Part shown: positions 1 to 64,000 of the stretch, one piece after another
Position numbering within the stretch: position 1 is the stretch's first letter
How the letters are laid out: every line of letters begins with the position of its first letter
From: Bacteroidaceae bacterium
GTDB lineage: Bacteria; Bacteroidota; Bacteroidia; Bacteroidales; Bacteroidaceae
Length of the DNA: 64,000 bases
NCBI GenBank assembly: GCA_016280445.1
Contig: JAEEGS010000048.1
Span: forward strand, 1-64,000
Reading direction: 5' to 3'
The notes under the pieces: model-generated
The model's input: the letters and a program-made list of their open reading frames with translations, nothing else
Database searches by the model: none
Told to the model about the DNA's origin: nothing
Position numbers and translations under genes: made by a program

Positions 1-240
1 AAGGTAAAAAGTAAAAGTGATAAGTGAAAAATTTGCTACCGCGTGAAAGGTAAAAAGTAAAAGTGATAAGTGAAAAATTTGCTACCGCGTGAAAGGTAAA
101 AAGTAAAAGTGATAAGTGAAAAATTTGCTACCGCACTTGCAAGCTACCTGTGGGACAAACACGTGCGGTAGCAAATTTTTCACTTTTCATTTTTCACTTT
201 TCATTTTTCACTTTTCATTTTTCACTTTTACCTTTCATTC
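1..240. repeat. 46-bp tandem repeat plus inverted arm
   Basis: Nearly three copies of a 46-bp unit (starting aaggtaaaaagtaaaagtga) occur at 1, 47 and 93. The end of the unit, gtgaaaaatttgctaccgc, returns as its reverse complement at about 163-182, followed by a run of 15-bp cacttttcattttt-like units to 238. Read on the minus strand this is a hairpin with T-rich flanks directly after the aldo/keto reductase stop codon, so it may end that transcript. The array may begin left of the window. Confidence 0.8.
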
Positions 241-1186
241 ATGAGTTTGCCCATGATACTCGCTTCTGAGCTCCAATGATATCTTGCACTTCCTTCACCA
301 ACTCCCAGTCAGGTTCCTCGTTCGCCCACTCAATGTTGCGCTTCACGTTGGCAGGGTTGGCTGATGAGAAGAGCGTACCAGCGATGCGTGGGTTGTTCAC
401 CGAATACTGGATGGCCAGACGTTCAATGGCATAGCCCTTGTCGGCACAATGCTGTGCGGCCTTGGCGCAGGCTTCCACCAATGGTTTGGGAGCAGGATGC
501 CAGTCGGGCACACCACGCACGGACAGCAGACCCATGCTCAGCGGCGAGGCATTGATGACACCGATGCCCTTCTGCTCGAAGAAGTCGAGGAAATCCACCA
601 GTTTGTCGTCGTTCAGGCAGTAGTGGCAGAAGTTCAGCACACTCTCCACGGTGCCCTCCTCCGAGTGGTCAATCACCCACTTCAGGTTCTCCAACTGCAG
701 GTCCGTGATGCCCACATGCCCCACCACACCTTTCTTCTTCAACTCCACCAGCGCAGGCAGTGTCTCGTCCACCACCTTCTGCAATCCGCCCTCCAATGCT
801 GCCTGAAACTCGATGTCGTGCACGTTGATGAGGTCGATGAAGTCCACATTCAGACGCTCCATGCTCTCATACACACTCTCCGTGGCACGCTTGCCAGAGT
901 AATCCCATGTGTTCACACCGTCCTTGCCGTAGCGTCCCACCTTCGTGCTCAAGAAGTATTTCTCTCTGGGGATGCGCTTGAGCGCCTTGCCCAACACCGT
1001 TTCAGCCTTGTAGTGTCCGTAATAGGGACTCACGTCGATGAAGTTGATGCCGCCCTCCACAGCCGTTTCCACCGCCTCGATGCTCTCAGCCTCTTTTGTC
1101 TCGTGAAACACGCTGCCCAACGACGATGCGCCGAAACACAAATGGGAAATCTTCATTCCCGTCTTGCCTAATTCTCTGTACTGCAT
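239..1186 (-). CDS. Aldo/keto reductase
   Basis: A 315-aa NAD(P)H-dependent aldo/keto reductase, probably cytosolic, acting on a sugar or similar carbonyl compound. The family's four catalytic residues can be placed: Asp in FIDVSP, Tyr in YYGHYKAE, Lys in LSTKVGRY and His in LINVHDIE. The overall pattern is closest to the L-galactose or aldose 1-dehydrogenase branch, but substrate cannot be read from sequence. The ORF is open for 23 more codons upstream, but that stretch translates a dispersed repeat and the family start (MQYRELGKTG) is at 1186, so I chose the inner ATG. A TACCTTTGC promoter lies at 1299-1307. The gene ends just before the tandem repeats at the window edge. Confidence 0.9.
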   Translation of the reverse strand: MQYRELGKTGMKISHLCFGASSLGSVFHETKEAESIEAVETAVEGGINFIDVSPYYGHYKAETVLGKALKRIPREKYFLSTKVGRYGKDGVNTWDYSGKRATESVYESMERLNVDFIDLINVHDIEFQAALEGGLQKVVDETLPALVELKKKGVVGHVGITDLQLENLKWVIDHSEEGTVESVLNFCHYCLNDDKLVDFLDFFEQKGIGVINASPLSMGLLSVRGVPDWHPAPKPLVEACAKAAQHCADKGYAIERLAIQYSVNNPRIAGTLFSSANPANVKRNIEWANEEPDWELVKEVQDIIGAQKRVSWANS

Positions 1187-1228
1187 ATTGTTATTTGTAT
1201 AGTTTAAAGTTGAGAGTTTAGAGTTTAC

Positions 1229-1307
1229 AGAGGGCTGACGCGATGCAAGCCGCATGGTCTTTAACCCTTAGACTTTAAACGCTAAACGTTATTCGTGTGC
1301 AAAGGTA
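1229..1307 (-). repeat. Dispersed 80-bp promoter-leader repeat, copy 1
   Basis: This stretch, read on the minus strand from the TACCTTTGC motif to cagccctct, matches 10450-10529 on the plus strand at about 90 percent identity by eye. It carries the promoter of the aldo/keto reductase and the start of its leader. The second copy precedes a gene remnant. Confidence 0.85.
1299..1307 (-). promoter_or_regulatory. Promoter -7 element of the aldo/keto reductase
   Basis: The minus strand reads TACCTTTGC, matching the Bacteroidetes -7 consensus TAnnTTTG, about 110 bp before the chosen start. Confidence 0.65.
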
Positions 1308-1359
1308 GCTGAAACAGCCAACAGACGATGGGAGAAAATAAAGAAATGATAGGACAAAA

Positions 1360-2229
1360 TTAAGAATTGCACATCTGTCGATATTCCATCGGTGTCCTGC
1401 CCGTTATTTTCTTGAACAGACGGATGAAGTACGAGTGGTCGTTGAATCCCAACGAATAAGCCACCTCCTTCACCGCCATATTCTCCGTCAGCAGCAGCAA
1501 CTGCGCCTTCTCCACCTTCTTGTGGTTGACATACTGCAGCGGCGACAAGCCCAGTTCGTGCTTGAACACCCTGATGAGATAAGGCTTCGTCACACATGCC
1601 ACCTGTGCCAGCGTTTCGATGTCGATGTCCTCGCAGATGTTCTGGTGGATATGCGCCAGCACCCTCACCATCCTTTCGTCGCGCGTCCACAACTTCTCCT
1701 TCGCATGCTCCATGAACCGCGAGAACAGCATCAGCGTTGCTCCCCTCAACTGCATCTTCTCGTGCAGCGGAAGCCGTCCGTAGCGACGCACATAATCGGC
1801 AAACCGTCCCGTGTTGTCATACGACATCGGGTTGCTCTCGGGCAGACGCGCCTCCGGATGCCGCCTGCACATCTCCGCCATCAGCTCCTCATCGCCCGCC
1901 TGCGCCTCCACCTCTGTGGGCAAGTCATAACGCTCCATCACACCCGTCTCCTTCTTGAAACCCTCATACACGTGCAGGTAGTAATGGCAGAACACCCCAT
2001 GACACTCATACGAGTGCGTCGTGTAGGCAGGAATGATGTACAGATGATGGGGGCGAAGATTGACGACATCAGAAAAAGGACTCTCGATGTGCAGCCTCGC
2101 CTCCCCCTCCGTCACACAATAGATGCGCGTGAAGGGCGAGTTCACCTGCTGCCAGTTCCAGTCGTTGTCATGTCGGGCGAACCCCACATTCAGCATCAGC
2201 AGGTTCAGCGATTCAATCGGCATTTGCAT
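1360..2229 (-). CDS. AraC family transcriptional regulator
   Basis: A 289-aa DNA-binding regulator. The first ~150 residues look like the cupin-like sensor half of AraC proteins (an early TEGEARLHIES strand region and HHLYIIPAYTTHSY). The last ~100 residues are the double helix-turn-helix with the usual AraC ending (GFNDHSYFIRLFKKITGRTP). The gene begins 12 bp after the HU-like gene ends on the same strand, so the two are probably cotranscribed. It faces the aldo/keto reductase gene, a possible target, but that gene has its own promoter. The ligand is unknown; sugar sensing is the usual guess for this type. Confidence 0.9.
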   Translation of the reverse strand: MQMPIESLNLLMLNVGFARHDNDWNWQQVNSPFTRIYCVTEGEARLHIESPFSDVVNLRPHHLYIIPAYTTHSYECHGVFCHYYLHVYEGFKKETGVMERYDLPTEVEAQAGDEELMAEMCRRHPEARLPESNPMSYDNTGRFADYVRRYGRLPLHEKMQLRGATLMLFSRFMEHAKEKLWTRDERMVRVLAHIHQNICEDIDIETLAQVACVTKPYLIRVFKHELGLSPLQYVNHKKVEKAQLLLLTENMAVKEVAYSLGFNDHSYFIRLFKKITGRTPMEYRQMCNS

Positions 2230-2241
2230 GGTTCCGCGGTT

Positions 2242-2877
2242 TTAGGGTTGCACAGGCACTCTCTTCACAAACACCAGTTGATTGCCACGCCCCGTTTTGC
2301 GGATGCCGCTCGTGGGGTCGTCGGCAAAACTGTGCAGTTCCTTACGGGCTGCCGGCCAGCTCAACCCTGTGATGAAAGCATAGTCGCCGATGCGTATCAT
2401 GGGCTGCCCTTCCAGATAGTCGAGCGCCATCCGTAGCCGTTCCTCGCGTGTGGACTTCACCTTGTGGAGTTTCTTCACATCCCCCACCTTGTTCAGTTCC
2501 GTCGTTCTGCGCAACCGTTCCACCCAACGCGGGTCGGGCAGGAAATTGATGCTTCTGATGTACACCCCATTGGTGTCATACCGCTCACCCTTCTCCTTCA
2601 CCTCCTCAGCCTCCTCGCGGCCCTTCATGCCGAGAGCGATGCTGAAAGTGCCCAGTCCCTCCACCTTCACGGAGTGTCCCAACTTCAGATAAATGTCCAT
2701 TGCTTCCGTCATGGTGCTGACCAGCGCCTCAATCGCCCCAGCCGCATACGCCGTCTGTCCCGCCACGTCCTTCATGAAGAAATCAGTCGCCACCCGTCCG
2801 CAGTGGAACGGCTTCGGATAGACCTTGCGCTTGCCCGTCCCGTGCACATCGGGCATTTCTTGAAAAGTATATTCCAT
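2242..2877 (-). CDS. HU-like DNA-binding protein
   Basis: A 211-aa protein of the long HU-like type common in Bacteroidetes. Residues ~20-120 carry the DNABII pattern: helices (AAGAIEALVSTMTEAM), then GHSVKVEGLGTFSIALG, and a beta-arm-like segment. The C-terminal ~80 residues (DYLEGQPMIRIGDYAFITGL) are an extra domain seen in this family whose role is not known to me. Members of the family bind DNA, but whether this one bends DNA or regulates is not visible. It is first in an apparent two-gene unit with the AraC regulator. A weak promoter-like TACCTTTA lies at 2893-2900 on the minus strand. Confidence 0.85.
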   Translation of the reverse strand: MEYTFQEMPDVHGTGKRKVYPKPFHCGRVATDFFMKDVAGQTAYAAGAIEALVSTMTEAMDIYLKLGHSVKVEGLGTFSIALGMKGREEAEEVKEKGERYDTNGVYIRSINFLPDPRWVERLRRTTELNKVGDVKKLHKVKSTREERLRMALDYLEGQPMIRIGDYAFITGLSWPAARKELHSFADDPTSGIRKTGRGNQLVFVKRVPVQP

Positions 2878-2962
2878 TGTTCTTTCGTTTGATAAAGGTA
2901 TTCAGACTTCAAAAAAATCGCGCATAAGGAGAAAAACACTTGACAAAGACGAGAAAAATCCG

Positions 2963-2971
2963 TATCTTTGC
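2963..2971 (+). promoter_or_regulatory. Orphan plus-strand promoter
   Basis: TATCTTTGC matches the Bacteroidetes -7 element, with ttgacaaag about 20 bp upstream as the -33 region. No convincing gene follows; the next clear signal is the terminator at 3318-3347. Confidence 0.55.
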
Positions 2972-3058
2972 ACTGGCAATTTGGAAGTTCCCAAGCCCCT
3001 TCCCCTTTTCACCGCGAAGGTAGCACTTTTTCACTTCACTTCCAAATTCTTTTCATAA

Positions 3059-3130
3059 ATTCCTTCTATGAATTGATCAATTCCTTCTACTTATTCATCA
3101 ATTCCTTCTACGAATTGATCAATTCCAACA
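3059..3130. repeat. 21-bp tandem repeat
   Basis: Three full copies of a 21-bp unit (attccttctatgaattgatc and variants) start at 3059, 3080 and 3101, with a partial fourth at 3122. The gaattgatc parts make short palindromes. In one frame this would read as an INSFYEL peptide repeat, but I see no sign that it is translated. Confidence 0.8.
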
Positions 3131-3317
3131 AGGAATCGAGTTTATCACTTACACTACCTTGATGGAGACTCTTACACTGAGTCAGTGGAGGTTTCCCCAC
3201 TGCCTCCGTTGAACATATTCCAGTCATTCGGCAAAGCAACTTACACGCGCCCAACAACGCATATTACACCACCACAAAAGAGACTGTTCCAACAGTTCTT
3301 TCTAACACCATACAATC

Positions 3318-3347
3318 AAGGTGAGGAAAAAATCCTCACCTTTTTTT
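3318..3347 (+). terminator. Intrinsic terminator
   Basis: The stem aaggtgagg / cctcacctt with an A-rich loop is followed by seven T. It ends the orphan transcript and lies just before the hsd promoter. Confidence 0.85.
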
Positions 3348-3368
3348 GTTGTGTAAAAAAGAATGTTG

Positions 3369-3377
3369 TACCTTTGC
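3369..3377 (+). promoter_or_regulatory. Promoter of the hsd operon
   Basis: TACCTTTGC matches the -7 consensus, with tttgttgtg about 20 bp upstream. Transcription would start near 3384, leaving a leader of about 290 nt before hsdM. Confidence 0.65.
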
Positions 3378-3459
3378 ACTCAATCACCAGTACATAACTT
3401 CAGCGGAGGGCTGGTGTGACATATTGAAAAATAATAACACAGCATTAATGTTGTTGGTA

Positions 3460-3641
3460 ATATCTGGGAACCTGACAAATTCATAGATATTTATATAACC
3501 AAAGACAAGATTGATGCCTATGCGATAGCGTAGGCACAACTTATCAGGTTATATAGGCTTTGTCAGGGCCTCCAGATATGGGTAAGTAGCGTGTTCTACG
3601 CTATTTCCATGTCTGGAGGTCTTGATGGCAAAAGCCTATAT
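3460..3641 (+). ncRNA. Candidate structured RNA leader of the hsd operon
   Basis: Fold 1 is one long arm made of four stems: 3460-3467 with 3572-3579, 3471-3479 with 3559-3567, 3492-3500 with 3547-3555, and 3516-3523 with 3528-3535. All four are perfect apart from one G-U pair. Fold 2 pairs 3551-3561 with 3631-3641 (11 bp, perfect) and encloses a 13-bp hairpin, 3569-3581 with 3607-3619, that is capped by tagcgt/acgcta. The folds share arms and exclude each other. I do not recognise a known RNA family. No T-run follows, so it is not a plain terminator. It could also be a palindromic mobile-element remnant. Confidence 0.6.
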
Positions 3642-3677
3642 GCAATCCGATAACGTTTGCTGCCTAAAACTACGTGT

Positions 3678-5126
3678 ATGCAATACGAACAGACCTTTAA
3701 TGCCATCGACAACATCTTGCGCAACGAGGCAGGATGCAGCACTGAATTGGATTATATCGAACAGACTTCTTGGCTGCTGTTTCTGAAGTATCTGAATGAT
3801 TTGGAGCAGGAACAGGAGATGAAGGCGATGCTCAGCGGCAAAGAGTACAAACCCATCATCACAGGTTATCTGCGATGGAGCCAGTGGGCTGCGCCTAAAA
3901 AGCAAGACGGCTCGCTCGACACGGTGAACGCGATGACGGGCCCCGACTTGACTCAGTTTGTCGATACGAAACTCTTCCCCACCTTGCGCGAGTTTCAGAA
4001 GACTGCCACGAGTGCCAAGACCTTGGAGTATAAGATTGGCGAGATATTTGCCGAACTGCGCAACAAAATCACCTCTGGCTACAACCTGCGCGAAGTCATC
4101 AACCTGATTGACCAGCTTCATTTCCAGACAGCCGAGGACAAGCACGAAATGACGGTGCTCTACGAATCGAAGATTGCCAAGATGGGCAATGCGGGCAGAA
4201 ATGGTGGCGAGTACTACACGCCCCGTCCGCTCATCCGCACCATCGTCAAGGTGGTTGACCCTCAGATTGGTGAGACGGTGTACGACCCTGCCTGCGGGTC
4301 GGCGGGCTTCCTTTGCGAGGCATTCGCCTACATGAACGAGAAGGTGAAGAGCACAGCCGACAACAAGACTTTGCAGGAAGATACTTTCTTCGGCAAGGAG
4401 AAGAAGCCCCTGCCTTACATCATCGCCACCATGAACATGATTTTCCACGGCGTGGCAGCACCCAACATCATCCGTGGCAATACGTTGGCAGAAAACCTCT
4501 CGCAGATTCAGGAGAAAGACCGCAAGAACGTGATTCTTGCCAACCCTCCCTTTGGTGGCAGCGAACGAGGCGAGGTGAAGCAGAACTTCGACATCAACAC
4601 CAGCGAAACGGCCTATATGTTCATGCAGCACTTCATCAAGATGCTGAAAGTGGGCGGTCGTGCTGGCATCGTCATCAAGAACACCTTCCTTTCGAATAGT
4701 GATGCTGCCCAGCTCCGCAAGGTGCTGACGGAACAATGCAACCTTCACACCATTCTCGACCTGCCAAGCGGTGTGTTCCAAGGGGCAGGCGTGAAGACCG
4801 TTGTGCTATTCTTCGACAAGGGCACTCCCACCAAGAAGATTTGGTACTACCAACTCAATCCAGGGCGCAACCTCGGCAAGACCAATGCCCTCAACGAAGA
4901 CGACTTGGCAGACTTCCTCGCTCTACAAAAGACCAAAGCCGACAGCGAAAATTCGTGGACACTTGACGTGAGCACCTTGGGCAGCGACTACGACCTGAGT
5001 GTGAAGAACCCCAACAAGGTGGAAGAGGTGGATGAACGCACATCTGCCGAGATTGTTGCGTCTCTGCTCAAACTACAAAGTGAATCGCAGTCTTTGTTGA
5101 ATGATATAAAGGAGATGGTAGGATGA
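3678..5126 (+). CDS. hsdM: Type I restriction-modification system methyltransferase subunit
   Basis: A 482-aa N6-adenine methyltransferase subunit. It has the N-terminal helical HsdM domain (YIEQTSWLLFLKYLNDLE), the S-adenosylmethionine motif DPACGSAGFL near residue 201 and the catalytic NPPFGG near residue 289. It works as a complex with HsdS to methylate the host's recognition sites and with HsdR to restrict foreign DNA. The ORF runs seven codons further to a TTG at 3657, but MQYEQTFNAID is the usual start of the family. The stop overlaps the hsdS start (ATGA). A long, highly structured leader precedes it. Confidence 0.95.
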   Translation: MQYEQTFNAIDNILRNEAGCSTELDYIEQTSWLLFLKYLNDLEQEQEMKAMLSGKEYKPIITGYLRWSQWAAPKKQDGSLDTVNAMTGPDLTQFVDTKLFPTLREFQKTATSAKTLEYKIGEIFAELRNKITSGYNLREVINLIDQLHFQTAEDKHEMTVLYESKIAKMGNAGRNGGEYYTPRPLIRTIVKVVDPQIGETVYDPACGSAGFLCEAFAYMNEKVKSTADNKTLQEDTFFGKEKKPLPYIIATMNMIFHGVAAPNIIRGNTLAENLSQIQEKDRKNVILANPPFGGSERGEVKQNFDINTSETAYMFMQHFIKMLKVGGRAGIVIKNTFLSNSDAAQLRKVLTEQCNLHTILDLPSGVFQGAGVKTVVLFFDKGTPTKKIWYYQLNPGRNLGKTNALNEDDLADFLALQKTKADSENSWTLDVSTLGSDYDLSVKNPNKVEEVDERTSAEIVASLLKLQSESQSLLNDIKEMVG

Positions 5127-6235
5127 AGGAGGGTTGGAGTTATAAGAAGTTGGGAGAGGTTGCAAGAGTCATTCATGGCAAAAACCAAAAAGAAGTTCTT
5201 TCTGAGAATGGGCAGTATCCTATTTATGGGAGTGGCGGAACTGTTATGGGTTATGCCAATGATTTCTTATGTGAAGCAAGAACAACGATTCTTGGTAGAA
5301 AGGGAAGCATAAATAATCCACAATTTATAGAAAAACGCTTTTGGAACGTGGATACAGCGTTTGGGATAACAGCTCTGCCTGGAAATGACAGCAAGTTCAT
5401 CTATTATTTTGTTAAAAGTATAGATTGGTCTAAAAAGAATACTGGTACAACTTTGCCAAGTTTGACACAGCAAGTGGTGACATCTGTGGAAATCCCTGTT
5501 CCCACTCTTCCCGAACAGCGTTCTATCGTTACCCGTTTAGATGCAGCCTTTTCCCATATCGATGCTCTAAAAGCCAATGCCGAAAAGCATGTCAACGAAG
5601 CCCGCAAACTCTTCCAAGCAGAACTTACGGAATGTATGAAACCCAAAGAGGGATGGGAAGAGAAAAAGTTGGGAGAGGTTGGAACATTCTCACGTGGAAT
5701 AAACTTTGCAAAGAATGATTTCGTGAAAGATGGATACCCCTGTATCCATTATGGGCAAATTCATACAACATTTGGTCCTGTGACATATGAACATTTAACC
5801 TCAATTCCTAATGGAATGGTAAGACATGACAAACTCGCTTCCAAAGGAAATCTCATCATAGCAATTACAAGTGAAGATGTTGCAGGTTCGTGTAAATGTA
5901 CAGCATGGATGGGTGATTATGATATCTCAGTAGGAGCTCATGCTGCAATATACAAGCATGAACTAAATCCAATTTTTATGTCATATTACTTTAAGTCTTC
6001 AATATTTCAACAAGAAAAAGAACCATATGTTCATGGATTTAAAGTGATGGAGATAAAGCCTTCAGATATTGCCAAGATACCGATAGTATTTCCCTCAAAG
6101 GAAGACCAACAAATCATCGTCTCCCATCTCGACTCCCTTTCCTCCAATATCCGTAAGTTAGAGGAGTTGCAGCAGAAGACCATCGCCGAGTGCGATGCCC
6201 TCAAACAAGCAATGTTAAGAGAAGTATTTGAATAA
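5123..6235 (+). CDS. hsdS: Type I restriction-modification system specificity subunit
   Basis: A 370-aa subunit that recognises the DNA target for methylation and restriction. It has two target-recognition domains. The first begins with GWSYKKLGEVARVIHGK and ends in the conserved helix LPEQRSIVTRLDAAFSHID. The second begins GWEEKKLGEVGTFSRG and ends in a second helix (ISKLEELQQKT-like). The two half-starts are nearly identical in protein and DNA, a layout that lets domains be swapped by recombination. The start overlaps the hsdM stop by four bases. Base composition is more AT-rich than hsdM, as is common for hsdS. The recognised sequence cannot be read off. Confidence 0.95.
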   Translation: MKEGWSYKKLGEVARVIHGKNQKEVLSENGQYPIYGSGGTVMGYANDFLCEARTTILGRKGSINNPQFIEKRFWNVDTAFGITALPGNDSKFIYYFVKSIDWSKKNTGTTLPSLTQQVVTSVEIPVPTLPEQRSIVTRLDAAFSHIDALKANAEKHVNEARKLFQAELTECMKPKEGWEEKKLGEVGTFSRGINFAKNDFVKDGYPCIHYGQIHTTFGPVTYEHLTSIPNGMVRHDKLASKGNLIIAITSEDVAGSCKCTAWMGDYDISVGAHAAIYKHELNPIFMSYYFKSSIFQQEKEPYVHGFKVMEIKPSDIAKIPIVFPSKEDQQIIVSHLDSLSSNIRKLEELQQKTIAECDALKQAMLREVFE

Positions 6236-6292
6236 AAAGACAAAACTATATCATCGCTCTTTGACATCATGGCACAGAATTAGTGGAATAAA

Positions 6293-6324
6293 TTTGGAGG
6301 TTTCTGTATTGCATTGTATCTTTG
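6293..6324 (+). promoter_or_regulatory. Promoter of the toxin-antitoxin pair
   Basis: TTTG at 6293 and TATCTTTG at 6317-6324 are spaced by 20 bp, a full match to the Bacteroidetes promoter pattern. It lies 19 bp before the antitoxin ATG and gives the pair its own transcription inside the hsd cluster. Confidence 0.75.
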
Positions 6325-6342
6325 TGGCGAAATTAGATTACG

Positions 6343-6588
6343 ATGAAAGAAAGCAAACCTTATCCACTGATAGAAGAAGACGGCAATAGCCAGATGGTGC
6401 AAGAACCTGCGATGGCTGCCTATGCTTACGAAAATGTGTGCATTCCCAACGATATGCCATTTGCCCATGTGGTGGAGGGCGTGTTGCAGGTCACTCCCGA
6501 CATAGAAGAGGAAATCGCAGAGGTGGAGCGCGGTGAGGTCGTTTCAATGGGTGAATTTAAAAGCTTGTTTTCGAGATGGCTCGATTGA
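6343..6588 (+). CDS. Antitoxin-like protein of a RelE/ParE-type pair
   Basis: An 81-aa acidic protein directly upstream of and overlapping a RelE-like toxin gene by 13 bp. I do not recognise its sequence family with certainty. Size, acidity (VTPDIEEEIAEVERGE), the overlap and its own promoter argue for the antitoxin role: binding and neutralising the toxin and perhaps repressing the promoter. No clear ribbon-helix-helix or HTH motif is visible, so DNA binding is open. Confidence 0.7.
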   Translation: MKESKPYPLIEEDGNSQMVQEPAMAAYAYENVCIPNDMPFAHVVEGVLQVTPDIEEEIAEVERGEVVSMGEFKSLFSRWLD

Positions 6589-6875
6589 TTGCATTCAGTC
6601 GCCGTTCCACTGTGCAGTTGCAGAAGATATTGACTTTCTACGACAAGCGCAACGGAACGGATGAATATAGCCGACGTTTGCTGAGTAATCTGATGGCAGA
6701 CCTTGAACAATTGGCACTAATGCCCACTGCTAGCAGCCCATCCACTCGTGCGGATGTGCGTTTCTTTTATCTAATGGGCTTCACCATTATTTTCCACTAT
6801 GACTCACGCAGTTTGACGGTGCTCAGCATCCGTTCCACTTTGCGCCAGCCATTGAAGATGTACCAGAAAAAGTAG
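6576..6875 (+). CDS. RelE/ParE-type toxin
   Basis: A 99-aa basic protein with the fold pattern of the RelE/ParE superfamily: an N-terminal strand and helix (FSRRSTVQLQKILTFYDKRNG), a central helix (LLSNLMADLEQLALMP) and C-terminal strands (VRFFYLMGFTIIFHYDSRSLTVLSIRST). Members cleave mRNA on the ribosome (RelE) or poison gyrase (ParE); which applies here is not clear. It overlaps the antitoxin gene and lies between hsdS and hsdR, a placement that may keep the restriction locus from being lost. Confidence 0.8.
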   Translation: MARLIAFSRRSTVQLQKILTFYDKRNGTDEYSRRLLSNLMADLEQLALMPTASSPSTRADVRFFYLMGFTIIFHYDSRSLTVLSIRSTLRQPLKMYQKK

Positions 6876-6885
6876 GTACACACTT

Positions 6886-6936
6886 CCATGTTTCTGTGCC
6901 ATGTATGAAGAAGACCATAAAGGAACAGAAACATGG
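6886..6936 (+). promoter_or_regulatory. Hairpin that hides the hsdR start codon
   Basis: ccatgtttctgt (6886-6897) pairs perfectly with acagaaacatgg (6925-6936). The hsdR ATG (6933-6935) lies within the 3' arm, so the mRNA could fold to block initiation. A short reading frame (ATG at 6905, 20 codons) runs through the loop and 3' arm; its translation could open the stem. Function is inferred. Confidence 0.55.
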
Positions 6937-9452
6937 ACGAAACAGCAACCAGACGAAAGAAGATTGACCCTGCCCTGTATGGTGTGGGTTGGGAGCAAGT
7001 GCCCGAAAGTGAGATACTGACTGAGCAGCGTGCCTATCAGATTGCCCCTGGTCAAGTGAGTGCTCTGCCTCAGAATCGTCACCCCAAGAAGGCTGACTAT
7101 ATCTTGGAGTACAAGAAAAAGAAGTTGGCGGTGATTGAAGCGAAGGCAGACACGTTGGATGTGAGCGTGGGCATCCCACAAGCCAAACGCTACGCAGAGT
7201 TGCTGCATATCCGTTTCGCCTATGCCACCAATGGCGATGAGATTTGGGGCATTGACATGGGCGTGAAAGACGAGGAAGGCAAATACATCATCCCCTCGAA
7301 GGAAGGGCCTGTGCAGAAGTTCCCAAGTCCGCAAGAACTATGGGCAATGACCTACACGGAGGTGAACCCACAACGTGACAGATTCAACCTGTGTCCTCTG
7401 AATCGAGGTGGCGGGCGTGAACCTCGCTACTATCAGGAAATCGCCATTGATGCTGTGCTGAGTGCTGTGGCCAAAGGGCAAAATCGCATCCTACTCACAA
7501 TGGCAACAGGTACAGGAAAGACCTACACGGCCTTCCAAATCTGTTGGAAACTCTACGAGACGAATTGGAACACAAGGGGAACAGACAAGAAGCCTCGCAT
7601 CCTCTTTATTTCGGACAGAAACATCTTGGCAAACCAAGCGAAGAACGACTTTGAGCAGTTCCCTGAGGATGCGATGGAGCGTGTGACACCCGAACTGATT
7701 CACGACAAAAAGCATAACAATCGCCTGCCTACTGCACGACACTTGTACTTCACTATCTTCCAAACAGTAATGGGAAGCCCTGAAGAGGGAGGCGCGCCCT
7801 ATTACCAGCAATGGCCAAGAGATTTCTTCGACTTCATCATCATCGACGAGTGCCATCGTGGTGGTGCAAATGATGAAAGTGAGTGGCGCGAACTGATGAA
7901 CTGGTTTGAGCCTGCCGTGCAGTTAGGTATGACTGCCACACCTCGACGAAAGGTGAATGCCAACACCTACGAATATTTTGGTGCCCCCGTCTATACCTAC
8001 TCGCTGAAACAAGGCATCGAGGACGGTTTCTTGACTCCCTTCCGTGTACAAGTGGCAACCAGCAATATTGACACTTATCAGTATAACCCCAACGATGATG
8101 TGGAAGGTGACATCGATAAGAAGAAGGTATATACGGAAAACGATTTCTATTCTGGCAACATCCAACTGAAGGAACGTGACGAGCATCGTGTGAGGGAACT
8201 GCTGGGCAAGATAGACCCCAATGAAAAGACATTGGTGTTCTGCGCCACCCAGTCGCATGCCTATCAGATTATGGCGATGATTAACAAGTGGAAGCGTGTG
8301 CCCGACTCGAACTATTGCGAACGAGTGACTGCCGATGATGGCGATAAGGGAGAAAAGCAACTGAAACTTTTCCAAAACAATGACTTGCTGCGACCCACCA
8401 TCCTGACCACCTCGCAAAAACTCTCAACAGGTGTGGATGCAAGAAACGTGAGAAACATCGTGTTGCTGAGACCTGTGAACAATATGGTGGAGTTCAAGCA
8501 GATTTTGGGTCGTGGAACCCGTTTGTTTGAAGGTAAGTATTTCTTTACACTCTATGATTTTGTGGGGGCATCGGCGAATTTCCAAGATCCAGAATGGGAT
8601 GGCGACCCATTCTGCCCGTTGTGTGGGAATTATCCTTGTACTTGTAACAAGAAACCGAAGGGAATCTGTCCTAAGTGTGGACAAGATCCATGTGTGTGTC
8701 CTCCCAATATTCCAGAACCTTGTCCTGTATGTGGACATTTGCCTTGTACTTGTAGTGGAGGAAGACCTAAGAAGCAAGTGGTGGTGAAACTATCAAAACT
8801 GCGCTCCCTCATGCTGCACACCGATTGGGAAGAACGCATTCAGTTTGGCGACGAATTGCTGACGCTGGATGAATATATCAAAAGGCTGTTTGGCGCGTTG
8901 CCTGAATTCCTGGATGGAGAGGAAGACTTGCGTGAAAAATGGAGTCAGCCAGACACCAGAGAACAGTTGTTGGATGTGCTGGAGCGTTCAGGCTTCCAAG
9001 AAGACAAACTGGAGGTGGTACGCAGATTGTTACAAATGGAGAAGTGCGACATGCTGGATGTGTTGGCATATCTTGCTTACAACACCACTCCGATGGAACG
9101 TGAAAAACGAGCAGAAATCTTGCGTGAGGACATGAAGAAGAAGGTGACGAAGCAACAGCAGGAGTTTGCCAACTTCATTCTCGACCTGTATGTGCGCAAT
9201 GGCTTCAAGGAGTTGGGTATGGACAAACTGCCTACACTCATCGACATGAAGTATCATTCCACAATGGACGCATTAGCGAAGTTACAGATGACTCCGTTAG
9301 GCTTGCGTGACTTCTACCTCACCATGCAGAAGGATTTGTACAATGGAAGAAGTGTGACGCATCAGAACAACCAGCACTTTTATCCAATTTTCACTGAAGA
9401 CCTTTATTCCAGCAAGGCAGCAGAAGAAGGTGAAAATAGGAAAATTCGCTAA
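6933..9452 (+). CDS. hsdR: Type I restriction enzyme R subunit with a cysteine-rich insert
   Basis: An 839-aa DNA translocase and nuclease subunit of the EcoEI-like branch. The N-terminal nuclease half shows LEYKKKKLAVIEAKA (PD-ExK type). The superfamily 2 motor has Walker A ATGTGKT near residue 190, DECH near 304 and the arginine motif ILGRGTRLF near 523. The C-terminal part resembles the EcoEI R C-domain. Between them, at about residues 560-610, are three tandem CPxCG-PCxC units that look like zinc knuckles; I do not know them as a normal part of HsdR. The gene follows the toxin by 57 bp and its start codon lies in a hairpin. Confidence 0.95.
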   Translation: MDETATRRKKIDPALYGVGWEQVPESEILTEQRAYQIAPGQVSALPQNRHPKKADYILEYKKKKLAVIEAKADTLDVSVGIPQAKRYAELLHIRFAYATNGDEIWGIDMGVKDEEGKYIIPSKEGPVQKFPSPQELWAMTYTEVNPQRDRFNLCPLNRGGGREPRYYQEIAIDAVLSAVAKGQNRILLTMATGTGKTYTAFQICWKLYETNWNTRGTDKKPRILFISDRNILANQAKNDFEQFPEDAMERVTPELIHDKKHNNRLPTARHLYFTIFQTVMGSPEEGGAPYYQQWPRDFFDFIIIDECHRGGANDESEWRELMNWFEPAVQLGMTATPRRKVNANTYEYFGAPVYTYSLKQGIEDGFLTPFRVQVATSNIDTYQYNPNDDVEGDIDKKKVYTENDFYSGNIQLKERDEHRVRELLGKIDPNEKTLVFCATQSHAYQIMAMINKWKRVPDSNYCERVTADDGDKGEKQLKLFQNNDLLRPTILTTSQKLSTGVDARNVRNIVLLRPVNNMVEFKQILGRGTRLFEGKYFFTLYDFVGASANFQDPEWDGDPFCPLCGNYPCTCNKKPKGICPKCGQDPCVCPPNIPEPCPVCGHLPCTCSGGRPKKQVVVKLSKLRSLMLHTDWEERIQFGDELLTLDEYIKRLFGALPEFLDGEEDLREKWSQPDTREQLLDVLERSGFQEDKLEVVRRLLQMEKCDMLDVLAYLAYNTTPMEREKRAEILREDMKKKVTKQQQEFANFILDLYVRNGFKELGMDKLPTLIDMKYHSTMDALAKLQMTPLGLRDFYLTMQKDLYNGRSVTHQNNQHFYPIFTEDLYSSKAAEEGENRKIR

Positions 9453-9493
9453 GAAAAATGCATTAAAGTGATAGTTTTTCGTTGGGAAAAGTG

Positions 9494-9501
9494 TATCTTT
9501 G
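9494..9501 (+). promoter_or_regulatory. Possible promoter of the polyvalent kinase gene
   Basis: TATCTTTG matches the -7 consensus 20 bp before the ATG. The -33 region (gtttttc) is weak and closely spaced. Confidence 0.45.
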
Positions 9502-9521
9502 CAGCAGATTAATCAAGATTG

Positions 9522-10301
9522 ATGATGAGATTAGAACATATATTTGGAATTATAGCCAACGAAGGCTTTACCGATATAACGTTACAAGAAATAGATAATT
9601 ACATAAACGATATACAAAATGGGACAGAAGATTTTCCTAGATTCAATTTATCAGAGCATGCAGGACTCTGCACGGCAGGTGCGCCTCTCATTGGGGCGTC
9701 CGTCATCGCATGCTACGCGACAGCAAGCCTTACAGCAGGTGGCAATGCTGAAGGCGGCGAAGGAAGCCTCGCAAACTGGCAAATAGACGAATGTCAGGAG
9801 AAACTAATAGAGCAATGGGCCAAGGCTGCCAATCTGTGGGAAGACGACTCAGAACAGATTCTGACACAGGAATTTGGCTCAAAGATTGCACAAGGTGCCG
9901 AGGCTAAGGTTTACTATAAAGAAGGAAACACGTCGGTAGTTAAAGAAAGAACTTCCATCTATTCCACTTGGCAAAAGGCTCTTGATGCCATTGTGCTACA
10001 CAACGTCCTGTTTCCTGAAACAGCGATGAAGGTAATTGGATTCACCCGCGATAGCGACAACCTGATGCGCATTGTATTGACTCAGCCATACGTAAACTGC
10101 CTACGATTAGCGACGAAAGGTGAAATTGACAATATGGTTGCCACAAAGGGCTTTCGTGACAATTGGAACGGACAGGGTGTAAACTATATTTCTGAACGCT
10201 TGGCTCTTGAAGACATGCATCCAGCTAATGTCTTTGTTGATACGATTACTGAGAAACCGATATGTATTGACTGCATTGTGAAATTTTTGCCTAAGAAATA
10301 G
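9522..10301 (+). CDS. Polyvalent-protein-type kinase
   Basis: A 259-aa protein of the kinase family found in phage and plasmid polyvalent proteins and as stand-alone genes in Bacteroidetes. The kinase core can be traced: a glycine-rich loop GAEAKVYYKEG, the ATP-binding lysine in VVKERTS, the catalytic loop LEDMHPANVFV and a metal-binding Asp in CIDCIVKF. The N-terminal ~115 residues (SEHAGLCTAGAPLIGAS) are the variable part of the family. The substrate is unknown; roles in phage conflict are suspected from where such genes occur. The track start is a TTG; I take the ATG at 9522, and 9525 is equally possible. A double hairpin terminator follows. Confidence 0.8.
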   Translation: MMRLEHIFGIIANEGFTDITLQEIDNYINDIQNGTEDFPRFNLSEHAGLCTAGAPLIGASVIACYATASLTAGGNAEGGEGSLANWQIDECQEKLIEQWAKAANLWEDDSEQILTQEFGSKIAQGAEAKVYYKEGNTSVVKERTSIYSTWQKALDAIVLHNVLFPETAMKVIGFTRDSDNLMRIVLTQPYVNCLRLATKGEIDNMVATKGFRDNWNGQGVNYISERLALEDMHPANVFVDTITEKPICIDCIVKFLPKK

Positions 10302-10367
10302 GAGGTTATCACAGTTTCGTTTTTGCCATAGAACACCCATACTGTACCCCAATCGTCTGCACCGTGT

Positions 10368-10392
10368 CTTATGCCAGGAAAAATGGCATAAG
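10368..10392 (+). other. Hairpin after the kinase gene
   Basis: cttatgcca / tggcataag is a perfect 9-bp stem with a 7-base loop, just before the terminator. Confidence 0.6.
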
Positions 10393-10401
10393 GGTAATTT
10401 T

Positions 10402-10446
10402 ATCCTATTGCAGCATAAAATAATGCTATTGCAATAGGATTTTTCG
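10402..10446 (+). terminator. Intrinsic terminator of the hsd-kinase cluster
   Basis: The stem atcctattgca / tgcaataggat, with an inner gcat/atgc, is followed by a T-run. It closes the plus-strand block. Confidence 0.8.
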
Positions 10447-10449
10447 TCA

Positions 10450-10529
10450 TACCTTTGCACACGAATAAAGTTTAGAGTTTAAAGTTTAAGGGTTAAAGAC
10501 CCCTGCGACTTGCATCGCGCCAGCCCTCT
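10450..10529 (+). repeat. Dispersed 80-bp promoter-leader repeat, copy 2
   Basis: Begins with TACCTTTGC and matches 1229-1307 (minus strand) at about 90 percent. Here the promoter leads only into a gene remnant. Confidence 0.85.
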
Positions 10530-10609
10530 ATGATATCACAGGCCGACGGGTCAACCGTCCTACAAAGGGCTTGTATATCGTAGGTGGACAGAAAGTGTTC
10601 AGCAAGTAA
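10529..10609 (+). pseudogene. Remnant: C-terminal tail of a secreted protein
   Basis: Twenty-six codons ending in TAA read YDITGRRVNRPTKGLYI followed by a GGQKVFSK ending. This is the same C-terminal tail found on several secreted enzymes in the window (G-x-x-V-x-x-P-T-x-G-x-Y-I-x-x-G-x-K-V). No start or body is left, so most of a gene has been deleted between the promoter repeat and this tail. Confidence 0.75.
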
Positions 10610-10615
10610 CACCCA

Positions 10616-11623
10616 TCAGGTTGTCAACCTTATGAAGCACCATCTCACCAACCAAGGGCTGGTGCGGCACAAGAAGCGCAGAATCCCCAAGCCTGTCTTA
10701 CTATAGAAAAAGCGGGCAACACGCTCCTCTGTGCGTTTGCGGACGAAGGTGCGGCGGCAGACCTCAGCAAAGGGACGTCCCGTGCTGATGGCTTCGGCTG
10801 CATGGCTGGCTGTGAGGAAGGCATAATAGATGCCCTCGAAGGTGAGGCGATTGGCATAACCACCTGCATCGCCAATCAAGAGGATGCGCTCGTGGAGAGG
10901 ATAGTCGGTGGATTGGGGAATGTAGGCACCCATCGGTTTGAGGTCGGGGCACCCCATCTCGCGAAGCACTTGACGGAAGGACTGGAGGGTGGTGTTCTTG
11001 TCGCCAAAGCCCTGCACATCGCAGGCCGCATTGGGAAAACTGTAGTAGTATCCTATCTGATAGGATGCCGAGAGATTGATTTGGATGGCGTTCTCTGGCG
11101 ACTTGGGGCCATATTGCTCCAGAATGAACGAACCACGGTCGCAATGAGGATTGAGATACTTTCTCACACGGCTGTTGGCACCATCGGCTCCCACCAGATA
11201 GTCGCATGACATCTGCCTGCCCGACTTGAGCGTAGCAATCACCTCGCCGTCCTTCTCCTCTATGTCCATCAGCGAATCGTTGAGGAAGGCTCCCCCACTC
11301 TTCTGATAGGTTTCCAGCAACTGAGCGTCGAACTGGCGTCGTTTCACGATGCGCAGTTCCTCTTTCATCTGGATGTCAATCACCTCCCTGCCCTCTATCG
11401 ACAGTTTGAGCCGCTTCACGTTGTTGTAGTCGTAGCGGAACTCGGGGAGGAGTTGGCTGAGGAAGCGGTAAGAACGTGGAGGGAGTCCACCACCACAAAT
11501 CTTGTCACGAGGAAACTCTGCCTGGTCTATGACCAGACACTCCACTTTCTTTTTCAGCAGCAGCAGTCCGCACGTGCATCCTGCAGGGCCAGCCCCCACA
11601 ATCAACACCTTCACTTTTTCCAT
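10616..11623 (-). CDS. Geranylgeranyl-reductase-like flavoprotein
   Basis: A 335-aa FAD-dependent oxidoreductase. The N-terminus has the dinucleotide-binding VGAGPAGCTCGLLLL pattern, residues ~40-50 carry FPRDKICGGGLPPRS as in geranylgeranyl reductases, and GDAGGYANRLTFEGI near residue 230 is the second FAD contact. The family reduces isoprenoid chains or halogenates and hydroxylates other substrates; the substrate here is unknown. The gene starts 33 bp after the beta-helix protein gene ends and has no clear promoter, so it is probably the third gene of that unit, although a functional link is not obvious. Confidence 0.85.
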   Translation of the reverse strand: MEKVKVLIVGAGPAGCTCGLLLLKKKVECLVIDQAEFPRDKICGGGLPPRSYRFLSQLLPEFRYDYNNVKRLKLSIEGREVIDIQMKEELRIVKRRQFDAQLLETYQKSGGAFLNDSLMDIEEKDGEVIATLKSGRQMSCDYLVGADGANSRVRKYLNPHCDRGSFILEQYGPKSPENAIQINLSASYQIGYYYSFPNAACDVQGFGDKNTTLQSFRQVLREMGCPDLKPMGAYIPQSTDYPLHERILLIGDAGGYANRLTFEGIYYAFLTASHAAEAISTGRPFAEVCRRTFVRKRTEERVARFFYSKTGLGILRFLCRTSPWLVRWCFIRLTT

Positions 11624-11656
11624 ATCTTTACAATTAACTGATTTTATTGCAGTTTC

Positions 11657-14011
11657 TTACCATCCAGGCTGGTTGCCACCTCCGCTACTATAGGTGGTGA
11701 GCGTGGCATCAGTACCACCACTCATGCCGCTGGTAGCGCCCATGCCGCTCCAAATGGTGTCGCTCGTGACAGACACACCCGACTTGAGGGTGACGGTGCC
11801 TGCCGTTGACACAACGAGTGCAGCGCCACCACTGGATGGGGTCTTGAAGGCAAGGACAGGTGTGCCGTTGGAATAGAGGGCATACCATGTGTTGGCTGTC
11901 CATGCCTGGGTGCCAGTGTTACCACCGCCACCAGGGCCACCACCGCCAGGACCACCACCAGGACGGCCCCCTGTGTTTCCACCGCCTGTGTTGGTGCCAG
12001 AACTACCCAGTTGGTAGCAGGCTTGCGTGAGGCTGGCTCCACTTTCAAGTCCACCAATGCCCACGAGTGTTCCACTCTGCACGTAGAGTTTCTTCTGACC
12101 TTCAGAGTTAGCATCGAATGCCACGTCGGGAGACCCGTGCGCGATAGCATAGACTGTGGCTCCCTGCACGTAGAGGTTACCATTAGCATCAATGCCGTCG
12201 GCTCCTGTGGCGGTTCCTGTAGAATGTGCAAAGATATAACCACCTTTCAGGTACATGTCGCTGCTGGAGTTGATGGCATCGTTGTTTGCACTTGCATAGA
12301 TATTGCCACCGCTAATGGTGAGAATGTTTTTACTCTCGATGGCTTCATGACTGCTAGAGGAAGCGGTGATGCTGCCTCCGCTGATGGTCATGGCACCTGT
12401 GCTCTTGATGGCTTTCGCCGAGGCGGTGTAACTGCCCGATGTGAACTTAGAACCAGCAGCGGTGGAGGTGATAGTGCCGTCGCTGATAGTGAGCACACCA
12501 TCGCATTTCATGCCTTTACCACCAGTACCCGTGCTTTTCAGTGTGATGGTGCCACCACTGATGGTCATGTTGCCGTCAGCGTTGAGTCCGGAACAGCCCT
12601 TGCCGTCTTTCTCGGTATAGTCAACAGCGCCTGCACCGCTCATGGTGACGGTGATGGTGCCGCCCGTGATGGTGAGATTTCCGTCATCGGCTTTGATGCC
12701 TTTGCTGGCCGCGCCACTGGAGGTGACAGTGATGGCACCTCCATGAATGAAGACCTGAGTGGCCTTCAGTCCTTTGGCTGTACAGAAATACGCAGAAGTG
12801 CTGGCTGTGCCGGAACTGCTGGCCTTGGTGGCTGCGGTGCTGGTCACCTTCAGCGCGCTGCCTTCATTCACTGTTAGCGTGTTTTCGGCTGCCACGCCAC
12901 GACCTGCTGTTCCTTTCACATTGACGGTGATGTCGCCGCCATTCTGTACAAAGTCTGTGGCTTTGATGCCTGCCGTGTAGGAGGGGTCGATATAGCCGTT
13001 TGTATCGATGCCTGTGAGATCAATGTCACCATTGGCATTGAGGATGTAGGTGCCATCACTGACATTCACGGTTCCATCGGCCTTGATGCCTTTGCTGGCT
13101 GTAGCCATAGCGGTGATGGTGAGCATTCCACCTTCCAAATACACGTTGCCACCATCCTCGTCTTCGTGAGCATCCACCTCGTCGGTCGCCACAATCTCGC
13201 CCGTTTGTTCTTCGTCAATGTCACACTGTATGCCGTCGTCGCCCACACCGTTGATAGTCACGGTGCCACTCTTCATCTGGAAATATTCTTCGCAACTGAT
13301 GCCATCGGCAACAGCCGAGGTGATGTTGAGCGTGAGATTCTTCACCGAGATGTAAGATGCGCTCTTGATGGCATGCTTCGTGTTGCCCACCACGTTGAGC
13401 GTTCCGTTGCCTTGCAACTGTATCTGTCCTCGGCTGTAAATGCAGGCTTTCTGTTCGCCATCGGCACTATCGGCAAACGTATTCTCGGTGCCCCTCTTGG
13501 CACTGATTTGGATGCGTTTCTTGTTCGCAATGTTGATGGCCGAACCATTGGGATTGGTCAGCGTCACGCCTGCCAACGAAACGGTGCACTTATACGAACC
13601 CGAGAGGTCGAACTCGCCATCGGAAGAGGAGCCTGTCAGCACATAGGTTATCTCGTCATCGTCCACTGCATCGGTGTTGCTTTGTGCAATGCTGACATGT
13701 GCACCTGAGACGGTGGGAGTGACGTATTGCGCCACATTGCCAGCCACGGTCACCTGCGCACTGGCACCGCTATAGGAAACAGCCACTTCGTTGCTGGTCA
13801 CAGCGGCATTGTCCACATAGATATTGGTGATGTCGCTGATGACAAACGTCCGATTGCAGATGGTCAGCGATGTGCCATCGGTGTAGGTCATGTCGCCGGC
13901 CTGTGCGGCAGGGAACTGGTAGGTGACGTCGCCCACCACCACATTGAGTGTCTGTGCCGATGCTGCCCATGTGAGCATCATGGCCAAAAGGAAGGTGATG
14001 AACTTTTTCAT
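11657..14011 (-). CDS. Secreted Cthe_2159-type carbohydrate-binding beta-helix protein
   Basis: A 784-aa exported protein (signal peptide MKKFITFLLAMMLTWAASAQ). Residues ~100-660 are a long series of beta-helix turns rich in GIKADG, GGTITV and AIKSTG patterns, as in Cthe_2159, a calcium-dependent binder of polygalacturonate. A Gly-rich linker (GGRPGGGPGGGGPGGG) near residue 690 leads to a ~80-residue tail. The family is non-catalytic; binding of a plant or host glycan at the cell surface is the likely role. It overlaps the preceding small secreted protein gene by four bases (ATGA). The repeats are degenerate in DNA but regular in protein. Confidence 0.85.
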   Translation of the reverse strand: MKKFITFLLAMMLTWAASAQTLNVVVGDVTYQFPAAQAGDMTYTDGTSLTICNRTFVISDITNIYVDNAAVTSNEVAVSYSGASAQVTVAGNVAQYVTPTVSGAHVSIAQSNTDAVDDDEITYVLTGSSSDGEFDLSGSYKCTVSLAGVTLTNPNGSAINIANKKRIQISAKRGTENTFADSADGEQKACIYSRGQIQLQGNGTLNVVGNTKHAIKSASYISVKNLTLNITSAVADGISCEEYFQMKSGTVTINGVGDDGIQCDIDEEQTGEIVATDEVDAHEDEDGGNVYLEGGMLTITAMATASKGIKADGTVNVSDGTYILNANGDIDLTGIDTNGYIDPSYTAGIKATDFVQNGGDITVNVKGTAGRGVAAENTLTVNEGSALKVTSTAATKASSSGTASTSAYFCTAKGLKATQVFIHGGAITVTSSGAASKGIKADDGNLTITGGTITVTMSGAGAVDYTEKDGKGCSGLNADGNMTISGGTITLKSTGTGGKGMKCDGVLTISDGTITSTAAGSKFTSGSYTASAKAIKSTGAMTISGGSITASSSSHEAIESKNILTISGGNIYASANNDAINSSSDMYLKGGYIFAHSTGTATGADGIDANGNLYVQGATVYAIAHGSPDVAFDANSEGQKKLYVQSGTLVGIGGLESGASLTQACYQLGSSGTNTGGGNTGGRPGGGPGGGGPGGGGNTGTQAWTANTWYALYSNGTPVLAFKTPSSGGAALVVSTAGTVTLKSGVSVTSDTIWSGMGATSGMSGGTDATLTTYSSGGGNQPGW

Positions 14012-14427
14012 TTGACCGCGATTTTAGAGGTTAAGTTATCGGACTTGATGATATACACTCCCTTCTGCAAGGCAGCACGGGCAGCATTGAAGTTCTCATA
14101 CTGTCCCTGCTTGACGCCTGCCACGGTGTACACCTCGACGGGCACATTGGAAGCCGCTATTTTAGCAATAGCATCGGCCTCTCCCTCTGTGGTAGTGAAG
14201 TACATCTTACTCAGGTCGGCAAGTGTCAGGTTGAGTACAGTGCCGTTACTGGTGGCCACCAGTTTCCCATCGGTAAAGGTGATGGTGAGCGACTCCACAG
14301 CCACGGTCTGAACGGTACCGTCAGCAGCCTGGAATGCCAGATATGGGTATTCATAGCCCTCATCGGCAGCATGTGCCGTGACCATTCCCAGCGCAACGAT
14401 AACTGCCGCTAAAAATTTTCTTCTCAT
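14008..14427 (-). CDS. Small secreted protein with a C-terminal sorting-like tail
   Basis: A 139-aa protein with a signal peptide (MRRKFLAAVIVALGMVTAHA). I do not recognise its fold. The last 45 residues (VEVYTVAGVKQGQ, then KGVYIIKSDNLTSKIAVK) resemble the C-terminal tails of other secreted proteins in this window. The first half shares the pattern 'T-x-Q-T-V-A-V-E-S-L-T-I-T-F' with the N-terminal domain of its downstream neighbour, suggesting a shared small beta domain. Translation is coupled to the beta-helix protein, so the two probably work together at the surface. A clear promoter lies at 14482-14490. Confidence 0.8.
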   Translation of the reverse strand: MRRKFLAAVIVALGMVTAHAADEGYEYPYLAFQAADGTVQTVAVESLTITFTDGKLVATSNGTVLNLTLADLSKMYFTTTEGEADAIAKIAASNVPVEVYTVAGVKQGQYENFNAARAALQKGVYIIKSDNLTSKIAVK

Positions 14428-14481
14428 AAAGGTCTTCTTTTTGTAAGCAATTGTTATTAGTTAGTCATCAATGTTTCGGCT

Positions 14482-14490
14482 GCAAAGGTA
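14482..14490 (-). promoter_or_regulatory. Promoter of the beta-helix protein unit
   Basis: The minus strand reads TACCTTTGC about 55 bp before the start of the small secreted protein gene. It is divergent from the AraC promoter at 14555-14587. Confidence 0.65.
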
Positions 14491-14554
14491 CGGCTTTTCA
14501 CTTAGACATGTAATGACCATAAGAGGGATTTTTTTTGCAAAAGGTCGAATTTTG

Positions 14555-14587
14555 TTTGGAAGATTGTTAAATAAACTTTATCTTTGC
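14555..14587 (+). promoter_or_regulatory. Promoter of the AraC-GH30 unit
   Basis: TTTG at 14555 and TATCTTTGC at 14579-14587 are spaced by 20 bp, a full consensus match, about 30 bp before the ATG. Confidence 0.75.
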
Positions 14588-14618
14588 CGCACTTAATCCC
14601 CTTGAAGCAGAAACATCT

Positions 14619-15488
14619 ATGGGAAAAGAACTGCATCCGATGGAATTGCACGATGGCCTCATCAAGCATCAAGGCGTCGTGGTCATTGACAACGTGACCT
14701 CTCTCCCCACCCATGGCGAGCCGTATGTTTCGCCTCATTTGGTGATTGGGCTTGCGCAAAAAGGATGGACGAAACTTGAATACGACATGAAACCTGTGGA
14801 ATTTCATGCCCACGAGATTTCGGTGCTTTATCCCAACCATATCCTGATGGCAGGAGAATCATCAGACGATTACTCTGCCACGCTTCTGGTCGTTTCAAGC
14901 CTTTTCTTTGAACAGCAGCGTTACCGTTGCACTCACCGCAACTATCTGGAATACTTGAAAGACCCTGCTTTCATGCTCAACGAGGAACAGTACGAGACCA
15001 CAACAAAGTTGATAGACACGATGAGAACGGTCAGCCAGATGGATGTGCCTGAACGCGCCAATATGCTAGTTAACCTGCTGGAAACACTGTCGCAACTGCT
15101 GGATGTCTATCGGTTTGCCATCACTGAGAAAGGGAAAGAGGGGAAGGACGAAGACCTGCTCTTTACACGCTTTTATGATGCCCTTGTGGCTCACTACAGC
15201 GAGTCCCGCGAAGTACACTTCTATGCGGAACTGTTGCACCTTTCGCCCAAATATTTTGCCACCCTCATCAAAAGAAATACGGGGACGAGTGCCAGCGACT
15301 GGATTGCCAACCACGTCATCATCCAAGCCAAATCGTTGCTCAACAGCCGAAAGGATTTGAACATCTTGCAAGTGTCGAACAAACTGGGATTCCCTGACCA
15401 AGCCGCATTCAGCCGCTTCTTCAAGACCCACACTAACCAGACCCCAATGGAATACAGAAAAGATACACAAACAACAGAAACACAATGA
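14619..15488 (+). CDS. AraC family transcriptional regulator
   Basis: A 289-aa regulator. Residues ~1-130 resemble the cupin-like sensing half of AraC proteins (SPHLVIGLAQKGW, VEFHAHEISVLYPNH). The last ~100 residues are the double HTH (VHFYAELLHLSPKYFATLIKR; LGFPDQAAFSRFFKTHTNQTP). Its stop codon overlaps the start of a GH30 gene, so regulator and enzyme are made from one message. This suggests that it senses a product of that enzyme's substrate and controls its own unit, but it may also act on the divergent beta-helix unit, whose promoter is ~90 bp away. Confidence 0.9.
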   Translation: MGKELHPMELHDGLIKHQGVVVIDNVTSLPTHGEPYVSPHLVIGLAQKGWTKLEYDMKPVEFHAHEISVLYPNHILMAGESSDDYSATLLVVSSLFFEQQRYRCTHRNYLEYLKDPAFMLNEEQYETTTKLIDTMRTVSQMDVPERANMLVNLLETLSQLLDVYRFAITEKGKEGKDEDLLFTRFYDALVAHYSESREVHFYAELLHLSPKYFATLIKRNTGTSASDWIANHVIIQAKSLLNSRKDLNILQVSNKLGFPDQAAFSRFFKTHTNQTPMEYRKDTQTTETQ

Positions 15489-17014
15489 AAGGCTTTACAC
15501 AATTACTATTCAGTGCTGCCTTGTTCTGCGCAGCGGGACAAGTGACAGCCCAGAAAGTGACAAAGTTCACAGTGACCAACCATGAGCAGCAAACCATCGA
15601 CGGATTTGGTGCCAGCGATGCGTGGAGCATGTGGAGAATCGGCACATGGCATGACTCCCTCCAAAGCAAGGTGGCCGACTGGCTCTTCTCGTCTGACACC
15701 TTCGACGATGGCTCTCCCAAGGGCATCGCCCTCTCCATCTGGCGATTCAATGCCGGAACTGGCAGTGCCTCACAAGGGGATTCGGCTCACATCAATCTCG
15801 ACACCCGCACCGAACACTTTGCCCAGCAGACGGGGCAACGGCGGTTCCTTCGTCTGGCAAAGGAACGCGGCGTGCCTACCTTCTTAGCGTTCTACAACTC
15901 GCCCCCTGTTCACCTCACCCAGAACGGGCTGGCCACCAACACAGGGCGTGGTGGCACCTTCAATCTAAAAGAAGATGCCTACGACGATTTCGCCGCCTAC
16001 ATTGCCGACATGCTCCAAACAGCCGAACGAGAGGATGACATCCACTTCAACTACGTGTGCCCTGTGAACGAGCCTGACGGACACTGGAACTGGCTTGGTC
16101 CCAAGCAGGAAGGTAGTCCTGCCACGAATCGGGAAATAGCACACATCGCCCGCGAGATGAGCCGTGAGTTTCAACAGCGTGGTATCACCACAAAGATTCT
16201 GGTGAACGAATCGAGCGACTTCCGCTGCATGTGGGCCACCCACCAGACGGACTGGCAGCGCGGATATGAAATCCAGAGTTTCTGGAATCCCGACTCTACC
16301 GATACCTACGTTGGCAACTTGCCCAACATAGCCCACGTGATGGCTGGACATTCCTACTGGACCAATACCCCGATACTGAAACCCTCCGACCCCAACTACG
16401 AACGCAGGGGACTCTATGGCTACCGCAAACGTCTGAAGGAGGCTTTCGACCAGGTAGATGCTGACTTCTGGATGACCGAACTCTGCATCATGTCGAACGA
16501 TGAAGAGATACATGGCGGAGGAGGTTTCGACTTCACCATGGAAGTTGCGCTCTATGTGGCACGAGTGATGCACTATGACCTCACAGTGGCCAATGCCCGT
16601 TCATGGCAGTGGTGGCGAGCAGTAGGAGGCAACTACAAGGATGGACTCATCCGTATGTACAGCAGACAACCAGCCCAAGGCTCCCGTGTACGCGACAGCA
16701 AATTGATGTGGACACTCGGCAACTTCTCCCGCTTTGTCCGTCCCGGTGCCGTTCGGCTCGACATGGAAGGGCAGATGGGAGTGGACGGGCTCATGCTCTC
16801 TGCCTATCGGAATGAGGACGGAAGCACCGTCATCGTGGCCATCAATTACGGGAAGAAAGACCAACTCGTCAGCATCAAGGCTAATGCCACGAACGCCACC
16901 GCCTATCGTACTTCCGACACGAAAGGCGAGAACCTCAAATGCCTCGGCACAGAGAACCTCCAACGCACCACCCTGCCTGCACGTTCTGTCACCACATTTG
17001 TCATCAAGAAGTAA
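15485..17014 (+). CDS. Glycoside hydrolase family 30, possible endo-beta-1,6-galactanase
   Basis: A 509-aa secreted enzyme (signal peptide to about residue 22). The (beta/alpha)8 domain has the acid/base Glu in CPVNEPDG near residue 196 and the nucleophile Glu in WMTELCIM near residue 331; the small beta domain forms the C-terminus. The sequence around the acid/base (WNWLGPKQEGSPATN) is like GH30 subfamily 5 endo-beta-1,6-galactanases, which act on arabinogalactan; that subfamily call is from memory and moderate. There is no C-terminal sorting tail. It is translated with the AraC regulator (ATGA overlap) and is separate from the xylan locus further right. Confidence 0.85.
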   Translation: MKGFTQLLFSAALFCAAGQVTAQKVTKFTVTNHEQQTIDGFGASDAWSMWRIGTWHDSLQSKVADWLFSSDTFDDGSPKGIALSIWRFNAGTGSASQGDSAHINLDTRTEHFAQQTGQRRFLRLAKERGVPTFLAFYNSPPVHLTQNGLATNTGRGGTFNLKEDAYDDFAAYIADMLQTAEREDDIHFNYVCPVNEPDGHWNWLGPKQEGSPATNREIAHIAREMSREFQQRGITTKILVNESSDFRCMWATHQTDWQRGYEIQSFWNPDSTDTYVGNLPNIAHVMAGHSYWTNTPILKPSDPNYERRGLYGYRKRLKEAFDQVDADFWMTELCIMSNDEEIHGGGGFDFTMEVALYVARVMHYDLTVANARSWQWWRAVGGNYKDGLIRMYSRQPAQGSRVRDSKLMWTLGNFSRFVRPGAVRLDMEGQMGVDGLMLSAYRNEDGSTVIVAINYGKKDQLVSIKANATNATAYRTSDTKGENLKCLGTENLQRTTLPARSVTTFVIKK

Positions 17015-17030
17015 AAAAAGGAGGATTTCA

Positions 17031-17063
17031 TTTTGTATTATTGCTGGTTTTCGCTACCTTTGC
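17031..17063 (+). promoter_or_regulatory. Promoter of the DUF1460-EFR1-ABC-F unit
   Basis: TTTTG at 17031 and TACCTTTGC at 17055-17063 are spaced by 19 bp, about 40 bp before the 65-aa gene. Confidence 0.7.
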
Positions 17064-17069
17064 AGTCTC

Positions 17070-17096
17070 AAAAACCTCAAAAACCTCAAAAACCTT
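17070..17096. repeat. 9-bp tandem repeat in a leader
   Basis: Three copies of aaaaacctc (the last ends ctt) lie between the promoter and the 65-aa ORF. Copy number changes would alter the spacing of the untranslated leader. Confidence 0.8.
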
Positions 17097-17101
17097 TATC
17101 G

Positions 17102-17299
17102 ATGACAAAGAAAAAACAATTTGACGAACTCCAACGACTTGTGCACCTTATCTCAGACGACAACGAACTGCTGAACCGTGCCAACACATTTATGCAGAAT
17201 CTTGTAGATAGCAAACTTGCCGTACGAGGCAAGCAAGATATCAGCACGCAACTTGCAGAAAAGAATCGACAAATCGGAGCGGGTGAAAAGCATCAATAG
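17102..17299 (+). CDS. Small coiled-coil-like protein, unknown function
   Basis: A 65-aa highly charged protein that should be all helical (KQFDELQRLVHLISDDNELLNRANTFMQNLVDSKL). It has no signal peptide. The track ORF begins earlier at 17033, but that would start inside the promoter; the ATG at 17102 gives a sensible leader. It ends 5 bp before the DUF1460 gene and probably opens the operon. Function is not recognised. Confidence 0.65.
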   Translation: MTKKKQFDELQRLVHLISDDNELLNRANTFMQNLVDSKLAVRGKQDISTQLAEKNRQIGAGEKHQ

Positions 17300-17304
17300 A
17301 CGTA

Positions 17305-18201
17305 ATGACATCCGAAAAGAAACAAACGATGAGCATCATCTGGAGAAGATTCTGTACAGCACTGATGATTGTTGGTGCTTGCGGGAGCATGCAGGCTCAG
17401 CAGGTGGAATACACCAAGGAGGACAGCATTAAAGTGGTGAAACTGCTGCAAGAAGCCCAAAAGAAACGTGGCACAGAGAACCGCATCTTCTACTTCGGCA
17501 AGAAATTTCTGGGACTCCCCTACGTGGCACACACACTGGAACTGGGCGATACAGAACACCTCATCGTGAACCTGCACGGACTCGACTGCACCACTTTCGT
17601 AGAGACGGTGGTGGCACTCTCCATGTGCGACCAACAGAACCAGCGCACGTTCGATGACTTCTGCAAGAATCTGACGAAGATACGGTTCAGAGAGGGGAAA
17701 ATGACTGACTACACCTCACGTCTCCACTACTTCACTTGGTGGGCTGAGGACAACGAGCGGATGGGTATCGTGAAAGACATTAGCGTTGAAGATGCACCCT
17801 TCACCGCCACGCAGACCATCCACATCAACTATATGTCGGAGCACCCCACACTGTACAAGCAATTGAAGAATCACCCGCCGTTCGTGCCAGTCATCAAGCA
17901 GATGGAAGAAGCAAGCGAGGGACAGCAGTTCCGATACATTCCCAAGAAAAACCTTAGATGGCTACAAAACACTGTACTGGGTATGGTGAGAGATGGTGAC
18001 ATCGTAGCAATGCTGACTGACAGCGACGGACTGGACACACGTCACATCGGCATCGCCTTTTGGCAGAAGGGACGGCTGCACCTCTTGCATGCCTCAAGTC
18101 TCCACAAGAAAGTGCTGATGAGCCAAGAGACTTTCTACGACTATGAGATGAAACAGCCCAAGCATACAGGCATCCGTGTATTTAGATTTGTTGAAAAGTG
18201 A
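17305..18201 (+). CDS. DUF1460 N-acetylmuramoyl-L-alanine amidase-like protein
   Basis: A 298-aa exported protein of the DUF1460 family (PF07313), papain-like enzymes related to NlpC/P60 and thought to act on cell-wall peptides. The Cys in HGLDCTTFVETV (residue ~95) and the His in DTRHIGIAF (residue ~250) fit the catalytic pair. The signal peptide is clearest from the second Met (MSIIWRRFCTALMIVGACG, 17329), which is an alternative start. Likely periplasmic and involved in peptidoglycan turnover. It follows the 65-aa gene by 5 bp and precedes the EFR1 gene by 36 bp. Confidence 0.9.
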   Translation: MTSEKKQTMSIIWRRFCTALMIVGACGSMQAQQVEYTKEDSIKVVKLLQEAQKKRGTENRIFYFGKKFLGLPYVAHTLELGDTEHLIVNLHGLDCTTFVETVVALSMCDQQNQRTFDDFCKNLTKIRFREGKMTDYTSRLHYFTWWAEDNERMGIVKDISVEDAPFTATQTIHINYMSEHPTLYKQLKNHPPFVPVIKQMEEASEGQQFRYIPKKNLRWLQNTVLGMVRDGDIVAMLTDSDGLDTRHIGIAFWQKGRLHLLHASSLHKKVLMSQETFYDYEMKQPKHTGIRVFRFVEK

Positions 18202-18237
18202 AGGTAACAAGCATAGCAACAACTTCTATTATTATAT

Positions 18238-18942
18238 ATGTATTGTTTTTCAGGAACAGGTAACAGCCAGTGGGTGGCCGACAAGCTGAAGGGGTTGATG
18301 AAAGAAGAGGAAGGCGTGTTCGGCATGGTCTTCCCTGTCTATGGATGGGGCATCCCGAAAGTGGTGGAGGAATATTTGAAGGAACATCTGGAAGAAATCA
18401 AGGCAGCCCAATACGTGTGGGCAGTCATGACGTGCGGCGATGACATCGGCTATGCAGACAGGATTCTCAGTGAGGTGGTGGAAAGGGAACTAGACGCGGT
18501 TTTCTCTGTACACATGCCCAACACGTACGTCTGTCTGCCAGGCTTCGATGTGGACAACGCCGATGTTGCCGCAGCCAAGGTGAGGGAAACCCTGCAACGG
18601 TTGCCCGACATCGCCAAGAGCATCCAAAACCGAGAACAGAAGACGGATGTGTGTCGTGGCAAGATGGCTTGGTTCAAGACTTATGTGCTGAGACCGCCGT
18701 TCAACCGTTTCCTCGTGACTGACAAATACTTCCATGTCATCAGCAAACAGTGCATCCGCTGCAAACGTTGCGTTCGTGGCTGTCCGCTGAACAACATCAC
18801 CACTGACGAGGAAGGTAACATTGTGTGGAAGCATGAACATTGCACCGGTTGTCTACGTTGCTACCACCGTTGCCCCAACCATGCCATACGCTTTGGCAAG
18901 TTCACCAAAAACAAAGGACAAAAGATTCATGATTTCGATTGA
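18238..18942 (+). CDS. EFR1-type flavodoxin-ferredoxin fusion
   Basis: A 234-aa cytosolic redox protein. The N-terminus starts at once with the FMN-phosphate loop of flavodoxins (FSGTGNSQWVA), and the C-terminal ~60 residues hold two 4Fe-4S clusters (CIRCKRCVRGCP and CTGCLRCYHRCP). The EFR1 family is widespread in anaerobes and moves electrons between unknown partners. The N-terminus is a few residues shorter than usual (normally a beta strand precedes FSGTGN); in-frame codons upstream read leucine-rich without an ATG, so initiation at a non-ATG codon is possible. It overlaps the ABC-F gene by 14 bp. Confidence 0.85.
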   Translation: MYCFSGTGNSQWVADKLKGLMKEEEGVFGMVFPVYGWGIPKVVEEYLKEHLEEIKAAQYVWAVMTCGDDIGYADRILSEVVERELDAVFSVHMPNTYVCLPGFDVDNADVAAAKVRETLQRLPDIAKSIQNREQKTDVCRGKMAWFKTYVLRPPFNRFLVTDKYFHVISKQCIRCKRCVRGCPLNNITTDEEGNIVWKHEHCTGCLRCYHRCPNHAIRFGKFTKNKGQKIHDFD

Positions 18943-20893
18943 TAAATTAGGGGTGGAGTTCTCTGCCACCCCACTTTTTTTAGATGCCAGTTTCGTGGTC
19001 AATTCCAAAGACCGCATTGCCTTGGTGGGCAAGAATGGAGCGGGCAAGAGCACGATGCTGAAGATTATTGCGGGCATACAGGAGCCGACGCACGGACAGG
19101 TGTCGCGTCAGAAGGACATCACCATCGGTTACTTGCCACAGGTGATGAAACTGACCGACAGCCGCACCGTGATGGAAGAAGCCGAAACGGCCTTTGCCCA
19201 CATCAGCGAGATGCAGGAGCGGCTGGACAAGATGAACGAAGAGATTGCCCGACGCACCGACTATGAGAGCGAGTCCTACATGGCACTCATCGAGAAATTC
19301 ACCCACGAGAACGACCGCTTCACCATGATGGGCGGCACCAACTACCATGCCGAACTGGAACGCACCCTGCAAGGCTTGGGCTTCCAACGCACCGACTTCC
19401 ATCGCCCCACCTCCGAGTTCTCGGGTGGCTGGCGCATGCGCATCGAACTGGCCAAACTCCTGTTGCAAAACCCCGACCTCCTGTTGCTCGACGAGCCGAC
19501 TAACCACCTCGACATTGGTTCCATCCAATGGCTGGAGCAATTCCTGGCCCAACGTGCCAATGCGGTCATCCTGGTGAGCCACGACCGTGCGTTCATCAAC
19601 AACGTGACAAATCGCACCATCGAAATCACCTGCCATCGCATCAATGACTACAAGGTGAAGTATGACGAATACGTGAAACTGCGTGACGAACGCCGCGAAC
19701 AACAAATCCGTGCCTACGAGAATCAACAGAAGGAGATTGCTGACATCAAGCAATTCATCGAAACCTTCCGATACAAACCCACCAAGTCGAACCAAGTACA
19801 ATCGCGCATCAAAATGTTGGAAAAGATTGTACCTATCGAGATTGACGAGGTGGACACCAGCAGCCTTCACCTCAAGTTTCCACCCTGCCTCCGAAGCGGC
19901 GACTATCCCATCATCTGTGAAGACGTGGCGAAAAGCTATGGTGCCCATCAGGTTTTCGGTGATGTCAATCTGACCATCAAGCGCGGTGAGAAAGTGGCGT
20001 TTGTCGGCAACAACGGTGAGGGAAAGTCAACACTGGTCAAGTGCATCATGGGAGAAATCCCCTTCGACGGGAACCTGAAGATTGGGCACAACGTGCAGAT
20101 TGGCTACTTCGCCCAGAACCAAGCACAACTGCTCGACGAGAACATTACCGTGTTCGACACCATCGACCGTGTGGCGACAGGCGACATCCGACTAAAAATA
20201 CGCGACATTCTCGGAGCCTTTATGTTCGGTGGCGAGGCTTCGGACAAGTATGTGAAGGTGCTCTCAGGCGGTGAGAGAAGCCGTCTCGCCATGATACGTC
20301 TCTTGCTCGAGCCCGTCAACCTGCTCATTCTCGACGAGCCCACGAACCACCTGGACATGCAGTCGAAGGATGTGCTGAAACAGGCCATCAAGGACTTTGA
20401 CGGCACTGCCATCATTGTCTCCCACGACCGAGACTTCCTCGACGGGCTGGTGGAGAAAGTCTATGAGTTTGGTGGCGGAAAAGTGCGCGAGCACCTCGGC
20501 GGCATCTACGACTTCCTGCGAAGCCAGCCCGTGCAAGGGACAGACACCTTAACGTTCAGTCCTAAACCCTCAGCGCCAAGCGTCAAGTCCTCCCCAAAAG
20601 CAGACAAGGACTTGGGTAACAAAGTGCAGTCGCTCCTTTCTTATGCCGAGATGAAAGAGCGTAACAAAACTGTCAAGAAAGCAGAAAAAGCAGTGGAAAT
20701 GGCAGAACAGAAAGTGACGAAACTGGAAGAACAGATTGCCGAGATAGAAGAAAAACTCGCCACGCCCGAAGGAGCCAGCGACACCACCCTCTTCACCCGT
20801 TACGGGGAACTGAAGGCACAACTCGCCGCTGCCGAAGACGAATGGACCGAAGCCAGCATGAATCTGGAGGAAATATCAAGAGACGAGCCATAA
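18929..20893 (+). CDS. ABC-F family ribosome-associated ATPase
   Basis: A 654-aa soluble protein with two ABC domains and no membrane segments. Walker A motifs are GKNGAGKST and GNNGEGKST; signatures are FSGGWRMRIELA and LSGGERSRLAM; both Walker B sites are followed by DEPTNHLD. The linker between domains holds the P-site tRNA-interacting helices, and the C-terminal ~100 residues form a coiled coil (EKAVEMAEQKVTKLEEQIAEIEE), as in Uup-like members. ABC-F proteins bind the ribosomal E site and relieve stalls or protect against antibiotics; a housekeeping role is more likely here. The true start is MISIDKLGVEF at 18929, within the end of the EFR1 gene; the track start is spurious. Confidence 0.92.
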   Translation: MISIDKLGVEFSATPLFLDASFVVNSKDRIALVGKNGAGKSTMLKIIAGIQEPTHGQVSRQKDITIGYLPQVMKLTDSRTVMEEAETAFAHISEMQERLDKMNEEIARRTDYESESYMALIEKFTHENDRFTMMGGTNYHAELERTLQGLGFQRTDFHRPTSEFSGGWRMRIELAKLLLQNPDLLLLDEPTNHLDIGSIQWLEQFLAQRANAVILVSHDRAFINNVTNRTIEITCHRINDYKVKYDEYVKLRDERREQQIRAYENQQKEIADIKQFIETFRYKPTKSNQVQSRIKMLEKIVPIEIDEVDTSSLHLKFPPCLRSGDYPIICEDVAKSYGAHQVFGDVNLTIKRGEKVAFVGNNGEGKSTLVKCIMGEIPFDGNLKIGHNVQIGYFAQNQAQLLDENITVFDTIDRVATGDIRLKIRDILGAFMFGGEASDKYVKVLSGGERSRLAMIRLLLEPVNLLILDEPTNHLDMQSKDVLKQAIKDFDGTAIIVSHDRDFLDGLVEKVYEFGGGKVREHLGGIYDFLRSQPVQGTDTLTFSPKPSAPSVKSSPKADKDLGNKVQSLLSYAEMKERNKTVKKAEKAVEMAEQKVTKLEEQIAEIEEKLATPEGASDTTLFTRYGELKAQLAAAEDEWTEASMNLEEISRDEP

Positions 20894-20936
20894 CACGCCC
20901 AGAAACTTGAAACAACGGGGTTCAATACCCTTTCTT

Positions 20937-21533
20937 TTATTTTTTCACTTGCACCTTGTCCTTTTCCACCCACAGTTCCACAGGAACCACACCCGACCTC
21001 AACATGCCAATCACCTCGGCAGCCTTATTGCTCAAGTCCACCACTCTCCCCCTTCCATAAGGACCACGGTCTTTCACGGACACAACGACTTCCTTTCCGT
21101 TCCTCTTGTTCACGACACGGATATTCGTGCCAAAAGGCAGCGTCTTGTGTGCGCACATCAGCGCATTCTTGTCATATCGCTCACCCGACGCCATCTTTTT
21201 ACCATGTATGCGAGCTGCATAGTATGAAGCGGTGCCCGTCTCATAAAGCACCCACTTTGTTGTATCAACCACCTCCTCGCTCTCTAGCTCCTTCTGATCT
21301 GACGGAAAGGCAGGTTCCTTCAGGTTGCTGCCAGCATGCTGAAGACTGTCCTTCCGACTGACGGGACGGCCCGACACCCATGCTTCAGGATTGGTGGAGG
21401 AACGAATACCATCCCCAGACTGACGTGCCACCTGTTTGGGGTTCTGCGACGAATGCAACTCCTGTCCACAACCAACGGTGGTGACAGACAACAAAAGCAA
21501 GAGGGACAAAATTCTGAAATACATTTTACACAT
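20937..21533 (-). CDS. RlpA-like septal ring lytic transglycosylase, lipoprotein
   Basis: A 198-aa envelope protein. A lipoprotein signal ends in SVTTVGC (Cys ~22), followed by a ~75-residue low-complexity linker and the double-psi beta-barrel of RlpA (TGTASYYAARIHGKKMASGE, KDRGPYGRGRVVDLS). RlpA of other bacteria cleaves naked glycan strands at the division septum. No SPOR domain is present, as in short Bacteroidetes members. The start could also be the second Met (21524). A promoter-like TTACTTTGC lies at 21587-21595 on the minus strand. It converges with the ABC-F gene. Confidence 0.88.
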   Translation of the reverse strand: MCKMYFRILSLLLLLSVTTVGCGQELHSSQNPKQVARQSGDGIRSSTNPEAWVSGRPVSRKDSLQHAGSNLKEPAFPSDQKELESEEVVDTTKWVLYETGTASYYAARIHGKKMASGERYDKNALMCAHKTLPFGTNIRVVNKRNGKEVVVSVKDRGPYGRGRVVDLSNKAAEVIGMLRSGVVPVELWVEKDKVQVKK

Positions 21534-21730
21534 ATAGGGGTAAGGGGTAGTTTGACAAAATGAAACAAAAAATTAGCGATGAAGTTTGCAAAGTAACGCT
21601 TTTTTATCCATATCTACAATTTTTCCGAGAAAAAACTTCCACTTTGTACTCTCACACCCCTTAAAAGGAGGGTGTTCAAGGCGAAAAAGCCGCAATTTAG
21701 CAGCAAACACCAAAAAAATCCTCCTTTTTA

Positions 21731-21763
21731 TTTTGCACTCTCCCCAAATTGTACTACCTTTGC
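21731..21763 (+). promoter_or_regulatory. Promoter of the tRNA genes
   Basis: TTTTG at 21731 and TACCTTTGC at 21755-21763 are spaced by 19 bp, about 50 bp before tRNA-fMet. Confidence 0.7.
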
Positions 21764-21811
21764 ACTCGCAATCGCAAAAAGGGTATCCTAAAACGGTTGC
21801 AAACATCACAT

Positions 21812-21887
21812 CGCGGGGTGGAGCAGTTGGTAGCTCGCCAGGCTCATAACCTGGAGGTCGCATGTTCGAGTCCTGCCCCCGCAACCA
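21812..21887 (+). tRNA. Initiator tRNA-fMet (CAT)
   Basis: A 76-nt cloverleaf with anticodon CAT in ccaggctcataacctgg. The acceptor stem cgcgggg / ccccgca has an unpaired C1-A72, the mark of bacterial initiator tRNAs. The CCA end is encoded. The anticodon stem has AGG/CCU next to the loop instead of the usual three G-C pairs, a small deviation from the textbook initiator. Confidence 0.92.
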
Positions 21888-21892
21888 ATTCA

Positions 21893-21987
21893 ATTGATAA
21901 TTGACAATTGATAATGACTAATTGGGTTGCGTGATGCACCCAAGCCATCTGGCAAGATTATCAATTCTCAATTATCAATTTTCGATT
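21893..21987. repeat. Inverted repeat between the two tRNAs
   Basis: attgataattgacaattgat is mirrored by attatcaattctcaattatc about 40 bp later. The same aattatcaattatc words occur at 61355-61375. They make an AT-rich hairpin between the tRNA genes, possibly a processing or repeat element. Confidence 0.6.
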
Positions 21988-21999
21988 AAAACCCATCGT

Positions 22000-22083
22000 G
22001 CCGGAATGGTGGAATGGTAGACACGAGGGACTTAAAATCCCTTGGGCATTGCGCCCGTGCGGGTTCGAGCCCCGCTTCCGGTA
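22000..22083 (+). tRNA. tRNA-Leu (TAA)
   Basis: An 84-nt class II tRNA with a long variable arm (tgggcattgcgcccg). The anticodon loop gacttaaaatc gives TAA, reading UUA and UUG. The acceptor stem gccggaa / ttccggt ends in a G-U pair, with discriminator A. CCA is not encoded, unlike the neighbouring tRNA. Confidence 0.93.
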
Positions 22084-22100
22084 CTTCACAAACATTTTCC

Positions 22101-22142
22101 AATCCCCTGCGAACAATCGTTTGTAGGGGATTTCTTTTTTTC
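22101..22142 (+). terminator. Intrinsic terminator after the tRNAs
   Basis: aatcccctgcgaac pairs with gtttgtaggggatt across a 4-base loop, followed by a T-rich run. Confidence 0.85.
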
Positions 22143-22306
22143 CGTGCGCACTGGAAACATACACGCATCTTCCTTAATACATTATAGGTGTTTTATGTAT
22201 GATACATCCGTTTTCTTCTATGTTACACAGTTGGAGAAGGGGCGAAAGTGGTCAGAATACGAAAGTAAATGAAACACAGAGAAAAAGCGTTCCGCGAAAA
22301 AGTACG

Positions 22307-22315
22307 TAACTTTGC
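22307..22315 (+). promoter_or_regulatory. Promoter of a possible small RNA
   Basis: TAACTTTGC matches the -7 consensus. The -33 region is not clear. Confidence 0.5.
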
Positions 22316-22321
22316 ACCAGA

Positions 22322-22423
22322 AAACAAAAAAGAAAAGTTAGTAAAGCATAAATAGGTTAATAATTAGTTAGTTAGTTAATTAGTCGAGAAAGAAGCTCTT
22401 CGTGAGAAGGGCTTCTTTTTTTG
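22322..22423 (+). ncRNA. Candidate small RNA of about 100 nt
   Basis: A promoter motif at 22307-22315 and an intrinsic terminator (aagaagc / gcttctt, then T-run, 22390-22423) frame an A-rich stretch without an ORF. The repeated ttagttagttag words in the middle are unpaired. It may be a small RNA or the truncated leader of a lost gene; no family is recognised. Nothing else is seen between 22143 and 22306. Confidence 0.45.
22390..22423 (+). terminator. Intrinsic terminator of the small RNA
   Basis: aagaagctctt / agaagggcttctt forms a stem with a cgtg loop, followed by seven or more T. Confidence 0.8.
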
Positions 22424-22515
22424 TTTTATCCTAATCTTCCTTAGAGGAATGAGGTTCCATAGAGAGAAAGAGGAAGGGAAAGAGGAAGAGAGGGAGTCCG
22501 TTCCGCGCGTAGGAC

Positions 22516-22548
22516 AAAAAGCCTCCGTAGAAAAAATTCCACGGAGGT
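22516..22548 (-). terminator. Intrinsic terminator of the sensor-regulator gene
   Basis: On the minus strand cctccgtgg / ctacggagg closes an AT-rich loop and is followed by cttttt, about 70 bp after the stop codon. Confidence 0.75.
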
Positions 22549-22619
22549 AAGCGATATAGAAAAGAACGGGGAGAAGATGAAGCACGGAAAAGAACGGGAA
22601 GGGGGCAGGGCAAGAAACC

Positions 22620-25600
22620 TTATTTGCCCTCTTGCTGCTTCACCCACTCTGTCGGTGAGAGTCCGTACAGTGATTTGAAGTTTGTAGAGAATGCGGAGAG
22701 AGACTTGAAGCCCGTAGCAATGCTCACACCCGTGATGTCGTAATGTTTCTCGGAAAGCAAGCGGGCTGCCTCTTTCAGACGTACATACTTCACGAAGTCG
22801 CGTGGAGCCTGTCCTGTCAAGTCCTTCATCTTGCGGTAAAAGTGCACACGGCTGATACCCACCTTGTCGGCTATCAATTCCACCGACAGTTCTGGGTTGT
22901 CCATATTTTCGTTGATGACCTTCATCACACGGCGCATCAAGTGCTCGTCGGGTGATTCCATCTCCACCTTGTCAATATTTTCCTCCTGCTGCTTGTCGCC
23001 ATGATACTTTCCTTGCAGCAACTGGCGCGTCTTCATCAGTTGGAGGATGGTCGTGCGCAGCACATCGATGTTGAACGGCTTCGACACATACGCGTCGGCA
23101 CCGTTGGTGATGCCAGCAATGCGGTCGGCATCGCTGCCCAGAGCCGTCATCAGCACGATGGGGATATGGTTGGTCGTAAAGTTTGCTTTCAGTTTCTGGC
23201 AGAGCGTCATGCCATCCATCACCGGCATCATGATGTCGCTGATGACCATGTCCACCTTGCCCGGATGTGCCACGATGTAGTCCCAGGCCTCTTGGCCGTT
23301 CGCGCAAGAGTGAATGACCAAGTCCTTCGATAATTCACTATGCACATACTGACGGATGGCCTCGTCGTCCTCCACTAGCAGCGCATTCCGTCGGTGCGTG
23401 TCGTTCGGCTTTTCGATGGTCAGCAGTTCAGCCGTATCCTCTTCGATGGTGGTCATGCCATCCACCTCCGTCACCATCTCCACCTTGTCAGGCTTGATGT
23501 TGCGCAGGGTCTCGTCACCCATCGGCATCGTCACCGTGAAGAGCGTACCCTTCCCTTCTGGATTATCCTCCACCGTGATGCTGCCCTTGTGCAGTTTCAC
23601 CAGCATAGAAGTCAAGTTCAGACCGATGCCCGTGCCGATGTAGCCATTCTGATGCTGACCCGAATAGAAGCGGTCAAACACCTTCGTCTTATCCTCCATC
23701 TTGATGCCCACACCTGTGTCGGCCACACTCACCTGGAACGACTCACCTTCCTTCTTCAGCTGCAAGATGACCTTGCCACCGTCGGGCGTGAACTTGAAGG
23801 CATTCGACAGGAGGTTCATCACAATCTTGTCCATGTTGTCAGGGTCTACATACACTTGCAGGGTGTCCACATCGTGCTGGAAGTCGTAGGTGATATTGCG
23901 GCTCTGCGCATTCGTGACAAACACATCGAAAATATTCTGCATGAAGCTCACCAGCTCCACCTGCTGATAGTCGAGCAAGAACTTGCCCTGCTCAATCTTC
24001 CTCACGTCCATCATCTGGTTGATGAGTCGGAGGATGCGCTTCGAGTTCTGCTTCATCAGCTGATAGTTGCGTTGGCGCTCCTCATTCTTGTCCGAACTCA
24101 TCAGCTTCTCCAACGGAGCCAGAATCAGCGTCATAGGCGTACGGATTTCATGACTGATGTTCATGAAGAACTGCACACGTGCATCGTTCAGTTCACGCTG
24201 CTGACGGGTACGTTCCATCACACGGCGCAGACGAATCTGACGCATCACATATTCATACACCAACCAAGCCACCAAGAGGAACAGCAGGAAGTAAATCACT
24301 TTAGCCCACGCCGACGCATACCAGGCAGGGTGAACCACAGCCACAAACTCACGCTCTTCGCTCACGGCACCCATCACATGAGCACGCACCCTGATGTGAT
24401 AGGTGCCAGGCTTCAAGTTGTCAAACACCAGCCGGCTGTCGCTGATGCTCTGACGCTGCCACTTACCACCATTCACACTGAACTCGTAGACAACAAACTG
24501 ACTGTTTAGCCCCTCCACACACATTTCCAACGTGAAGTGACCATTCTCATGGCTCAAATCCATCTGGGCACAGTCGTCCACCAGCCCTGTCAGCACCTCA
24601 TAGCCATCCAGTTCCTCACCTGCATGCACCTTACGCTCACCCACATACACATCGACAAAACGCACACGGTAACCTTTGGCTCGGCTCTGCCAGTCCTTCA
24701 TGCCCTTGACATCGAAGTAGGTAATGCCGTCTATGCCACCGAAGTAGATCTTTCCATCTTGCAACAACGCAGCCCCTCGGGAAAACTCATTGGCTTGCAG
24801 ACCGTCGCCCGAGAAGAAGTTTGTAAAAGTTTCCTTCTCCACATCCATGCACGAAAGGCCATAGTCAGTACCCACCCACAGGTTCTCCCCGTCCAGACAA
24901 AGCGAAGCGATATTGTTGTTCGGCAGTCCATCCTCTGTGGTGTAGGTGCGCTGTTCAAAGGTCATGCAGTTCAGTTTCACCAATCCCATGTTGGTAGCAA
25001 TCCAAGCTGTCCGCTTATCTTTCGTCACCGCAAAACACCGGACCGTATGTCGGCCCAGCAATTTACGGCAATCCAGCGGAATCGTTCCGTCAGCCTCTGG
25101 GAAGCAGACAGACATACCATCCGCCGTTCCCACCAGCAACATATCATCCACTTGCAGAACAGCATACACATAGCCATTGATCATGATGCGTGTCCCCCCC
25201 TCCTTCCGATGGTCAGGACGGTGGTTCAGCCATTTGCCTGTAGGCAAGTGATAATAGTAGATGCCCTCGCCCATCGTGGCAATCCAGCAGTAGTCAGGCT
25301 CCGTGGCCGGCACAATGTCGAAGATATGAGTGATGTCGGTGGTCAGTTGAGAGAAACGTCCATTCTGCATCTTCCAAAGACCATCGGTGAAAGTGCCCAG
25401 CAACATGGTCGACGGTGCAGTGTTCAGCACCGTCGTGAAGTTCTTGGGCATGCCTGGCGTATTGGTACTGCTCCAATGGTGGGAACTGCTACCGTCACTT
25501 GCCATTAGGTAGAGTCCATCGTTGTCGGTAGTCACCCACAGGCCGTCTGGATAGGTGGTCGAACCCACCGCCTTCGCGAGGCTGAAGACCGCGTTGTCGC

Positions 25601-26645
25601 CAATGCTGTTCTTTGTCATGGAGTTCCTTCCCACATACTCAAAAGACGACTGGTTCATCGGCTTCATCATCACACCCTTCATATAGATGGCCACCCACAC
25701 ATTGCCATAGGCATCTCGAATGGCGTCATTCACATTGGCCGACTCAAAATCGAAGTCCTTCACCGAGATGGTACTGCGCGTCACCAACCCTGTCTTTTCA
25801 TCGTAGATGCGCAAGCCACCCCCATCGGTTCCTATGAACATGCGACCATTCCACCATGAGTTGAATCCCGACACCACTCCTCCCATCTCCTCAGCCGTGG
25901 CAACCTGACGGAAGTGGTCAGTCTGGCTGTCATACACATAAATGCCCGATCGGACAGTGGCGGCATACATCTGACCCGACGAACTAAAGGCCAGTTTCCT
26001 CACGCCTTTCAGTTCCTCATAGGCATGAAACTTCCCGTCACCCGTCTTACGGAGCACACCACCACCCGAGTTCACCACCCATAGACGGTTTTGTTTGTCA
26101 TCCAACAGCTGCACAGGATTCCATTGCTGCTCGCCAGTCAGCAAGTCCACGCTCTGCTTCACATAGAGCTTTCCCTCCTTGTCCCTCACCACTTCACCAT
26201 GTCCATAGCCTGCAAAGCACACCATCATACGGTTGGGATGGATACGGCAGAAGTTAACCACACGTGTGGTGAGGGTGTCGCCTCTCGATGTCACCATAGG
26301 CACCACAGTGAAGCGGTCGGTGGCATAGTCAAACAACTGCACACCACTACCTGTGCCCACCAATAGCTTTCCCTGCTCATAGTCGGTCACACAGGTTGCC
26401 TCGTCGTGCATCAGCGAGGTCGGGTCACCTATCACATGGCGATATACATTCCACTTCACACCGTCGTAACGGTTCAGTCCATTCTGTGTCGACAACCATA
26501 TATTGTGGCGCTTGTCTTCATAGAGACTACGTACACGTGAATTGGACAAGCCCTGCTTCGAACCGAAGAAGAGCACATTCTGTGCACACACATTCAACAC
26601 GCTCAGCCCGAAGGCCAGCACCATAAGTCCTATACGAGATTTCAT
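22620..26645 (-). CDS. Hybrid two-component system sensor-regulator (HTCS)
   Basis: A 1341-aa one-protein signalling system that senses oligosaccharides in the periplasm and activates glycan-use genes. After a signal peptide come two seven-bladed propellers built of Reg_prop repeats (NIWLSTQNGLNRYDG, NVWVAIYMKG) and a Y_Y_Y domain. A membrane segment (VIYFLLFLLVAWLVYEYV) lies near residue 785, followed by the His box NISHEIRTPM (~828), the kinase ATPase (LLSNAFKFTPDGG), a receiver with Asp in SDIMMPVMDG (~1137) and a C-terminal AraC HTH. It sits at the left end of the xylan locus and most likely controls it. HTCS proteins of xylan loci bind xylo-oligosaccharides. A promoter-like TATCTTTG lies at 26701-26708. 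Confidence 0.95.
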   Translation of the reverse strand: MKSRIGLMVLAFGLSVLNVCAQNVLFFGSKQGLSNSRVRSLYEDKRHNIWLSTQNGLNRYDGVKWNVYRHVIGDPTSLMHDEATCVTDYEQGKLLVGTGSGVQLFDYATDRFTVVPMVTSRGDTLTTRVVNFCRIHPNRMMVCFAGYGHGEVVRDKEGKLYVKQSVDLLTGEQQWNPVQLLDDKQNRLWVVNSGGGVLRKTGDGKFHAYEELKGVRKLAFSSSGQMYAATVRSGIYVYDSQTDHFRQVATAEEMGGVVSGFNSWWNGRMFIGTDGGGLRIYDEKTGLVTRSTISVKDFDFESANVNDAIRDAYGNVWVAIYMKGVMMKPMNQSSFEYVGRNSMTKNSIGDNAVFSLAKAVGSTTYPDGLWVTTDNDGLYLMASDGSSSHHWSSTNTPGMPKNFTTVLNTAPSTMLLGTFTDGLWKMQNGRFSQLTTDITHIFDIVPATEPDYCWIATMGEGIYYYHLPTGKWLNHRPDHRKEGGTRIMINGYVYAVLQVDDMLLVGTADGMSVCFPEADGTIPLDCRKLLGRHTVRCFAVTKDKRTAWIATNMGLVKLNCMTFEQRTYTTEDGLPNNNIASLCLDGENLWVGTDYGLSCMDVEKETFTNFFSGDGLQANEFSRGAALLQDGKIYFGGIDGITYFDVKGMKDWQSRAKGYRVRFVDVYVGERKVHAGEELDGYEVLTGLVDDCAQMDLSHENGHFTLEMCVEGLNSQFVVYEFSVNGGKWQRQSISDSRLVFDNLKPGTYHIRVRAHVMGAVSEEREFVAVVHPAWYASAWAKVIYFLLFLLVAWLVYEYVMRQIRLRRVMERTRQQRELNDARVQFFMNISHEIRTPMTLILAPLEKLMSSDKNEERQRNYQLMKQNSKRILRLINQMMDVRKIEQGKFLLDYQQVELVSFMQNIFDVFVTNAQSRNITYDFQHDVDTLQVYVDPDNMDKIVMNLLSNAFKFTPDGGKVILQLKKEGESFQVSVADTGVGIKMEDKTKVFDRFYSGQHQNGYIGTGIGLNLTSMLVKLHKGSITVEDNPEGKGTLFTVTMPMGDETLRNIKPDKVEMVTEVDGMTTIEEDTAELLTIEKPNDTHRRNALLVEDDEAIRQYVHSELSKDLVIHSCANGQEAWDYIVAHPGKVDMVISDIMMPVMDGMTLCQKLKANFTTNHIPIVLMTALGSDADRIAGITNGADAYVSKPFNIDVLRTTILQLMKTRQLLQGKYHGDKQQEENIDKVEMESPDEHLMRRVMKVINENMDNPELSVELIADKVGISRVHFYRKMKDLTGQAPRDFVKYVRLKEAARLLSEKHYDITGVSIATGFKSLSAFSTNFKSLYGLSPTEWVKQQEGK

Positions 26646-26700
26646 ATGATTAGTTAGTCAGCAGCTATCGATTAGTTAGTCAAGTAGTCAAATTTGGGCA

Positions 26701-26708
26701 CAAAGATA
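26701..26708 (-). promoter_or_regulatory. Promoter of the HTCS gene
   Basis: The minus strand reads TATCTTTG, 55 bp before the ATG, matching the -7 consensus. Confidence 0.6.
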
Positions 26709-26814
26709 AGGAAAAAGATTGTAACAATACAAGAAAGAAAGAAAAAATCTTATGAATCTCACACAGAAAGAAATGTTATCTTGCACAGAAAGCACAGAAA
26801 ACACAGAAAAGAAG

Positions 26815-27115
26815 AGCTCCGCTTAATCTGTTTAATCCAGCCCGCAGGGCGATGTTTCTTAACAAAGATACAAAAGATTTTTTTCTCAACATATCCCTTC
26901 GGGATGATTACGCGGATTCAGCAGATTTGTCTGAACGCGAATCTCTCGAATCTTCCAAATCTGCCAAATCTGCCGTGAAACGGCGTAGTTGTTTTTACTA
27001 CACCGCTAAAGCGGTAGATTATAAAGATTAGGAGGATTTTTATTTCACACAGAACTCACAGAAAGGAGAGTTCCGTTTAATCTGCTTAATCCAGCCCGTA
27101 GGGCGATGTTTCCCT
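26815..27115. repeat. Mosaic palindrome repeat, copy A
   Basis: This gap holds modules repeated at 31050-31200, 38041-38274 and 38405-38610. Each has a tiny palindrome: agcccgcagggcgatgt, atatcccttcgggatga, gccgtgaaacggc and ccgctaaagcgg. They are joined by conserved filler (gattataaagattaggagga) and cacagaaa-rich runs. No ORF of note is present. Confidence 0.8.
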
Positions 27116-27123
27116 TTTTCCGT

Positions 27124-27163
27124 GAAAAAAGCGGGGCGGCCATGATGGTCGCCCCGCTTTCGT
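27124..27163 (-). terminator. Intrinsic terminator of the 1189-aa protein gene
   Basis: aaagcggggcg / cgccccgcttt with an inner gcc/ggc forms a stable stem; the minus strand continues with a T-run. Confidence 0.85.
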
Positions 27164-27194
27164 TATATGTTCACTCTTTCGAGTGCGTTCGTGA

Positions 27195-30100
27195 TTACTT
27201 CTGATACTTCTTTGTGCCGTCAGCCTTGATCACGATGCCCTTGTAGTTTTCATCTACAAGCTGACCTGCAACGTTGAAGGTAGCACCGCCCTTGGCAGCC
27301 TTGATAGCCTCAACAATTTCGATGCCATTAGCGTATTCCTCAGCAGCCTTTGGATAGTCGTAACCAGGCATTGGAGCTACGAGGAAGATGCGAACATCGT
27401 CACACTGAGTTGTACCAGTCCAGAAGTCCTGAGGAGTATTATCCTCGTGCTTCTCAGCCTTGTTAGAAACGTAGTGCTCACGAGCACCAATCAGAATTGT
27501 ACCCTCTTCACCAACTTCAACATTCATGAGGTAAGTGTTGTTGGCATCGCCACTTCCGTAGTAAGATGGGCCACCCTTATAAGGTTCAACAACATCATCG
27601 TTGCCGGCATAGATATACTTATCCCAAACACCAGTCTCTTCGTTCTGAGCGTTGTAGTAGAATATCTTACCATAGTCAGCAGTCTTGTCAACCAGAGGAG
27701 TACGAGTAGAGAACTTGATGTTGTAGATACCTACAGGCAAATACTCGATGAGCTGGCAGATGTTGTAATCTGCATTACCATAAATGTTGATGAATTGGTC
27801 AGTTACAGGATTCTCCTCAGTTGGAGCATCACCACCGTAACCAATGTTCAGAGAAGACTCTGTAGAACCTGCTTCAATTGTCCATCCAGGAATGCCATCG
27901 ACATTCAGCTGACGATAGAACTTAGGATTCTGGATGCAACCTGTCAGTTCGATACCAGAGAAATCGTCATTCACGTTTGTGAGATATTGCTCTGGAATCT
28001 TACCCTCCTCAAGTTCGTTACCAAGAAGTTCAAGTACACGGAGTTTGTTAGCAGCATTGATGTTGGCAGCCACTTCGCGGTCGTCAGTTACAGCTGCTAC
28101 GGCATCATTGAGAGCGGAAGGACAATCAGTATGAATTGTGTTGTAAGTCATGATAGCCTTTGTGATACCCCAAGTGAGGGTGCCAGCAGAAGCAATCAGG
28201 CCCTTCAACTGTGTAGCAGCGAGGACAATCTTTGGAGAAGCCTCAGCGAGAGCTGCGTCAGAGAGAGTGGTAGGATCAACCTCTGCATAAGTGTCAATCA
28301 CAGCCTTTGCAGACTTAGCGATTTCTGTCTCAGCATACTTCGTACCATCGATAGGCTGAGTGGTCCATTCGCCTGGATTATTAGGATCTTCCTCACCATA
28401 GTAAGCAATCAGAGCCTCCTCGATGTTCTGGTTGAAGTCGTCGATGTTCTTGATACGAGCACGCATTGCTGTAGCAGCAACCTTCATCTCCTCAATGGCT
28501 TCCTCAATCTCAGAAGGAGAAGTGAAGTGACCTTTCTCGGCGTTGTTGATAGCAGTTTCCAATGCAGTCTTGGTGTCGCCATCATACATTTCGCCATAAG
28601 CCTCGTCTTCGAGCACTGGCTTGTAGAGTTCAACAGCTTGAGCAAGTTGCTGTTTCCAGTAAGCAGCCTTAGAAGGCATAGTGATAAGATCTACACCACC
28701 AAGGAGGTACTCACCGTTTGGCTGCGTAGTAGAGAACTTCAGCATATAATAGCCTGCCTTTTCTACTGTAAAGTCTGCTTGTGACCTGGTAACACCTGTA
28801 ACGGAGATTCCTGTAGCACCATTTACGTTTGGCATAGCCATCACATCGTCGAAACGAGCATATACGTTTCCATCCAGATCTTCAAGTGTAAAGTTGTACT
28901 TAGGAGCATTCTCTTCACTTCTTTCGTCCTTATTACCGTTCAGGTTCTTCCATGCACACATGCGGATAGTAATCTGATACTTCTTGGGATCGAGATAGAG
29001 AGAAATTTCCTCAGGCATCTCGGGGTCAAGATTACCTTCTGCATCAATATAGTCCTTCACCTGCTCACCGAAAGTAAGAGTACCCAGTTTATTGTCACCA
29101 TTCATACAACGCCAGTAGATGGCACCACCATTGAGGTCACCACTGTAACCAGTCATGGTACGAGTACCACCACCTGCATTATTCAATGGATTATGACCAC
29201 CCCAGTTATAATTATAGATTGTACCATCATCTTCATTGATTCCATACTCATGGATTGTACCATTATCGTTAGCCACCCAACCTATTGGGAATGTACCGTT
29301 AGCTGTATTAGCAAATGTCTCATTGGTACTATATACAGACTCAGAAATGGTCTGGTCGTTATCTGGACCTACGGCAAATGTGAGATTTACATCTGGAGCA
29401 TCAATACCCATTTCATTCGTCACCTGATTCAGGATGAAGCTGTACTCACCATCAGCAAGGTTAGACACAGCAATGTTGACAGTCTTTCCATCCTCTGAAA
29501 GCGACATACCGTCAGTAAGGTCTGTCTGTACACCATTCTTAATAAGAGTGGCTGAAGCTGTAGACAAATCAACAGGCTTGTTGAAAGTCACAGCAATATT
29601 ATTGAAAGAAGCGCTTTCAATCTCGAAACTTTCATGTTCTGGCACTGACTTCACAAACTTAGGAGCAATCCACTCGTTTGACATTGCATCCAATGCTTCA
29701 TCGTAGTAAGCAATTTCGCCTGAGAAAGGCAGAACTGCCATCTCTGTCTCATAGTCAGCACTTGGACGCTTGTCACCATCGTAAAGGATGGTAGCCTCAC
29801 CCTTGAAGCCAACCACAATCTGGCTCTCTTCAGTCAATTCCACTTCGTCATCCAAGAAGATGTAGAGGAAACCATCAGTATGACCTTCCACATACTTAAT
29901 CTTGTCATTAGAAGCAACACCGTCAATGCTGATTTCCACGCATGAAGCATCAAACAGTGCAATACCGTCTTCAGTGGCCTTGGCCAGCTTAGCGATATTG
30001 GTATTATAACCAAAGTCAAGCTTCACAGCGTTCACATCAGCGTTGAAAGTAGCCTGATTGAATGTCACGCCCTTCTCAATCTTGATATCATCAAGAATGT

Positions 30101-30764
30101 AAACAGCATTATTGCTGAACATATTGGCAATGAAGAAGAACTCCTCAGGAAGCTTATCCTCGAACTGAGCTTTGTATTTCTTCTCACCATCACCGCCCAA
30201 TTCATCTGGAATGACGGCATCACCACGCCAGCTTTCATTTGCAGCAATGTAATCATTCATCGTCTGCGCATCTTTATAGAAGGTGACGAAAGAAAGATGC
30301 TGCCAGCCACCAGCCAGCTGGATGTCGTTAATACCGAAATTCTGACCAGAGCCCGTACAGATGCTCTTGTCAAAGTTCTCAATGCCCTTGGAAATCCAAG
30401 AAGTGAAACGGTTGCCCGATTCGCCCTTTACCCACATGCTCACACGGTAAGCAGTGTTCTCTTCAATGTTGAGGCCGGCAATCTTGAAACCACGGTTGTA
30501 AGATTGTTCCGTACCTTCACCATTAACAGCCTGCAACGCAGCATTGCCAGAGTGAACCTCCTCTGTGTACTGCTCATCCCATTGGTCTTCTTCCACATTG
30601 ACGTTCACCCAGTCACCGAAGAGACTCAAACCAGGGGTGATAGCCCATTGAGAGGACTGTCCCGTCGCATCGCTGTCTTCGAAACCGAATGAAAGCACTG
30701 TCTGTGCCTGCATAGAAGCAGAAGCCATCAGACCGGCTGCAATCAGTAAGTTAATTTTTTTCAT
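27195..30764 (-). CDS. Large secreted multi-module glycan-binding-like protein
   Basis: A 1189-aa exported protein (signal peptide MKKINLLIAAGLMASASMQA). No catalytic motif is visible. Residues ~20-240 look like a CBM4/9-type jelly roll (HSGNAALQAVN, ENTAYRVSMWVKG). An Ig-like segment (FNNIAVTFNKPVDLSTASAT) lies near 390, another sandwich near 520-680, helical FIVAR-like pieces near 700-900 (TALETAINNAEKGHFTSPSE) and a galactose-binding-like domain near 950-1150. The end (TFNVAGQLVDENYKGIVIK) resembles the sorting-like tails of its neighbours. It probably binds xylan or oligosaccharides at the surface, as SusE/F-type proteins do. Encoded alone with its own promoter and terminator beside the HTCS gene. 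Confidence 0.75.
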   Translation of the reverse strand: MKKINLLIAAGLMASASMQAQTVLSFGFEDSDATGQSSQWAITPGLSLFGDWVNVNVEEDQWDEQYTEEVHSGNAALQAVNGEGTEQSYNRGFKIAGLNIEENTAYRVSMWVKGESGNRFTSWISKGIENFDKSICTGSGQNFGINDIQLAGGWQHLSFVTFYKDAQTMNDYIAANESWRGDAVIPDELGGDGEKKYKAQFEDKLPEEFFFIANMFSNNAVYILDDIKIEKGVTFNQATFNADVNAVKLDFGYNTNIAKLAKATEDGIALFDASCVEISIDGVASNDKIKYVEGHTDGFLYIFLDDEVELTEESQIVVGFKGEATILYDGDKRPSADYETEMAVLPFSGEIAYYDEALDAMSNEWIAPKFVKSVPEHESFEIESASFNNIAVTFNKPVDLSTASATLIKNGVQTDLTDGMSLSEDGKTVNIAVSNLADGEYSFILNQVTNEMGIDAPDVNLTFAVGPDNDQTISESVYSTNETFANTANGTFPIGWVANDNGTIHEYGINEDDGTIYNYNWGGHNPLNNAGGGTRTMTGYSGDLNGGAIYWRCMNGDNKLGTLTFGEQVKDYIDAEGNLDPEMPEEISLYLDPKKYQITIRMCAWKNLNGNKDERSEENAPKYNFTLEDLDGNVYARFDDVMAMPNVNGATGISVTGVTRSQADFTVEKAGYYMLKFSTTQPNGEYLLGGVDLITMPSKAAYWKQQLAQAVELYKPVLEDEAYGEMYDGDTKTALETAINNAEKGHFTSPSEIEEAIEEMKVAATAMRARIKNIDDFNQNIEEALIAYYGEEDPNNPGEWTTQPIDGTKYAETEIAKSAKAVIDTYAEVDPTTLSDAALAEASPKIVLAATQLKGLIASAGTLTWGITKAIMTYNTIHTDCPSALNDAVAAVTDDREVAANINAANKLRVLELLGNELEEGKIPEQYLTNVNDDFSGIELTGCIQNPKFYRQLNVDGIPGWTIEAGSTESSLNIGYGGDAPTEENPVTDQFINIYGNADYNICQLIEYLPVGIYNIKFSTRTPLVDKTADYGKIFYYNAQNEETGVWDKYIYAGNDDVVEPYKGGPSYYGSGDANNTYLMNVEVGEEGTILIGAREHYVSNKAEKHEDNTPQDFWTGTTQCDDVRIFLVAPMPGYDYPKAAEEYANGIEIVEAIKAAKGGATFNVAGQLVDENYKGIVIKADGTKKYQK

Positions 30765-30863
30765 AAGCGAAAAGTTTTTTTGGTTAGATAATGTTGATTA
30801 AAAAATTGGTTTTGTATTCTCTTTCTCAGGCGAAAGAAACGCTCATCGTGCTTCATCGCCGTT

Positions 30864-30872
30864 GCAAAGTTA
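30864..30872 (-). promoter_or_regulatory. Promoter of the 1189-aa protein gene
   Basis: The minus strand reads TAACTTTGC, about 100 bp before the ATG. Confidence 0.6.
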
Positions 30873-31019
30873 CGGAAGCCTGAAAAAATACGTGTTTCAA
30901 CTTGTTGCAAGGATTTTCAAATAGGTTACAAGATACAAAAATGGGGGATTTTATGTACAAAACGGGAAATTTTCATCTCAGACAATCGTGTTCTGCGAGC
31001 TTTGGACGGCTCTTGTATA

Positions 31020-31330
31020 GCCCACACAGAAAGCGCAGAAATTCGCAGAAAGAAGAAGGAAAGAGACATGCCCCGTTGGGGCAAATTAAACGAATTCAAC
31101 GAAAAAGCAAATTGAGCTGTAGGCTCTTAATATGTTTAATTGACTCCGTCGAGCTAAAGGTTCGTTTAATCATCCCGAAAGGGTATGTTTTTCATTCCTT
31201 CATTTCTGTGTTTTCTGTGATTTCCGCGTGAGATAATAACACTTTTTTTCTGCGAACCGCGGACGGCTCTTGTATAGCTCACACAGAAAGCACAGAAATT
31301 CACAGAAAGAAGAGGGAAAGAGACATCGCC
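31020..31330. repeat. Mosaic palindrome repeat, copy B
   Basis: A diverged set of the same modules: gccccgttggggcaa, catcccgaaagggtatg and cacagaaagcgcagaaa-type runs. The unit ctgcgarctttggacggctcttgtatag-like stretch appears twice (about 30995 and 31250). No gene is seen in the 690-bp gap. Confidence 0.7.
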
Positions 31331-31396
31331 CCGTTGGAGGGAAAAATTGCAGCGGGCTTGCCTATGAATTGAAAAGCTCGCTGCCTATTAATTCAG

Positions 31397-31428
31397 AACG
31401 GGCTTGCCAATTAACTGGCAAGCCCGTT
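31397..31428 (-). terminator. Hairpin after the GH10-CE1 gene
   Basis: aacgggcttgcca / tggcaagcccgtt is a perfect 13-bp stem 25 bp after the stop codon. It lacks a good T-run, so terminator activity is likely but not certain. Confidence 0.65.
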
Positions 31429-31453
31429 GCTGTTTAAGGGGTATTTATGATAC

Positions 31454-33616
<2,163 letters not shown>

Positions 33617-33723
33617 CTATGCAATGTTAAAGAGGTTTAATGAAAGATTACTTTTTTCTGTGTTTTCACAAACAAATGCCAGCACTCTTTCCTTTATTCC
33701 TAAATTCCTTAGACAAAGCCTCC

Positions 33724-35382
33724 TTAGAGTGAGAGCACGATTTGTCCGCCCACTTCCTTCGTCGGATAATAGAACGCAGCGTAACGCGAACCCATGAAGA
33801 GGCGACGATAGTCGAAGCGCATCTTGTAGTCCTTCGTGCCGATGGCTGTGAAGGTCTTGCCATCCAGACTGTAGTAGAAGTTCGCGGTATCGCGGCCAGG
33901 GTTGAAGTCGCCGTCGATGCGCAGATAAATCTTGCTCACCTTGCCCTTTGGCAACTTGACGGTCTCCACGCTCTTCACATCCACGCCGGTGATTTCCTTC
34001 TTGGCATCGGACAGGCGCACATTCTCCTCACTCATGACGAGGGTGTACTGTCCTTTCTCCTTCTTGATGGTCAAGAGGCCAGAGTCACCATTGAATGCTG
34101 CAAGACCTGCACAATCGCCGTCTTTCATCTTGCGGGCATCGATGCAGATGGTGTCGGAACAGGTGGGGCCCCATGTGCGCCATGTGAGGGTGTTGCGGGC
34201 ATCGTAGATGGATTGAGCGAGTACGGAAGTCTTCAGCACGAAGCCGTTCACGGGCTGGGTCATGCGGAATGTGGCATCGTCACGCAGGTTCTCGCCAAAG
34301 CGGACACTCTCTCCCTTCTGGGGCAGACGGGCCATGTCGGCCTTGATGTAGTTGTGGTTCCACTGGTAGTCTTTCTCAATCTTCGCATAGTCGGGCTGCT
34401 GGTGGCAGTCGCACTGGCCGTCGAGGGTGACGGTAGTTGGAATCTTGCCATCGCCGTAGGTGCCGAGGATGGGCCAGCCGTCAATCCACGAGCAGGGTTC
34501 AACGGTGAGCACACGGCCCACACCGCCACGGTCTTGGAACATCACACCATACCACTCGCCGTGCTTGCCGTCCACGATGGTGCCCTGGCCAGCCAATGGG
34601 AAACCGCCGAAGTCGCTCTTCAGGATGACCTTCGAGTCGTAAGGGCCTTCGATGTTCTTGCTGCGGTAGGCAATCTCCTGGCGACCCGTACGAGGCCATG
34701 CGATGCAGAGCAGGTAGTACATGCCGTCGTGCTTCACCACACGGCTACCCTCGTGCAGGCCTTCGGGCTTGCCGTTCAGTTGCAGGGTCTTGTGGACACC
34801 ACCGGGCTTCTCTGCCGTGAGGTCGGCTGTCAACTCCACGAGGTGGATGTTGCCGCTGCCAGAGAAGACATACACACGGTCGTCATCGTCGAAGAAGAGG
34901 GACGAATCGTGATAGGCCGGCAGACGGCTGTGGAGTTTCCACCCCTTGGCAGGGTCGTCTGTCTTGAACACCATCGACTTGTGGGGGTCGTCGTTGGCCA
35001 CGAAGAGTGCCCAGAAGGTGCCTTTGTGGTAGCGGAGCGAAGTGGCCCACTGTCCACGTCCGTAGATGGTGCCTTCCTTCAGGTCGTAACGGGGTGTGTC
35101 CTTGATTTCATCAAAGAGATAAGAGATGGTCTCCCAATGCACGAGGTCGGTGGAGCGCATGATGGGTGCTCCGGGAAAGAGGTGCATGGTGGTGGTGACG
35201 AGGTAGTAGTAATCGCCCACACGGATGATGTCCGGGTCGGGCGCATCAGCCCAGATGAATGGGTTCTTCACTTGGATGGTGGGTTGTGTGGTCACCGTCT
35301 TCAACTCAGAAGACGGAGCATTCTGTGCACTGCCCATCGCCACTGCGCCCAGAATCAGCATCGTAGTAAACAGTTTTCTCAT
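33724..35382 (-). CDS. Glycoside hydrolase family 43 (arabinofuranosidase or xylosidase)
   Basis: A 552-aa exported enzyme. The five-bladed propeller starts with the conserved Asp in WADAPDPDIIRVGDYYYLV and continues with YGRGQWATSLRYHKGTFW and GGFPLAGQGTIVDG; residues ~340-550 are the beta-sandwich typical of the longer GH43 proteins. The pattern is like subfamily 12 (alpha-L-arabinofuranosidase), but xylosidase activity cannot be excluded. I start at MRKLFTTMLILGAVAMGSAQ, the signal peptide; the 35 residues before it in the track translate a terminator and promoter. It lies directly upstream of the GH10-CE1 gene. Confidence 0.9.
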   Translation of the reverse strand: MRKLFTTMLILGAVAMGSAQNAPSSELKTVTTQPTIQVKNPFIWADAPDPDIIRVGDYYYLVTTTMHLFPGAPIMRSTDLVHWETISYLFDEIKDTPRYDLKEGTIYGRGQWATSLRYHKGTFWALFVANDDPHKSMVFKTDDPAKGWKLHSRLPAYHDSSLFFDDDDRVYVFSGSGNIHLVELTADLTAEKPGGVHKTLQLNGKPEGLHEGSRVVKHDGMYYLLCIAWPRTGRQEIAYRSKNIEGPYDSKVILKSDFGGFPLAGQGTIVDGKHGEWYGVMFQDRGGVGRVLTVEPCSWIDGWPILGTYGDGKIPTTVTLDGQCDCHQQPDYAKIEKDYQWNHNYIKADMARLPQKGESVRFGENLRDDATFRMTQPVNGFVLKTSVLAQSIYDARNTLTWRTWGPTCSDTICIDARKMKDGDCAGLAAFNGDSGLLTIKKEKGQYTLVMSEENVRLSDAKKEITGVDVKSVETVKLPKGKVSKIYLRIDGDFNPGRDTANFYYSLDGKTFTAIGTKDYKMRFDYRRLFMGSRYAAFYYPTKEVGGQIVLSL

Positions 35383-35416
35383 TTTGTTCTCTATTTTACA
35401 GGTTTGGTTTCGTCGA

Positions 35417-35424
35417 CAAAGGTA
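35417..35424 (-). promoter_or_regulatory. Promoter of the GH43 and GH10-CE1 genes
   Basis: The minus strand reads TACCTTTG directly after the T-run of the preceding terminator, 35 bp before the GH43 ATG. Confidence 0.6.
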
Positions 35425-35460
35425 CAAAAAAAGCAACGCCAGCATTTTTGCTGGCGTTGC
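35425..35460 (-). terminator. Intrinsic terminator of the 61-aa gene
   Basis: gcaacgccagc / gctggcgttgc with an AT loop, followed on the minus strand by seven T. The next promoter abuts it. Confidence 0.9.
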
Positions 35461-35495
35461 ATAAGATTGTGCCTTTGATACAAGCACGTGGGTGA

Positions 35496-35681
35496 TTACC
35501 AGAGACTCTCCTCGGCTCCTTCCGTCTGGATATCCTCAACGAAATGCTCCTTGGAAAGAACTTCCTTCTCTGGATTAGCAGCGCCGCCGGGCACATTGGT
35601 ACCAATAGGGCTCACGCTAATCATCTGCTCCAACTCAGTTTTTACCATCTCCGCTTTGGGAGTCATATATATCTTTTTCAT
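35496..35681 (-). CDS. Small peptide, unknown function
   Basis: A 61-aa protein beginning MKKIYMTPKAEMVKTELEQM with a Gly/Pro-rich middle (SPIGTNVPGGAANPE) and an acidic end. It has no signal peptide. Short proteins with this kind of start (KKIYxTPxxE) are frequent in Prevotella genomes, to my knowledge without a known role. It lies 35 bp after the 704-aa secreted protein gene, ends in its own terminator, and is separated from the GH43 gene by a new promoter, so it is expressed with the 704-aa protein. Confidence 0.7.
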   Translation of the reverse strand: MKKIYMTPKAEMVKTELEQMISVSPIGTNVPGGAANPEKEVLSKEHFVEDIQTEGAEESLW

Positions 35682-35716
35682 CTTTCAGTCTTTTTTATGA
35701 TGTTATCAATTACACA

Positions 35717-37831
35717 TTACTTAGCATAATAAGTCTTGCCATCCTGGAGGTAGAAGCCCTTGGTTGGCTTAGCCACACGCTGGCCAGCCACAGTGTAGAT
35801 AGCACCATCCTTAGCAGCAGCAGGAGCCTCCTTGCCTGTAATGCCAGTAGCCTCACCGTCAGCATTGATGACACGAATCTTAGCATTGTTAGACAGTGCA
35901 GTCATGTAAGCACGGAATGGCTTTGCCCAGATGGCAGCAGTAGGTTCAACTACATAGAAACCAATACCGTCATCACCATTCTGCAGTACGTAGCTGCCGT
36001 CTGGCACTTGTGTTCTGGCGAACACACCAGTCAAAGCCTCGAATGTGTTGTCTGCATCAGCATCAACATCAGCATCTTCAGCAAAGAAGGTGGCATCACC
36101 GGCACCGTTCAGCAATACTGGAGTGTTAGCAGGGATGGTTCCAGTCACTTCTGTCGCTTCGGCGGCATTCTCACCACTGACATATTTCAAAGTGTAAGCG
36201 GTCACACCCACTGGAATGTCAGCTTCAAATGGCAAGCAGAGTGTACCTGCCTTAGCATCAGCATTGATGGTGGTGCTGTAAGAAGCAGTGGTAGCCTTGA
36301 AGTCAGCAGGAGCCTCGAAGGGATAACCATCAGCCAAAACGAGGTTGTCGCAAACGCCTTCAACAATCACGTTGTTAGCGTTAGCAAGAACACCTTCGTT
36401 AGCAATGAAGAGTGCGTTAGGGTTAGCAGGAGTGAGTTCGATACCTGTACCTGTTGTTACACCTGTAGCATCGTAAACAGTGGCAGAAGCATCAGCAAGG
36501 GCTGCTGTAGCAGAAGCAGACAGCGTACCTGCACCAGAAAGGACATAATCAATCTTTGTAGGCTGAAGCACCACCATCTTTGTGACAGATGAAGTCTGAC
36601 CAGATTGTGGGCGGATAGAAATGAGTTTCAGATTGCCCACAGCAGCCTCTACAGTGGCTAAATCGAGTTCGTAATAACCTGCAGCATTCCATGTAAAGTT
36701 AAATTGCTGTTGATAATCTCCGGCAGCATTGAAGAAGAATGCACGAACGGTTGGTGTGGATGCTGCTTGATATACGCGAATGCTTGAGCAACCAGACACA
36801 TCAGTATAATTCTGCAAATTCTCGCCATTCCAATCAACGCCGAAGTAAGCAGCATTTGTTGCTTCATTGATACGATAATTAGGCGTATAACCTGTTGTCA
36901 CATAAGTGTCGCCCGACTTATGATAAGAAGTCATCTTATTGATGGCAACCTCATTACCAGGAGTCGCCTCTATCTCGCTAATTTCTTTATAAAAATAAAC
37001 CTCTGAAATCTTGATGGGGTCAGGATTTGCATCCATATTGAAAATAGTGAAGTCACTAATAGCTGTACCATCTAAAGCAAATTCAATTTCTGTTTTCCCA
37101 GCAAGACCTGTTAAGCCGCTATTATTATTCAGATTCCATCCACCTGTAGCAGGAACCGCCTCAGCAAACTTGATGACAATCTTCTGGTAATCTCCAACGG
37201 CAAAGTTTTCCAGCTGGAACACATTGGTAAAAGCATCCGTTGCACTAAACGTTCCACTATAGCCACCAAAAACTTGTGCCTTTCCCCAGTCAACACCATC
37301 ATTCTGCTGAATATTCATGGGCTGTCCACAAATGGTACCACCCCTCACTTGGTATTCAAAAAGATCGTCAGTTCCAAAGTTATCAACTGTTACTTTCGTA
37401 ATTTTCAATGATTTCTTGCTTTCGAACTGATTACCAAGACCTTTCTTCAACCAAAAAGTGGAATTATCAAAATCATGTCCATATGGCGTGCTTGTATCAT
37501 CTGCAGAAGTGCCGATACCTAAACACCACCAGCACTGCTGAGTTGTCTCATCGCTGAAAGTAAATGTGACACGAACACTACCATTTGCTACTGGCTCAAC
37601 CATATCAAACACCATTGTCGAATTCTCATCAAAGGCTACTCCTTCTTCGCTTTTGTATGCAATAAAGCTACGCCAGCTTTGCATTTGAATACCATAAGTA
37701 CCAGGAGTAAAACATTCATTGAATTTTCCGCCTGTGAGGATAATCGGCGTTTTCGTAATAATCGATTGAGCATTAACTTTTGTTCCACCCACTACAAGCA
37801 GAGCAAACATCAAAAGTAAAATTTTTTTCAT
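35717..37831 (-). CDS. Secreted multi-module protein, possible glycan binder
   Basis: A 704-aa exported protein (signal peptide MKKILLLMFALLVVGGTKVNA). I see no catalytic motif. Two beta-sandwich modules in the first half have CBM-like patterns (YQKIVIKFAEAV, GWNLNNNSGL, AYFGVDWNGENLQNYTDVSG). Residues ~520-660 hold a domain (LCLPFEADIPVGVTAYTLKY, TIPANTPVLLNG) that is also near the end of the GH30 protein at 44709. The terminus is GAIYTVAGQRVAKPTKGFYL, the shared tail. The likely role is surface capture of xylan fragments. It is first in a unit with the 61-aa gene. The region before it has only a weak promoter match (GAACTTTGC at about 37878-37886). Confidence 0.7.
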   Translation of the reverse strand: MKKILLLMFALLVVGGTKVNAQSIITKTPIILTGGKFNECFTPGTYGIQMQSWRSFIAYKSEEGVAFDENSTMVFDMVEPVANGSVRVTFTFSDETTQQCWWCLGIGTSADDTSTPYGHDFDNSTFWLKKGLGNQFESKKSLKITKVTVDNFGTDDLFEYQVRGGTICGQPMNIQQNDGVDWGKAQVFGGYSGTFSATDAFTNVFQLENFAVGDYQKIVIKFAEAVPATGGWNLNNNSGLTGLAGKTEIEFALDGTAISDFTIFNMDANPDPIKISEVYFYKEISEIEATPGNEVAINKMTSYHKSGDTYVTTGYTPNYRINEATNAAYFGVDWNGENLQNYTDVSGCSSIRVYQAASTPTVRAFFFNAAGDYQQQFNFTWNAAGYYELDLATVEAAVGNLKLISIRPQSGQTSSVTKMVVLQPTKIDYVLSGAGTLSASATAALADASATVYDATGVTTGTGIELTPANPNALFIANEGVLANANNVIVEGVCDNLVLADGYPFEAPADFKATTASYSTTINADAKAGTLCLPFEADIPVGVTAYTLKYVSGENAAEATEVTGTIPANTPVLLNGAGDATFFAEDADVDADADNTFEALTGVFARTQVPDGSYVLQNGDDGIGFYVVEPTAAIWAKPFRAYMTALSNNAKIRVINADGEATGITGKEAPAAAKDGAIYTVAGQRVAKPTKGFYLQDGKTYYAK

Positions 37832-38040
37832 TTTTCGATTTGTTAGATTATTTGAGTTATTTAAAATTATATTTTACATGCAAAGTTCGGAAAAATCACG
37901 CTTTCCCACTTGTCGCTATGTTACATACAGTTGTTGATATATTCCATGGAGCACCTTTTTCTGTCTAAGGAATCAAGGAAACGAGGAAAGCGTCTTGCGA
38001 GACGCTGATAAATTTTCCTTTATTCCTCAATTCGTTAGAA

Positions 38041-38274
38041 AAACATATCCCTTCGGGATGATTACACGGATTCAGCGGATTTGTTTGAACACGAATGACA
38101 CGAATCTCTCGAATCTTCCCAATCCATCAAATCTGCCGTGAAACGGCGTAGTTTGTTTCACTACACCGCCAAAGCGGTAGATTATAAAGATTAGGAGGAT
38201 TTTTTTCTCACACAGAAAACACAGAAATAGGAACTCCGTTTAATCTGTTTAATCCAGCCCGCAGGGCGATGTCC
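38041..38274. repeat. Mosaic palindrome repeat, copy C
   Basis: The same modules in the same order as copy A: catatcccttcgggatga, gccgtgaaacggcgtagt, ccgccaaagcggtagatta, taaagattaggagga and then ccagcccgcagggcgatgt. Confidence 0.85.
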
Positions 38275-38354
38275 TCTTATTTCTGTGAATTTCAGTGTTT
38301 TCCGTGTGAGCTACTAAAAAGCCGTCCACGGCTCACAGAAACAATTGTTTCACA

Positions 38355-38612
38355 CGGACAGAAAGTTTTATTTCACACAGAAATCACAGAAAACACAGAA
38401 AGAAGATATCCGTTCAATCTGTTTAATCTAGCCCGCAGGACGATGTTTCTTAACAAAGATATAAAAGATGTAAAAGATATTCGTGATATCCGTGCAATTG
38501 GCATACGCCAAGCCAAAGGTTCGTGTTCGAAAAAACATATCCCTTCGGGATGATTACGCGGATTCAGCGGATTTGTTTGAACACGAATGACACGAATCTC
38601 TCGAATCTTTTA
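38355..38612. repeat. Mosaic palindrome repeat, copy D
   Basis: A further partial copy: cacagaaatcacagaaaaca, tctagcccgcaggacgatgt, then catatcccttcgggatga and gaatgacacgaatctctcga. It lacks the gccgtgaaacggc module. Confidence 0.8.
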
Positions 38613-38662
38613 TATCCTTTCCATCCAGCACAAAGTGCGATGTTTTTTCCTGTGTAACAACC

Positions 38663-38862
38663 GTAATTACGGCAACGGCGTAAGGGTAATTACGGTAACG
38701 GCATAGACGTAATTACGGTAACGACGCTTCCGTAAAGGTGGCTGTGGAATTGCTTCCGCAGAGGCTGTGGAAGAGAGTCACAAGGGGCAGTGGAAGAGAG
38801 TCATGTGACTCAGTGGAAGAGAGTCGTGCGAGGCAGTGGAAGTGCCTCCCTGGAAGGAGTGA
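38663..38862. repeat. Tandem array phased at 23 bp
   Basis: Units start every 23 bp at 38663, 38686, 38709, 38732, 38755, 38778, 38801 and 38824. The first three begin with the palindrome-bearing gtaattacgg; the later ones share cagtggaagagag. The unit at 38732 starts gtaaagg and contains ctgtgga, bridging both types. The phase is kept although the sequence changes. A related two-unit array is at 59329. Confidence 0.8.
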
Positions 38863-38896
38863 CAAAAAAGGGGCGGTCGTGGTGTACGACCGCCCC
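38863..38896 (-). terminator. Intrinsic terminator of the GH43 gene
   Basis: ggggcggtcgt / acgaccgcccc forms an 11-bp stem, followed by a T-run on the minus strand, 22 bp after the stop codon. Confidence 0.88.
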
Positions 38897-38917
38897 TGCT
38901 GTGTATGGGGTTCTGTC

Positions 38918-40957
38918 TTAGTTGATCAGATATGTCTTAGTTTTACCCTGGTAGGTGCACTTCACGGTGGCACGACCATCGACGATGTTGCCCACTTCAA
39001 TCTTCACGGCTGGGTCGGAGGCTGTTGCCTTGATGACCGAGTTAGCCTTGAGAGGTGCATAGGCTTGGTAGTTGCTGGCTTCCATGTAGCCATTGTTGTT
39101 GGTGGCATACATCGGAGTGGCAGGAAGGATGATGGGCTTGTCATCGACGGTGATGGTGACTTGTGGCACCACAGGAACCTTTGTGCTCGCAGCACCCTTG
39201 CCGAAACTGATTCCGTGGAGGTCGAAGAGACCCTGTGGACGCTGTGGCTGCTGTGGACGCTGTCCCCACTGACCACGCTGATTCTGTTCGGGCTGCTGCA
39301 CCTCATCGCCTTCCACCACAAGATAGATGGCGTGCTTGCCTGTGAGGCCTTCCACTGCTGGCACATCGACACCATAGGTGCGCTTATTATTGACGCTGGA
39401 AGGAACGCTGATAAGGCCGATTTCCTGACCCTTCCAAGGATCATCCAGCTTGATGTGAATCTTGAAGTTACCCTTTCCGCTTGGGGTCATGGTCAACTCC
39501 AACGTGGTGTTGTCACCCTTCTTGGTTCCCTCAAAGGCTTTCACACCCTTCGTGTCCTTGGCCAAACCGCCAAAGCCGAAGTATTTGAAGCCGACGATGC
39601 CACCGTTCTGAATGCCAGCAAGATCCATCGAGTTGTTCCAAACGTCGTGGTTGTCCTGCATCCAGTTGTTGCTGTTGGGACCGTACATGAAGCAGGCGAT
39701 ACCTGCTGAGTAGTAGGCGTAAGGAGGAAGGCCAAAAATCTGGAAACCTTCGGAAGTCACCTCGGCACCTGTATAGGAATCGCCATTGGTGGCCTTAGCC
39801 GTCCATTCGTTACCCTTCACATAAGGGTCGTAACCGGTAATCTTCACGACACCACCCTGAGCCACGGGCTTCTTGTCCCATGTAATCTTCACAGGTGCCA
39901 CCATTGCCTGACGGGCATTGCCGAAACCACGGGGTGGACGGTGATAGAACACGTACCACTGGCCATTAATCTCCTGCAGAGAGCCGTGGGTATTGTGGCC
40001 TGCGTTGGTCGTAATCAGTTTAGAACCATCCTCATTCAGCACCACGCCACGCGAATCAACGAGCACACCACCTGAACGCCAAGGGCCGAGAGGTGAGTCA
40101 CCGAAGGCATAACGCAGAGCGGAGTTGGTGGCGCCCACGCCGTATTCCTGGCCAGAGTAGCCAGAGAACACCATCACGTACTTGTTACCCACCTGACGGA
40201 TGCTGGATGCCTCGAAGAAGTTGAAGTCGAGCGGGTTCTGACCCTTGTAGAGCGCCTTATATTCGCTGCCCGCTCTGTCGAGCAGTTTGCCGTCGCGGCT
40301 GCTGGCAGGAATGAATGGGTCGATGAGTTCTGTACCAGGACGCTTTGAGAACATCGTGTTCTGGTCGAGCTCACAAGCCGTAGAGTGCTGGAAACCGTAG
40401 AAGACATAAGCACGATAGCCCTTGTCAAAGTCGCGGTCCTTCTTGTCTGTGATGTTCTCGATGAACACAGAGGGGTCGAAGTCGATGAGTGAGCCATCCA
40501 CACAGGCACGGCCATCGGGAGTGAGGTTGACAGGCGTGAAGGGGCCATCAGGACGGTCACCCTTGCACACCATTGCCACACGACGCCATCCACGAGAGTG
40601 GGGATAGAGCCAATAGGTCTTCTTGCCGGTAGCCTTGTCCTTCACCTCAACGAGGTCGGGAGCATACATGGTGTCCCACTTGCCATCTACATACCAACTG
40701 AAGATGGGGCCTTCGTCGCGCCACTGGCTGAGGTCTTCAACAGGTGCCGACCACATGCGGATATCATTGCCGCAATAGGCGGTGTAGGTCACATCGTGCG
40801 AACCGATGATGTAGGCACGATACTTGCCTGGATTGTCAGGGTCTTCAAACACACGGGGTTCTCCGTCGGGAAGGTGTTCCCAGAGCGGGAGATAGGGGTT
40901 CTGTGCCGACGCTGTGAGGGCACAAAAGGAGAAGAGAATCGATAGTAGTTTCTTCAT
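38918..40957 (-). CDS. Glycoside hydrolase family 43 with C-terminal sandwich domain
   Basis: A 679-aa exported enzyme. The propeller begins with DGEPRVFEDPDNPGKYRAYI; the block MYAPDLVEVKDKATGKKTYW and EASSIRQVGNKYVMVFSGY carries the acidic residues expected for GH43. Residues ~420-680 form one or two beta-sandwiches of CBM6 type (GIVGFKYFGFGGLAK, GKGNFKIHIKLDDPWKG), split by a Gln/Pro/Arg-rich insert (QRPQQPQRPQG) near residue 580 that looks like a flexible loop. It likely removes arabinose or xylose. It follows GH95 by 55 bp and ends in a strong terminator. Confidence 0.88.
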   Translation of the reverse strand: MKKLLSILFSFCALTASAQNPYLPLWEHLPDGEPRVFEDPDNPGKYRAYIIGSHDVTYTAYCGNDIRMWSAPVEDLSQWRDEGPIFSWYVDGKWDTMYAPDLVEVKDKATGKKTYWLYPHSRGWRRVAMVCKGDRPDGPFTPVNLTPDGRACVDGSLIDFDPSVFIENITDKKDRDFDKGYRAYVFYGFQHSTACELDQNTMFSKRPGTELIDPFIPASSRDGKLLDRAGSEYKALYKGQNPLDFNFFEASSIRQVGNKYVMVFSGYSGQEYGVGATNSALRYAFGDSPLGPWRSGGVLVDSRGVVLNEDGSKLITTNAGHNTHGSLQEINGQWYVFYHRPPRGFGNARQAMVAPVKITWDKKPVAQGGVVKITGYDPYVKGNEWTAKATNGDSYTGAEVTSEGFQIFGLPPYAYYSAGIACFMYGPNSNNWMQDNHDVWNNSMDLAGIQNGGIVGFKYFGFGGLAKDTKGVKAFEGTKKGDNTTLELTMTPSGKGNFKIHIKLDDPWKGQEIGLISVPSSVNNKRTYGVDVPAVEGLTGKHAIYLVVEGDEVQQPEQNQRGQWGQRPQQPQRPQGLFDLHGISFGKGAASTKVPVVPQVTITVDDKPIILPATPMYATNNNGYMEASNYQAYAPLKANSVIKATASDPAVKIEVGNIVDGRATVKCTYQGKTKTYLIN

Positions 40958-41012
40958 TGGAGTTATTGTTAAAATTTTATCGGATTATTCGGAGTAATCA
41001 GAGCACTCTGAT

Positions 41013-43385
41013 TTAGTGGCTGAGGGTAAGAGGTTGATGGGCTTTGACTGCTACCTCATACTCGTGGATGCCATCGTGTGTGGCAACCAACTGAAGACCC
41101 TTGGCGGTGAGGGTGTCCTTACTGCGCAGACGGAGGGTGCCGTCCACCTGAGGAACGAGTGTTGCCCGAGTGAGGGTGCCTTTTGCCCAAGAGAGGCTCA
41201 CTTCATAGCCACCACGGGCTTTGAGGCCACTGACACTGCCTTCGCTCCACACATCGGGCAGAGCAGGCAAGAGGTGGATGGCTGGGTGTTCGGCGGTGAT
41301 GGGGTCGCTCTGCATGAGCATCTCGGCGATACCGGCCGTGACACCAAAGTTACCGTCAATCTGGAAGGGTGGATGGGCGTCGAAGAGATTGGGGAAGGTG
41401 CGTCCATCGGGGTACTCACGCTCCCTACCCTCGTTGGGAAGGAGGCGCAGCATATTGCTGATAATCTTGAAGGCATGGTTGCCGTCGAGCATCCGTGCCC
41501 AGAAGTTGGTCTTCCAACCAAGGCTCCAGCCTGTGGCCTGGTCGCCGCGCTGCTGAAGGGTCACACCTGCAGCTTTCCAGAGGTCGGGAGTGGTGTATGG
41601 AGATATCTGGTTGGAGGGATAAAGTCCGTAGAGATGGGAGATATGGCGGTGTTCGTCACGTGGGTCGTCCAAGTCCTCACGCCACTCCTGCAACTGGCCG
41701 TACTGCCCCACTTTCATCGGCGGCAGTTTGGAGATGGCCTTGGAAAGTTTCTGCTGATAAGCCTCATCCTCACCCAGAATCTTAGAAGCCTCCAAAGCCT
41801 GAGTGAGCACGTCGCGTACAATCTGGTTGTCCATCGTACAGCCGGCACAAACAGTGGACTGCTTGCCTCGGCCACCATGCTCGGGCGACACGCTAGGCAC
41901 GACGAGAAGTTCACCATCGTGTTCCACCATGAAGTCGAGGTAGAAGTCGGCCGCACCCTTCATGATGGGGTAATAGGTACGGAGGAAATCCTTGTCGAGC
42001 GTGTATTGGTAGTGCTCCCACAGGTGGGTGGTGAGCCATCCGCCACCATTGGGGAACATACCCCATGTGGCACCATCGATAGGACCAGCAATGCGCCAGA
42101 GGTCGGTGTTGTGGTGTGCCACCCAACCCCGACAACCGTACATGACACGGGCGGTCTCGGCACCTGTCTCGCTGAGGTCTTTCGTCATGGAGAAGAGCGG
42201 TTCGGCAGTCTCGGAGAGGTTGCACACCTCAGCAGGCCAGTAATTCATCTCGGCATTGATGTTGATGGTGTATTTGGAATCCCACGGTGCATTGCGCTTG
42301 TCGTTCCACACGCCCTGCAAGTTGGCTGCCTGTCCACCCTTCTGAGAAGAAGAAATGAGCAGGTAACGGCCATAGTTGAAGAGGAGAGCCACCATACCCA
42401 TGTCGGTGCTGCCATAGAACTTGTCGAGGCGCTGGTCTGTGGGAAGTTGGGCGTTGCCAGACGATGGCAACGAAAGTTTGACACGGTTATATTGTTTCTG
42501 ATACTCAGCCAGATGACGTTTCAAGAGTTGATCAAACTTCATGGTCTCAGCCGCAGCAAGGAACTGTTCGTTCTTTTGTGCCGCATTGCCGCTCACGTCG
42601 TGGTAGTTCACGAAGTTGGTGGCGGCAGAGATATAGAGGGTGGCCTCGGTGGCACCTTCCACCTTCAGGGTTTCACCATCGTCTTTCACCATACCATCAG
42701 CCTTCACATCGGTGCGGCACTGAGCGGTGAGGGCTGCCTTGATGCCTTCTTGCTCCACGCCCTCGATAGTGGCCACCAAGGTCTTGCCCGTGGCATTCAC
42801 CGTCAGCGGAAACTGACACTTGTGGGAAAGCGTGAAGTTCAAGGCACCCTTCTTGCTTGCCTTCACCTGCACCACCACGACGCCATCGGCCAAAGAGGCG
42901 ATGACACGACGTGTGTACTTTACATTATTATATAGGTAAGAAGTAGTGTTTGTGGCGGTCTGTAAGTTGAGTTCACGCACATAGTCCTTCACGTCCTTGT
43001 GTCCGAACTGAAGGCTGAGGCTACCCAACGTGAGGAAACGCATGCCATGAGGACCTTTGATAAACTCACGGTTGATGATGCCTTCGGCTTCCCGCTCCTT
43101 GCCATCGAAGATGAGGTTGCGCACCTCGGTGAGATGCTGCAGCGAAGTGGTGCTGTTGTTGTTGTGAGGGCCTCCGCTCCAGAAGGTCTCCTCGTTCAAT
43201 TGAATCTCTTCCACATCGGTACCGCCATACACCATGGCACCCATGCGCGAGTTGCCCAACGGCAAAGCCTCCAACCACACTGTAGCAGGATGGTCATACC
43301 ACAAACGGTTTGTGTTGTCGTCTGGTTCGGCCCAAATCGCCACAGCCCACAAGGCCACGGCTATCATCGTAAAAACTCTTTTCAT
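41013..43385 (-). CDS. Glycoside hydrolase family 95 (alpha-L-galactosidase or alpha-L-fucosidase)
   Basis: A 790-aa exported enzyme with the full GH95 layout: N-terminal beta domain starting LWYDHPATVWLEALPLGNSRMGAMVYGG, helical barrel with NLQGVWNDKRNAPWDSKYTININAEMNYW-type blocks, and a C-terminal sandwich. GH95 members are mostly fucosidases, but in the Bacteroides ovatus complex-xylan locus a GH95 enzyme is an alpha-L-galactosidase that trims glucuronoarabinoxylan; the setting here favours that. I start at MKRVFTMIAVALWAVAIWA; the 24 residues before it translate a long inverted repeat. Confidence 0.9.
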   Translation of the reverse strand: MKRVFTMIAVALWAVAIWAEPDDNTNRLWYDHPATVWLEALPLGNSRMGAMVYGGTDVEEIQLNEETFWSGGPHNNNSTTSLQHLTEVRNLIFDGKEREAEGIINREFIKGPHGMRFLTLGSLSLQFGHKDVKDYVRELNLQTATNTTSYLYNNVKYTRRVIASLADGVVVVQVKASKKGALNFTLSHKCQFPLTVNATGKTLVATIEGVEQEGIKAALTAQCRTDVKADGMVKDDGETLKVEGATEATLYISAATNFVNYHDVSGNAAQKNEQFLAAAETMKFDQLLKRHLAEYQKQYNRVKLSLPSSGNAQLPTDQRLDKFYGSTDMGMVALLFNYGRYLLISSSQKGGQAANLQGVWNDKRNAPWDSKYTININAEMNYWPAEVCNLSETAEPLFSMTKDLSETGAETARVMYGCRGWVAHHNTDLWRIAGPIDGATWGMFPNGGGWLTTHLWEHYQYTLDKDFLRTYYPIMKGAADFYLDFMVEHDGELLVVPSVSPEHGGRGKQSTVCAGCTMDNQIVRDVLTQALEASKILGEDEAYQQKLSKAISKLPPMKVGQYGQLQEWREDLDDPRDEHRHISHLYGLYPSNQISPYTTPDLWKAAGVTLQQRGDQATGWSLGWKTNFWARMLDGNHAFKIISNMLRLLPNEGREREYPDGRTFPNLFDAHPPFQIDGNFGVTAGIAEMLMQSDPITAEHPAIHLLPALPDVWSEGSVSGLKARGGYEVSLSWAKGTLTRATLVPQVDGTLRLRSKDTLTAKGLQLVATHDGIHEYEVAVKAHQPLTLSH

Positions 43386-43403
43386 ACAGATTTCAGTATC
43401 AGT

Positions 43404-43466
43404 AAAAGAAACATGCCACAAAGTTCGCCCTTTTTGCCTAAACGAACTTTGTGGCATGTTTCTTTT
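43404..43466. repeat. Perfect 24-bp inverted repeat with promoter-like arms
   Basis: 43404-43427 and 43443-43466 are exact reverse complements (aaaagaaacatgccacaaag and on) around a 15-base spacer. On the minus strand the 3' arm carries gaactttg, a near match to the -7 element, in front of GH95. It can act as a terminator for the YARHG gene and as a promoter for GH95. Confidence 0.85.
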
Positions 43467-43489
43467 CGTTGTCTGTTTGTTACATCAGG

Positions 43490-44632
43490 TCACCAATTGC
43501 CATTCACGTATTTCCACTCACGTTTCGTAAAGTCGCTGGTGTCTTGCTTCCAAGACGGGTCGGGCATATACCACCAGAACTTGTTGAAGTAGGCCTGCAA
43601 GCCCTTGTCCTTGAACACGTAACCACGGTGAGCGTAAGGAAGGTTTCGCATGATACGTTTCTGTTCGGCAGAAGCAGTCTCGCTGTCGAGCATGGGCCAA
43701 AAGGTATCGCTGCGGTCGTAGTACCAGCCTAAAGGCTTTTCGCCTTCCTCAAGATACTGATAATTGTCAACCGATACGATATTCAGGTTTTCTGAAGGAC
43801 GGAAAGCTGTCTTGTGCCACTCCACCATACCATTTCTCAACGTCACCTCCACGTAGGAGTTCTCGTCATCAAACCTTCTGGTACGAACCTTGCCAACACC
43901 TTCCTTCACCACCCAGTTGGCACCTTGGAACAGCGATGAACTGACTCCAAAATACTTGGCGGTCTTGTCTGCTCTGATGCGCAGGGTGAAGTCATCAATC
44001 TGGCTGTTCGCCCATCGCATGGCAGGCTTCAGCCAATAAGGTACCTCGAACGTGCGCATCACTCCGTAGGACATCGTGTAGCGATAGGTGTGATGGACGG
44101 TGTTCTTTCCCTCCTTGAAAAATGCCTGGAAATAGTAAACATAAGAGAAGTTGACAGACTCTTTGGTGTTCTTGTTGATAAGGGTGCATCCGTAGTCCTC
44201 AATATCTTCATTCGGATTCGGCACACGCCACACATTCAGGTCGAGCGGAGCCAAGTCGCTTTCACCCTCTTCGCCAGAAGCCGTCACGCCAGTCTTATAG
44301 GGCAACACCTGACCATTCATCTCCACGGTGAAGTTGAAGATGTAGGGATGTCCCTTGGTAGGTTGGAACGTGCCTTCGTCCGCATTGTAGGGAGCAGCAG
44401 CCTCAAAGCCCATGTCCACCGTCTTTGCCTTGCCACGGTTCGTGAACTCATACTGTACATCCACTAGTGCCGTGCCATCGTCACAAAGACTAATGGTCAG
44501 CACTTCTTTTGTCACAGCCACATCCGTCTCCTTCAGCGGCACCAACTGGTTGCCATTCACGAAGAAGACACCATCGTTGGCCATTACCATGGCTGTCACC
44601 AGCCATAAAAGCATGAATGTCATTTTTTTCAT
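43490..44632 (-). CDS. Secreted protein with a C-terminal YARHG-like domain
   Basis: A 380-aa exported protein. The signal peptide starts at MKKMTFMLLWLVTAMVMA, so I use the Met at 44632 in place of the track start. Residues ~20-290 are beta-rich and unfamiliar in detail (VDVQYEFTNRGKAKTVDMGFE). The last ~70 residues fit the YARHG domain: RIMRNLPYAHRGYVFKDKGL and AYFNKFWWYMPDPSW, an extracellular domain thought to bind peptidoglycan or other envelope material. Its place amid xylanases is unexplained. A near-consensus promoter (TACCTTCGC) lies in the 76-bp gap after the GH30 gene. Confidence 0.75.
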   Translation of the reverse strand: MKKMTFMLLWLVTAMVMANDGVFFVNGNQLVPLKETDVAVTKEVLTISLCDDGTALVDVQYEFTNRGKAKTVDMGFEAAAPYNADEGTFQPTKGHPYIFNFTVEMNGQVLPYKTGVTASGEEGESDLAPLDLNVWRVPNPNEDIEDYGCTLINKNTKESVNFSYVYYFQAFFKEGKNTVHHTYRYTMSYGVMRTFEVPYWLKPAMRWANSQIDDFTLRIRADKTAKYFGVSSSLFQGANWVVKEGVGKVRTRRFDDENSYVEVTLRNGMVEWHKTAFRPSENLNIVSVDNYQYLEEGEKPLGWYYDRSDTFWPMLDSETASAEQKRIMRNLPYAHRGYVFKDKGLQAYFNKFWWYMPDPSWKQDTSDFTKREWKYVNGNW

Positions 44633-44708
44633 ATCCAGCATGTTTTTTGCGTTTAACGTGGCGAAGGTAAGGCAAAAACTCGACACAAGCAAGAATTTGC
44701 CTCCTTTT

Positions 44709-47258
44709 TTACTTCACAAACACCTTTTTGCCCTCGCGGATGTATATGCCACGGGTGGGGTGTGCCACTTGCTGACCATTGAGGTTAAACCACTTACCCG
44801 TCGGTTTGCCATCGGCTGGCGTTGCCGTAATGCCCGTGGCGGTGAAGGAGATGGGCAAGAAGTCGTCCGTCATTTCAGGCTGTGCATATACGCCGAAGGG
44901 AGCAAGGCTACTGGTTTGAGTCAACCGTTGCAGTCCCCACAGACCTTCACTCTGGGCCAGCACGTAGTCGCCAGCATTCAGCGAAGTTTGGGCATAAGTT
45001 CCACGCAACAGGTCAGTCAACGGACTGGCAGCCCACGACACGTCGCCAGAACCGACGAACGTAAAGGTGCCTTCGCCCTGAACCAGCACCGGCTGATGAG
45101 CCTGAATAGTTTCCGCTGATTCAGCCTCCAGATTGGCATTCAACGTATAAGCGGTGACACCCTCCGGAACAGCGGCATCAAATGGCAGCATCAGCAGACG
45201 CATGCCATTCAACGTGAAGGTGGCACTGGCCGATTCGGCCGTGAAGGCTGTAGCAGGACGGAAGTCACCACCCTCTTCGCTCAACTGCAAGGTCTGACAT
45301 GTAGAACCTGTCACGACGTTGGCGCCTGCAAGTGTGGTGCCATCGGCAACATAGACAACTTTGTTGGTACCCTCCAGCCAAGGGAACGTCTCAGGCAAGT
45401 TGGTGACACCCTTGAAGTCGAGACTGGTGCAGGTTGGATCGGTGGTATAGTCAAGCACATAACTGTCGTCGGCCACGTATGCTCCTGTGAGCGTGGCGGA
45501 ATAGTTCGTGCCAAGATACACATTGCCAAACGTGATGCTCAATGTGGAACTCCAGTTATTGTTGGTCAGCGAAATCAGTCCGATGCAGCCGTCTGTCAGC
45601 GTGGCTGGCGAGAGGTCGAGAACCAACGAGAAGTTCTCACGGCGATTGAGGTCAAGTTCGCCATAATCATGCGTGGACACCTTCCCATTCTTATTCACAT
45701 AGGTCAGCGTCGTCAAGGCACTGGTGTAGTTGAGAGTGGAAGACACTTTCTTCACCTCCATCACCAACTGGTTGTAGCGGTCGCCAAGAGCGACATAGCC
45801 GTACGAGGCAGTGGTGCGGGATGAGATGAGCGGATTCGAATGGTCGAACGTCTTGGTCTTATTGCTGATTTTATAAGCTGTACCGAAGCCAGTCTTCGTC
45901 ACACTTTGGTCGTCCAAACGGTCGAAACGGGTAGAAGTTCCCTTCATGTCACTCTGCTGACGGTCTTTGCTGCGCACGAAAAGGACTGTATTCACACTCT
46001 GGGCCACGATTCTGACAACAGGACGGCAAACATCCTCGTCATATCTCAGCGTCGTATTGGTCAAGCTACTGGTTTTAGATGTCCTGCACATTTTTCCCCC
46101 CTTCGTGTAGAAAGGCAAGTCCATGGTCAAATCGACCGCCTCTGTACCCGTATTGGCCATCACAGCCACCACGGTGTCGCCTGTCTGGGAGAGATAAGCA
46201 GACCCTTCCAAGGAGCCTCCTGAGAACGTGGCATCAATGCGGGTCATGCCTGTCACGAAACGGGCAAAGTGAGCCATCACATATCCACGCTTCGTCACGA
46301 CACCAGAAGAGGTGCCATACTCCCCATCACCCAACGGACCGTAGAACCGCTTGCCTGCATAGTGAATCCAAGCATTGAAGTCGCCCACCATACAGGTGTT
46401 GATGGCACGGAAGAAGTTAAAGAAATCTGAAGAAAAGTTGAAGTTACGCTTGGTCGCCGCATTCTCATTCCAGTTAATCAGGTATTCAGTCATCCAGATC
46501 TCCTTCCCCTTCTTGGCCAAGTTTTTATAAGCAGACTGGATGCCACCGTACTGGTGTCCTCCGTAGATGTCAAAGCAGTTGATAACATCATCGGTATTGA
46601 GCGCATTGACATAGCCATCGCTAACGGCCAATGTCTCAGGAGCCATAATCTTGCAACTGATGGAACGACCATACAGTTTGACAAACTCTGCAATCTCACC
46701 TGCAGACCAGAGACATCCTGCATATTTGGCATTCCAGTCGGGTTCATTCTGGATAGAGATGGCATCGAGTTCCACCCCGTTCTGACGCAGATATTGTACA
46801 TAGTCCTCCAAATATTGTGCATAGTCAGGCCAATTCTCGCGCTTGAGGCTACCCTTGACGCCCGCACTGGTTTCTGCATCAATGCTGTTATTGGTTTTCC
46901 ACTCGGCAGGCTGTCCCCACGGAGAGGCGAAGACTATAAGCCCCATCTGCTTGGCTTTCTTGGCCGTCTCCAATGACTGATACCACGATGACCTTCCGAT
47001 AGGAATGTAGATACGCATAATGTTGCAACCCACGGTGCTCGACTTTCCCCACACCTTCTGGATGTCGGTCGTGGACATGTGGTTATACTGGAACTGAGGA
47101 GAGCAGACAAACGCTCCAAAGCCCGTGATGCGCTGATGGGTGACCCCTGCATCGAAACGGGCTGTAGCACTTTGCTGTGCTTCAGCCATCGAAGCCATTC
47201 CCACCATCAAAGCCAAAAATATCTTGCGAAGCATACCATTTCTTTTCATCTGATTCAT
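44709..47258 (-). CDS. Glycoside hydrolase family 30 endo-xylanase with sorting-like tail
   Basis: An 849-aa exported enzyme. Residues ~30-420 match GH30 subfamily 8 glucuronoxylanases: acid/base Glu in AISIQNEPDW (~172) and nucleophile Glu in WMTEYLINW (~258), followed by the side beta domain. Such enzymes cut xylan next to glucuronic acid branches. Residues ~430-580 are a sandwich of CBM type, ~620-800 hold the LRLLMLPFDAAVPEGVTAYTL-like domain shared with the 704-aa protein, and the end is GKWFNLNGQQVAHPTRGIYI plus a basic stretch. The start could also be Met 9 (MLRKIFLALMVG). It is 22 bp after the CE1 gene. Confidence 0.88.
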   Translation of the reverse strand: MNQMKRNGMLRKIFLALMVGMASMAEAQQSATARFDAGVTHQRITGFGAFVCSPQFQYNHMSTTDIQKVWGKSSTVGCNIMRIYIPIGRSSWYQSLETAKKAKQMGLIVFASPWGQPAEWKTNNSIDAETSAGVKGSLKRENWPDYAQYLEDYVQYLRQNGVELDAISIQNEPDWNAKYAGCLWSAGEIAEFVKLYGRSISCKIMAPETLAVSDGYVNALNTDDVINCFDIYGGHQYGGIQSAYKNLAKKGKEIWMTEYLINWNENAATKRNFNFSSDFFNFFRAINTCMVGDFNAWIHYAGKRFYGPLGDGEYGTSSGVVTKRGYVMAHFARFVTGMTRIDATFSGGSLEGSAYLSQTGDTVVAVMANTGTEAVDLTMDLPFYTKGGKMCRTSKTSSLTNTTLRYDEDVCRPVVRIVAQSVNTVLFVRSKDRQQSDMKGTSTRFDRLDDQSVTKTGFGTAYKISNKTKTFDHSNPLISSRTTASYGYVALGDRYNQLVMEVKKVSSTLNYTSALTTLTYVNKNGKVSTHDYGELDLNRRENFSLVLDLSPATLTDGCIGLISLTNNNWSSTLSITFGNVYLGTNYSATLTGAYVADDSYVLDYTTDPTCTSLDFKGVTNLPETFPWLEGTNKVVYVADGTTLAGANVVTGSTCQTLQLSEEGGDFRPATAFTAESASATFTLNGMRLLMLPFDAAVPEGVTAYTLNANLEAESAETIQAHQPVLVQGEGTFTFVGSGDVSWAASPLTDLLRGTYAQTSLNAGDYVLAQSEGLWGLQRLTQTSSLAPFGVYAQPEMTDDFLPISFTATGITATPADGKPTGKWFNLNGQQVAHPTRGIYIREGKKVFVK

Positions 47259-47280
47259 GTTATTTCTCTATGATACAAAT

Positions 47281-49071
47281 TTACTTGACAAACACTTTCT
47301 TACCATCATGGATATAAAAACCATGAGTGGGGTGTTCCACCTGTTGACCATTGAGGTTGAACCACTTACCTTTCCGCTTCTCATCGACTGCCACCGTTGT
47401 GACACCCGTGGCGGTATACCCTTTTTGGTAGAGAGACAAGTAACCTATCACGGCATCACTCCACGCAGAATCAGCAGAATAGATGGCAATCACGTATTCG
47501 TCCTCCTCTTCAATCTCAAAGTCGAAGTTCTTCTGTACCACCGTACTAAAATCGTTGGCCGCATTATTACCAATGTTGACGCTGGGTTTGTAGGTCTGCG
47601 AAGCCACCTCCTGACCGTTTTTCTTCTCTATGCAGATGGTGACAGGAGTAAACCCGGGCTGGTTCCAATTGCAAATCTTATACTTCAACTGATAATTACC
47701 AGGAGCCAGTTTCAACGTGGCGTTCGTTGCGTTCAAGCCATATTTGGCATAGCCAGAACGCGTTCCACCGTCCTTGTTGCGGAAGTAAAGTCCGTAGTTG
47801 AACGCATGCTTCGAACCCGTGAACTGCAAAATACGGCAGCCCATGGAATAGCCATTACTATATCCTGTGCGCTTTTCATCGCCATCATAAGTTGTCCATC
47901 CTGCAGGAATGCTCGCATTTTCCGTGAAGAAAGTCGAAAAAGTATAATTGGATACCGGTGCACCAAAAGTCACCTCCACCGTGGCCGTTGATGTCTCGCC
48001 ATCATTGTCGGTGGCCACCGCCTGCAACTTGTGCTTACCAGCCGGTGCATCCACCAACGTGGCGGTGTAAGGCTGTCCTGTACACGTGGCTATCAACGTG
48101 CTGCCATCGTAGAACTCCACCTTCTCAATGGTGCCGTTCGGGTCGGAAGCCGTAGCGGTGATGGTCACAGATGGGAAGGTGGCCTCGCCTGTTGGGGCAA
48201 AACATGTGTAAACAAGCCCTGCCTTCGGAGCGGTGATAGATACATTCGGAGCGGTCTTGTTGAGAGAGTAATTCTTGCAGAAGTTCCACATCTCCTTACC
48301 CGTGTACACAGCAGGTTCCTTGCACACCCAGTGGCCTTTGTCTGCCAACTCCAACAACTTGACTTCGACGCCGTCGTTGCCTGGTGCCCAAGTATACATC
48401 TTGGCATTGAACCCGTTGTAATTATTCACCACCTTGGCTGTTGTAGGACAGCCGTTGTGGTTAATCCATACGTTCAATGCAGGCTGCGCACCACTGTACC
48501 CACACACATCGTCACCTGTACCATGGATATGCAGGATAGGTAGCGGACGCACATTAGCATTGGCCGTTGCGCCGCCCATCGGATAACCGCTGACAGGAAC
48601 GAAAGCGGCAATGAGGTCGGGAATCTTGTTCATGGCATGGTAGGTAAACATACCACCCATGGAGAAGCCACCGAGATAGACGCGGTTGGTGTCAATCTTG
48701 TATTTCTTCACCATCTCGTCAATCAGCGCCTTCACAAAGTTGATGTCGCGGTCGCCAGAAATATCCCACTGATTGCTAATGCCGTTTGGGAAAACAATGA
48801 CGAACTTGGCGGTGTCGCAAACGTTTTCTATGCTAATCTTCCTTTCAGGATTTTGAGTATCCCTGAACTGCGTGTTCAACATGTAGTTGGCATCCTGACC
48901 CGAACCATGACAGAAGATGAACAGCGGGCGGTTCTCTCCCAGATTCTGTGGAGCATACGAGATGTAAGTACGGTTCGTGCCACCGACATTCAACGTGCTG
49001 GTCTGTGCCACAACGGGCAACGAAGCAAGGCTCAACAGGGCCACAATGGCCATTACGATAAACTTTTTCAT
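47281..49071 (-). CDS. CE1-type esterase with Ig-like and CBM-like modules
   Basis: A 596-aa exported esterase of the CE1/PHB-depolymerase-like group. The alpha/beta hydrolase (residues ~25-280) has PLFIFCHGSGQDANYM for the oxyanion hole, the catalytic serine in GGFSMGGMFTYH and the LHIHGTGDD block with the acidic residue. It probably removes acetyl or feruloyl groups from xylan. An Ig-like domain (VTITATASDPNGTIEKVEFY) spans ~295-370 and a further sandwich ~375-555. The tail WFNLNGQQVEHPTHGFYI is nearly the same as in the GH30 neighbour. It starts 9 bp after the CotH gene ends and is clearly cotranscribed. Confidence 0.9.
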   Translation of the reverse strand: MKKFIVMAIVALLSLASLPVVAQTSTLNVGGTNRTYISYAPQNLGENRPLFIFCHGSGQDANYMLNTQFRDTQNPERKISIENVCDTAKFVIVFPNGISNQWDISGDRDINFVKALIDEMVKKYKIDTNRVYLGGFSMGGMFTYHAMNKIPDLIAAFVPVSGYPMGGATANANVRPLPILHIHGTGDDVCGYSGAQPALNVWINHNGCPTTAKVVNNYNGFNAKMYTWAPGNDGVEVKLLELADKGHWVCKEPAVYTGKEMWNFCKNYSLNKTAPNVSITAPKAGLVYTCFAPTGEATFPSVTITATASDPNGTIEKVEFYDGSTLIATCTGQPYTATLVDAPAGKHKLQAVATDNDGETSTATVEVTFGAPVSNYTFSTFFTENASIPAGWTTYDGDEKRTGYSNGYSMGCRILQFTGSKHAFNYGLYFRNKDGGTRSGYAKYGLNATNATLKLAPGNYQLKYKICNWNQPGFTPVTICIEKKNGQEVASQTYKPSVNIGNNAANDFSTVVQKNFDFEIEEEDEYVIAIYSADSAWSDAVIGYLSLYQKGYTATGVTTVAVDEKRKGKWFNLNGQQVEHPTHGFYIHDGKKVFVK

Positions 49072-49080
49072 ATAGAAATC

Positions 49081-51486
49081 TTATTTGACATATAGTTTCT
49101 TACCATTATAAATATAAATGCCACGTGTGGGGTGTGCCACAGCCTGACCATTCAAGTTGTAGTAGGTTCCCTTGGCTGGCAGGTGTTGAATCGTGGCAAT
49201 CTCGGTCGTTTCCTCCGATGGAATGAGATAAGCTCCCTGCAAATTAATGGAATTGTTCCAGTCCACTTTCAGGGCATTCAGATGCACAAACTCATCTATA
49301 CGGTTCTTTCCATCGTTGGTGGTCGGGATGGTCTTCAGGTCTTCCAACGGAACGACAATGGCCTGATAGTCAGCATCCCAGTATGGGTCGTTCTCGTTGA
49401 AGGAGACCACAATCTGCTTCCACGGGCCATGTGCCACCAAGCGATTGGCAAGGATTCGGAGTCCACTGCCCGTGCCCCTCAGTACGAGATGCGTATAAGG
49501 AGTGAGGTCAGCATAATGGTTTTCTTCCACACCCACAAATCCTGCCACAGCAGTTCCACCTCCCGCATTTTGGCGCATGTGCCAATCCACTTCCACAGCC
49601 TTGTCCAAAGGCTCAGCATCAGCACCCGTGCCATCCCACTCGTGGAACATGGAAGCGGTCATGCGTTCCCATCCTTCGGGCAGTTCGAAATCATCCACAT
49701 TAACATAGCCCATGATGTTGTTCAGCACCAAAGAAGAACGTACGGGGAAATATTGGTTGAGCAGGCGGTTCCGTTCCTTCATGTAGGTGCCATCGACCGT
49801 GTAGAGATTCATGGTCGAACAATCCACATCGCGACGGTAGTCGCCCCATCTTGCCGACTCGGCGTAGAGGGCTGTGGCAATAACGTTGTAGAGGCTGTCC
49901 CACACCTCCACAGCACTCTCAGGACCTAAGAATCCGTCGTCAGCCAACACTTCCTTGGCACGGCGCAGATAACGTCGCGAGAAGTCTTCGTTTTGCAACA
50001 AGTTATGGAAAATGCCCGTCGGGTAACTCTGACCATTGTTCTTGCTCAACACGTTCTCGTTGAGGTTGACCATAATTAATTCAGAATCCCAGCAAAGGAA
50101 GCGGAAACCCTGGCTACCTTCTCCACGACGACGAATGGCATACCAGTTGTGGTGGTCCCAGTCGGTGTTACCACCATACTGGTTGATGAGCATGTAGTCG
50201 ATGAAGGCGTCAATATCCAACAGCGGTTCCAGTTCCGGGTCGAGATGACCTTTGGCATCCTTACCCTGCAACAGATTGTAATACGTATCGTCACCTGCCT
50301 GAGCGGCCACCTGCACCATCTGATTGTAGGCATCCATGTCACCCTCTGCAGCCTCCAGATGGTTGCCGCCAGCCTCTTCCACCTTGATGACATCGATATC
50401 CGTTTTCGCGCCACCCAGATGGTCTTTGCCAAACTGTTCGTCCACACGCTCTGCCAGATTGTAGAGTCCCCAATACATGCCGTTCAGGAACAGATGCACA
50501 TAGAGTGCATTCACACTCGTCCGACCCATCTTCCGTTGTATGCGTCGTGCCCACACGTCGCGAGTGTACTGTGCCTTCTCACGGTTCGATTCCATCCAAT
50601 GCTGCCACGCGTTGCCGAAATGGCAACGCAACACAAGTTGGTCAAATTTCGCTGGTTCGTTCTCTCCAAAGAGCGGATACTTCAAAGATTTCTCCCCATA
50701 CTCCTTCTTGAAGACCAAACGGAACGAGTGCTTGGGGTTCTTCTCTGCCAAACGGCCATGACCACCATGCAGACGAAGTCCACACGTGACCGAGAATCCC
50801 TCTCCCGGCTCCTCATCCGTCGGAGCGTTCCAGAATTCCACGTTCGCAAAGCGAGTCCATCCATGTCCTGTGGCATCTCCCACTGGAGGTCCTGTAAAAA
50901 TGTAGATACCACCACGGTCAGGGTCATTCTCATGGCTAAACAGATTATCTTTGTCCGTCACAATGCTCACCACTGGCAGGCTTTTCAAGCCCTCCACCAT
51001 CCGTGCCCGCAACACTGGGTCAGCCACCATCTCCTCGTCCATGGCATAGTCAGCGATGGCCGTACCAACCGACTGGGTGAAGGCACCCCATTCCGATGGA
51101 TAACCTTCTGGGTCAGCAGGTTGTGCCAGCACATCATCGATGAACAAATAAGTGGCGGTACAGATCTCCGACACACGCTCCTCATCTCGAAAAGCCGCCG
51201 CACGCACCACCGTATTGCCTTTCACCTCAATCGCATCACCATACACAGCGCTGCTGGCGACAGGCTCACTACAGTCAAGCGTGTAGCGGATAACGGTTCC
51301 TTCCGTCATCACATCGTCTGGAGCCGTCACTTCCAGCGAGAAAGGTGCATCGCAAAATCCATGCGGATGGCTGAACGAGAGTTTCTGGGCAACCATCGGC
51401 ATCGAACAAGCCAACAAGGCCACGACCATCAGCAGCCGAACACTTTTCCCAAACGTCAGTTGAACAATATCATTTCTTTGTAGCAT
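49081..51486 (-). CDS. Secreted CotH-type kinase family protein
   Basis: An 801-aa exported protein. After the signal peptide, residues ~35-110 are a chitobiase/Fn3-like sandwich. Residues ~160-480 are a CotH domain (KNPKHSFRLVFKKEYG; FLNGMYWGLYNLAERVDEQF) with the catalytic and metal-binding stretch TDWDHHNWYAIRRR and FLCWDSELIM. CotH proteins are atypical protein kinases known from spore coats; in Bacteroidetes they are secreted and their targets are unknown. The C-terminal ~200 residues are a sandwich plus the shared tail (YYNLNGQAVAHPTRGIYI). I start at the Met at 51486; the longer form has 13 more residues. It heads the CotH-CE1-GH30 unit. Confidence 0.85.
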   Translation of the reverse strand: MLQRNDIVQLTFGKSVRLLMVVALLACSMPMVAQKLSFSHPHGFCDAPFSLEVTAPDDVMTEGTVIRYTLDCSEPVASSAVYGDAIEVKGNTVVRAAAFRDEERVSEICTATYLFIDDVLAQPADPEGYPSEWGAFTQSVGTAIADYAMDEEMVADPVLRARMVEGLKSLPVVSIVTDKDNLFSHENDPDRGGIYIFTGPPVGDATGHGWTRFANVEFWNAPTDEEPGEGFSVTCGLRLHGGHGRLAEKNPKHSFRLVFKKEYGEKSLKYPLFGENEPAKFDQLVLRCHFGNAWQHWMESNREKAQYTRDVWARRIQRKMGRTSVNALYVHLFLNGMYWGLYNLAERVDEQFGKDHLGGAKTDIDVIKVEEAGGNHLEAAEGDMDAYNQMVQVAAQAGDDTYYNLLQGKDAKGHLDPELEPLLDIDAFIDYMLINQYGGNTDWDHHNWYAIRRRGEGSQGFRFLCWDSELIMVNLNENVLSKNNGQSYPTGIFHNLLQNEDFSRRYLRRAKEVLADDGFLGPESAVEVWDSLYNVIATALYAESARWGDYRRDVDCSTMNLYTVDGTYMKERNRLLNQYFPVRSSLVLNNIMGYVNVDDFELPEGWERMTASMFHEWDGTGADAEPLDKAVEVDWHMRQNAGGGTAVAGFVGVEENHYADLTPYTHLVLRGTGSGLRILANRLVAHGPWKQIVVSFNENDPYWDADYQAIVVPLEDLKTIPTTNDGKNRIDEFVHLNALKVDWNNSINLQGAYLIPSEETTEIATIQHLPAKGTYYNLNGQAVAHPTRGIYIYNGKKLYVK

Positions 51487-51555
51487 AGTCGTAAAAGTAA
51501 ATATCTTTAGGTATTTGTGTATCAATTCAAAACATCTTGTTTCATATTAACAAAA

Positions 51556-51602
51556 CGTGCTGCAAAGTTATCCTTTTCGACAAGGAATCACTTTACAGCA
51601 CG
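51556..51602. repeat. Imperfect inverted repeat overlapping a promoter
   Basis: cgtgctgcaaagttatcctt is mirrored with few mismatches by aaggaatcactttacagcac. On the minus strand the 3' arm contains TAACTTTGC (51562-51570), a full -7 match in front of the CotH gene. The stem lies just after the GH43-CE1 stop codon. Confidence 0.75.
51562..51570 (-). promoter_or_regulatory. Promoter of the CotH-CE1-GH30 unit
   Basis: TAACTTTGC on the minus strand, 75 bp before the CotH start and inside an inverted repeat. Confidence 0.65.
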
Positions 51603-51638
51603 TATCTTTTTCTTTGCATTTTGTTTCGGCAAAGACGC

Positions 51639-54341
51639 TCACCTCTTCTTTCTCACCTTCTTCACGGCTCCCTGCTCGTCTCTGACAATATTGATGCCCT
51701 GCTGCGGAGTGGGCAACTGAACACCCGAAAGCGAATAGACAGCAGCCGGTGCACTACCGTTTGCCGAAGGTTGCTCAATGGCCGTGGCCTCCTCATCAGA
51801 AACAGCATAAAGAGCCAGTTGAGAGATGTTGATGACATCTGAGGTTGACGTTCGGGTGAGCGTGAGTTTACATTCGCCCCAATCTTCGTTCATATGGAAG
51901 AGGAACGACGCATCTCCTCCTACTGGAACTGATTTGTTCAGCAAGAAAGTCTTCTTGCCCGTCACCAGTTGCAGTTTCAGCATCATGAGCTTTCCTGCTT
52001 CACCTTCAGAATGGAAGCACAGCCGATAATAGCCCTTGGTCAACTGCAAGGAGTGATAGACGTTTTGATTACTACTTGTGTTTTGGTCACCTCCAAACCT
52101 CAGGAGTGTTGTGCTTGAGTTCACCGTCCAGCCATGCTTCTTCGGTTCATAGCCATCTGTCTCGATACGAGGCATCCATCGGAAAGTTTCGTCGCGTGGA
52201 GCATCGAACGTGTATTGGTTGAAGAAGTTCCACATGGTCTGCGAAGAGTTGCCCTCTGGCGTATTTGCGCTGAAAGCAAGATGTCCCATGCCATCCATCT
52301 CATAGTAAATGTATGGAAAACTGCCCTCCCCCGCTTCATACACGCTCTTGTCATATTTACCAGCCACCGAGGTCTTCTCAGGCACAGGATTCGCACCCAG
52401 ACGTGCCACCATCTCATCAACAATCGTTGGCATGAGTGAATACTTCACAAAATCATCGCTCTTACCATGAATGTGGAGGAATGGAACGGGTCGCACACCT
52501 GTGTGATGCAGGTGGAACTCGTTCAACGGGAAACCGCTAATGGAGGCATAGGAGGCAAACAAGTTGTTGCACGTATTGGTCAAAGCATAGGTCATCATGC
52601 CACCATTGGAGAAGCCGCAACAATAGATGCGGTTGCGGTCAATAGGATAGTTTGTTGCCACGTCCTCTACTATAGCGCGAATGAAGTCAACATCTGCATT
52701 TTCTTCGCCCGAGGCATCCCAACCTGTCACAGTTCCGCCAAACACAGGGAAGAAGATTTCCTTGCCTTGGGGATAGACCACGATGAAACCCTCCTTGTCA
52801 GCAATGTCTGTACCCATCGGAGACTTGTCCGTCATGTGGCCACTTGCACCATGCAAGGACACCACCAGAGGAACGGATGACTTGCACGATTGGGGCACAT
52901 AGAGCCAGTAGGAACGCTCCTCGCCATTCACATTGATAGAAACCGACTTGTCGGCAGGTTCCACCTTCTCCGCAAACTGCCAGCTGTCGAAGTCGAACAA
53001 CGATTGGCCCGTACCAGAGAACGTGAAGAAAATGTCACAAACACCCTTAATGGTAGGAGCCAAGGCACATTCCACGTCCACCCATTCGCCGTCAGTTGCC
53101 ACTATTGGCACCCTGGCCCTGGCGGCGCTTGACTTACTGCCGACACGCACCAGAAGTGTGCCCTTACCCGCAGAGCGAACCCTCACCTTGATGGAAGCAG
53201 CTCCTTTCGAGCCAAAGTCCACGTTGCGCACCTTCACATAGTCGCCCGAACTAATATTGGTCACATAGCACCCGTTGTAATCACCCTCACACTTCACACC
53301 AGAGCATTGGTTGATGGTCTCAGCCTCTTGGCGCTCATAGGGGTTCAGCGTCTGCAAAGGCGCCACGCCCTCGCTCGTAAACGAGATAAAGGGGATGGAG
53401 CCATCTTCATTCGGCGTAAACTCTTCCACACAAGTGGAACGCTTGTAACCGCCACCGCCTGGCAGTTTGCCATTGTGATAGAACATATAATGATGTCCCT
53501 TGTACTCTACGCTACCGCCATGAATGGTGAAACTTCCATCAGCCTCTCCCATCACTTTGCCTTGATACGTCCAAGGACCTTTAATATTGTCGGCTGTAGA
53601 ATAAGCCCAATGCTCAGGCACACCACCAGCGGCATACTCCAAATAGTATTTGCCATTCTTCTTGTAAATCCACGATGCCTCCTCAAAGTTCGTCTTCGGA
53701 TTATTATTATCATCATAGCCTTTGTAGGGTCCGAAAGCGGACTCGCTCTTCGTCGTCACCTCCTTCTCGCCACCCGTGATGGCCGTCATCGTTTTGGTCA
53801 GTTTGGTATACCACAGCATGTTGTTGCCGTAGAACAGGTAGGCCTGTCCATCGTCGTCAATCATCACCGTCGGGTCAATCTTGAACCATCCTTTCACCAG
53901 CGGTTTCCTGATGGGGTCCTTATAAGGTCCTGCGGGCGAGTTGGCCACAGCCACACCAATACCCGGGTAGGCCTCTCCCTTGATGGTGGCTGTCACATAC
54001 CAATACCACTTGCCGTTGCGTTCAATGCACTGGCTGGCCCAGCAGTCATTGTCCTGCTTAGCCCACGATGAGAACGTGGCTGAAGTCAACGGGGTGCCAC
54101 GATACGTCCAGTTCACCATGTCCACCGTGCTGTAGAGCAGCCAGTCCTTCATGGTGAAATAACCATTTTCCGTCACGTCTTCGTCGTGGTCAACGAAGAG
54201 ATAGAGCGTGTCACCATGCACATAAGGTGCCGGGTCGGCCGTATAACGGTCACAGATAATCGGGTTTTGAGCCCACATGACCACGACCGTCATCCATGCC
54301 GCGCCGCATGACATCACATGCTTCCATACATTTTTCAACAT
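51639..54341 (-). CDS. Fusion enzyme GH43-CBM6-CE1
   Basis: A 900-aa exported protein with two activities. Residues ~25-330 are a GH43 propeller (ICDRYTADPAPYVHGDTLYLFVDHD; KIDPTVMIDDDGQAYLFYGN; EEASWIYKKNGKYYL). Residues ~340-460 are a CBM6 xylan-binding module, and ~470-760 a CE1-type esterase with VVSLHGASGHMTD, the serine in CGFSNGGMMTYA and the histidine in DGMGHLAFSA. A ~130-residue sandwich and a degenerate form of the shared tail (AAVYSLSGVQLPTPQQGINI, then KKVRKKR) end the protein. It probably removes arabinose together with its ester. I start at MLKNVWKHVMSCG. Promoter at 54398-54406. Confidence 0.9.
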   Translation of the reverse strand: MLKNVWKHVMSCGAAWMTVVVMWAQNPIICDRYTADPAPYVHGDTLYLFVDHDEDVTENGYFTMKDWLLYSTVDMVNWTYRGTPLTSATFSSWAKQDNDCWASQCIERNGKWYWYVTATIKGEAYPGIGVAVANSPAGPYKDPIRKPLVKGWFKIDPTVMIDDDGQAYLFYGNNMLWYTKLTKTMTAITGGEKEVTTKSESAFGPYKGYDDNNNPKTNFEEASWIYKKNGKYYLEYAAGGVPEHWAYSTADNIKGPWTYQGKVMGEADGSFTIHGGSVEYKGHHYMFYHNGKLPGGGGYKRSTCVEEFTPNEDGSIPFISFTSEGVAPLQTLNPYERQEAETINQCSGVKCEGDYNGCYVTNISSGDYVKVRNVDFGSKGAASIKVRVRSAGKGTLLVRVGSKSSAARARVPIVATDGEWVDVECALAPTIKGVCDIFFTFSGTGQSLFDFDSWQFAEKVEPADKSVSINVNGEERSYWLYVPQSCKSSVPLVVSLHGASGHMTDKSPMGTDIADKEGFIVVYPQGKEIFFPVFGGTVTGWDASGEENADVDFIRAIVEDVATNYPIDRNRIYCCGFSNGGMMTYALTNTCNNLFASYASISGFPLNEFHLHHTGVRPVPFLHIHGKSDDFVKYSLMPTIVDEMVARLGANPVPEKTSVAGKYDKSVYEAGEGSFPYIYYEMDGMGHLAFSANTPEGNSSQTMWNFFNQYTFDAPRDETFRWMPRIETDGYEPKKHGWTVNSSTTLLRFGGDQNTSSNQNVYHSLQLTKGYYRLCFHSEGEAGKLMMLKLQLVTGKKTFLLNKSVPVGGDASFLFHMNEDWGECKLTLTRTSTSDVINISQLALYAVSDEEATAIEQPSANGSAPAAVYSLSGVQLPTPQQGINIVRDEQGAVKKVRKKR

Positions 54342-54362
54342 ATATCGTTCGTTTTGATTAAA

Positions 54363-54405
54363 AACTTTGCAAGGCAGAAGCCTTCGACTTCTGCCTTGCA
54401 AAGTT
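54363..54405. repeat. Perfect 18-bp inverted repeat at a promoter
   Basis: aactttgcaaggcagaag (54363-54380) and cttctgccttgcaaagtt (54388-54405) are exact reverse complements around ccttcga. On the minus strand the 5' arm begins with the TAACTTTGC promoter, so the message would start with a hairpin at or near its 5' end. Confidence 0.9.
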
Positions 54406-54406
54406 A
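54398..54406 (-). promoter_or_regulatory. Promoter of the GH43-CBM6-CE1 gene
   Basis: The minus strand reads TAACTTTGC, about 57 bp before the ATG. Confidence 0.65.
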
Positions 54407-54459
54407 CACATTATATATAAATGCCATTTGCGGCCATGTTGCATAAATGGCCATTCATG

Positions 54460-56862
54460 TTACATACGATACGTGATTTTCTGCACCACCTGTCCTGGGT
54501 CGCCAATGACCAGCGTGAGGGTATGACGGCGACGGGTACGGTCGATGGGCAATGTGAGCACGAAATCCTTGCGGTTTTCAAGCACTTGGAGTTTCCAGGG
54601 GAAGGACCATTCTTCGAATTTGTTTTCACACACCACAGGGGTGCCGCCGTCGAGGCTAACCCCCAAACGGTTGCTGCGGTCGAGAGTGACCGGCCAGAAG
54701 GGGACCACCGACACACAAATCTGGATGCTGTCACCCTGTACATCTTCCACCACAAAAGGCAAGTCAATGTGCTGGGAAGTGAGGCTGGCAGGGTCTTGCA
54801 CCGGGTCGAGGGGCTGTCCCATCTGAAGTGCGAGCCAATCGGTGCCGATGCCTTCGAGGAGACGGAAGGGAGATTTGGCAGCCACCTTAGCAAAGTCCAG
54901 CTTGTGAGAGAAGTTCGTGTACCGCTGACTCTCTGGAAGTTGATGCTCCGTCATAGGAGCCGTGACGAGTTCAGGCATGAGTTGGTATTTGGCACAAAAG
55001 CCTGGAGGTATCTCCGAAATCATCTGGTTCCACTTGCCATCGAGTTGGGTGTTGTAGGCGGTAAGCAGCGTTTGGATGCTGTCGAAAGCCTGCGTGGCTT
55101 CCCGTGCCGCCTCGGCGCCGCCTGTCTCGTGATTGCGTTGTGCCATGAGGAACTTGCGGTTCATCTGATAGGCAGACTTCACGCTATAGGCGATGATTTC
55201 GAAGAATGAGGGTCGGTAGGCCTGTGGCAGTTGCTGCATGATGGCATCGATGCGGTCGGAGATGGCCTGATAGTCTGCCAAACGCTTCTGTGCCGTGCCT
55301 GTCTCGAACGAGAAATCCGTATCGTGCAGCAGATTGTTCTCCTGACTGTCCCACTCCATCTCGTATCCCATGAACTCGGGCTTTCTGTCCCATGCCAGAC
55401 GATAGTAGGTGTCGAGTATCTGTTGGAAGTCACGTTCGTATTTCTTACCATAGATGGAAGCGAGCCACTGAGCCTGATAGCGGTTCACATTCTCGTAGGA
55501 GAAGGCCGAGAAGTCCCATGCCATATCGAAGAAATGCTGCACCTCCATCTCCAAGGGCTTGATGTCGCCTACATTGAGCAGCCAGTAGCGGTCGGCACCT
55601 GCATCGTAGGCCTTCTTCAATTCCTCGTACATGAGCATGGGTGCCGTGGTGGCTATCCAGAGATTGTCGTGAGGAGTGCCCAAATAACTCAGGTGATAAT
55701 AAACACCGCTGCCACCCGAGCGTTGACGTTCAGCATCGTTCGAGACCCTCTTCATGTAGCCGTAGTTATCATCTGGCCACACGAGGGTGATGTCATCGGG
55801 CACTCGCAGCCCTGCATCGTAGATGTCAAGCGTTTCCTTGTAGGGAACAAATATCTGGGGAATGTCGGTGGCCACCCTGCCCTTGTGGGTTTCCAAAATC
55901 TGTCGTTGGTCGGCAAACACCTGTTCGAGCGTACGGGCACGCACCTTGGGGTCTTTAGAGCCCCTCATGGCCTCATCGTGCAGACCACGCATACCCGTTG
56001 TATAGATATTGTCATATTGAGCCGTCTCGCGCAGACGGGCATCAAACTTCTTCCAGATGGTCTCCTTGTTGGTCAGGTAGTTCCATTCGCCATCACGCTC
56101 CTTGTCCCACTCCGAATGAGCCGCATTGTTGAAAAGCATCGGCTCACAATGGCTCGTGGTAATCATAATGCCCCACTCGGCTGCCACTTTCTGGCTCTCC
56201 GGATGGCTGTAGAAAGCACCTGTGCAGGAATGCATGGCTGGAGCCAGCATATTGCCCTTCAGACGCAGTATCAGTTCACACACCTTGTCGTAGGTCTTGG
56301 GGCCGATATCCTTCAAGTCCTTCTCGAAGGTATGCGCCGACCAAGTCTTCAATCCCCAGTCTTCGTCGTTGATGAAGAAACCGCGATACTTGACCGATGG
56401 CGACTTTGAGGTGAAGTTCTCCTTGTAGTCGAGAGTAGTCCTTTTCTGAACAGGCACATCGGCAAACCAATACCACGGCGACACGCCGATGCGCTCACTC
56501 ACATGCAGCACTCCGTAGGCCAAGCCACGAGGGTCACTTCCGATGATGATGAGACGATTGCCACGCGTCACAATCCTGTAACGCTCCCAACCGCGCAAAT
56601 CAGCCACATCCACCCCACTCTCCAGTTCTGCCGCATGGTCGGCTGTGGCCAACACGACGGAAGCCCCTTCTGGAACACGGTTCGTGACTGCCGGCCGCAC
56701 ACCTGTCACCCGTTCGATGTCTTCACTCAGCACCGATGCCATCTTCTTCACCAAAGCAGCATCAGCCTCCGAAGTCACAATCTGACAGCGCTTCAGGTCA
56801 ACCGCCTTCACACACATCACCGCACACCACGCGGCCACCAGCAATAATACCTTTCTTTTCAT
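54460..56862 (-). CDS. Glycoside hydrolase family 115 alpha-glucuronidase
   Basis: An 800-aa exported enzyme (signal peptide MKRKVLLLVAAWCAVMCVKA). The family blocks follow in order: an N-terminal alpha/beta domain (LIIIGSDPRGLAYGVLHVSE), then KYRGFFINDEDWGLKTW, LILRLKGNMLAPAMHSC, TLVWPDDNYGYMKRVSN and YYHLSYLGTPHDNLW of the catalytic barrel and helical domain. GH115 removes 4-O-methyl-glucuronic acid from internal and terminal xylose of xylan. The C-terminal domain after about residue 640 is shorter than in some members. It has its own promoter (minus-strand TACCTTTG at 56884-56891) and no sorting-like tail. Confidence 0.92.
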   Translation of the reverse strand: MKRKVLLLVAAWCAVMCVKAVDLKRCQIVTSEADAALVKKMASVLSEDIERVTGVRPAVTNRVPEGASVVLATADHAAELESGVDVADLRGWERYRIVTRGNRLIIIGSDPRGLAYGVLHVSERIGVSPWYWFADVPVQKRTTLDYKENFTSKSPSVKYRGFFINDEDWGLKTWSAHTFEKDLKDIGPKTYDKVCELILRLKGNMLAPAMHSCTGAFYSHPESQKVAAEWGIMITTSHCEPMLFNNAAHSEWDKERDGEWNYLTNKETIWKKFDARLRETAQYDNIYTTGMRGLHDEAMRGSKDPKVRARTLEQVFADQRQILETHKGRVATDIPQIFVPYKETLDIYDAGLRVPDDITLVWPDDNYGYMKRVSNDAERQRSGGSGVYYHLSYLGTPHDNLWIATTAPMLMYEELKKAYDAGADRYWLLNVGDIKPLEMEVQHFFDMAWDFSAFSYENVNRYQAQWLASIYGKKYERDFQQILDTYYRLAWDRKPEFMGYEMEWDSQENNLLHDTDFSFETGTAQKRLADYQAISDRIDAIMQQLPQAYRPSFFEIIAYSVKSAYQMNRKFLMAQRNHETGGAEAAREATQAFDSIQTLLTAYNTQLDGKWNQMISEIPPGFCAKYQLMPELVTAPMTEHQLPESQRYTNFSHKLDFAKVAAKSPFRLLEGIGTDWLALQMGQPLDPVQDPASLTSQHIDLPFVVEDVQGDSIQICVSVVPFWPVTLDRSNRLGVSLDGGTPVVCENKFEEWSFPWKLQVLENRKDFVLTLPIDRTRRRHTLTLVIGDPGQVVQKITYRM

Positions 56863-56883
56863 ACTTCAATGGTCAATTTTTGA

Positions 56884-56891
56884 CAAAGGTA
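56884..56891 (-). promoter_or_regulatory. Promoter of the GH115 gene
   Basis: The minus strand reads TACCTTTG, 22 bp before the ATG. Confidence 0.6.
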
Positions 56892-57010
56892 CGAACATCA
56901 TACCACACAGTCCACTTGGGTATGTATCATTTTCTTGCCCTTTTGTTGCAAACAAACACCTTCCAGCCCAAGGATGCCCTTCGACACACATCATGGATGT
57001 CTGGGGTGCG

Positions 57011-58806
57011 TTATGGCAATGGTGTTAATGGATATACGAGATTCACGATCAGGATATTGGCAGCAAGGATGATGATGTTCATCAGCAAGCCGATGCGGAC
57101 GAAATCGCTGAAGCGGTAGCCACCTGGGCCGTACACCAACATGTGGGTGGGCGAACCGATAGGCGTAGCAAAACTGCTGCTGACACTCACCATCAAGGCT
57201 ATGAGGAAGGGGAATGGATCGTAACCCAACTTCTCGGCGGCCTCGTACATGATGGGGAAGAACATGGCACCAGCCGCTGTATTTGAGATGAACTCGGTGA
57301 CGAAGGTGCCGACAAGACAGACAGCGGTCATCACCACAATCGGGTTAGTGCCGCAGACGTTGAGGATGCCGTTGGCCAGACACTCTGCAATGCCCGTTTT
57401 CTGGATAGCAAGGCCGAGGACGGCGCTACCGGCAAAGACCATGAGAATCTCCCAGTTGACGGCCCGCATGGCCTGCTCCATGTTACAGCAACGGAAGATA
57501 AGCATGGCTGCAGCTGCCAAGAAGGCACATTGCAAAAGTGGTATGACGTCAAGAGCCGAGAGCACCACCATGGTAATCATGATGGCAGTAGAGATGAGCG
57601 TACCGTACCCGATGTTAGGCACGTCTTCGGAATCAAAGAAGTGGAGATCATTCTTCAAAGTAGAAGTGTTGAGGTTGATTTTCCTCGGACACACCAACAG
57701 CAGCGTGTCGCCAGCCTGCAGCACCACGTTTCGTGGTGCCTGATTGATACGTTCACCACGTCGGGCAACAGCCGCCAGCGTCACATTGTTATCCTTCTCA
57801 AACGAACCGCCGCCGATAGTCTGCCCTATCAGACGGCTGCCGAAGGTGATGTATGCCGTTCGCAATTGACAACGATCGTCTATCTCGTTGATGGAAAAGA
57901 TATGGTGGTCGGCGCTCACCAACTGGTGGGTGTATGCCATCTCAATCAATTCGTCTATCTGGCCGGCATAAACCAGATGGTCACCACCCATGATGGGCTC
58001 ATCCTCCGAGATGGGCAACGAAGACTCGTCGAAGTGATGCATCTCGATTAGGCTGCCGCCTTTGACGTGGAAAAGGCCAGCCTCGCCCAACGTCTTTCCG
58101 ATATAAGGATTATCCGACGGAACCTGCAACTCCACAGTATAGTCGCTCGTCGACTCGAAAGCACTCTCAGGGACCTTGCGGTCGGGCAACAGGCGACGCA
58201 TGGCAATGACCGACAGCACGCCAATGCCCAGACAGAACAATCCAGGGATAGTCGTGGCCAGAATATTCATGGCCTCACCCGTCTTCTCCTCGTAGAGTCC
58301 GCTGATAATCAGGTTCGGCGGCGTACCGATCAAGGACAGACACCACCCATTCCCGAGGCATAACTCAGGGGAATGAGCAATTTCGAGGGCGAAATGCCCA
58401 GTTTCTTGGCCCACATCTTGACGATGCCGACAAAAAGCGTCACCACGGTCGTGTTGCTGAGAAACGCACTAAGCGCAGCCACTGGCAGCATCAGTCGCAT
58501 CACCGCCTTCGAATAACTGCTGGGTGTTCCGAGCAGATACCTCACGATACATTGCAGCACACCCGTGTGCATCAGTCCTGCGACAACCACGAAGAGCACG
58601 CCGACGGTAATGACCGACGTACCACTAAAACCCGAAAACGCATCTTTCGCATCGAGCACACCCGTGACAAAGAGCACACCGATGGCTCCGAGGAACACCA
58701 AATCGCTGCGCCACTTGGTAAACAACAGAATACTGAACATGCCCAGCACCGTCACGATGGTGATCCAGGCATCAAGGCCGAAGCCTAAAAACATGATTGA
58801 GTCCAT
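57011..58806 (-). pseudogene. SLC13/DASS-type transporter broken by a frameshift
   Basis: Two ORFs together make one complete divalent-anion:sodium symporter with TrkA-C domains. The first (58806-58330, 158 aa) has the N-terminal membrane segments and the motif LSNTTVVTLF, and ends at SYASGMGG. The second frame continues at once with LSLIGTPPNLIISGLY (about 58341 onward) and holds two TrkA-C-like regions (~VPSDNPYIGKTLGEAG and GSRLIGQTIGGG) and the second SNT motif (ISNTAAGAMFFP). The join at ~58340 needs one extra base after ggtggt. It is either a recent pseudogene, a phase-variable state or a sequencing error. Substrates of the family are sulfate or dicarboxylates; a link to xylan is not evident. 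Confidence 0.85.
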
Positions 58807-58825
58807 ACATTAGTTCATCTCTCTA

Positions 58826-58833
58826 CAAAGGTA
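58826..58833 (-). promoter_or_regulatory. Promoter of the SLC13-type transporter
   Basis: The minus strand reads TACCTTTG, 20 bp before the ATG. Confidence 0.6.
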
Positions 58834-58916
58834 CTCACTTTTTTCCAAAGAAGTACGCAATCCCCCATTTTTGTTAACAATATGATAACTTTTTTCGGCG
58901 ATGGGAACAAATTCAC

Positions 58917-58952
58917 AGGTACAAAGTCCACCTTCGGCTTTGTGCCTTTTTT
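58917..58952 (+). terminator. Orphan intrinsic terminator
   Basis: aggtacaaag / ctttgtgcct with one G-T pair is followed by six T on the plus strand. No plus-strand gene precedes it, so its transcript is unknown. Confidence 0.55.
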
Positions 58953-58993
58953 GCCTTGCGGTGTACAAATATCATCGTGAGGGGACATTCCTA

Positions 58994-59160
58994 GCGACGT
59001 TTCAGTTGTTTCAGTTTCAGTTAGTTTTTTGAGGGTCTGTCATGTATCAAATCTCCTATATTATACTTTATAACTAATTAATATTTAATAAGATATGTAA
59101 TAAATAGAAGAAAGTTGTACCCTTCGAAAAATAACTGAAACAACTGAAACTGAAACGCCG
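58994..59160. repeat. Inverted repeat with AT-rich centre
   Basis: The arm cgtttcagttgtttcagttt at about 58999 is mirrored by aactgaaacaactgaaactg at 59130-59155. The arms are built from the same tttcag words. The ~95 bp between them are very AT-rich (ttaatatttaataagatatg). It could be a MITE-like element or a DNA-melting site. No gene is seen in 58834-59625. Confidence 0.7.
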
Positions 59161-59328
59161 CATAAATAATATCATATCTTAAAAAGCTGTAAATCAACAC
59201 AATATAACATCGGTAAGACTACAGCATCTATAACAGCGAAGCTCAGTAAAGGCACAGAATGCATCAAAATCCTACTCTCAAAGGGCTGAAAAAGACCCCA
59301 TCGTCGGGATTTCGTGACTGGGGTTACC

Positions 59329-59374
59329 GTAATTACGGGAATGTCAGTATCGTAATTATGGGAACGACGTGGCG
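59329..59374. repeat. 23-bp phased array, second locus
   Basis: gtaattacgggaatgtcagt at 59329 and gtaattatgggaacgacgtg at 59352 are spaced by 23 bp and share words with the array at 38663. Confidence 0.7.
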
Positions 59375-59430
59375 ATAAATGAGGTTGTTTCATACGAAAA
59401 AACATAGATAACGCAGAAATGGCAATAATA

Positions 59431-59466
59431 ACCCCCGTTCCCAATTAATAGGTAACGGGGGTTTTA
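59431..59466. terminator. Hairpin with T-run between transporter and susD
   Basis: acccccgtt / aacgggggt forms a stem and is followed by tttatt on the plus strand; the minus strand has a shorter T-rich flank. It may end the susCD transcript, about 160 bp after the susD stop. Confidence 0.6.
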
Positions 59467-59625
59467 TTGTATTGGTAACGGAAGTGTCAATTCACAGGCA
59501 AGCCCGTTGTCGTTTTGACCACAAATGACAAAAAAAATTGCACGGATTAGGCGGATGTATAACCTGTTGATTGTCTAAACAGGTAAAGAATCCGTTTAAT
59601 CCGTGTAATCTGTTGTTAGAGGTGC

Positions 59626-61341
59626 TTACTCAAGTGGCAAGTACCAGTTCTTCTTTTCCTTGAGGAATTGGAAGAGGTCTTCGTCTTTAGTACCCTTGCG
59701 GCGAGCCACCTTGTCTGCCAAGAAGGATGGGTCGTTACGGTGCTGGGAGAGACGCATGAGGTCGTAGAAACGGATACCTTCGGTTGCTGTTTCCAATGCC
59801 ATCTCGTCGCAAATCTTGTCTTCGACAAAGAGGATGCTGTCTGCCTTGGTGGAGAGTTCGGGGATGGCGTAGGTGCTGTCGCACTCCACGTTGCCACAAC
59901 CGCGGGAATGGAGTCCTACGGTGTTCTCACGTGTGAAGGTGTACTCGCTGAAGGAGATGAGGTCGCCTGCGGCTGTACGCTCCTCCTCGGAGATGTACTT
60001 CTCAATGTTGTCTTTCCAAAGACCATACTTCAGCACGGCAAAGGCAGCCTGAGGATAGCCTGCACGGTTGAGTGCCTCGGCATAGCGGAGGTAAACATGA
60101 GAGAGACGGTAGATGACGACAGGAGCGTGGCTTTGGGAGTATTTACGGCAATTCTGACTGAGTTTGGAGAAGTTGCCTGACATTGACAGGTAGGGGTCGG
60201 AGGTCTTGGTGGTAGTCAATGCCGGATAGATGCTGGACATACGCAGGTCGCCACGCTGAGCCTCATTCTCAAGCACGGTGTCAGGATTCATGTAGAGTGT
60301 GTCGCGAAGAAGCGTGACAGGGTCGGTGAACAATGCCGTGTAGGTCTGCGAACGAGAGATCTCCTCGTAAGCAGCAGAGCGAGTGGCCTGATAGTAGTAG
60401 TTGTTTTCGCTGGTAGATGAGAACACATCTTGCAGATAGGATATCGTTCCGTTGTACTCTTCGGTCTCCATCGGGATGAAGGTGAGCACTTGGGAGGATG
60501 AAAAAGATGAGAACAGGTTGGCATAATCATCATCTACACGTTCGAACACTGGACCATTCAAGCGCCATGAGATGGAAGATGTGCCGAGGGGCTGGGTGTT
60601 GCCCTGCTTGGTAAGGAAGTCGTGGTAGAACTTGGCTGCCTCGTCGTAGCGTTCTGCCCAAAGGCACAGGTCGCCCAACAGGACGTAGATGGGGATGTAG
60701 AATTGTCTGGAGTTGAAGGTGTTGATGCTACCGTAATCTGGGTAGGCGATGTCCTTGTAAGGTGTCAGGTCATCGATGAAGTAGTTGGCTATCCACTTCA
60801 CATCACGATGCTCATACTTGGAGGGGTCGGCATCCTTCTCGGCCAAGATGGGTTGTGTGAAGAATGGTACCTCACCGTAGTTGATGGCCAACTGGAGATA
60901 AGTCCAGGCGCGGTAAGCCTTCACCACTGCATATTCCTTCTCAAACACCCTGTAGCCGCGCTTGGTCAGTTCGAGGTCGGCATTGGCAAGGAAGTAGTTG
61001 CAGTTCTGGATGATGGCATAGTAGTCACGTGCATTGTTGTAGGGGTTGGATGCTGTGGCTGTGAAATTGGCTACTTGCTGCATGTCGAGTGTGGCCTGGT
61101 CGGTGAGCGAAGTGAGGTCACCACGCAGTTCACCCAACAGGACGGTGCGGTCGGCCACCTTCTGCATTTTGCCGACGATGCCCATCAAGGAATAGAGCGT
61201 ATCGTTGGGTGTGTTGAGGGGGTTGTCCTCAACGAAGGAAACCAATTCGCTGTCGGCCTCGGAGCAGCTGGTCAAGCCCCCCACTCCAAAGAGGGGAAGG
61301 GCTATGGCTGCCATAATGCTATATATATTCTTGAGTTTCAT
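59626..61341 (-). CDS. SusD/RagB-like glycan-binding lipoprotein
   Basis: A 571-aa outer-membrane lipoprotein. The signal ends in GGLTSC (lipid-bearing Cys), followed by the SusD helical scaffold with tetratricopeptide-like pairs (NARDYYAIIQNCNYFLANADLEL; EYAVVKAYRAWTYLQLAINYGEVPFF) and the C-terminal signature (IRFYDLMRLSQHRND, ending in NWYLPLE). It forms the lid of the SusC pore and captures xylo-oligosaccharides for import. It follows susC by about 40 bp in one transcript. The longer start at 61353 adds MIRS and is also possible. As with many SusD proteins, specificity must be inferred from context. Confidence 0.93.
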   Translation of the reverse strand: MKLKNIYSIMAAIALPLFGVGGLTSCSEADSELVSFVEDNPLNTPNDTLYSLMGIVGKMQKVADRTVLLGELRGDLTSLTDQATLDMQQVANFTATASNPYNNARDYYAIIQNCNYFLANADLELTKRGYRVFEKEYAVVKAYRAWTYLQLAINYGEVPFFTQPILAEKDADPSKYEHRDVKWIANYFIDDLTPYKDIAYPDYGSINTFNSRQFYIPIYVLLGDLCLWAERYDEAAKFYHDFLTKQGNTQPLGTSSISWRLNGPVFERVDDDYANLFSSFSSSQVLTFIPMETEEYNGTISYLQDVFSSTSENNYYYQATRSAAYEEISRSQTYTALFTDPVTLLRDTLYMNPDTVLENEAQRGDLRMSSIYPALTTTKTSDPYLSMSGNFSKLSQNCRKYSQSHAPVVIYRLSHVYLRYAEALNRAGYPQAAFAVLKYGLWKDNIEKYISEEERTAAGDLISFSEYTFTRENTVGLHSRGCGNVECDSTYAIPELSTKADSILFVEDKICDEMALETATEGIRFYDLMRLSQHRNDPSFLADKVARRKGTKDEDLFQFLKEKKNWYLPLE

Positions 61342-61381
61342 ACTTCGAATCATGAATTATCAATTATCAATTATCCATTCA

Positions 61382-64000
61382 TTAGAGGTTTATCTTTACA
61401 CCGAAAGAGAAACTGCGGCCAGGAGCGAGGAGTCCGCGGTCGATGCCCATGCCGAGCACGGCATTAGACTGTGCGAACTCTGGATCGGAACCGAGATACT
61501 TGGTGATGGTGAAGAGGTTGTTGGCTGCTCCCCAGAAGGTGATGCCCTGCAGATAGGTGCTGCGTACTGGCAGACGATAGCTGAGGGTAACGTTCTTGAG
61601 TTTGAGGTAGGAGCCATTCTCTATCCAGCGGTCGGAGAAGCGGCTGTTGCCCATTTCGTCGAGGAATGAAGCACGTGGCACTTCTGTCTGCTGACCGTCG
61701 TGTGTCCAACGTGAAAGCATGTTGGTGGTCTGGTTGTAGAAGTAAGAACCTGACTCCAGAATGCTGCGCTGGTAGTTGTAGAGGTCACCTCCAACGGAGT
61801 AGTTGAACGATGCAGAGAGTGTAAATCTCTTCCATGAAAGTTGAGTGGAGAAGTTACCATAGATATCGGGGTTGGGGTCGCCAATCACTTGCATATCTTC
61901 AGAACCGATGCGGCCTTCGTAACCAACTTCGTCCTTCACATTCACGAAGTGCATGTCACCTGCCTGGAAGTATTGTCTGGCACCAGTTTGGGTGGTCTGA
62001 TAGAGGCCTGCCCTATCGGCATCGTCCTGTGTGGAGAACACACCTGCGGTCTTGTAGCCATAGAAGAGACCTGCTGCCTTACCTACCTGATTGAGGACGG
62101 TGGCGCCATAGAGTTCCTGAGTCATGGATGACTGACCGCCAGGCAGACGCTTGATGCGGTTCTTGTAGTGACCCATCGATGCTGCCACAGACCACTGCCA
62201 GTCTTTCGTGTTCAGAATCTTCACATTGGCACTAATGTCGAAGCCATCGTTGGTGACACGTCCATCGTTAATCCAGTTGGTCGAGAGACCTGAGATGTAG
62301 GACAGGGTGCCGAGCGAAAGCAGGTTGTAGGTGTTGCTGTGGAAGTAGTTGGCTGAGAGATAGAGGCGGTTGTCGAAGAAAGAGCCTTGCACACCTGCTG
62401 TGAAGCGGGCTGTGGTCTCCCATTGCAACTTCGTGTTACCGATATTGGACATGCTGATGCCTGTGAGCGAGTTGAACAGACGCCCAGAGGTGAAGTAGGT
62501 GCGCGATGCAATACTGTTAATGTCGTCGTTACCAAGCAGGTCGAAACCACCATTCAGTTTCAGGTAGTTCACCTGACGGTTTGGACGGAACCAACTTTCA
62601 TTGGTGAGCACCCAAGCAGCCTCTACTGAGGGGAAGAAGCCAAAGGCATATTTACCTATCTTCACACCTTCGTTGGCATCCACACCAAACTTGCTAGAGC
62701 CGTCCATCGCTATCGTGGAAGAAAGGTAGTAACGCTCCTTATAGTTGTAGCCAGCGGTGAGATAGTAGGTCAAATCGACGTCGCGGTTATCAACACCATC
62801 GGTCTGCTTATATTCCAGAGAAGAAGACATGTTTGGAGTCTTATCGTTACCTGTGTTGTAACCAATCTGGGTGTTCAGACGGTAAGTGTCGCGCAAATAG
62901 CGGAAACCAGCCTTACCTGTCAGATAGTGACCGCCAAAGCGATGCTTATAACTCATGGAGAGGTCGTTCATGATGGTAATCTGACGGCCTGCCAAAGCAC
63001 TTGCACAGTTCTGCACCTTACCAATGCCTTCCACCTTGTACTCAGGTACACCGGTAGTGGGCAGATAGTAGTTCTCGTCGGTGTTGACCAACTGGAAAGC
63101 GAAGTGGTTAGCCAGTGTCCAATCCTTATTGATGTTCCAAGATGGCGTGATGGCCAATGACACCATACGGTTGCCGAAGTAGTTCTTGTTGCGGCCCTCG
63201 CCATTCTGAAGGATTGAGAGCGGGTTGGCCAACGATGTGGTGTAGTCGTTAGAAACCACCAGGTCGGAGAGATACTCATCAGCTTCAGCCAAATAGCCGG
63301 ACAGATGTCCACTGGTATCGTAAGCGTAAGGCGAAAGGAATGGTGACTTGATGAGTGAGAGGAATGCGGGAGCGGTGATGAGTCCATCGGTCACGTTATC
63401 CTTCACACCGTCGTCACGCATGTTGCGAGTCACGTCGGAGTAGGCTGCATCAAAGCGCACATAGATGTCCTTGGTCAGCGAGATGTCTGAATTCAGACGC
63501 AGATTGAAACGAGAGAAGGAGAAGTCCTTCAATGTACCATTAGAACCAGCATAACCTACCGACAGGTTGTAGTTGGCCACGTCGTCACCACCCTGCACGT
63601 TGATGCTGTAGTTCTGTGTGTAAGCGGTGCGCTGGATCTTGTCGCTCCAGTCGGTTGAGTTGTGATACCATGGGTAGTAATAGTAGTTGGGATCGGTCTG
63701 GAGGAACTTGAACGAGTTCTTCTTTGTGCCGGTCGTACCAATCAACTCTGAGGCGTATACGCGGAACTGCTCGGCGTTCATCATATCAACTGTCTTGGGA
63801 GCAGTCTCGAAACTGCCACCAATGCTCACGTCAATTTTCGTGGCCATCGACTTGTTGCGCTTCGTCTCGATAATGACAACACCATTGGCGCCTTTCGCAC
63901 CATAGATGGCTGTTCCGTTCTTGAGAACTGACACTTTTTCGATGTCTTCCACCATGATGCCGGAGAGGATGTTGTTGAAGAATCCATCATGCAGAGAAGG
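61382..64000 (-). CDS. SusC/RagA-like TonB-dependent transporter, 5' end outside the window
   Basis: The 3' part (at least 872 codons) of an outer-membrane pore of the SusC type. The frame is open to the window edge (SLHDGFFNNILSG before the track's first Met), so the track start is internal. The visible part begins in the plug domain (IEKVSVLKNGTAIYGAKGANGVVIIETKR) and continues through the 22-strand barrel to the typical last strand (GRSFSFGVKINL). The missing ~150 residues should hold the signal peptide, the carboxypeptidase-like domain and the TonB box. With SusD it imports oligosaccharides made by the enzymes to its left. Confidence 0.93.
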   Translation of the reverse strand, partial: PSLHDGFFNNILSGIMVEDIEKVSVLKNGTAIYGAKGANGVVIIETKRNKSMATKIDVSIGGSFETAPKTVDMMNAEQFRVYASELIGTTGTKKNSFKFLQTDPNYYYYPWYHNSTDWSDKIQRTAYTQNYSINVQGGDDVANYNLSVGYAGSNGTLKDFSFSRFNLRLNSDISLTKDIYVRFDAAYSDVTRNMRDDGVKDNVTDGLITAPAFLSLIKSPFLSPYAYDTSGHLSGYLAEADEYLSDLVVSNDYTTSLANPLSILQNGEGRNKNYFGNRMVSLAITPSWNINKDWTLANHFAFQLVNTDENYYLPTTGVPEYKVEGIGKVQNCASALAGRQITIMNDLSMSYKHRFGGHYLTGKAGFRYLRDTYRLNTQIGYNTGNDKTPNMSSSLEYKQTDGVDNRDVDLTYYLTAGYNYKERYYLSSTIAMDGSSKFGVDANEGVKIGKYAFGFFPSVEAAWVLTNESWFRPNRQVNYLKLNGGFDLLGNDDINSIASRTYFTSGRLFNSLTGISMSNIGNTKLQWETTARFTAGVQGSFFDNRLYLSANYFHSNTYNLLSLGTLSYISGLSTNWINDGRVTNDGFDISANVKILNTKDWQWSVAASMGHYKNRIKRLPGGQSSMTQELYGATVLNQVGKAAGLFYGYKTAGVFSTQDDADRAGLYQTTQTGARQYFQAGDMHFVNVKDEVGYEGRIGSEDMQVIGDPNPDIYGNFSTQLSWKRFTLSASFNYSVGGDLYNYQRSILESGSYFYNQTTNMLSRWTHDGQQTEVPRASFLDEMGNSRFSDRWIENGSYLKLKNVTLSYRLPVRSTYLQGITFWGAANNLFTITKYLGSDPEFAQSNAVLGMGIDRGLLAPGRSFSFGVKINL

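Follow-up and report, generated by a model that had tools for sequence, protein, structure and literature searches.

Gene content of the CotH locus

The window, a stretch of 64,000 nucleotides, carries a locus that is a xylan utilisation locus on the evidence of its gene families, with a CotH-family gene placed among genes for xylan-active enzymes. The principal genes are listed below.

22620-26645, minus strand: hybrid two-component regulator of the locus
31454-33580, minus strand: GH10-esterase
33724-35487, minus strand: GH43
38918-40957, minus strand: secreted protein matching CBM6 weakly, its likeness to GH43 judged by eye only; closes the CotH unit
41013-43457, minus strand: GH95 enzyme, member of the CotH unit
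43490-44692, minus strand: YARHG/DUF4424 protein, member of the CotH unit
44709-47258, minus strand: GH30, XynC-type glucurono(arabino)xylanase with the CotH-type tail
47281-49071, minus strand: CE1-like esterase (Abhydrolase_2 and Big_7) with the CotH-type tail
49081-51486, minus strand: CotH-family gene, encoding an apparent signal peptide at about residues 1-34
51639-54401, minus strand: GH43-CBM6-CE1 fusion (Pfam), upstream of the CotH unit
54460-56862, minus strand: GH115 (alpha-glucuronidase family)
59626-61353, minus strand: SusD (Pfam)
61382-63955, minus strand: SusC-like protein, named from position and sequence, with no Pfam match at E 0.001

The nearest relatives of the GH30 protein are XynC-type glucuronoxylanases, and the best solved relative of the esterase is the feruloyl esterase 8jh8. 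The genus keeps the YARHG/DUF4424 protein near CotH in several of its xylan loci. A CitMHS-type transporter at 57011-58806 (minus strand) is split into two overlapping ORFs, corresponding to a single 598-aa ORF in relative L037. In the ORF list, the CotH gene starts at ATG and comprises 801 codons; an alternative TTG start at 51525 would lengthen the protein by 13 aa, and the Pfam coordinates of the protein are counted from this TTG, running 13 above the ATG numbering.

Organization of the probable transcription unit

Six genes follow one another in the order CotH, CE1, GH30, YARHG, GH95 and CBM6-like CAZyme, separated by gaps of 9, 22, 16, 32 and 55 bp. Two elements border them.

51520-51640, minus strand: intergenic region with a terminator-like hairpin of 14-bp stem and the promoter-like TAACTTTGC at 51570
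38869-38897, minus strand: strong intrinsic terminator closing the unit, a 12-bp stem followed by TTTTT

The upstream hairpin (z = -6.7) lies in the 152-bp region between the GH43-CBM6-CE1 gene and CotH. Within its 3' arm sits TAACTTTGC, an element of the Bacteroidota -7 type located 84 nt before the CotH ATG; the hairpin may or may not act solely as a terminator. TAnnTTTGC is the -7 promoter form of Bacteroidota, and matches to it occur upstream of 36 of 52 CotH orthologues, compared with about 1.5 expected from the window's own rate; this count covers orthologues with at least 80 nt of upstream sequence, 13.1 kb in total. Because the promoter-like element is found both in the window and ahead of these orthologues, the position of CotH as the first gene of its unit, already proposed by a sequence-only reading of this DNA, appears well supported, and the upstream hairpin, tight gaps and closing terminator agree with it. 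The gaps, promoter element and terminator together suggest that all six genes are co-transcribed. The same reading had described a CotH-CE1-GH30 unit: these three genes do stand in that order, and the unit is longer, extending over six genes to the terminator at 38897-38869.

Another promoter-like TAACTTTGC, followed immediately by a 20-bp hairpin and TTTTT, is present at 54340-54410 (minus strand) in the 5' region of the GH43-CBM6-CE1 gene. This element may represent a GH115 terminator overlapping a promoter, or an attenuator.

Domain architecture and putative kinase core of the CotH protein

Beyond its N-terminal segment, the CotH protein is divided into the following parts.

Residues about 61-113: Fn3_assoc/CHB_HEX_C_1 module (Pfam)
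Residues about 239-557: CotH kinase domain (PF08757)
Residues about 598-765: beta-sandwich module, from a confident structure prediction
Residues about 774-801: C-terminal tail

The match to PF08757 reaches 110.3 bits against a cut-off of 23.8 (E 1.7e-31, covering profile positions 3-300 of 322), placing the domain assignment beyond chance. No dockerin or cohesin module was matched by Pfam in the protein. Neither Pfam nor the PDB, searched by sequence and by fold, gave a significant match for the beta-sandwich. The module was considered as a known carbohydrate-binding module and rejected, since Pfam and sequence searches gave no match and the fold matches to CBM65, CBM16 and CBM35 were not significant; in the predicted model, its likeness to a CBM is one of appearance only. 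Two relatives of this module are held by an 1830-aa secreted protein of the same genome (L175, 2432-7924, minus strand).

The predicted model of the CotH protein has a mean pLDDT of 72. In a Foldseek search against the PDB, its top match, far ahead of the rest, is the Bacillus cereus CotH kinase 5jd9/5jda (E 3e-9, probability 1.00, TM 0.73 of target). Searches of solved structures with phmmer and with profiles found no CotH structure when the CotH protein was the query, while for two CotH paralogues of the genome (L001 and L003) sequence search does reach it. The DWDHHN and CWDSE motifs reported by the sequence-only reading are present as N440-T-D442-W-D-H-H446-N447-W and C465-W-D467-S-E469, and two of their codons correspond to residues of B. 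subtilis CotH.

50161-50163, minus strand: codon of D442 in motif NTDWDHHNW, equivalent of B. subtilis CotH Asp228
50086-50088, minus strand: codon of D467 in motif CWDSE, equivalent of B. subtilis CotH Asp251

The substitutions D228Q and D251A each inactivate B. subtilis CotH (PMC7821199). In the B. cereus chain, the motif aspartates (NFDGFVHN and PWDYD) are 23 residues apart and are taken as counterparts of D228 and D251 because that distance is the same. When the profile was aligned globally to the B. cereus CotH sequence, the motifs paired as expected, but this alignment has negligible probability by itself. Given the low sequence identity to the proven kinase, the residue equivalence therefore rests on the fold match, motif identity and spacing.

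N440, D442, H446, N447, D467 and E469 are identical in all 94 aligned homologues. About 22% of the kinase domain consists of columns as conserved as these, so this invariance speaks for constraint but does not alone prove catalysis. The motif CWD[ST]E, which was absent from the pattern used to find the orthologues, is kept in all 80 of them. Both catalytic aspartates are present, and the catalytic core is intact as judged from the sequence.

Probable export and the shared C-terminal tail

The CotH protein is likely secreted, as the sequence-only reading had assumed, because its N-terminal hydrophobic segment ends in AQ (a feature read by eye and kept in orthologues), the genome encodes the type IX secretion system (T9SS) core proteins GldM (228 bits) and SprA (2675 bits), and the protein has a tail in common with its neighbours. 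A location at the cell surface is likewise likely, as judged from these sequence features.

The tails of the CotH, CE1 and GH30 proteins score 69-72 bits against a tail profile that was itself built from these three tails and their orthologues. The profile matches about 28 places in the genome at E < 0.01; the genome-recurrent consensus is YxLxGQxVxxPxxGIYIxNGKKVxxK. As a standard T9SS domain the tail was not recognised: neither the curated model TIGR04183 nor Pfam matches it in the proteins tested. The description of a shared, sorting-like tail thus proved to be pitched at the right strength. About ten proteins of the genome match the T9SS tail model, including two other CotH paralogues. One paralogue (L003, 1194-3206, plus strand) is a fusion with a ricin-type lectin that ends in a recognised T9SS tail.

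Conservation of the association with xylan genes

A close CotH orthologue (at least 63% identity) is encoded in 19 of 45 genus genomes, and most of these orthologues sit amid homologues of GH115, CE1, GH95, YARHG and SusC/D. A wider set of 80 orthologue loci was drawn from GTDB genomes titled Prevotella, Prevotellaceae, Bacteroidaceae or Bacteroidales, mostly of ruminant gut origin. In 62 of these 80 loci, genes homologous to CAZymes of the window are found no more than 10 kb from CotH, and in 55 of the 62 they represent at least two families; no such homologue was found within 10 kb in the other 18, several of which are short contigs. Together with SusC/D and the xylan genes of the locus itself, these counts bear out the association with xylan enzymes that had been read from the window.

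The nearest neighbours of the orthologues are mainly CE1-like, GH95, GH43, GH10, GH30 and GH115 genes. By Pfam, downstream neighbours (n = 74) include 16-17 CE1-like, 8 GH95, 5 GH43 and 3 GH115 genes, and upstream neighbours (n = 78) include 12 GH10, 11 GH43, 6 GH30 and 4 GH98 genes. A dockerin type I Pfam match occurs in three upstream neighbours.

As a comparison for CAZyme density, the loci of the paralogues and the first 20 kb of the window were used. Most of the genome's five further CotH genes lack a clear neighbour among xylan genes, although a diverged GH95 lies about 3 kb from one of them and a weak GH30 match accompanies another. A CE1 orthologue is found in 15 of the 45 genus genomes, and 14 of these 15 also encode the CotH orthologue, partly unlinked (p = 9e-7, a value that ignores phylogeny and shared ancestry). 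One CotH orthologue belongs to the sequenced strain Prevotella communis E15-14, and its role is therefore open to experiment.

Proposed function and alternative explanations

We tentatively propose, at somewhat less than even confidence, that CotH is an exported and probably surface-displayed atypical kinase, encoded by the lead gene of the xylan unit, that phosphorylates co-secreted proteins of the locus. In this model, expression of the xylan-utilisation unit would start with CotH; Sec would carry the protein out, and the T9SS, acting through the common short tail, would place CotH, the esterase and the xylanase on the cell surface. The Fn3-like module and the C-terminal beta-sandwich would keep CotH close to the enzymes or the polysaccharide. 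Its CotH domain would hold nucleotide and metal through D442 and D467, with N447 and E469 probably contributing, and would phosphorylate Ser/Thr residues of co-secreted locus proteins, of which the CE1 esterase is the first candidate. In it, the surface location, catalysis, the protein substrates and any effect on enzyme activity or assembly are inferred. More generally, CotH may phosphorylate enzymes or glycans.

Several observations count against this model. The gene neighbours of CotH contain no Ser-rich tract of the CotB/CotG type, the maximum in any of them being 11 Ser/Thr per 30 residues, which weighs against a kinase acting on nearby proteins. ATP should be scarce outside the cytoplasm, and the want of a known ATP source there tells against an exported kinase. 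The second acidic residue is Glu (E469), not Asp, and sequence identity to a proven kinase is low. The 18 loci in which CotH lacks such CAZyme neighbours, and the failure of the T9SS model to recognise the tail, also speak against the model as a whole.

The main rival, less likely than the kinase reading, is that the CotH domain serves chiefly in binding or scaffolding, attaching the cell or the enzymes to the plant cell wall or to each other, with catalysis absent or incidental. Cellulosomal CotH proteins have been speculated to bind the plant cell wall or to aid assembly (PMC8665504, PMC12484212), and a binding role would also suit the weak, non-significant CBM65, CBM16 and CBM35 fold matches of the beta-sandwich, the lectin fusion in the tailed paralogue and the lack of an obvious extracellular ATP supply. 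However, the mapped catalytic residues are invariant across the 94 homologues, although a module devoted to binding alone could dispense with them, and the beta-sandwich itself has no significant match to any CBM.

It is considerably less probable that CotH serves in envelope biogenesis by modifying or folding the tail-bearing proteins of the polysaccharide utilisation locus (PUL) during export, before surface display. CotH has its tail and its unit in common with two tail-bearing enzymes, and genomes with the CE1 orthologue tend to encode CotH as well, even without linkage between the genes. Against this, CotH bears the tail too and is likely cargo itself, and about 25 further tail-bearing proteins are encoded away from it.

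Phosphorylation of a glycan is possible but unlikely. That the domain is a carbohydrate kinase acting on xylose or xylo-oligosaccharide ends, comparable to the xylose-phosphorylating Fam20B, is improbable: CotH is distantly related to Fam20, one member of which is generally known as a xylose kinase, its gene recurs in xylan loci and a protein-type substrate tract was not found nearby, but the best characterised bacterial CotH phosphorylates protein, sugar phosphorylation outside the cell would need ATP that is not expected there and bring no clear benefit, and none of the scanned genes was recognised as one for handling phospho-sugars. More improbable still is the specific form in which surface-exposed CotH phosphorylates xylose or xylo-oligosaccharides, so that part of extracellular xylan breakdown proceeds by way of phosphorylated glycans.

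Comparison with known systems and biological implications

The window CotH resembles the Bacillus CotH spore-coat kinase (PF08757; 5jd9, 5jda) in its kinase fold and in the aspartate motifs N-x-D...H-N and W-D-x-[DE] (PMC7821199), and in both cases gene neighbours are candidate substrates. It differs in being likely exported, in its additional Fn3-like, beta-sandwich and tail parts, and in having no spore link; it also has WDSE in place of WDYD and a motif spacing two residues longer, and, unlike B. subtilis CotH, no Ser-rich CotB/CotG-like neighbour, although such a neighbour does not define the family. Prevotellaceae xylan PULs contain SusC/D, HTCS, GH10, GH43, GH30, GH115 and CE1, all of which are also present in the window, whereas in the window a CotH kinase-family gene leads one unit. 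Fam20 secretory-pathway kinases are secreted, atypical and distant relatives of CotH. These eukaryotic enzymes work in the ATP-supplied Golgi, unlike the window CotH.

Bacterial and fungal cellulosomes are known to contain CotH proteins, for which a structural or kinase-regulatory role has been proposed (PMC12484212, PMC8665504, PMC6083626), and the sequence-only reading, which took such a role to be undescribed in xylan use, was too broad in its view of novelty. Like the window CotH, the cellulosomal proteins (CseP of Clostridium thermocellum and the CotH-dockerin proteins of clostridia, ruminococci and anaerobic fungi) are secreted and associated with plant cell-wall degradation, with a kinase or binding role proposed. 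In contrast to them, the window CotH has no dockerin, carries the tail and probably uses the T9SS, and belongs to a Bacteroidota PUL with recurrent xylan neighbours. A PUL-encoded, non-dockerin, probably T9SS-exported CotH of Prevotellaceae that keeps the catalytic residues and has a promoter of its own was not found in the open-access literature searched. The tie between CotH and the use of plant polysaccharides is thus already known, and the window adds a PUL-embedded, non-cellulosomal variant to it.

Unrelated systems for degrading plant cell walls, namely clostridial and fungal cellulosomes and Prevotellaceae PULs, repeatedly include CotH, which suggests a possible common role. For the rumen Prevotella relatives that carry CotH in a xylan cluster, the finding hints that extracellular digestion may involve phosphorylation. 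If active, CotH would represent a kinase of the envelope or the extracellular space that is devoted to one carbohydrate-utilisation locus of rumen Prevotellaceae, and would tie phosphorylation to fibre digestion outside the cell, raising the question of the phosphate donor.
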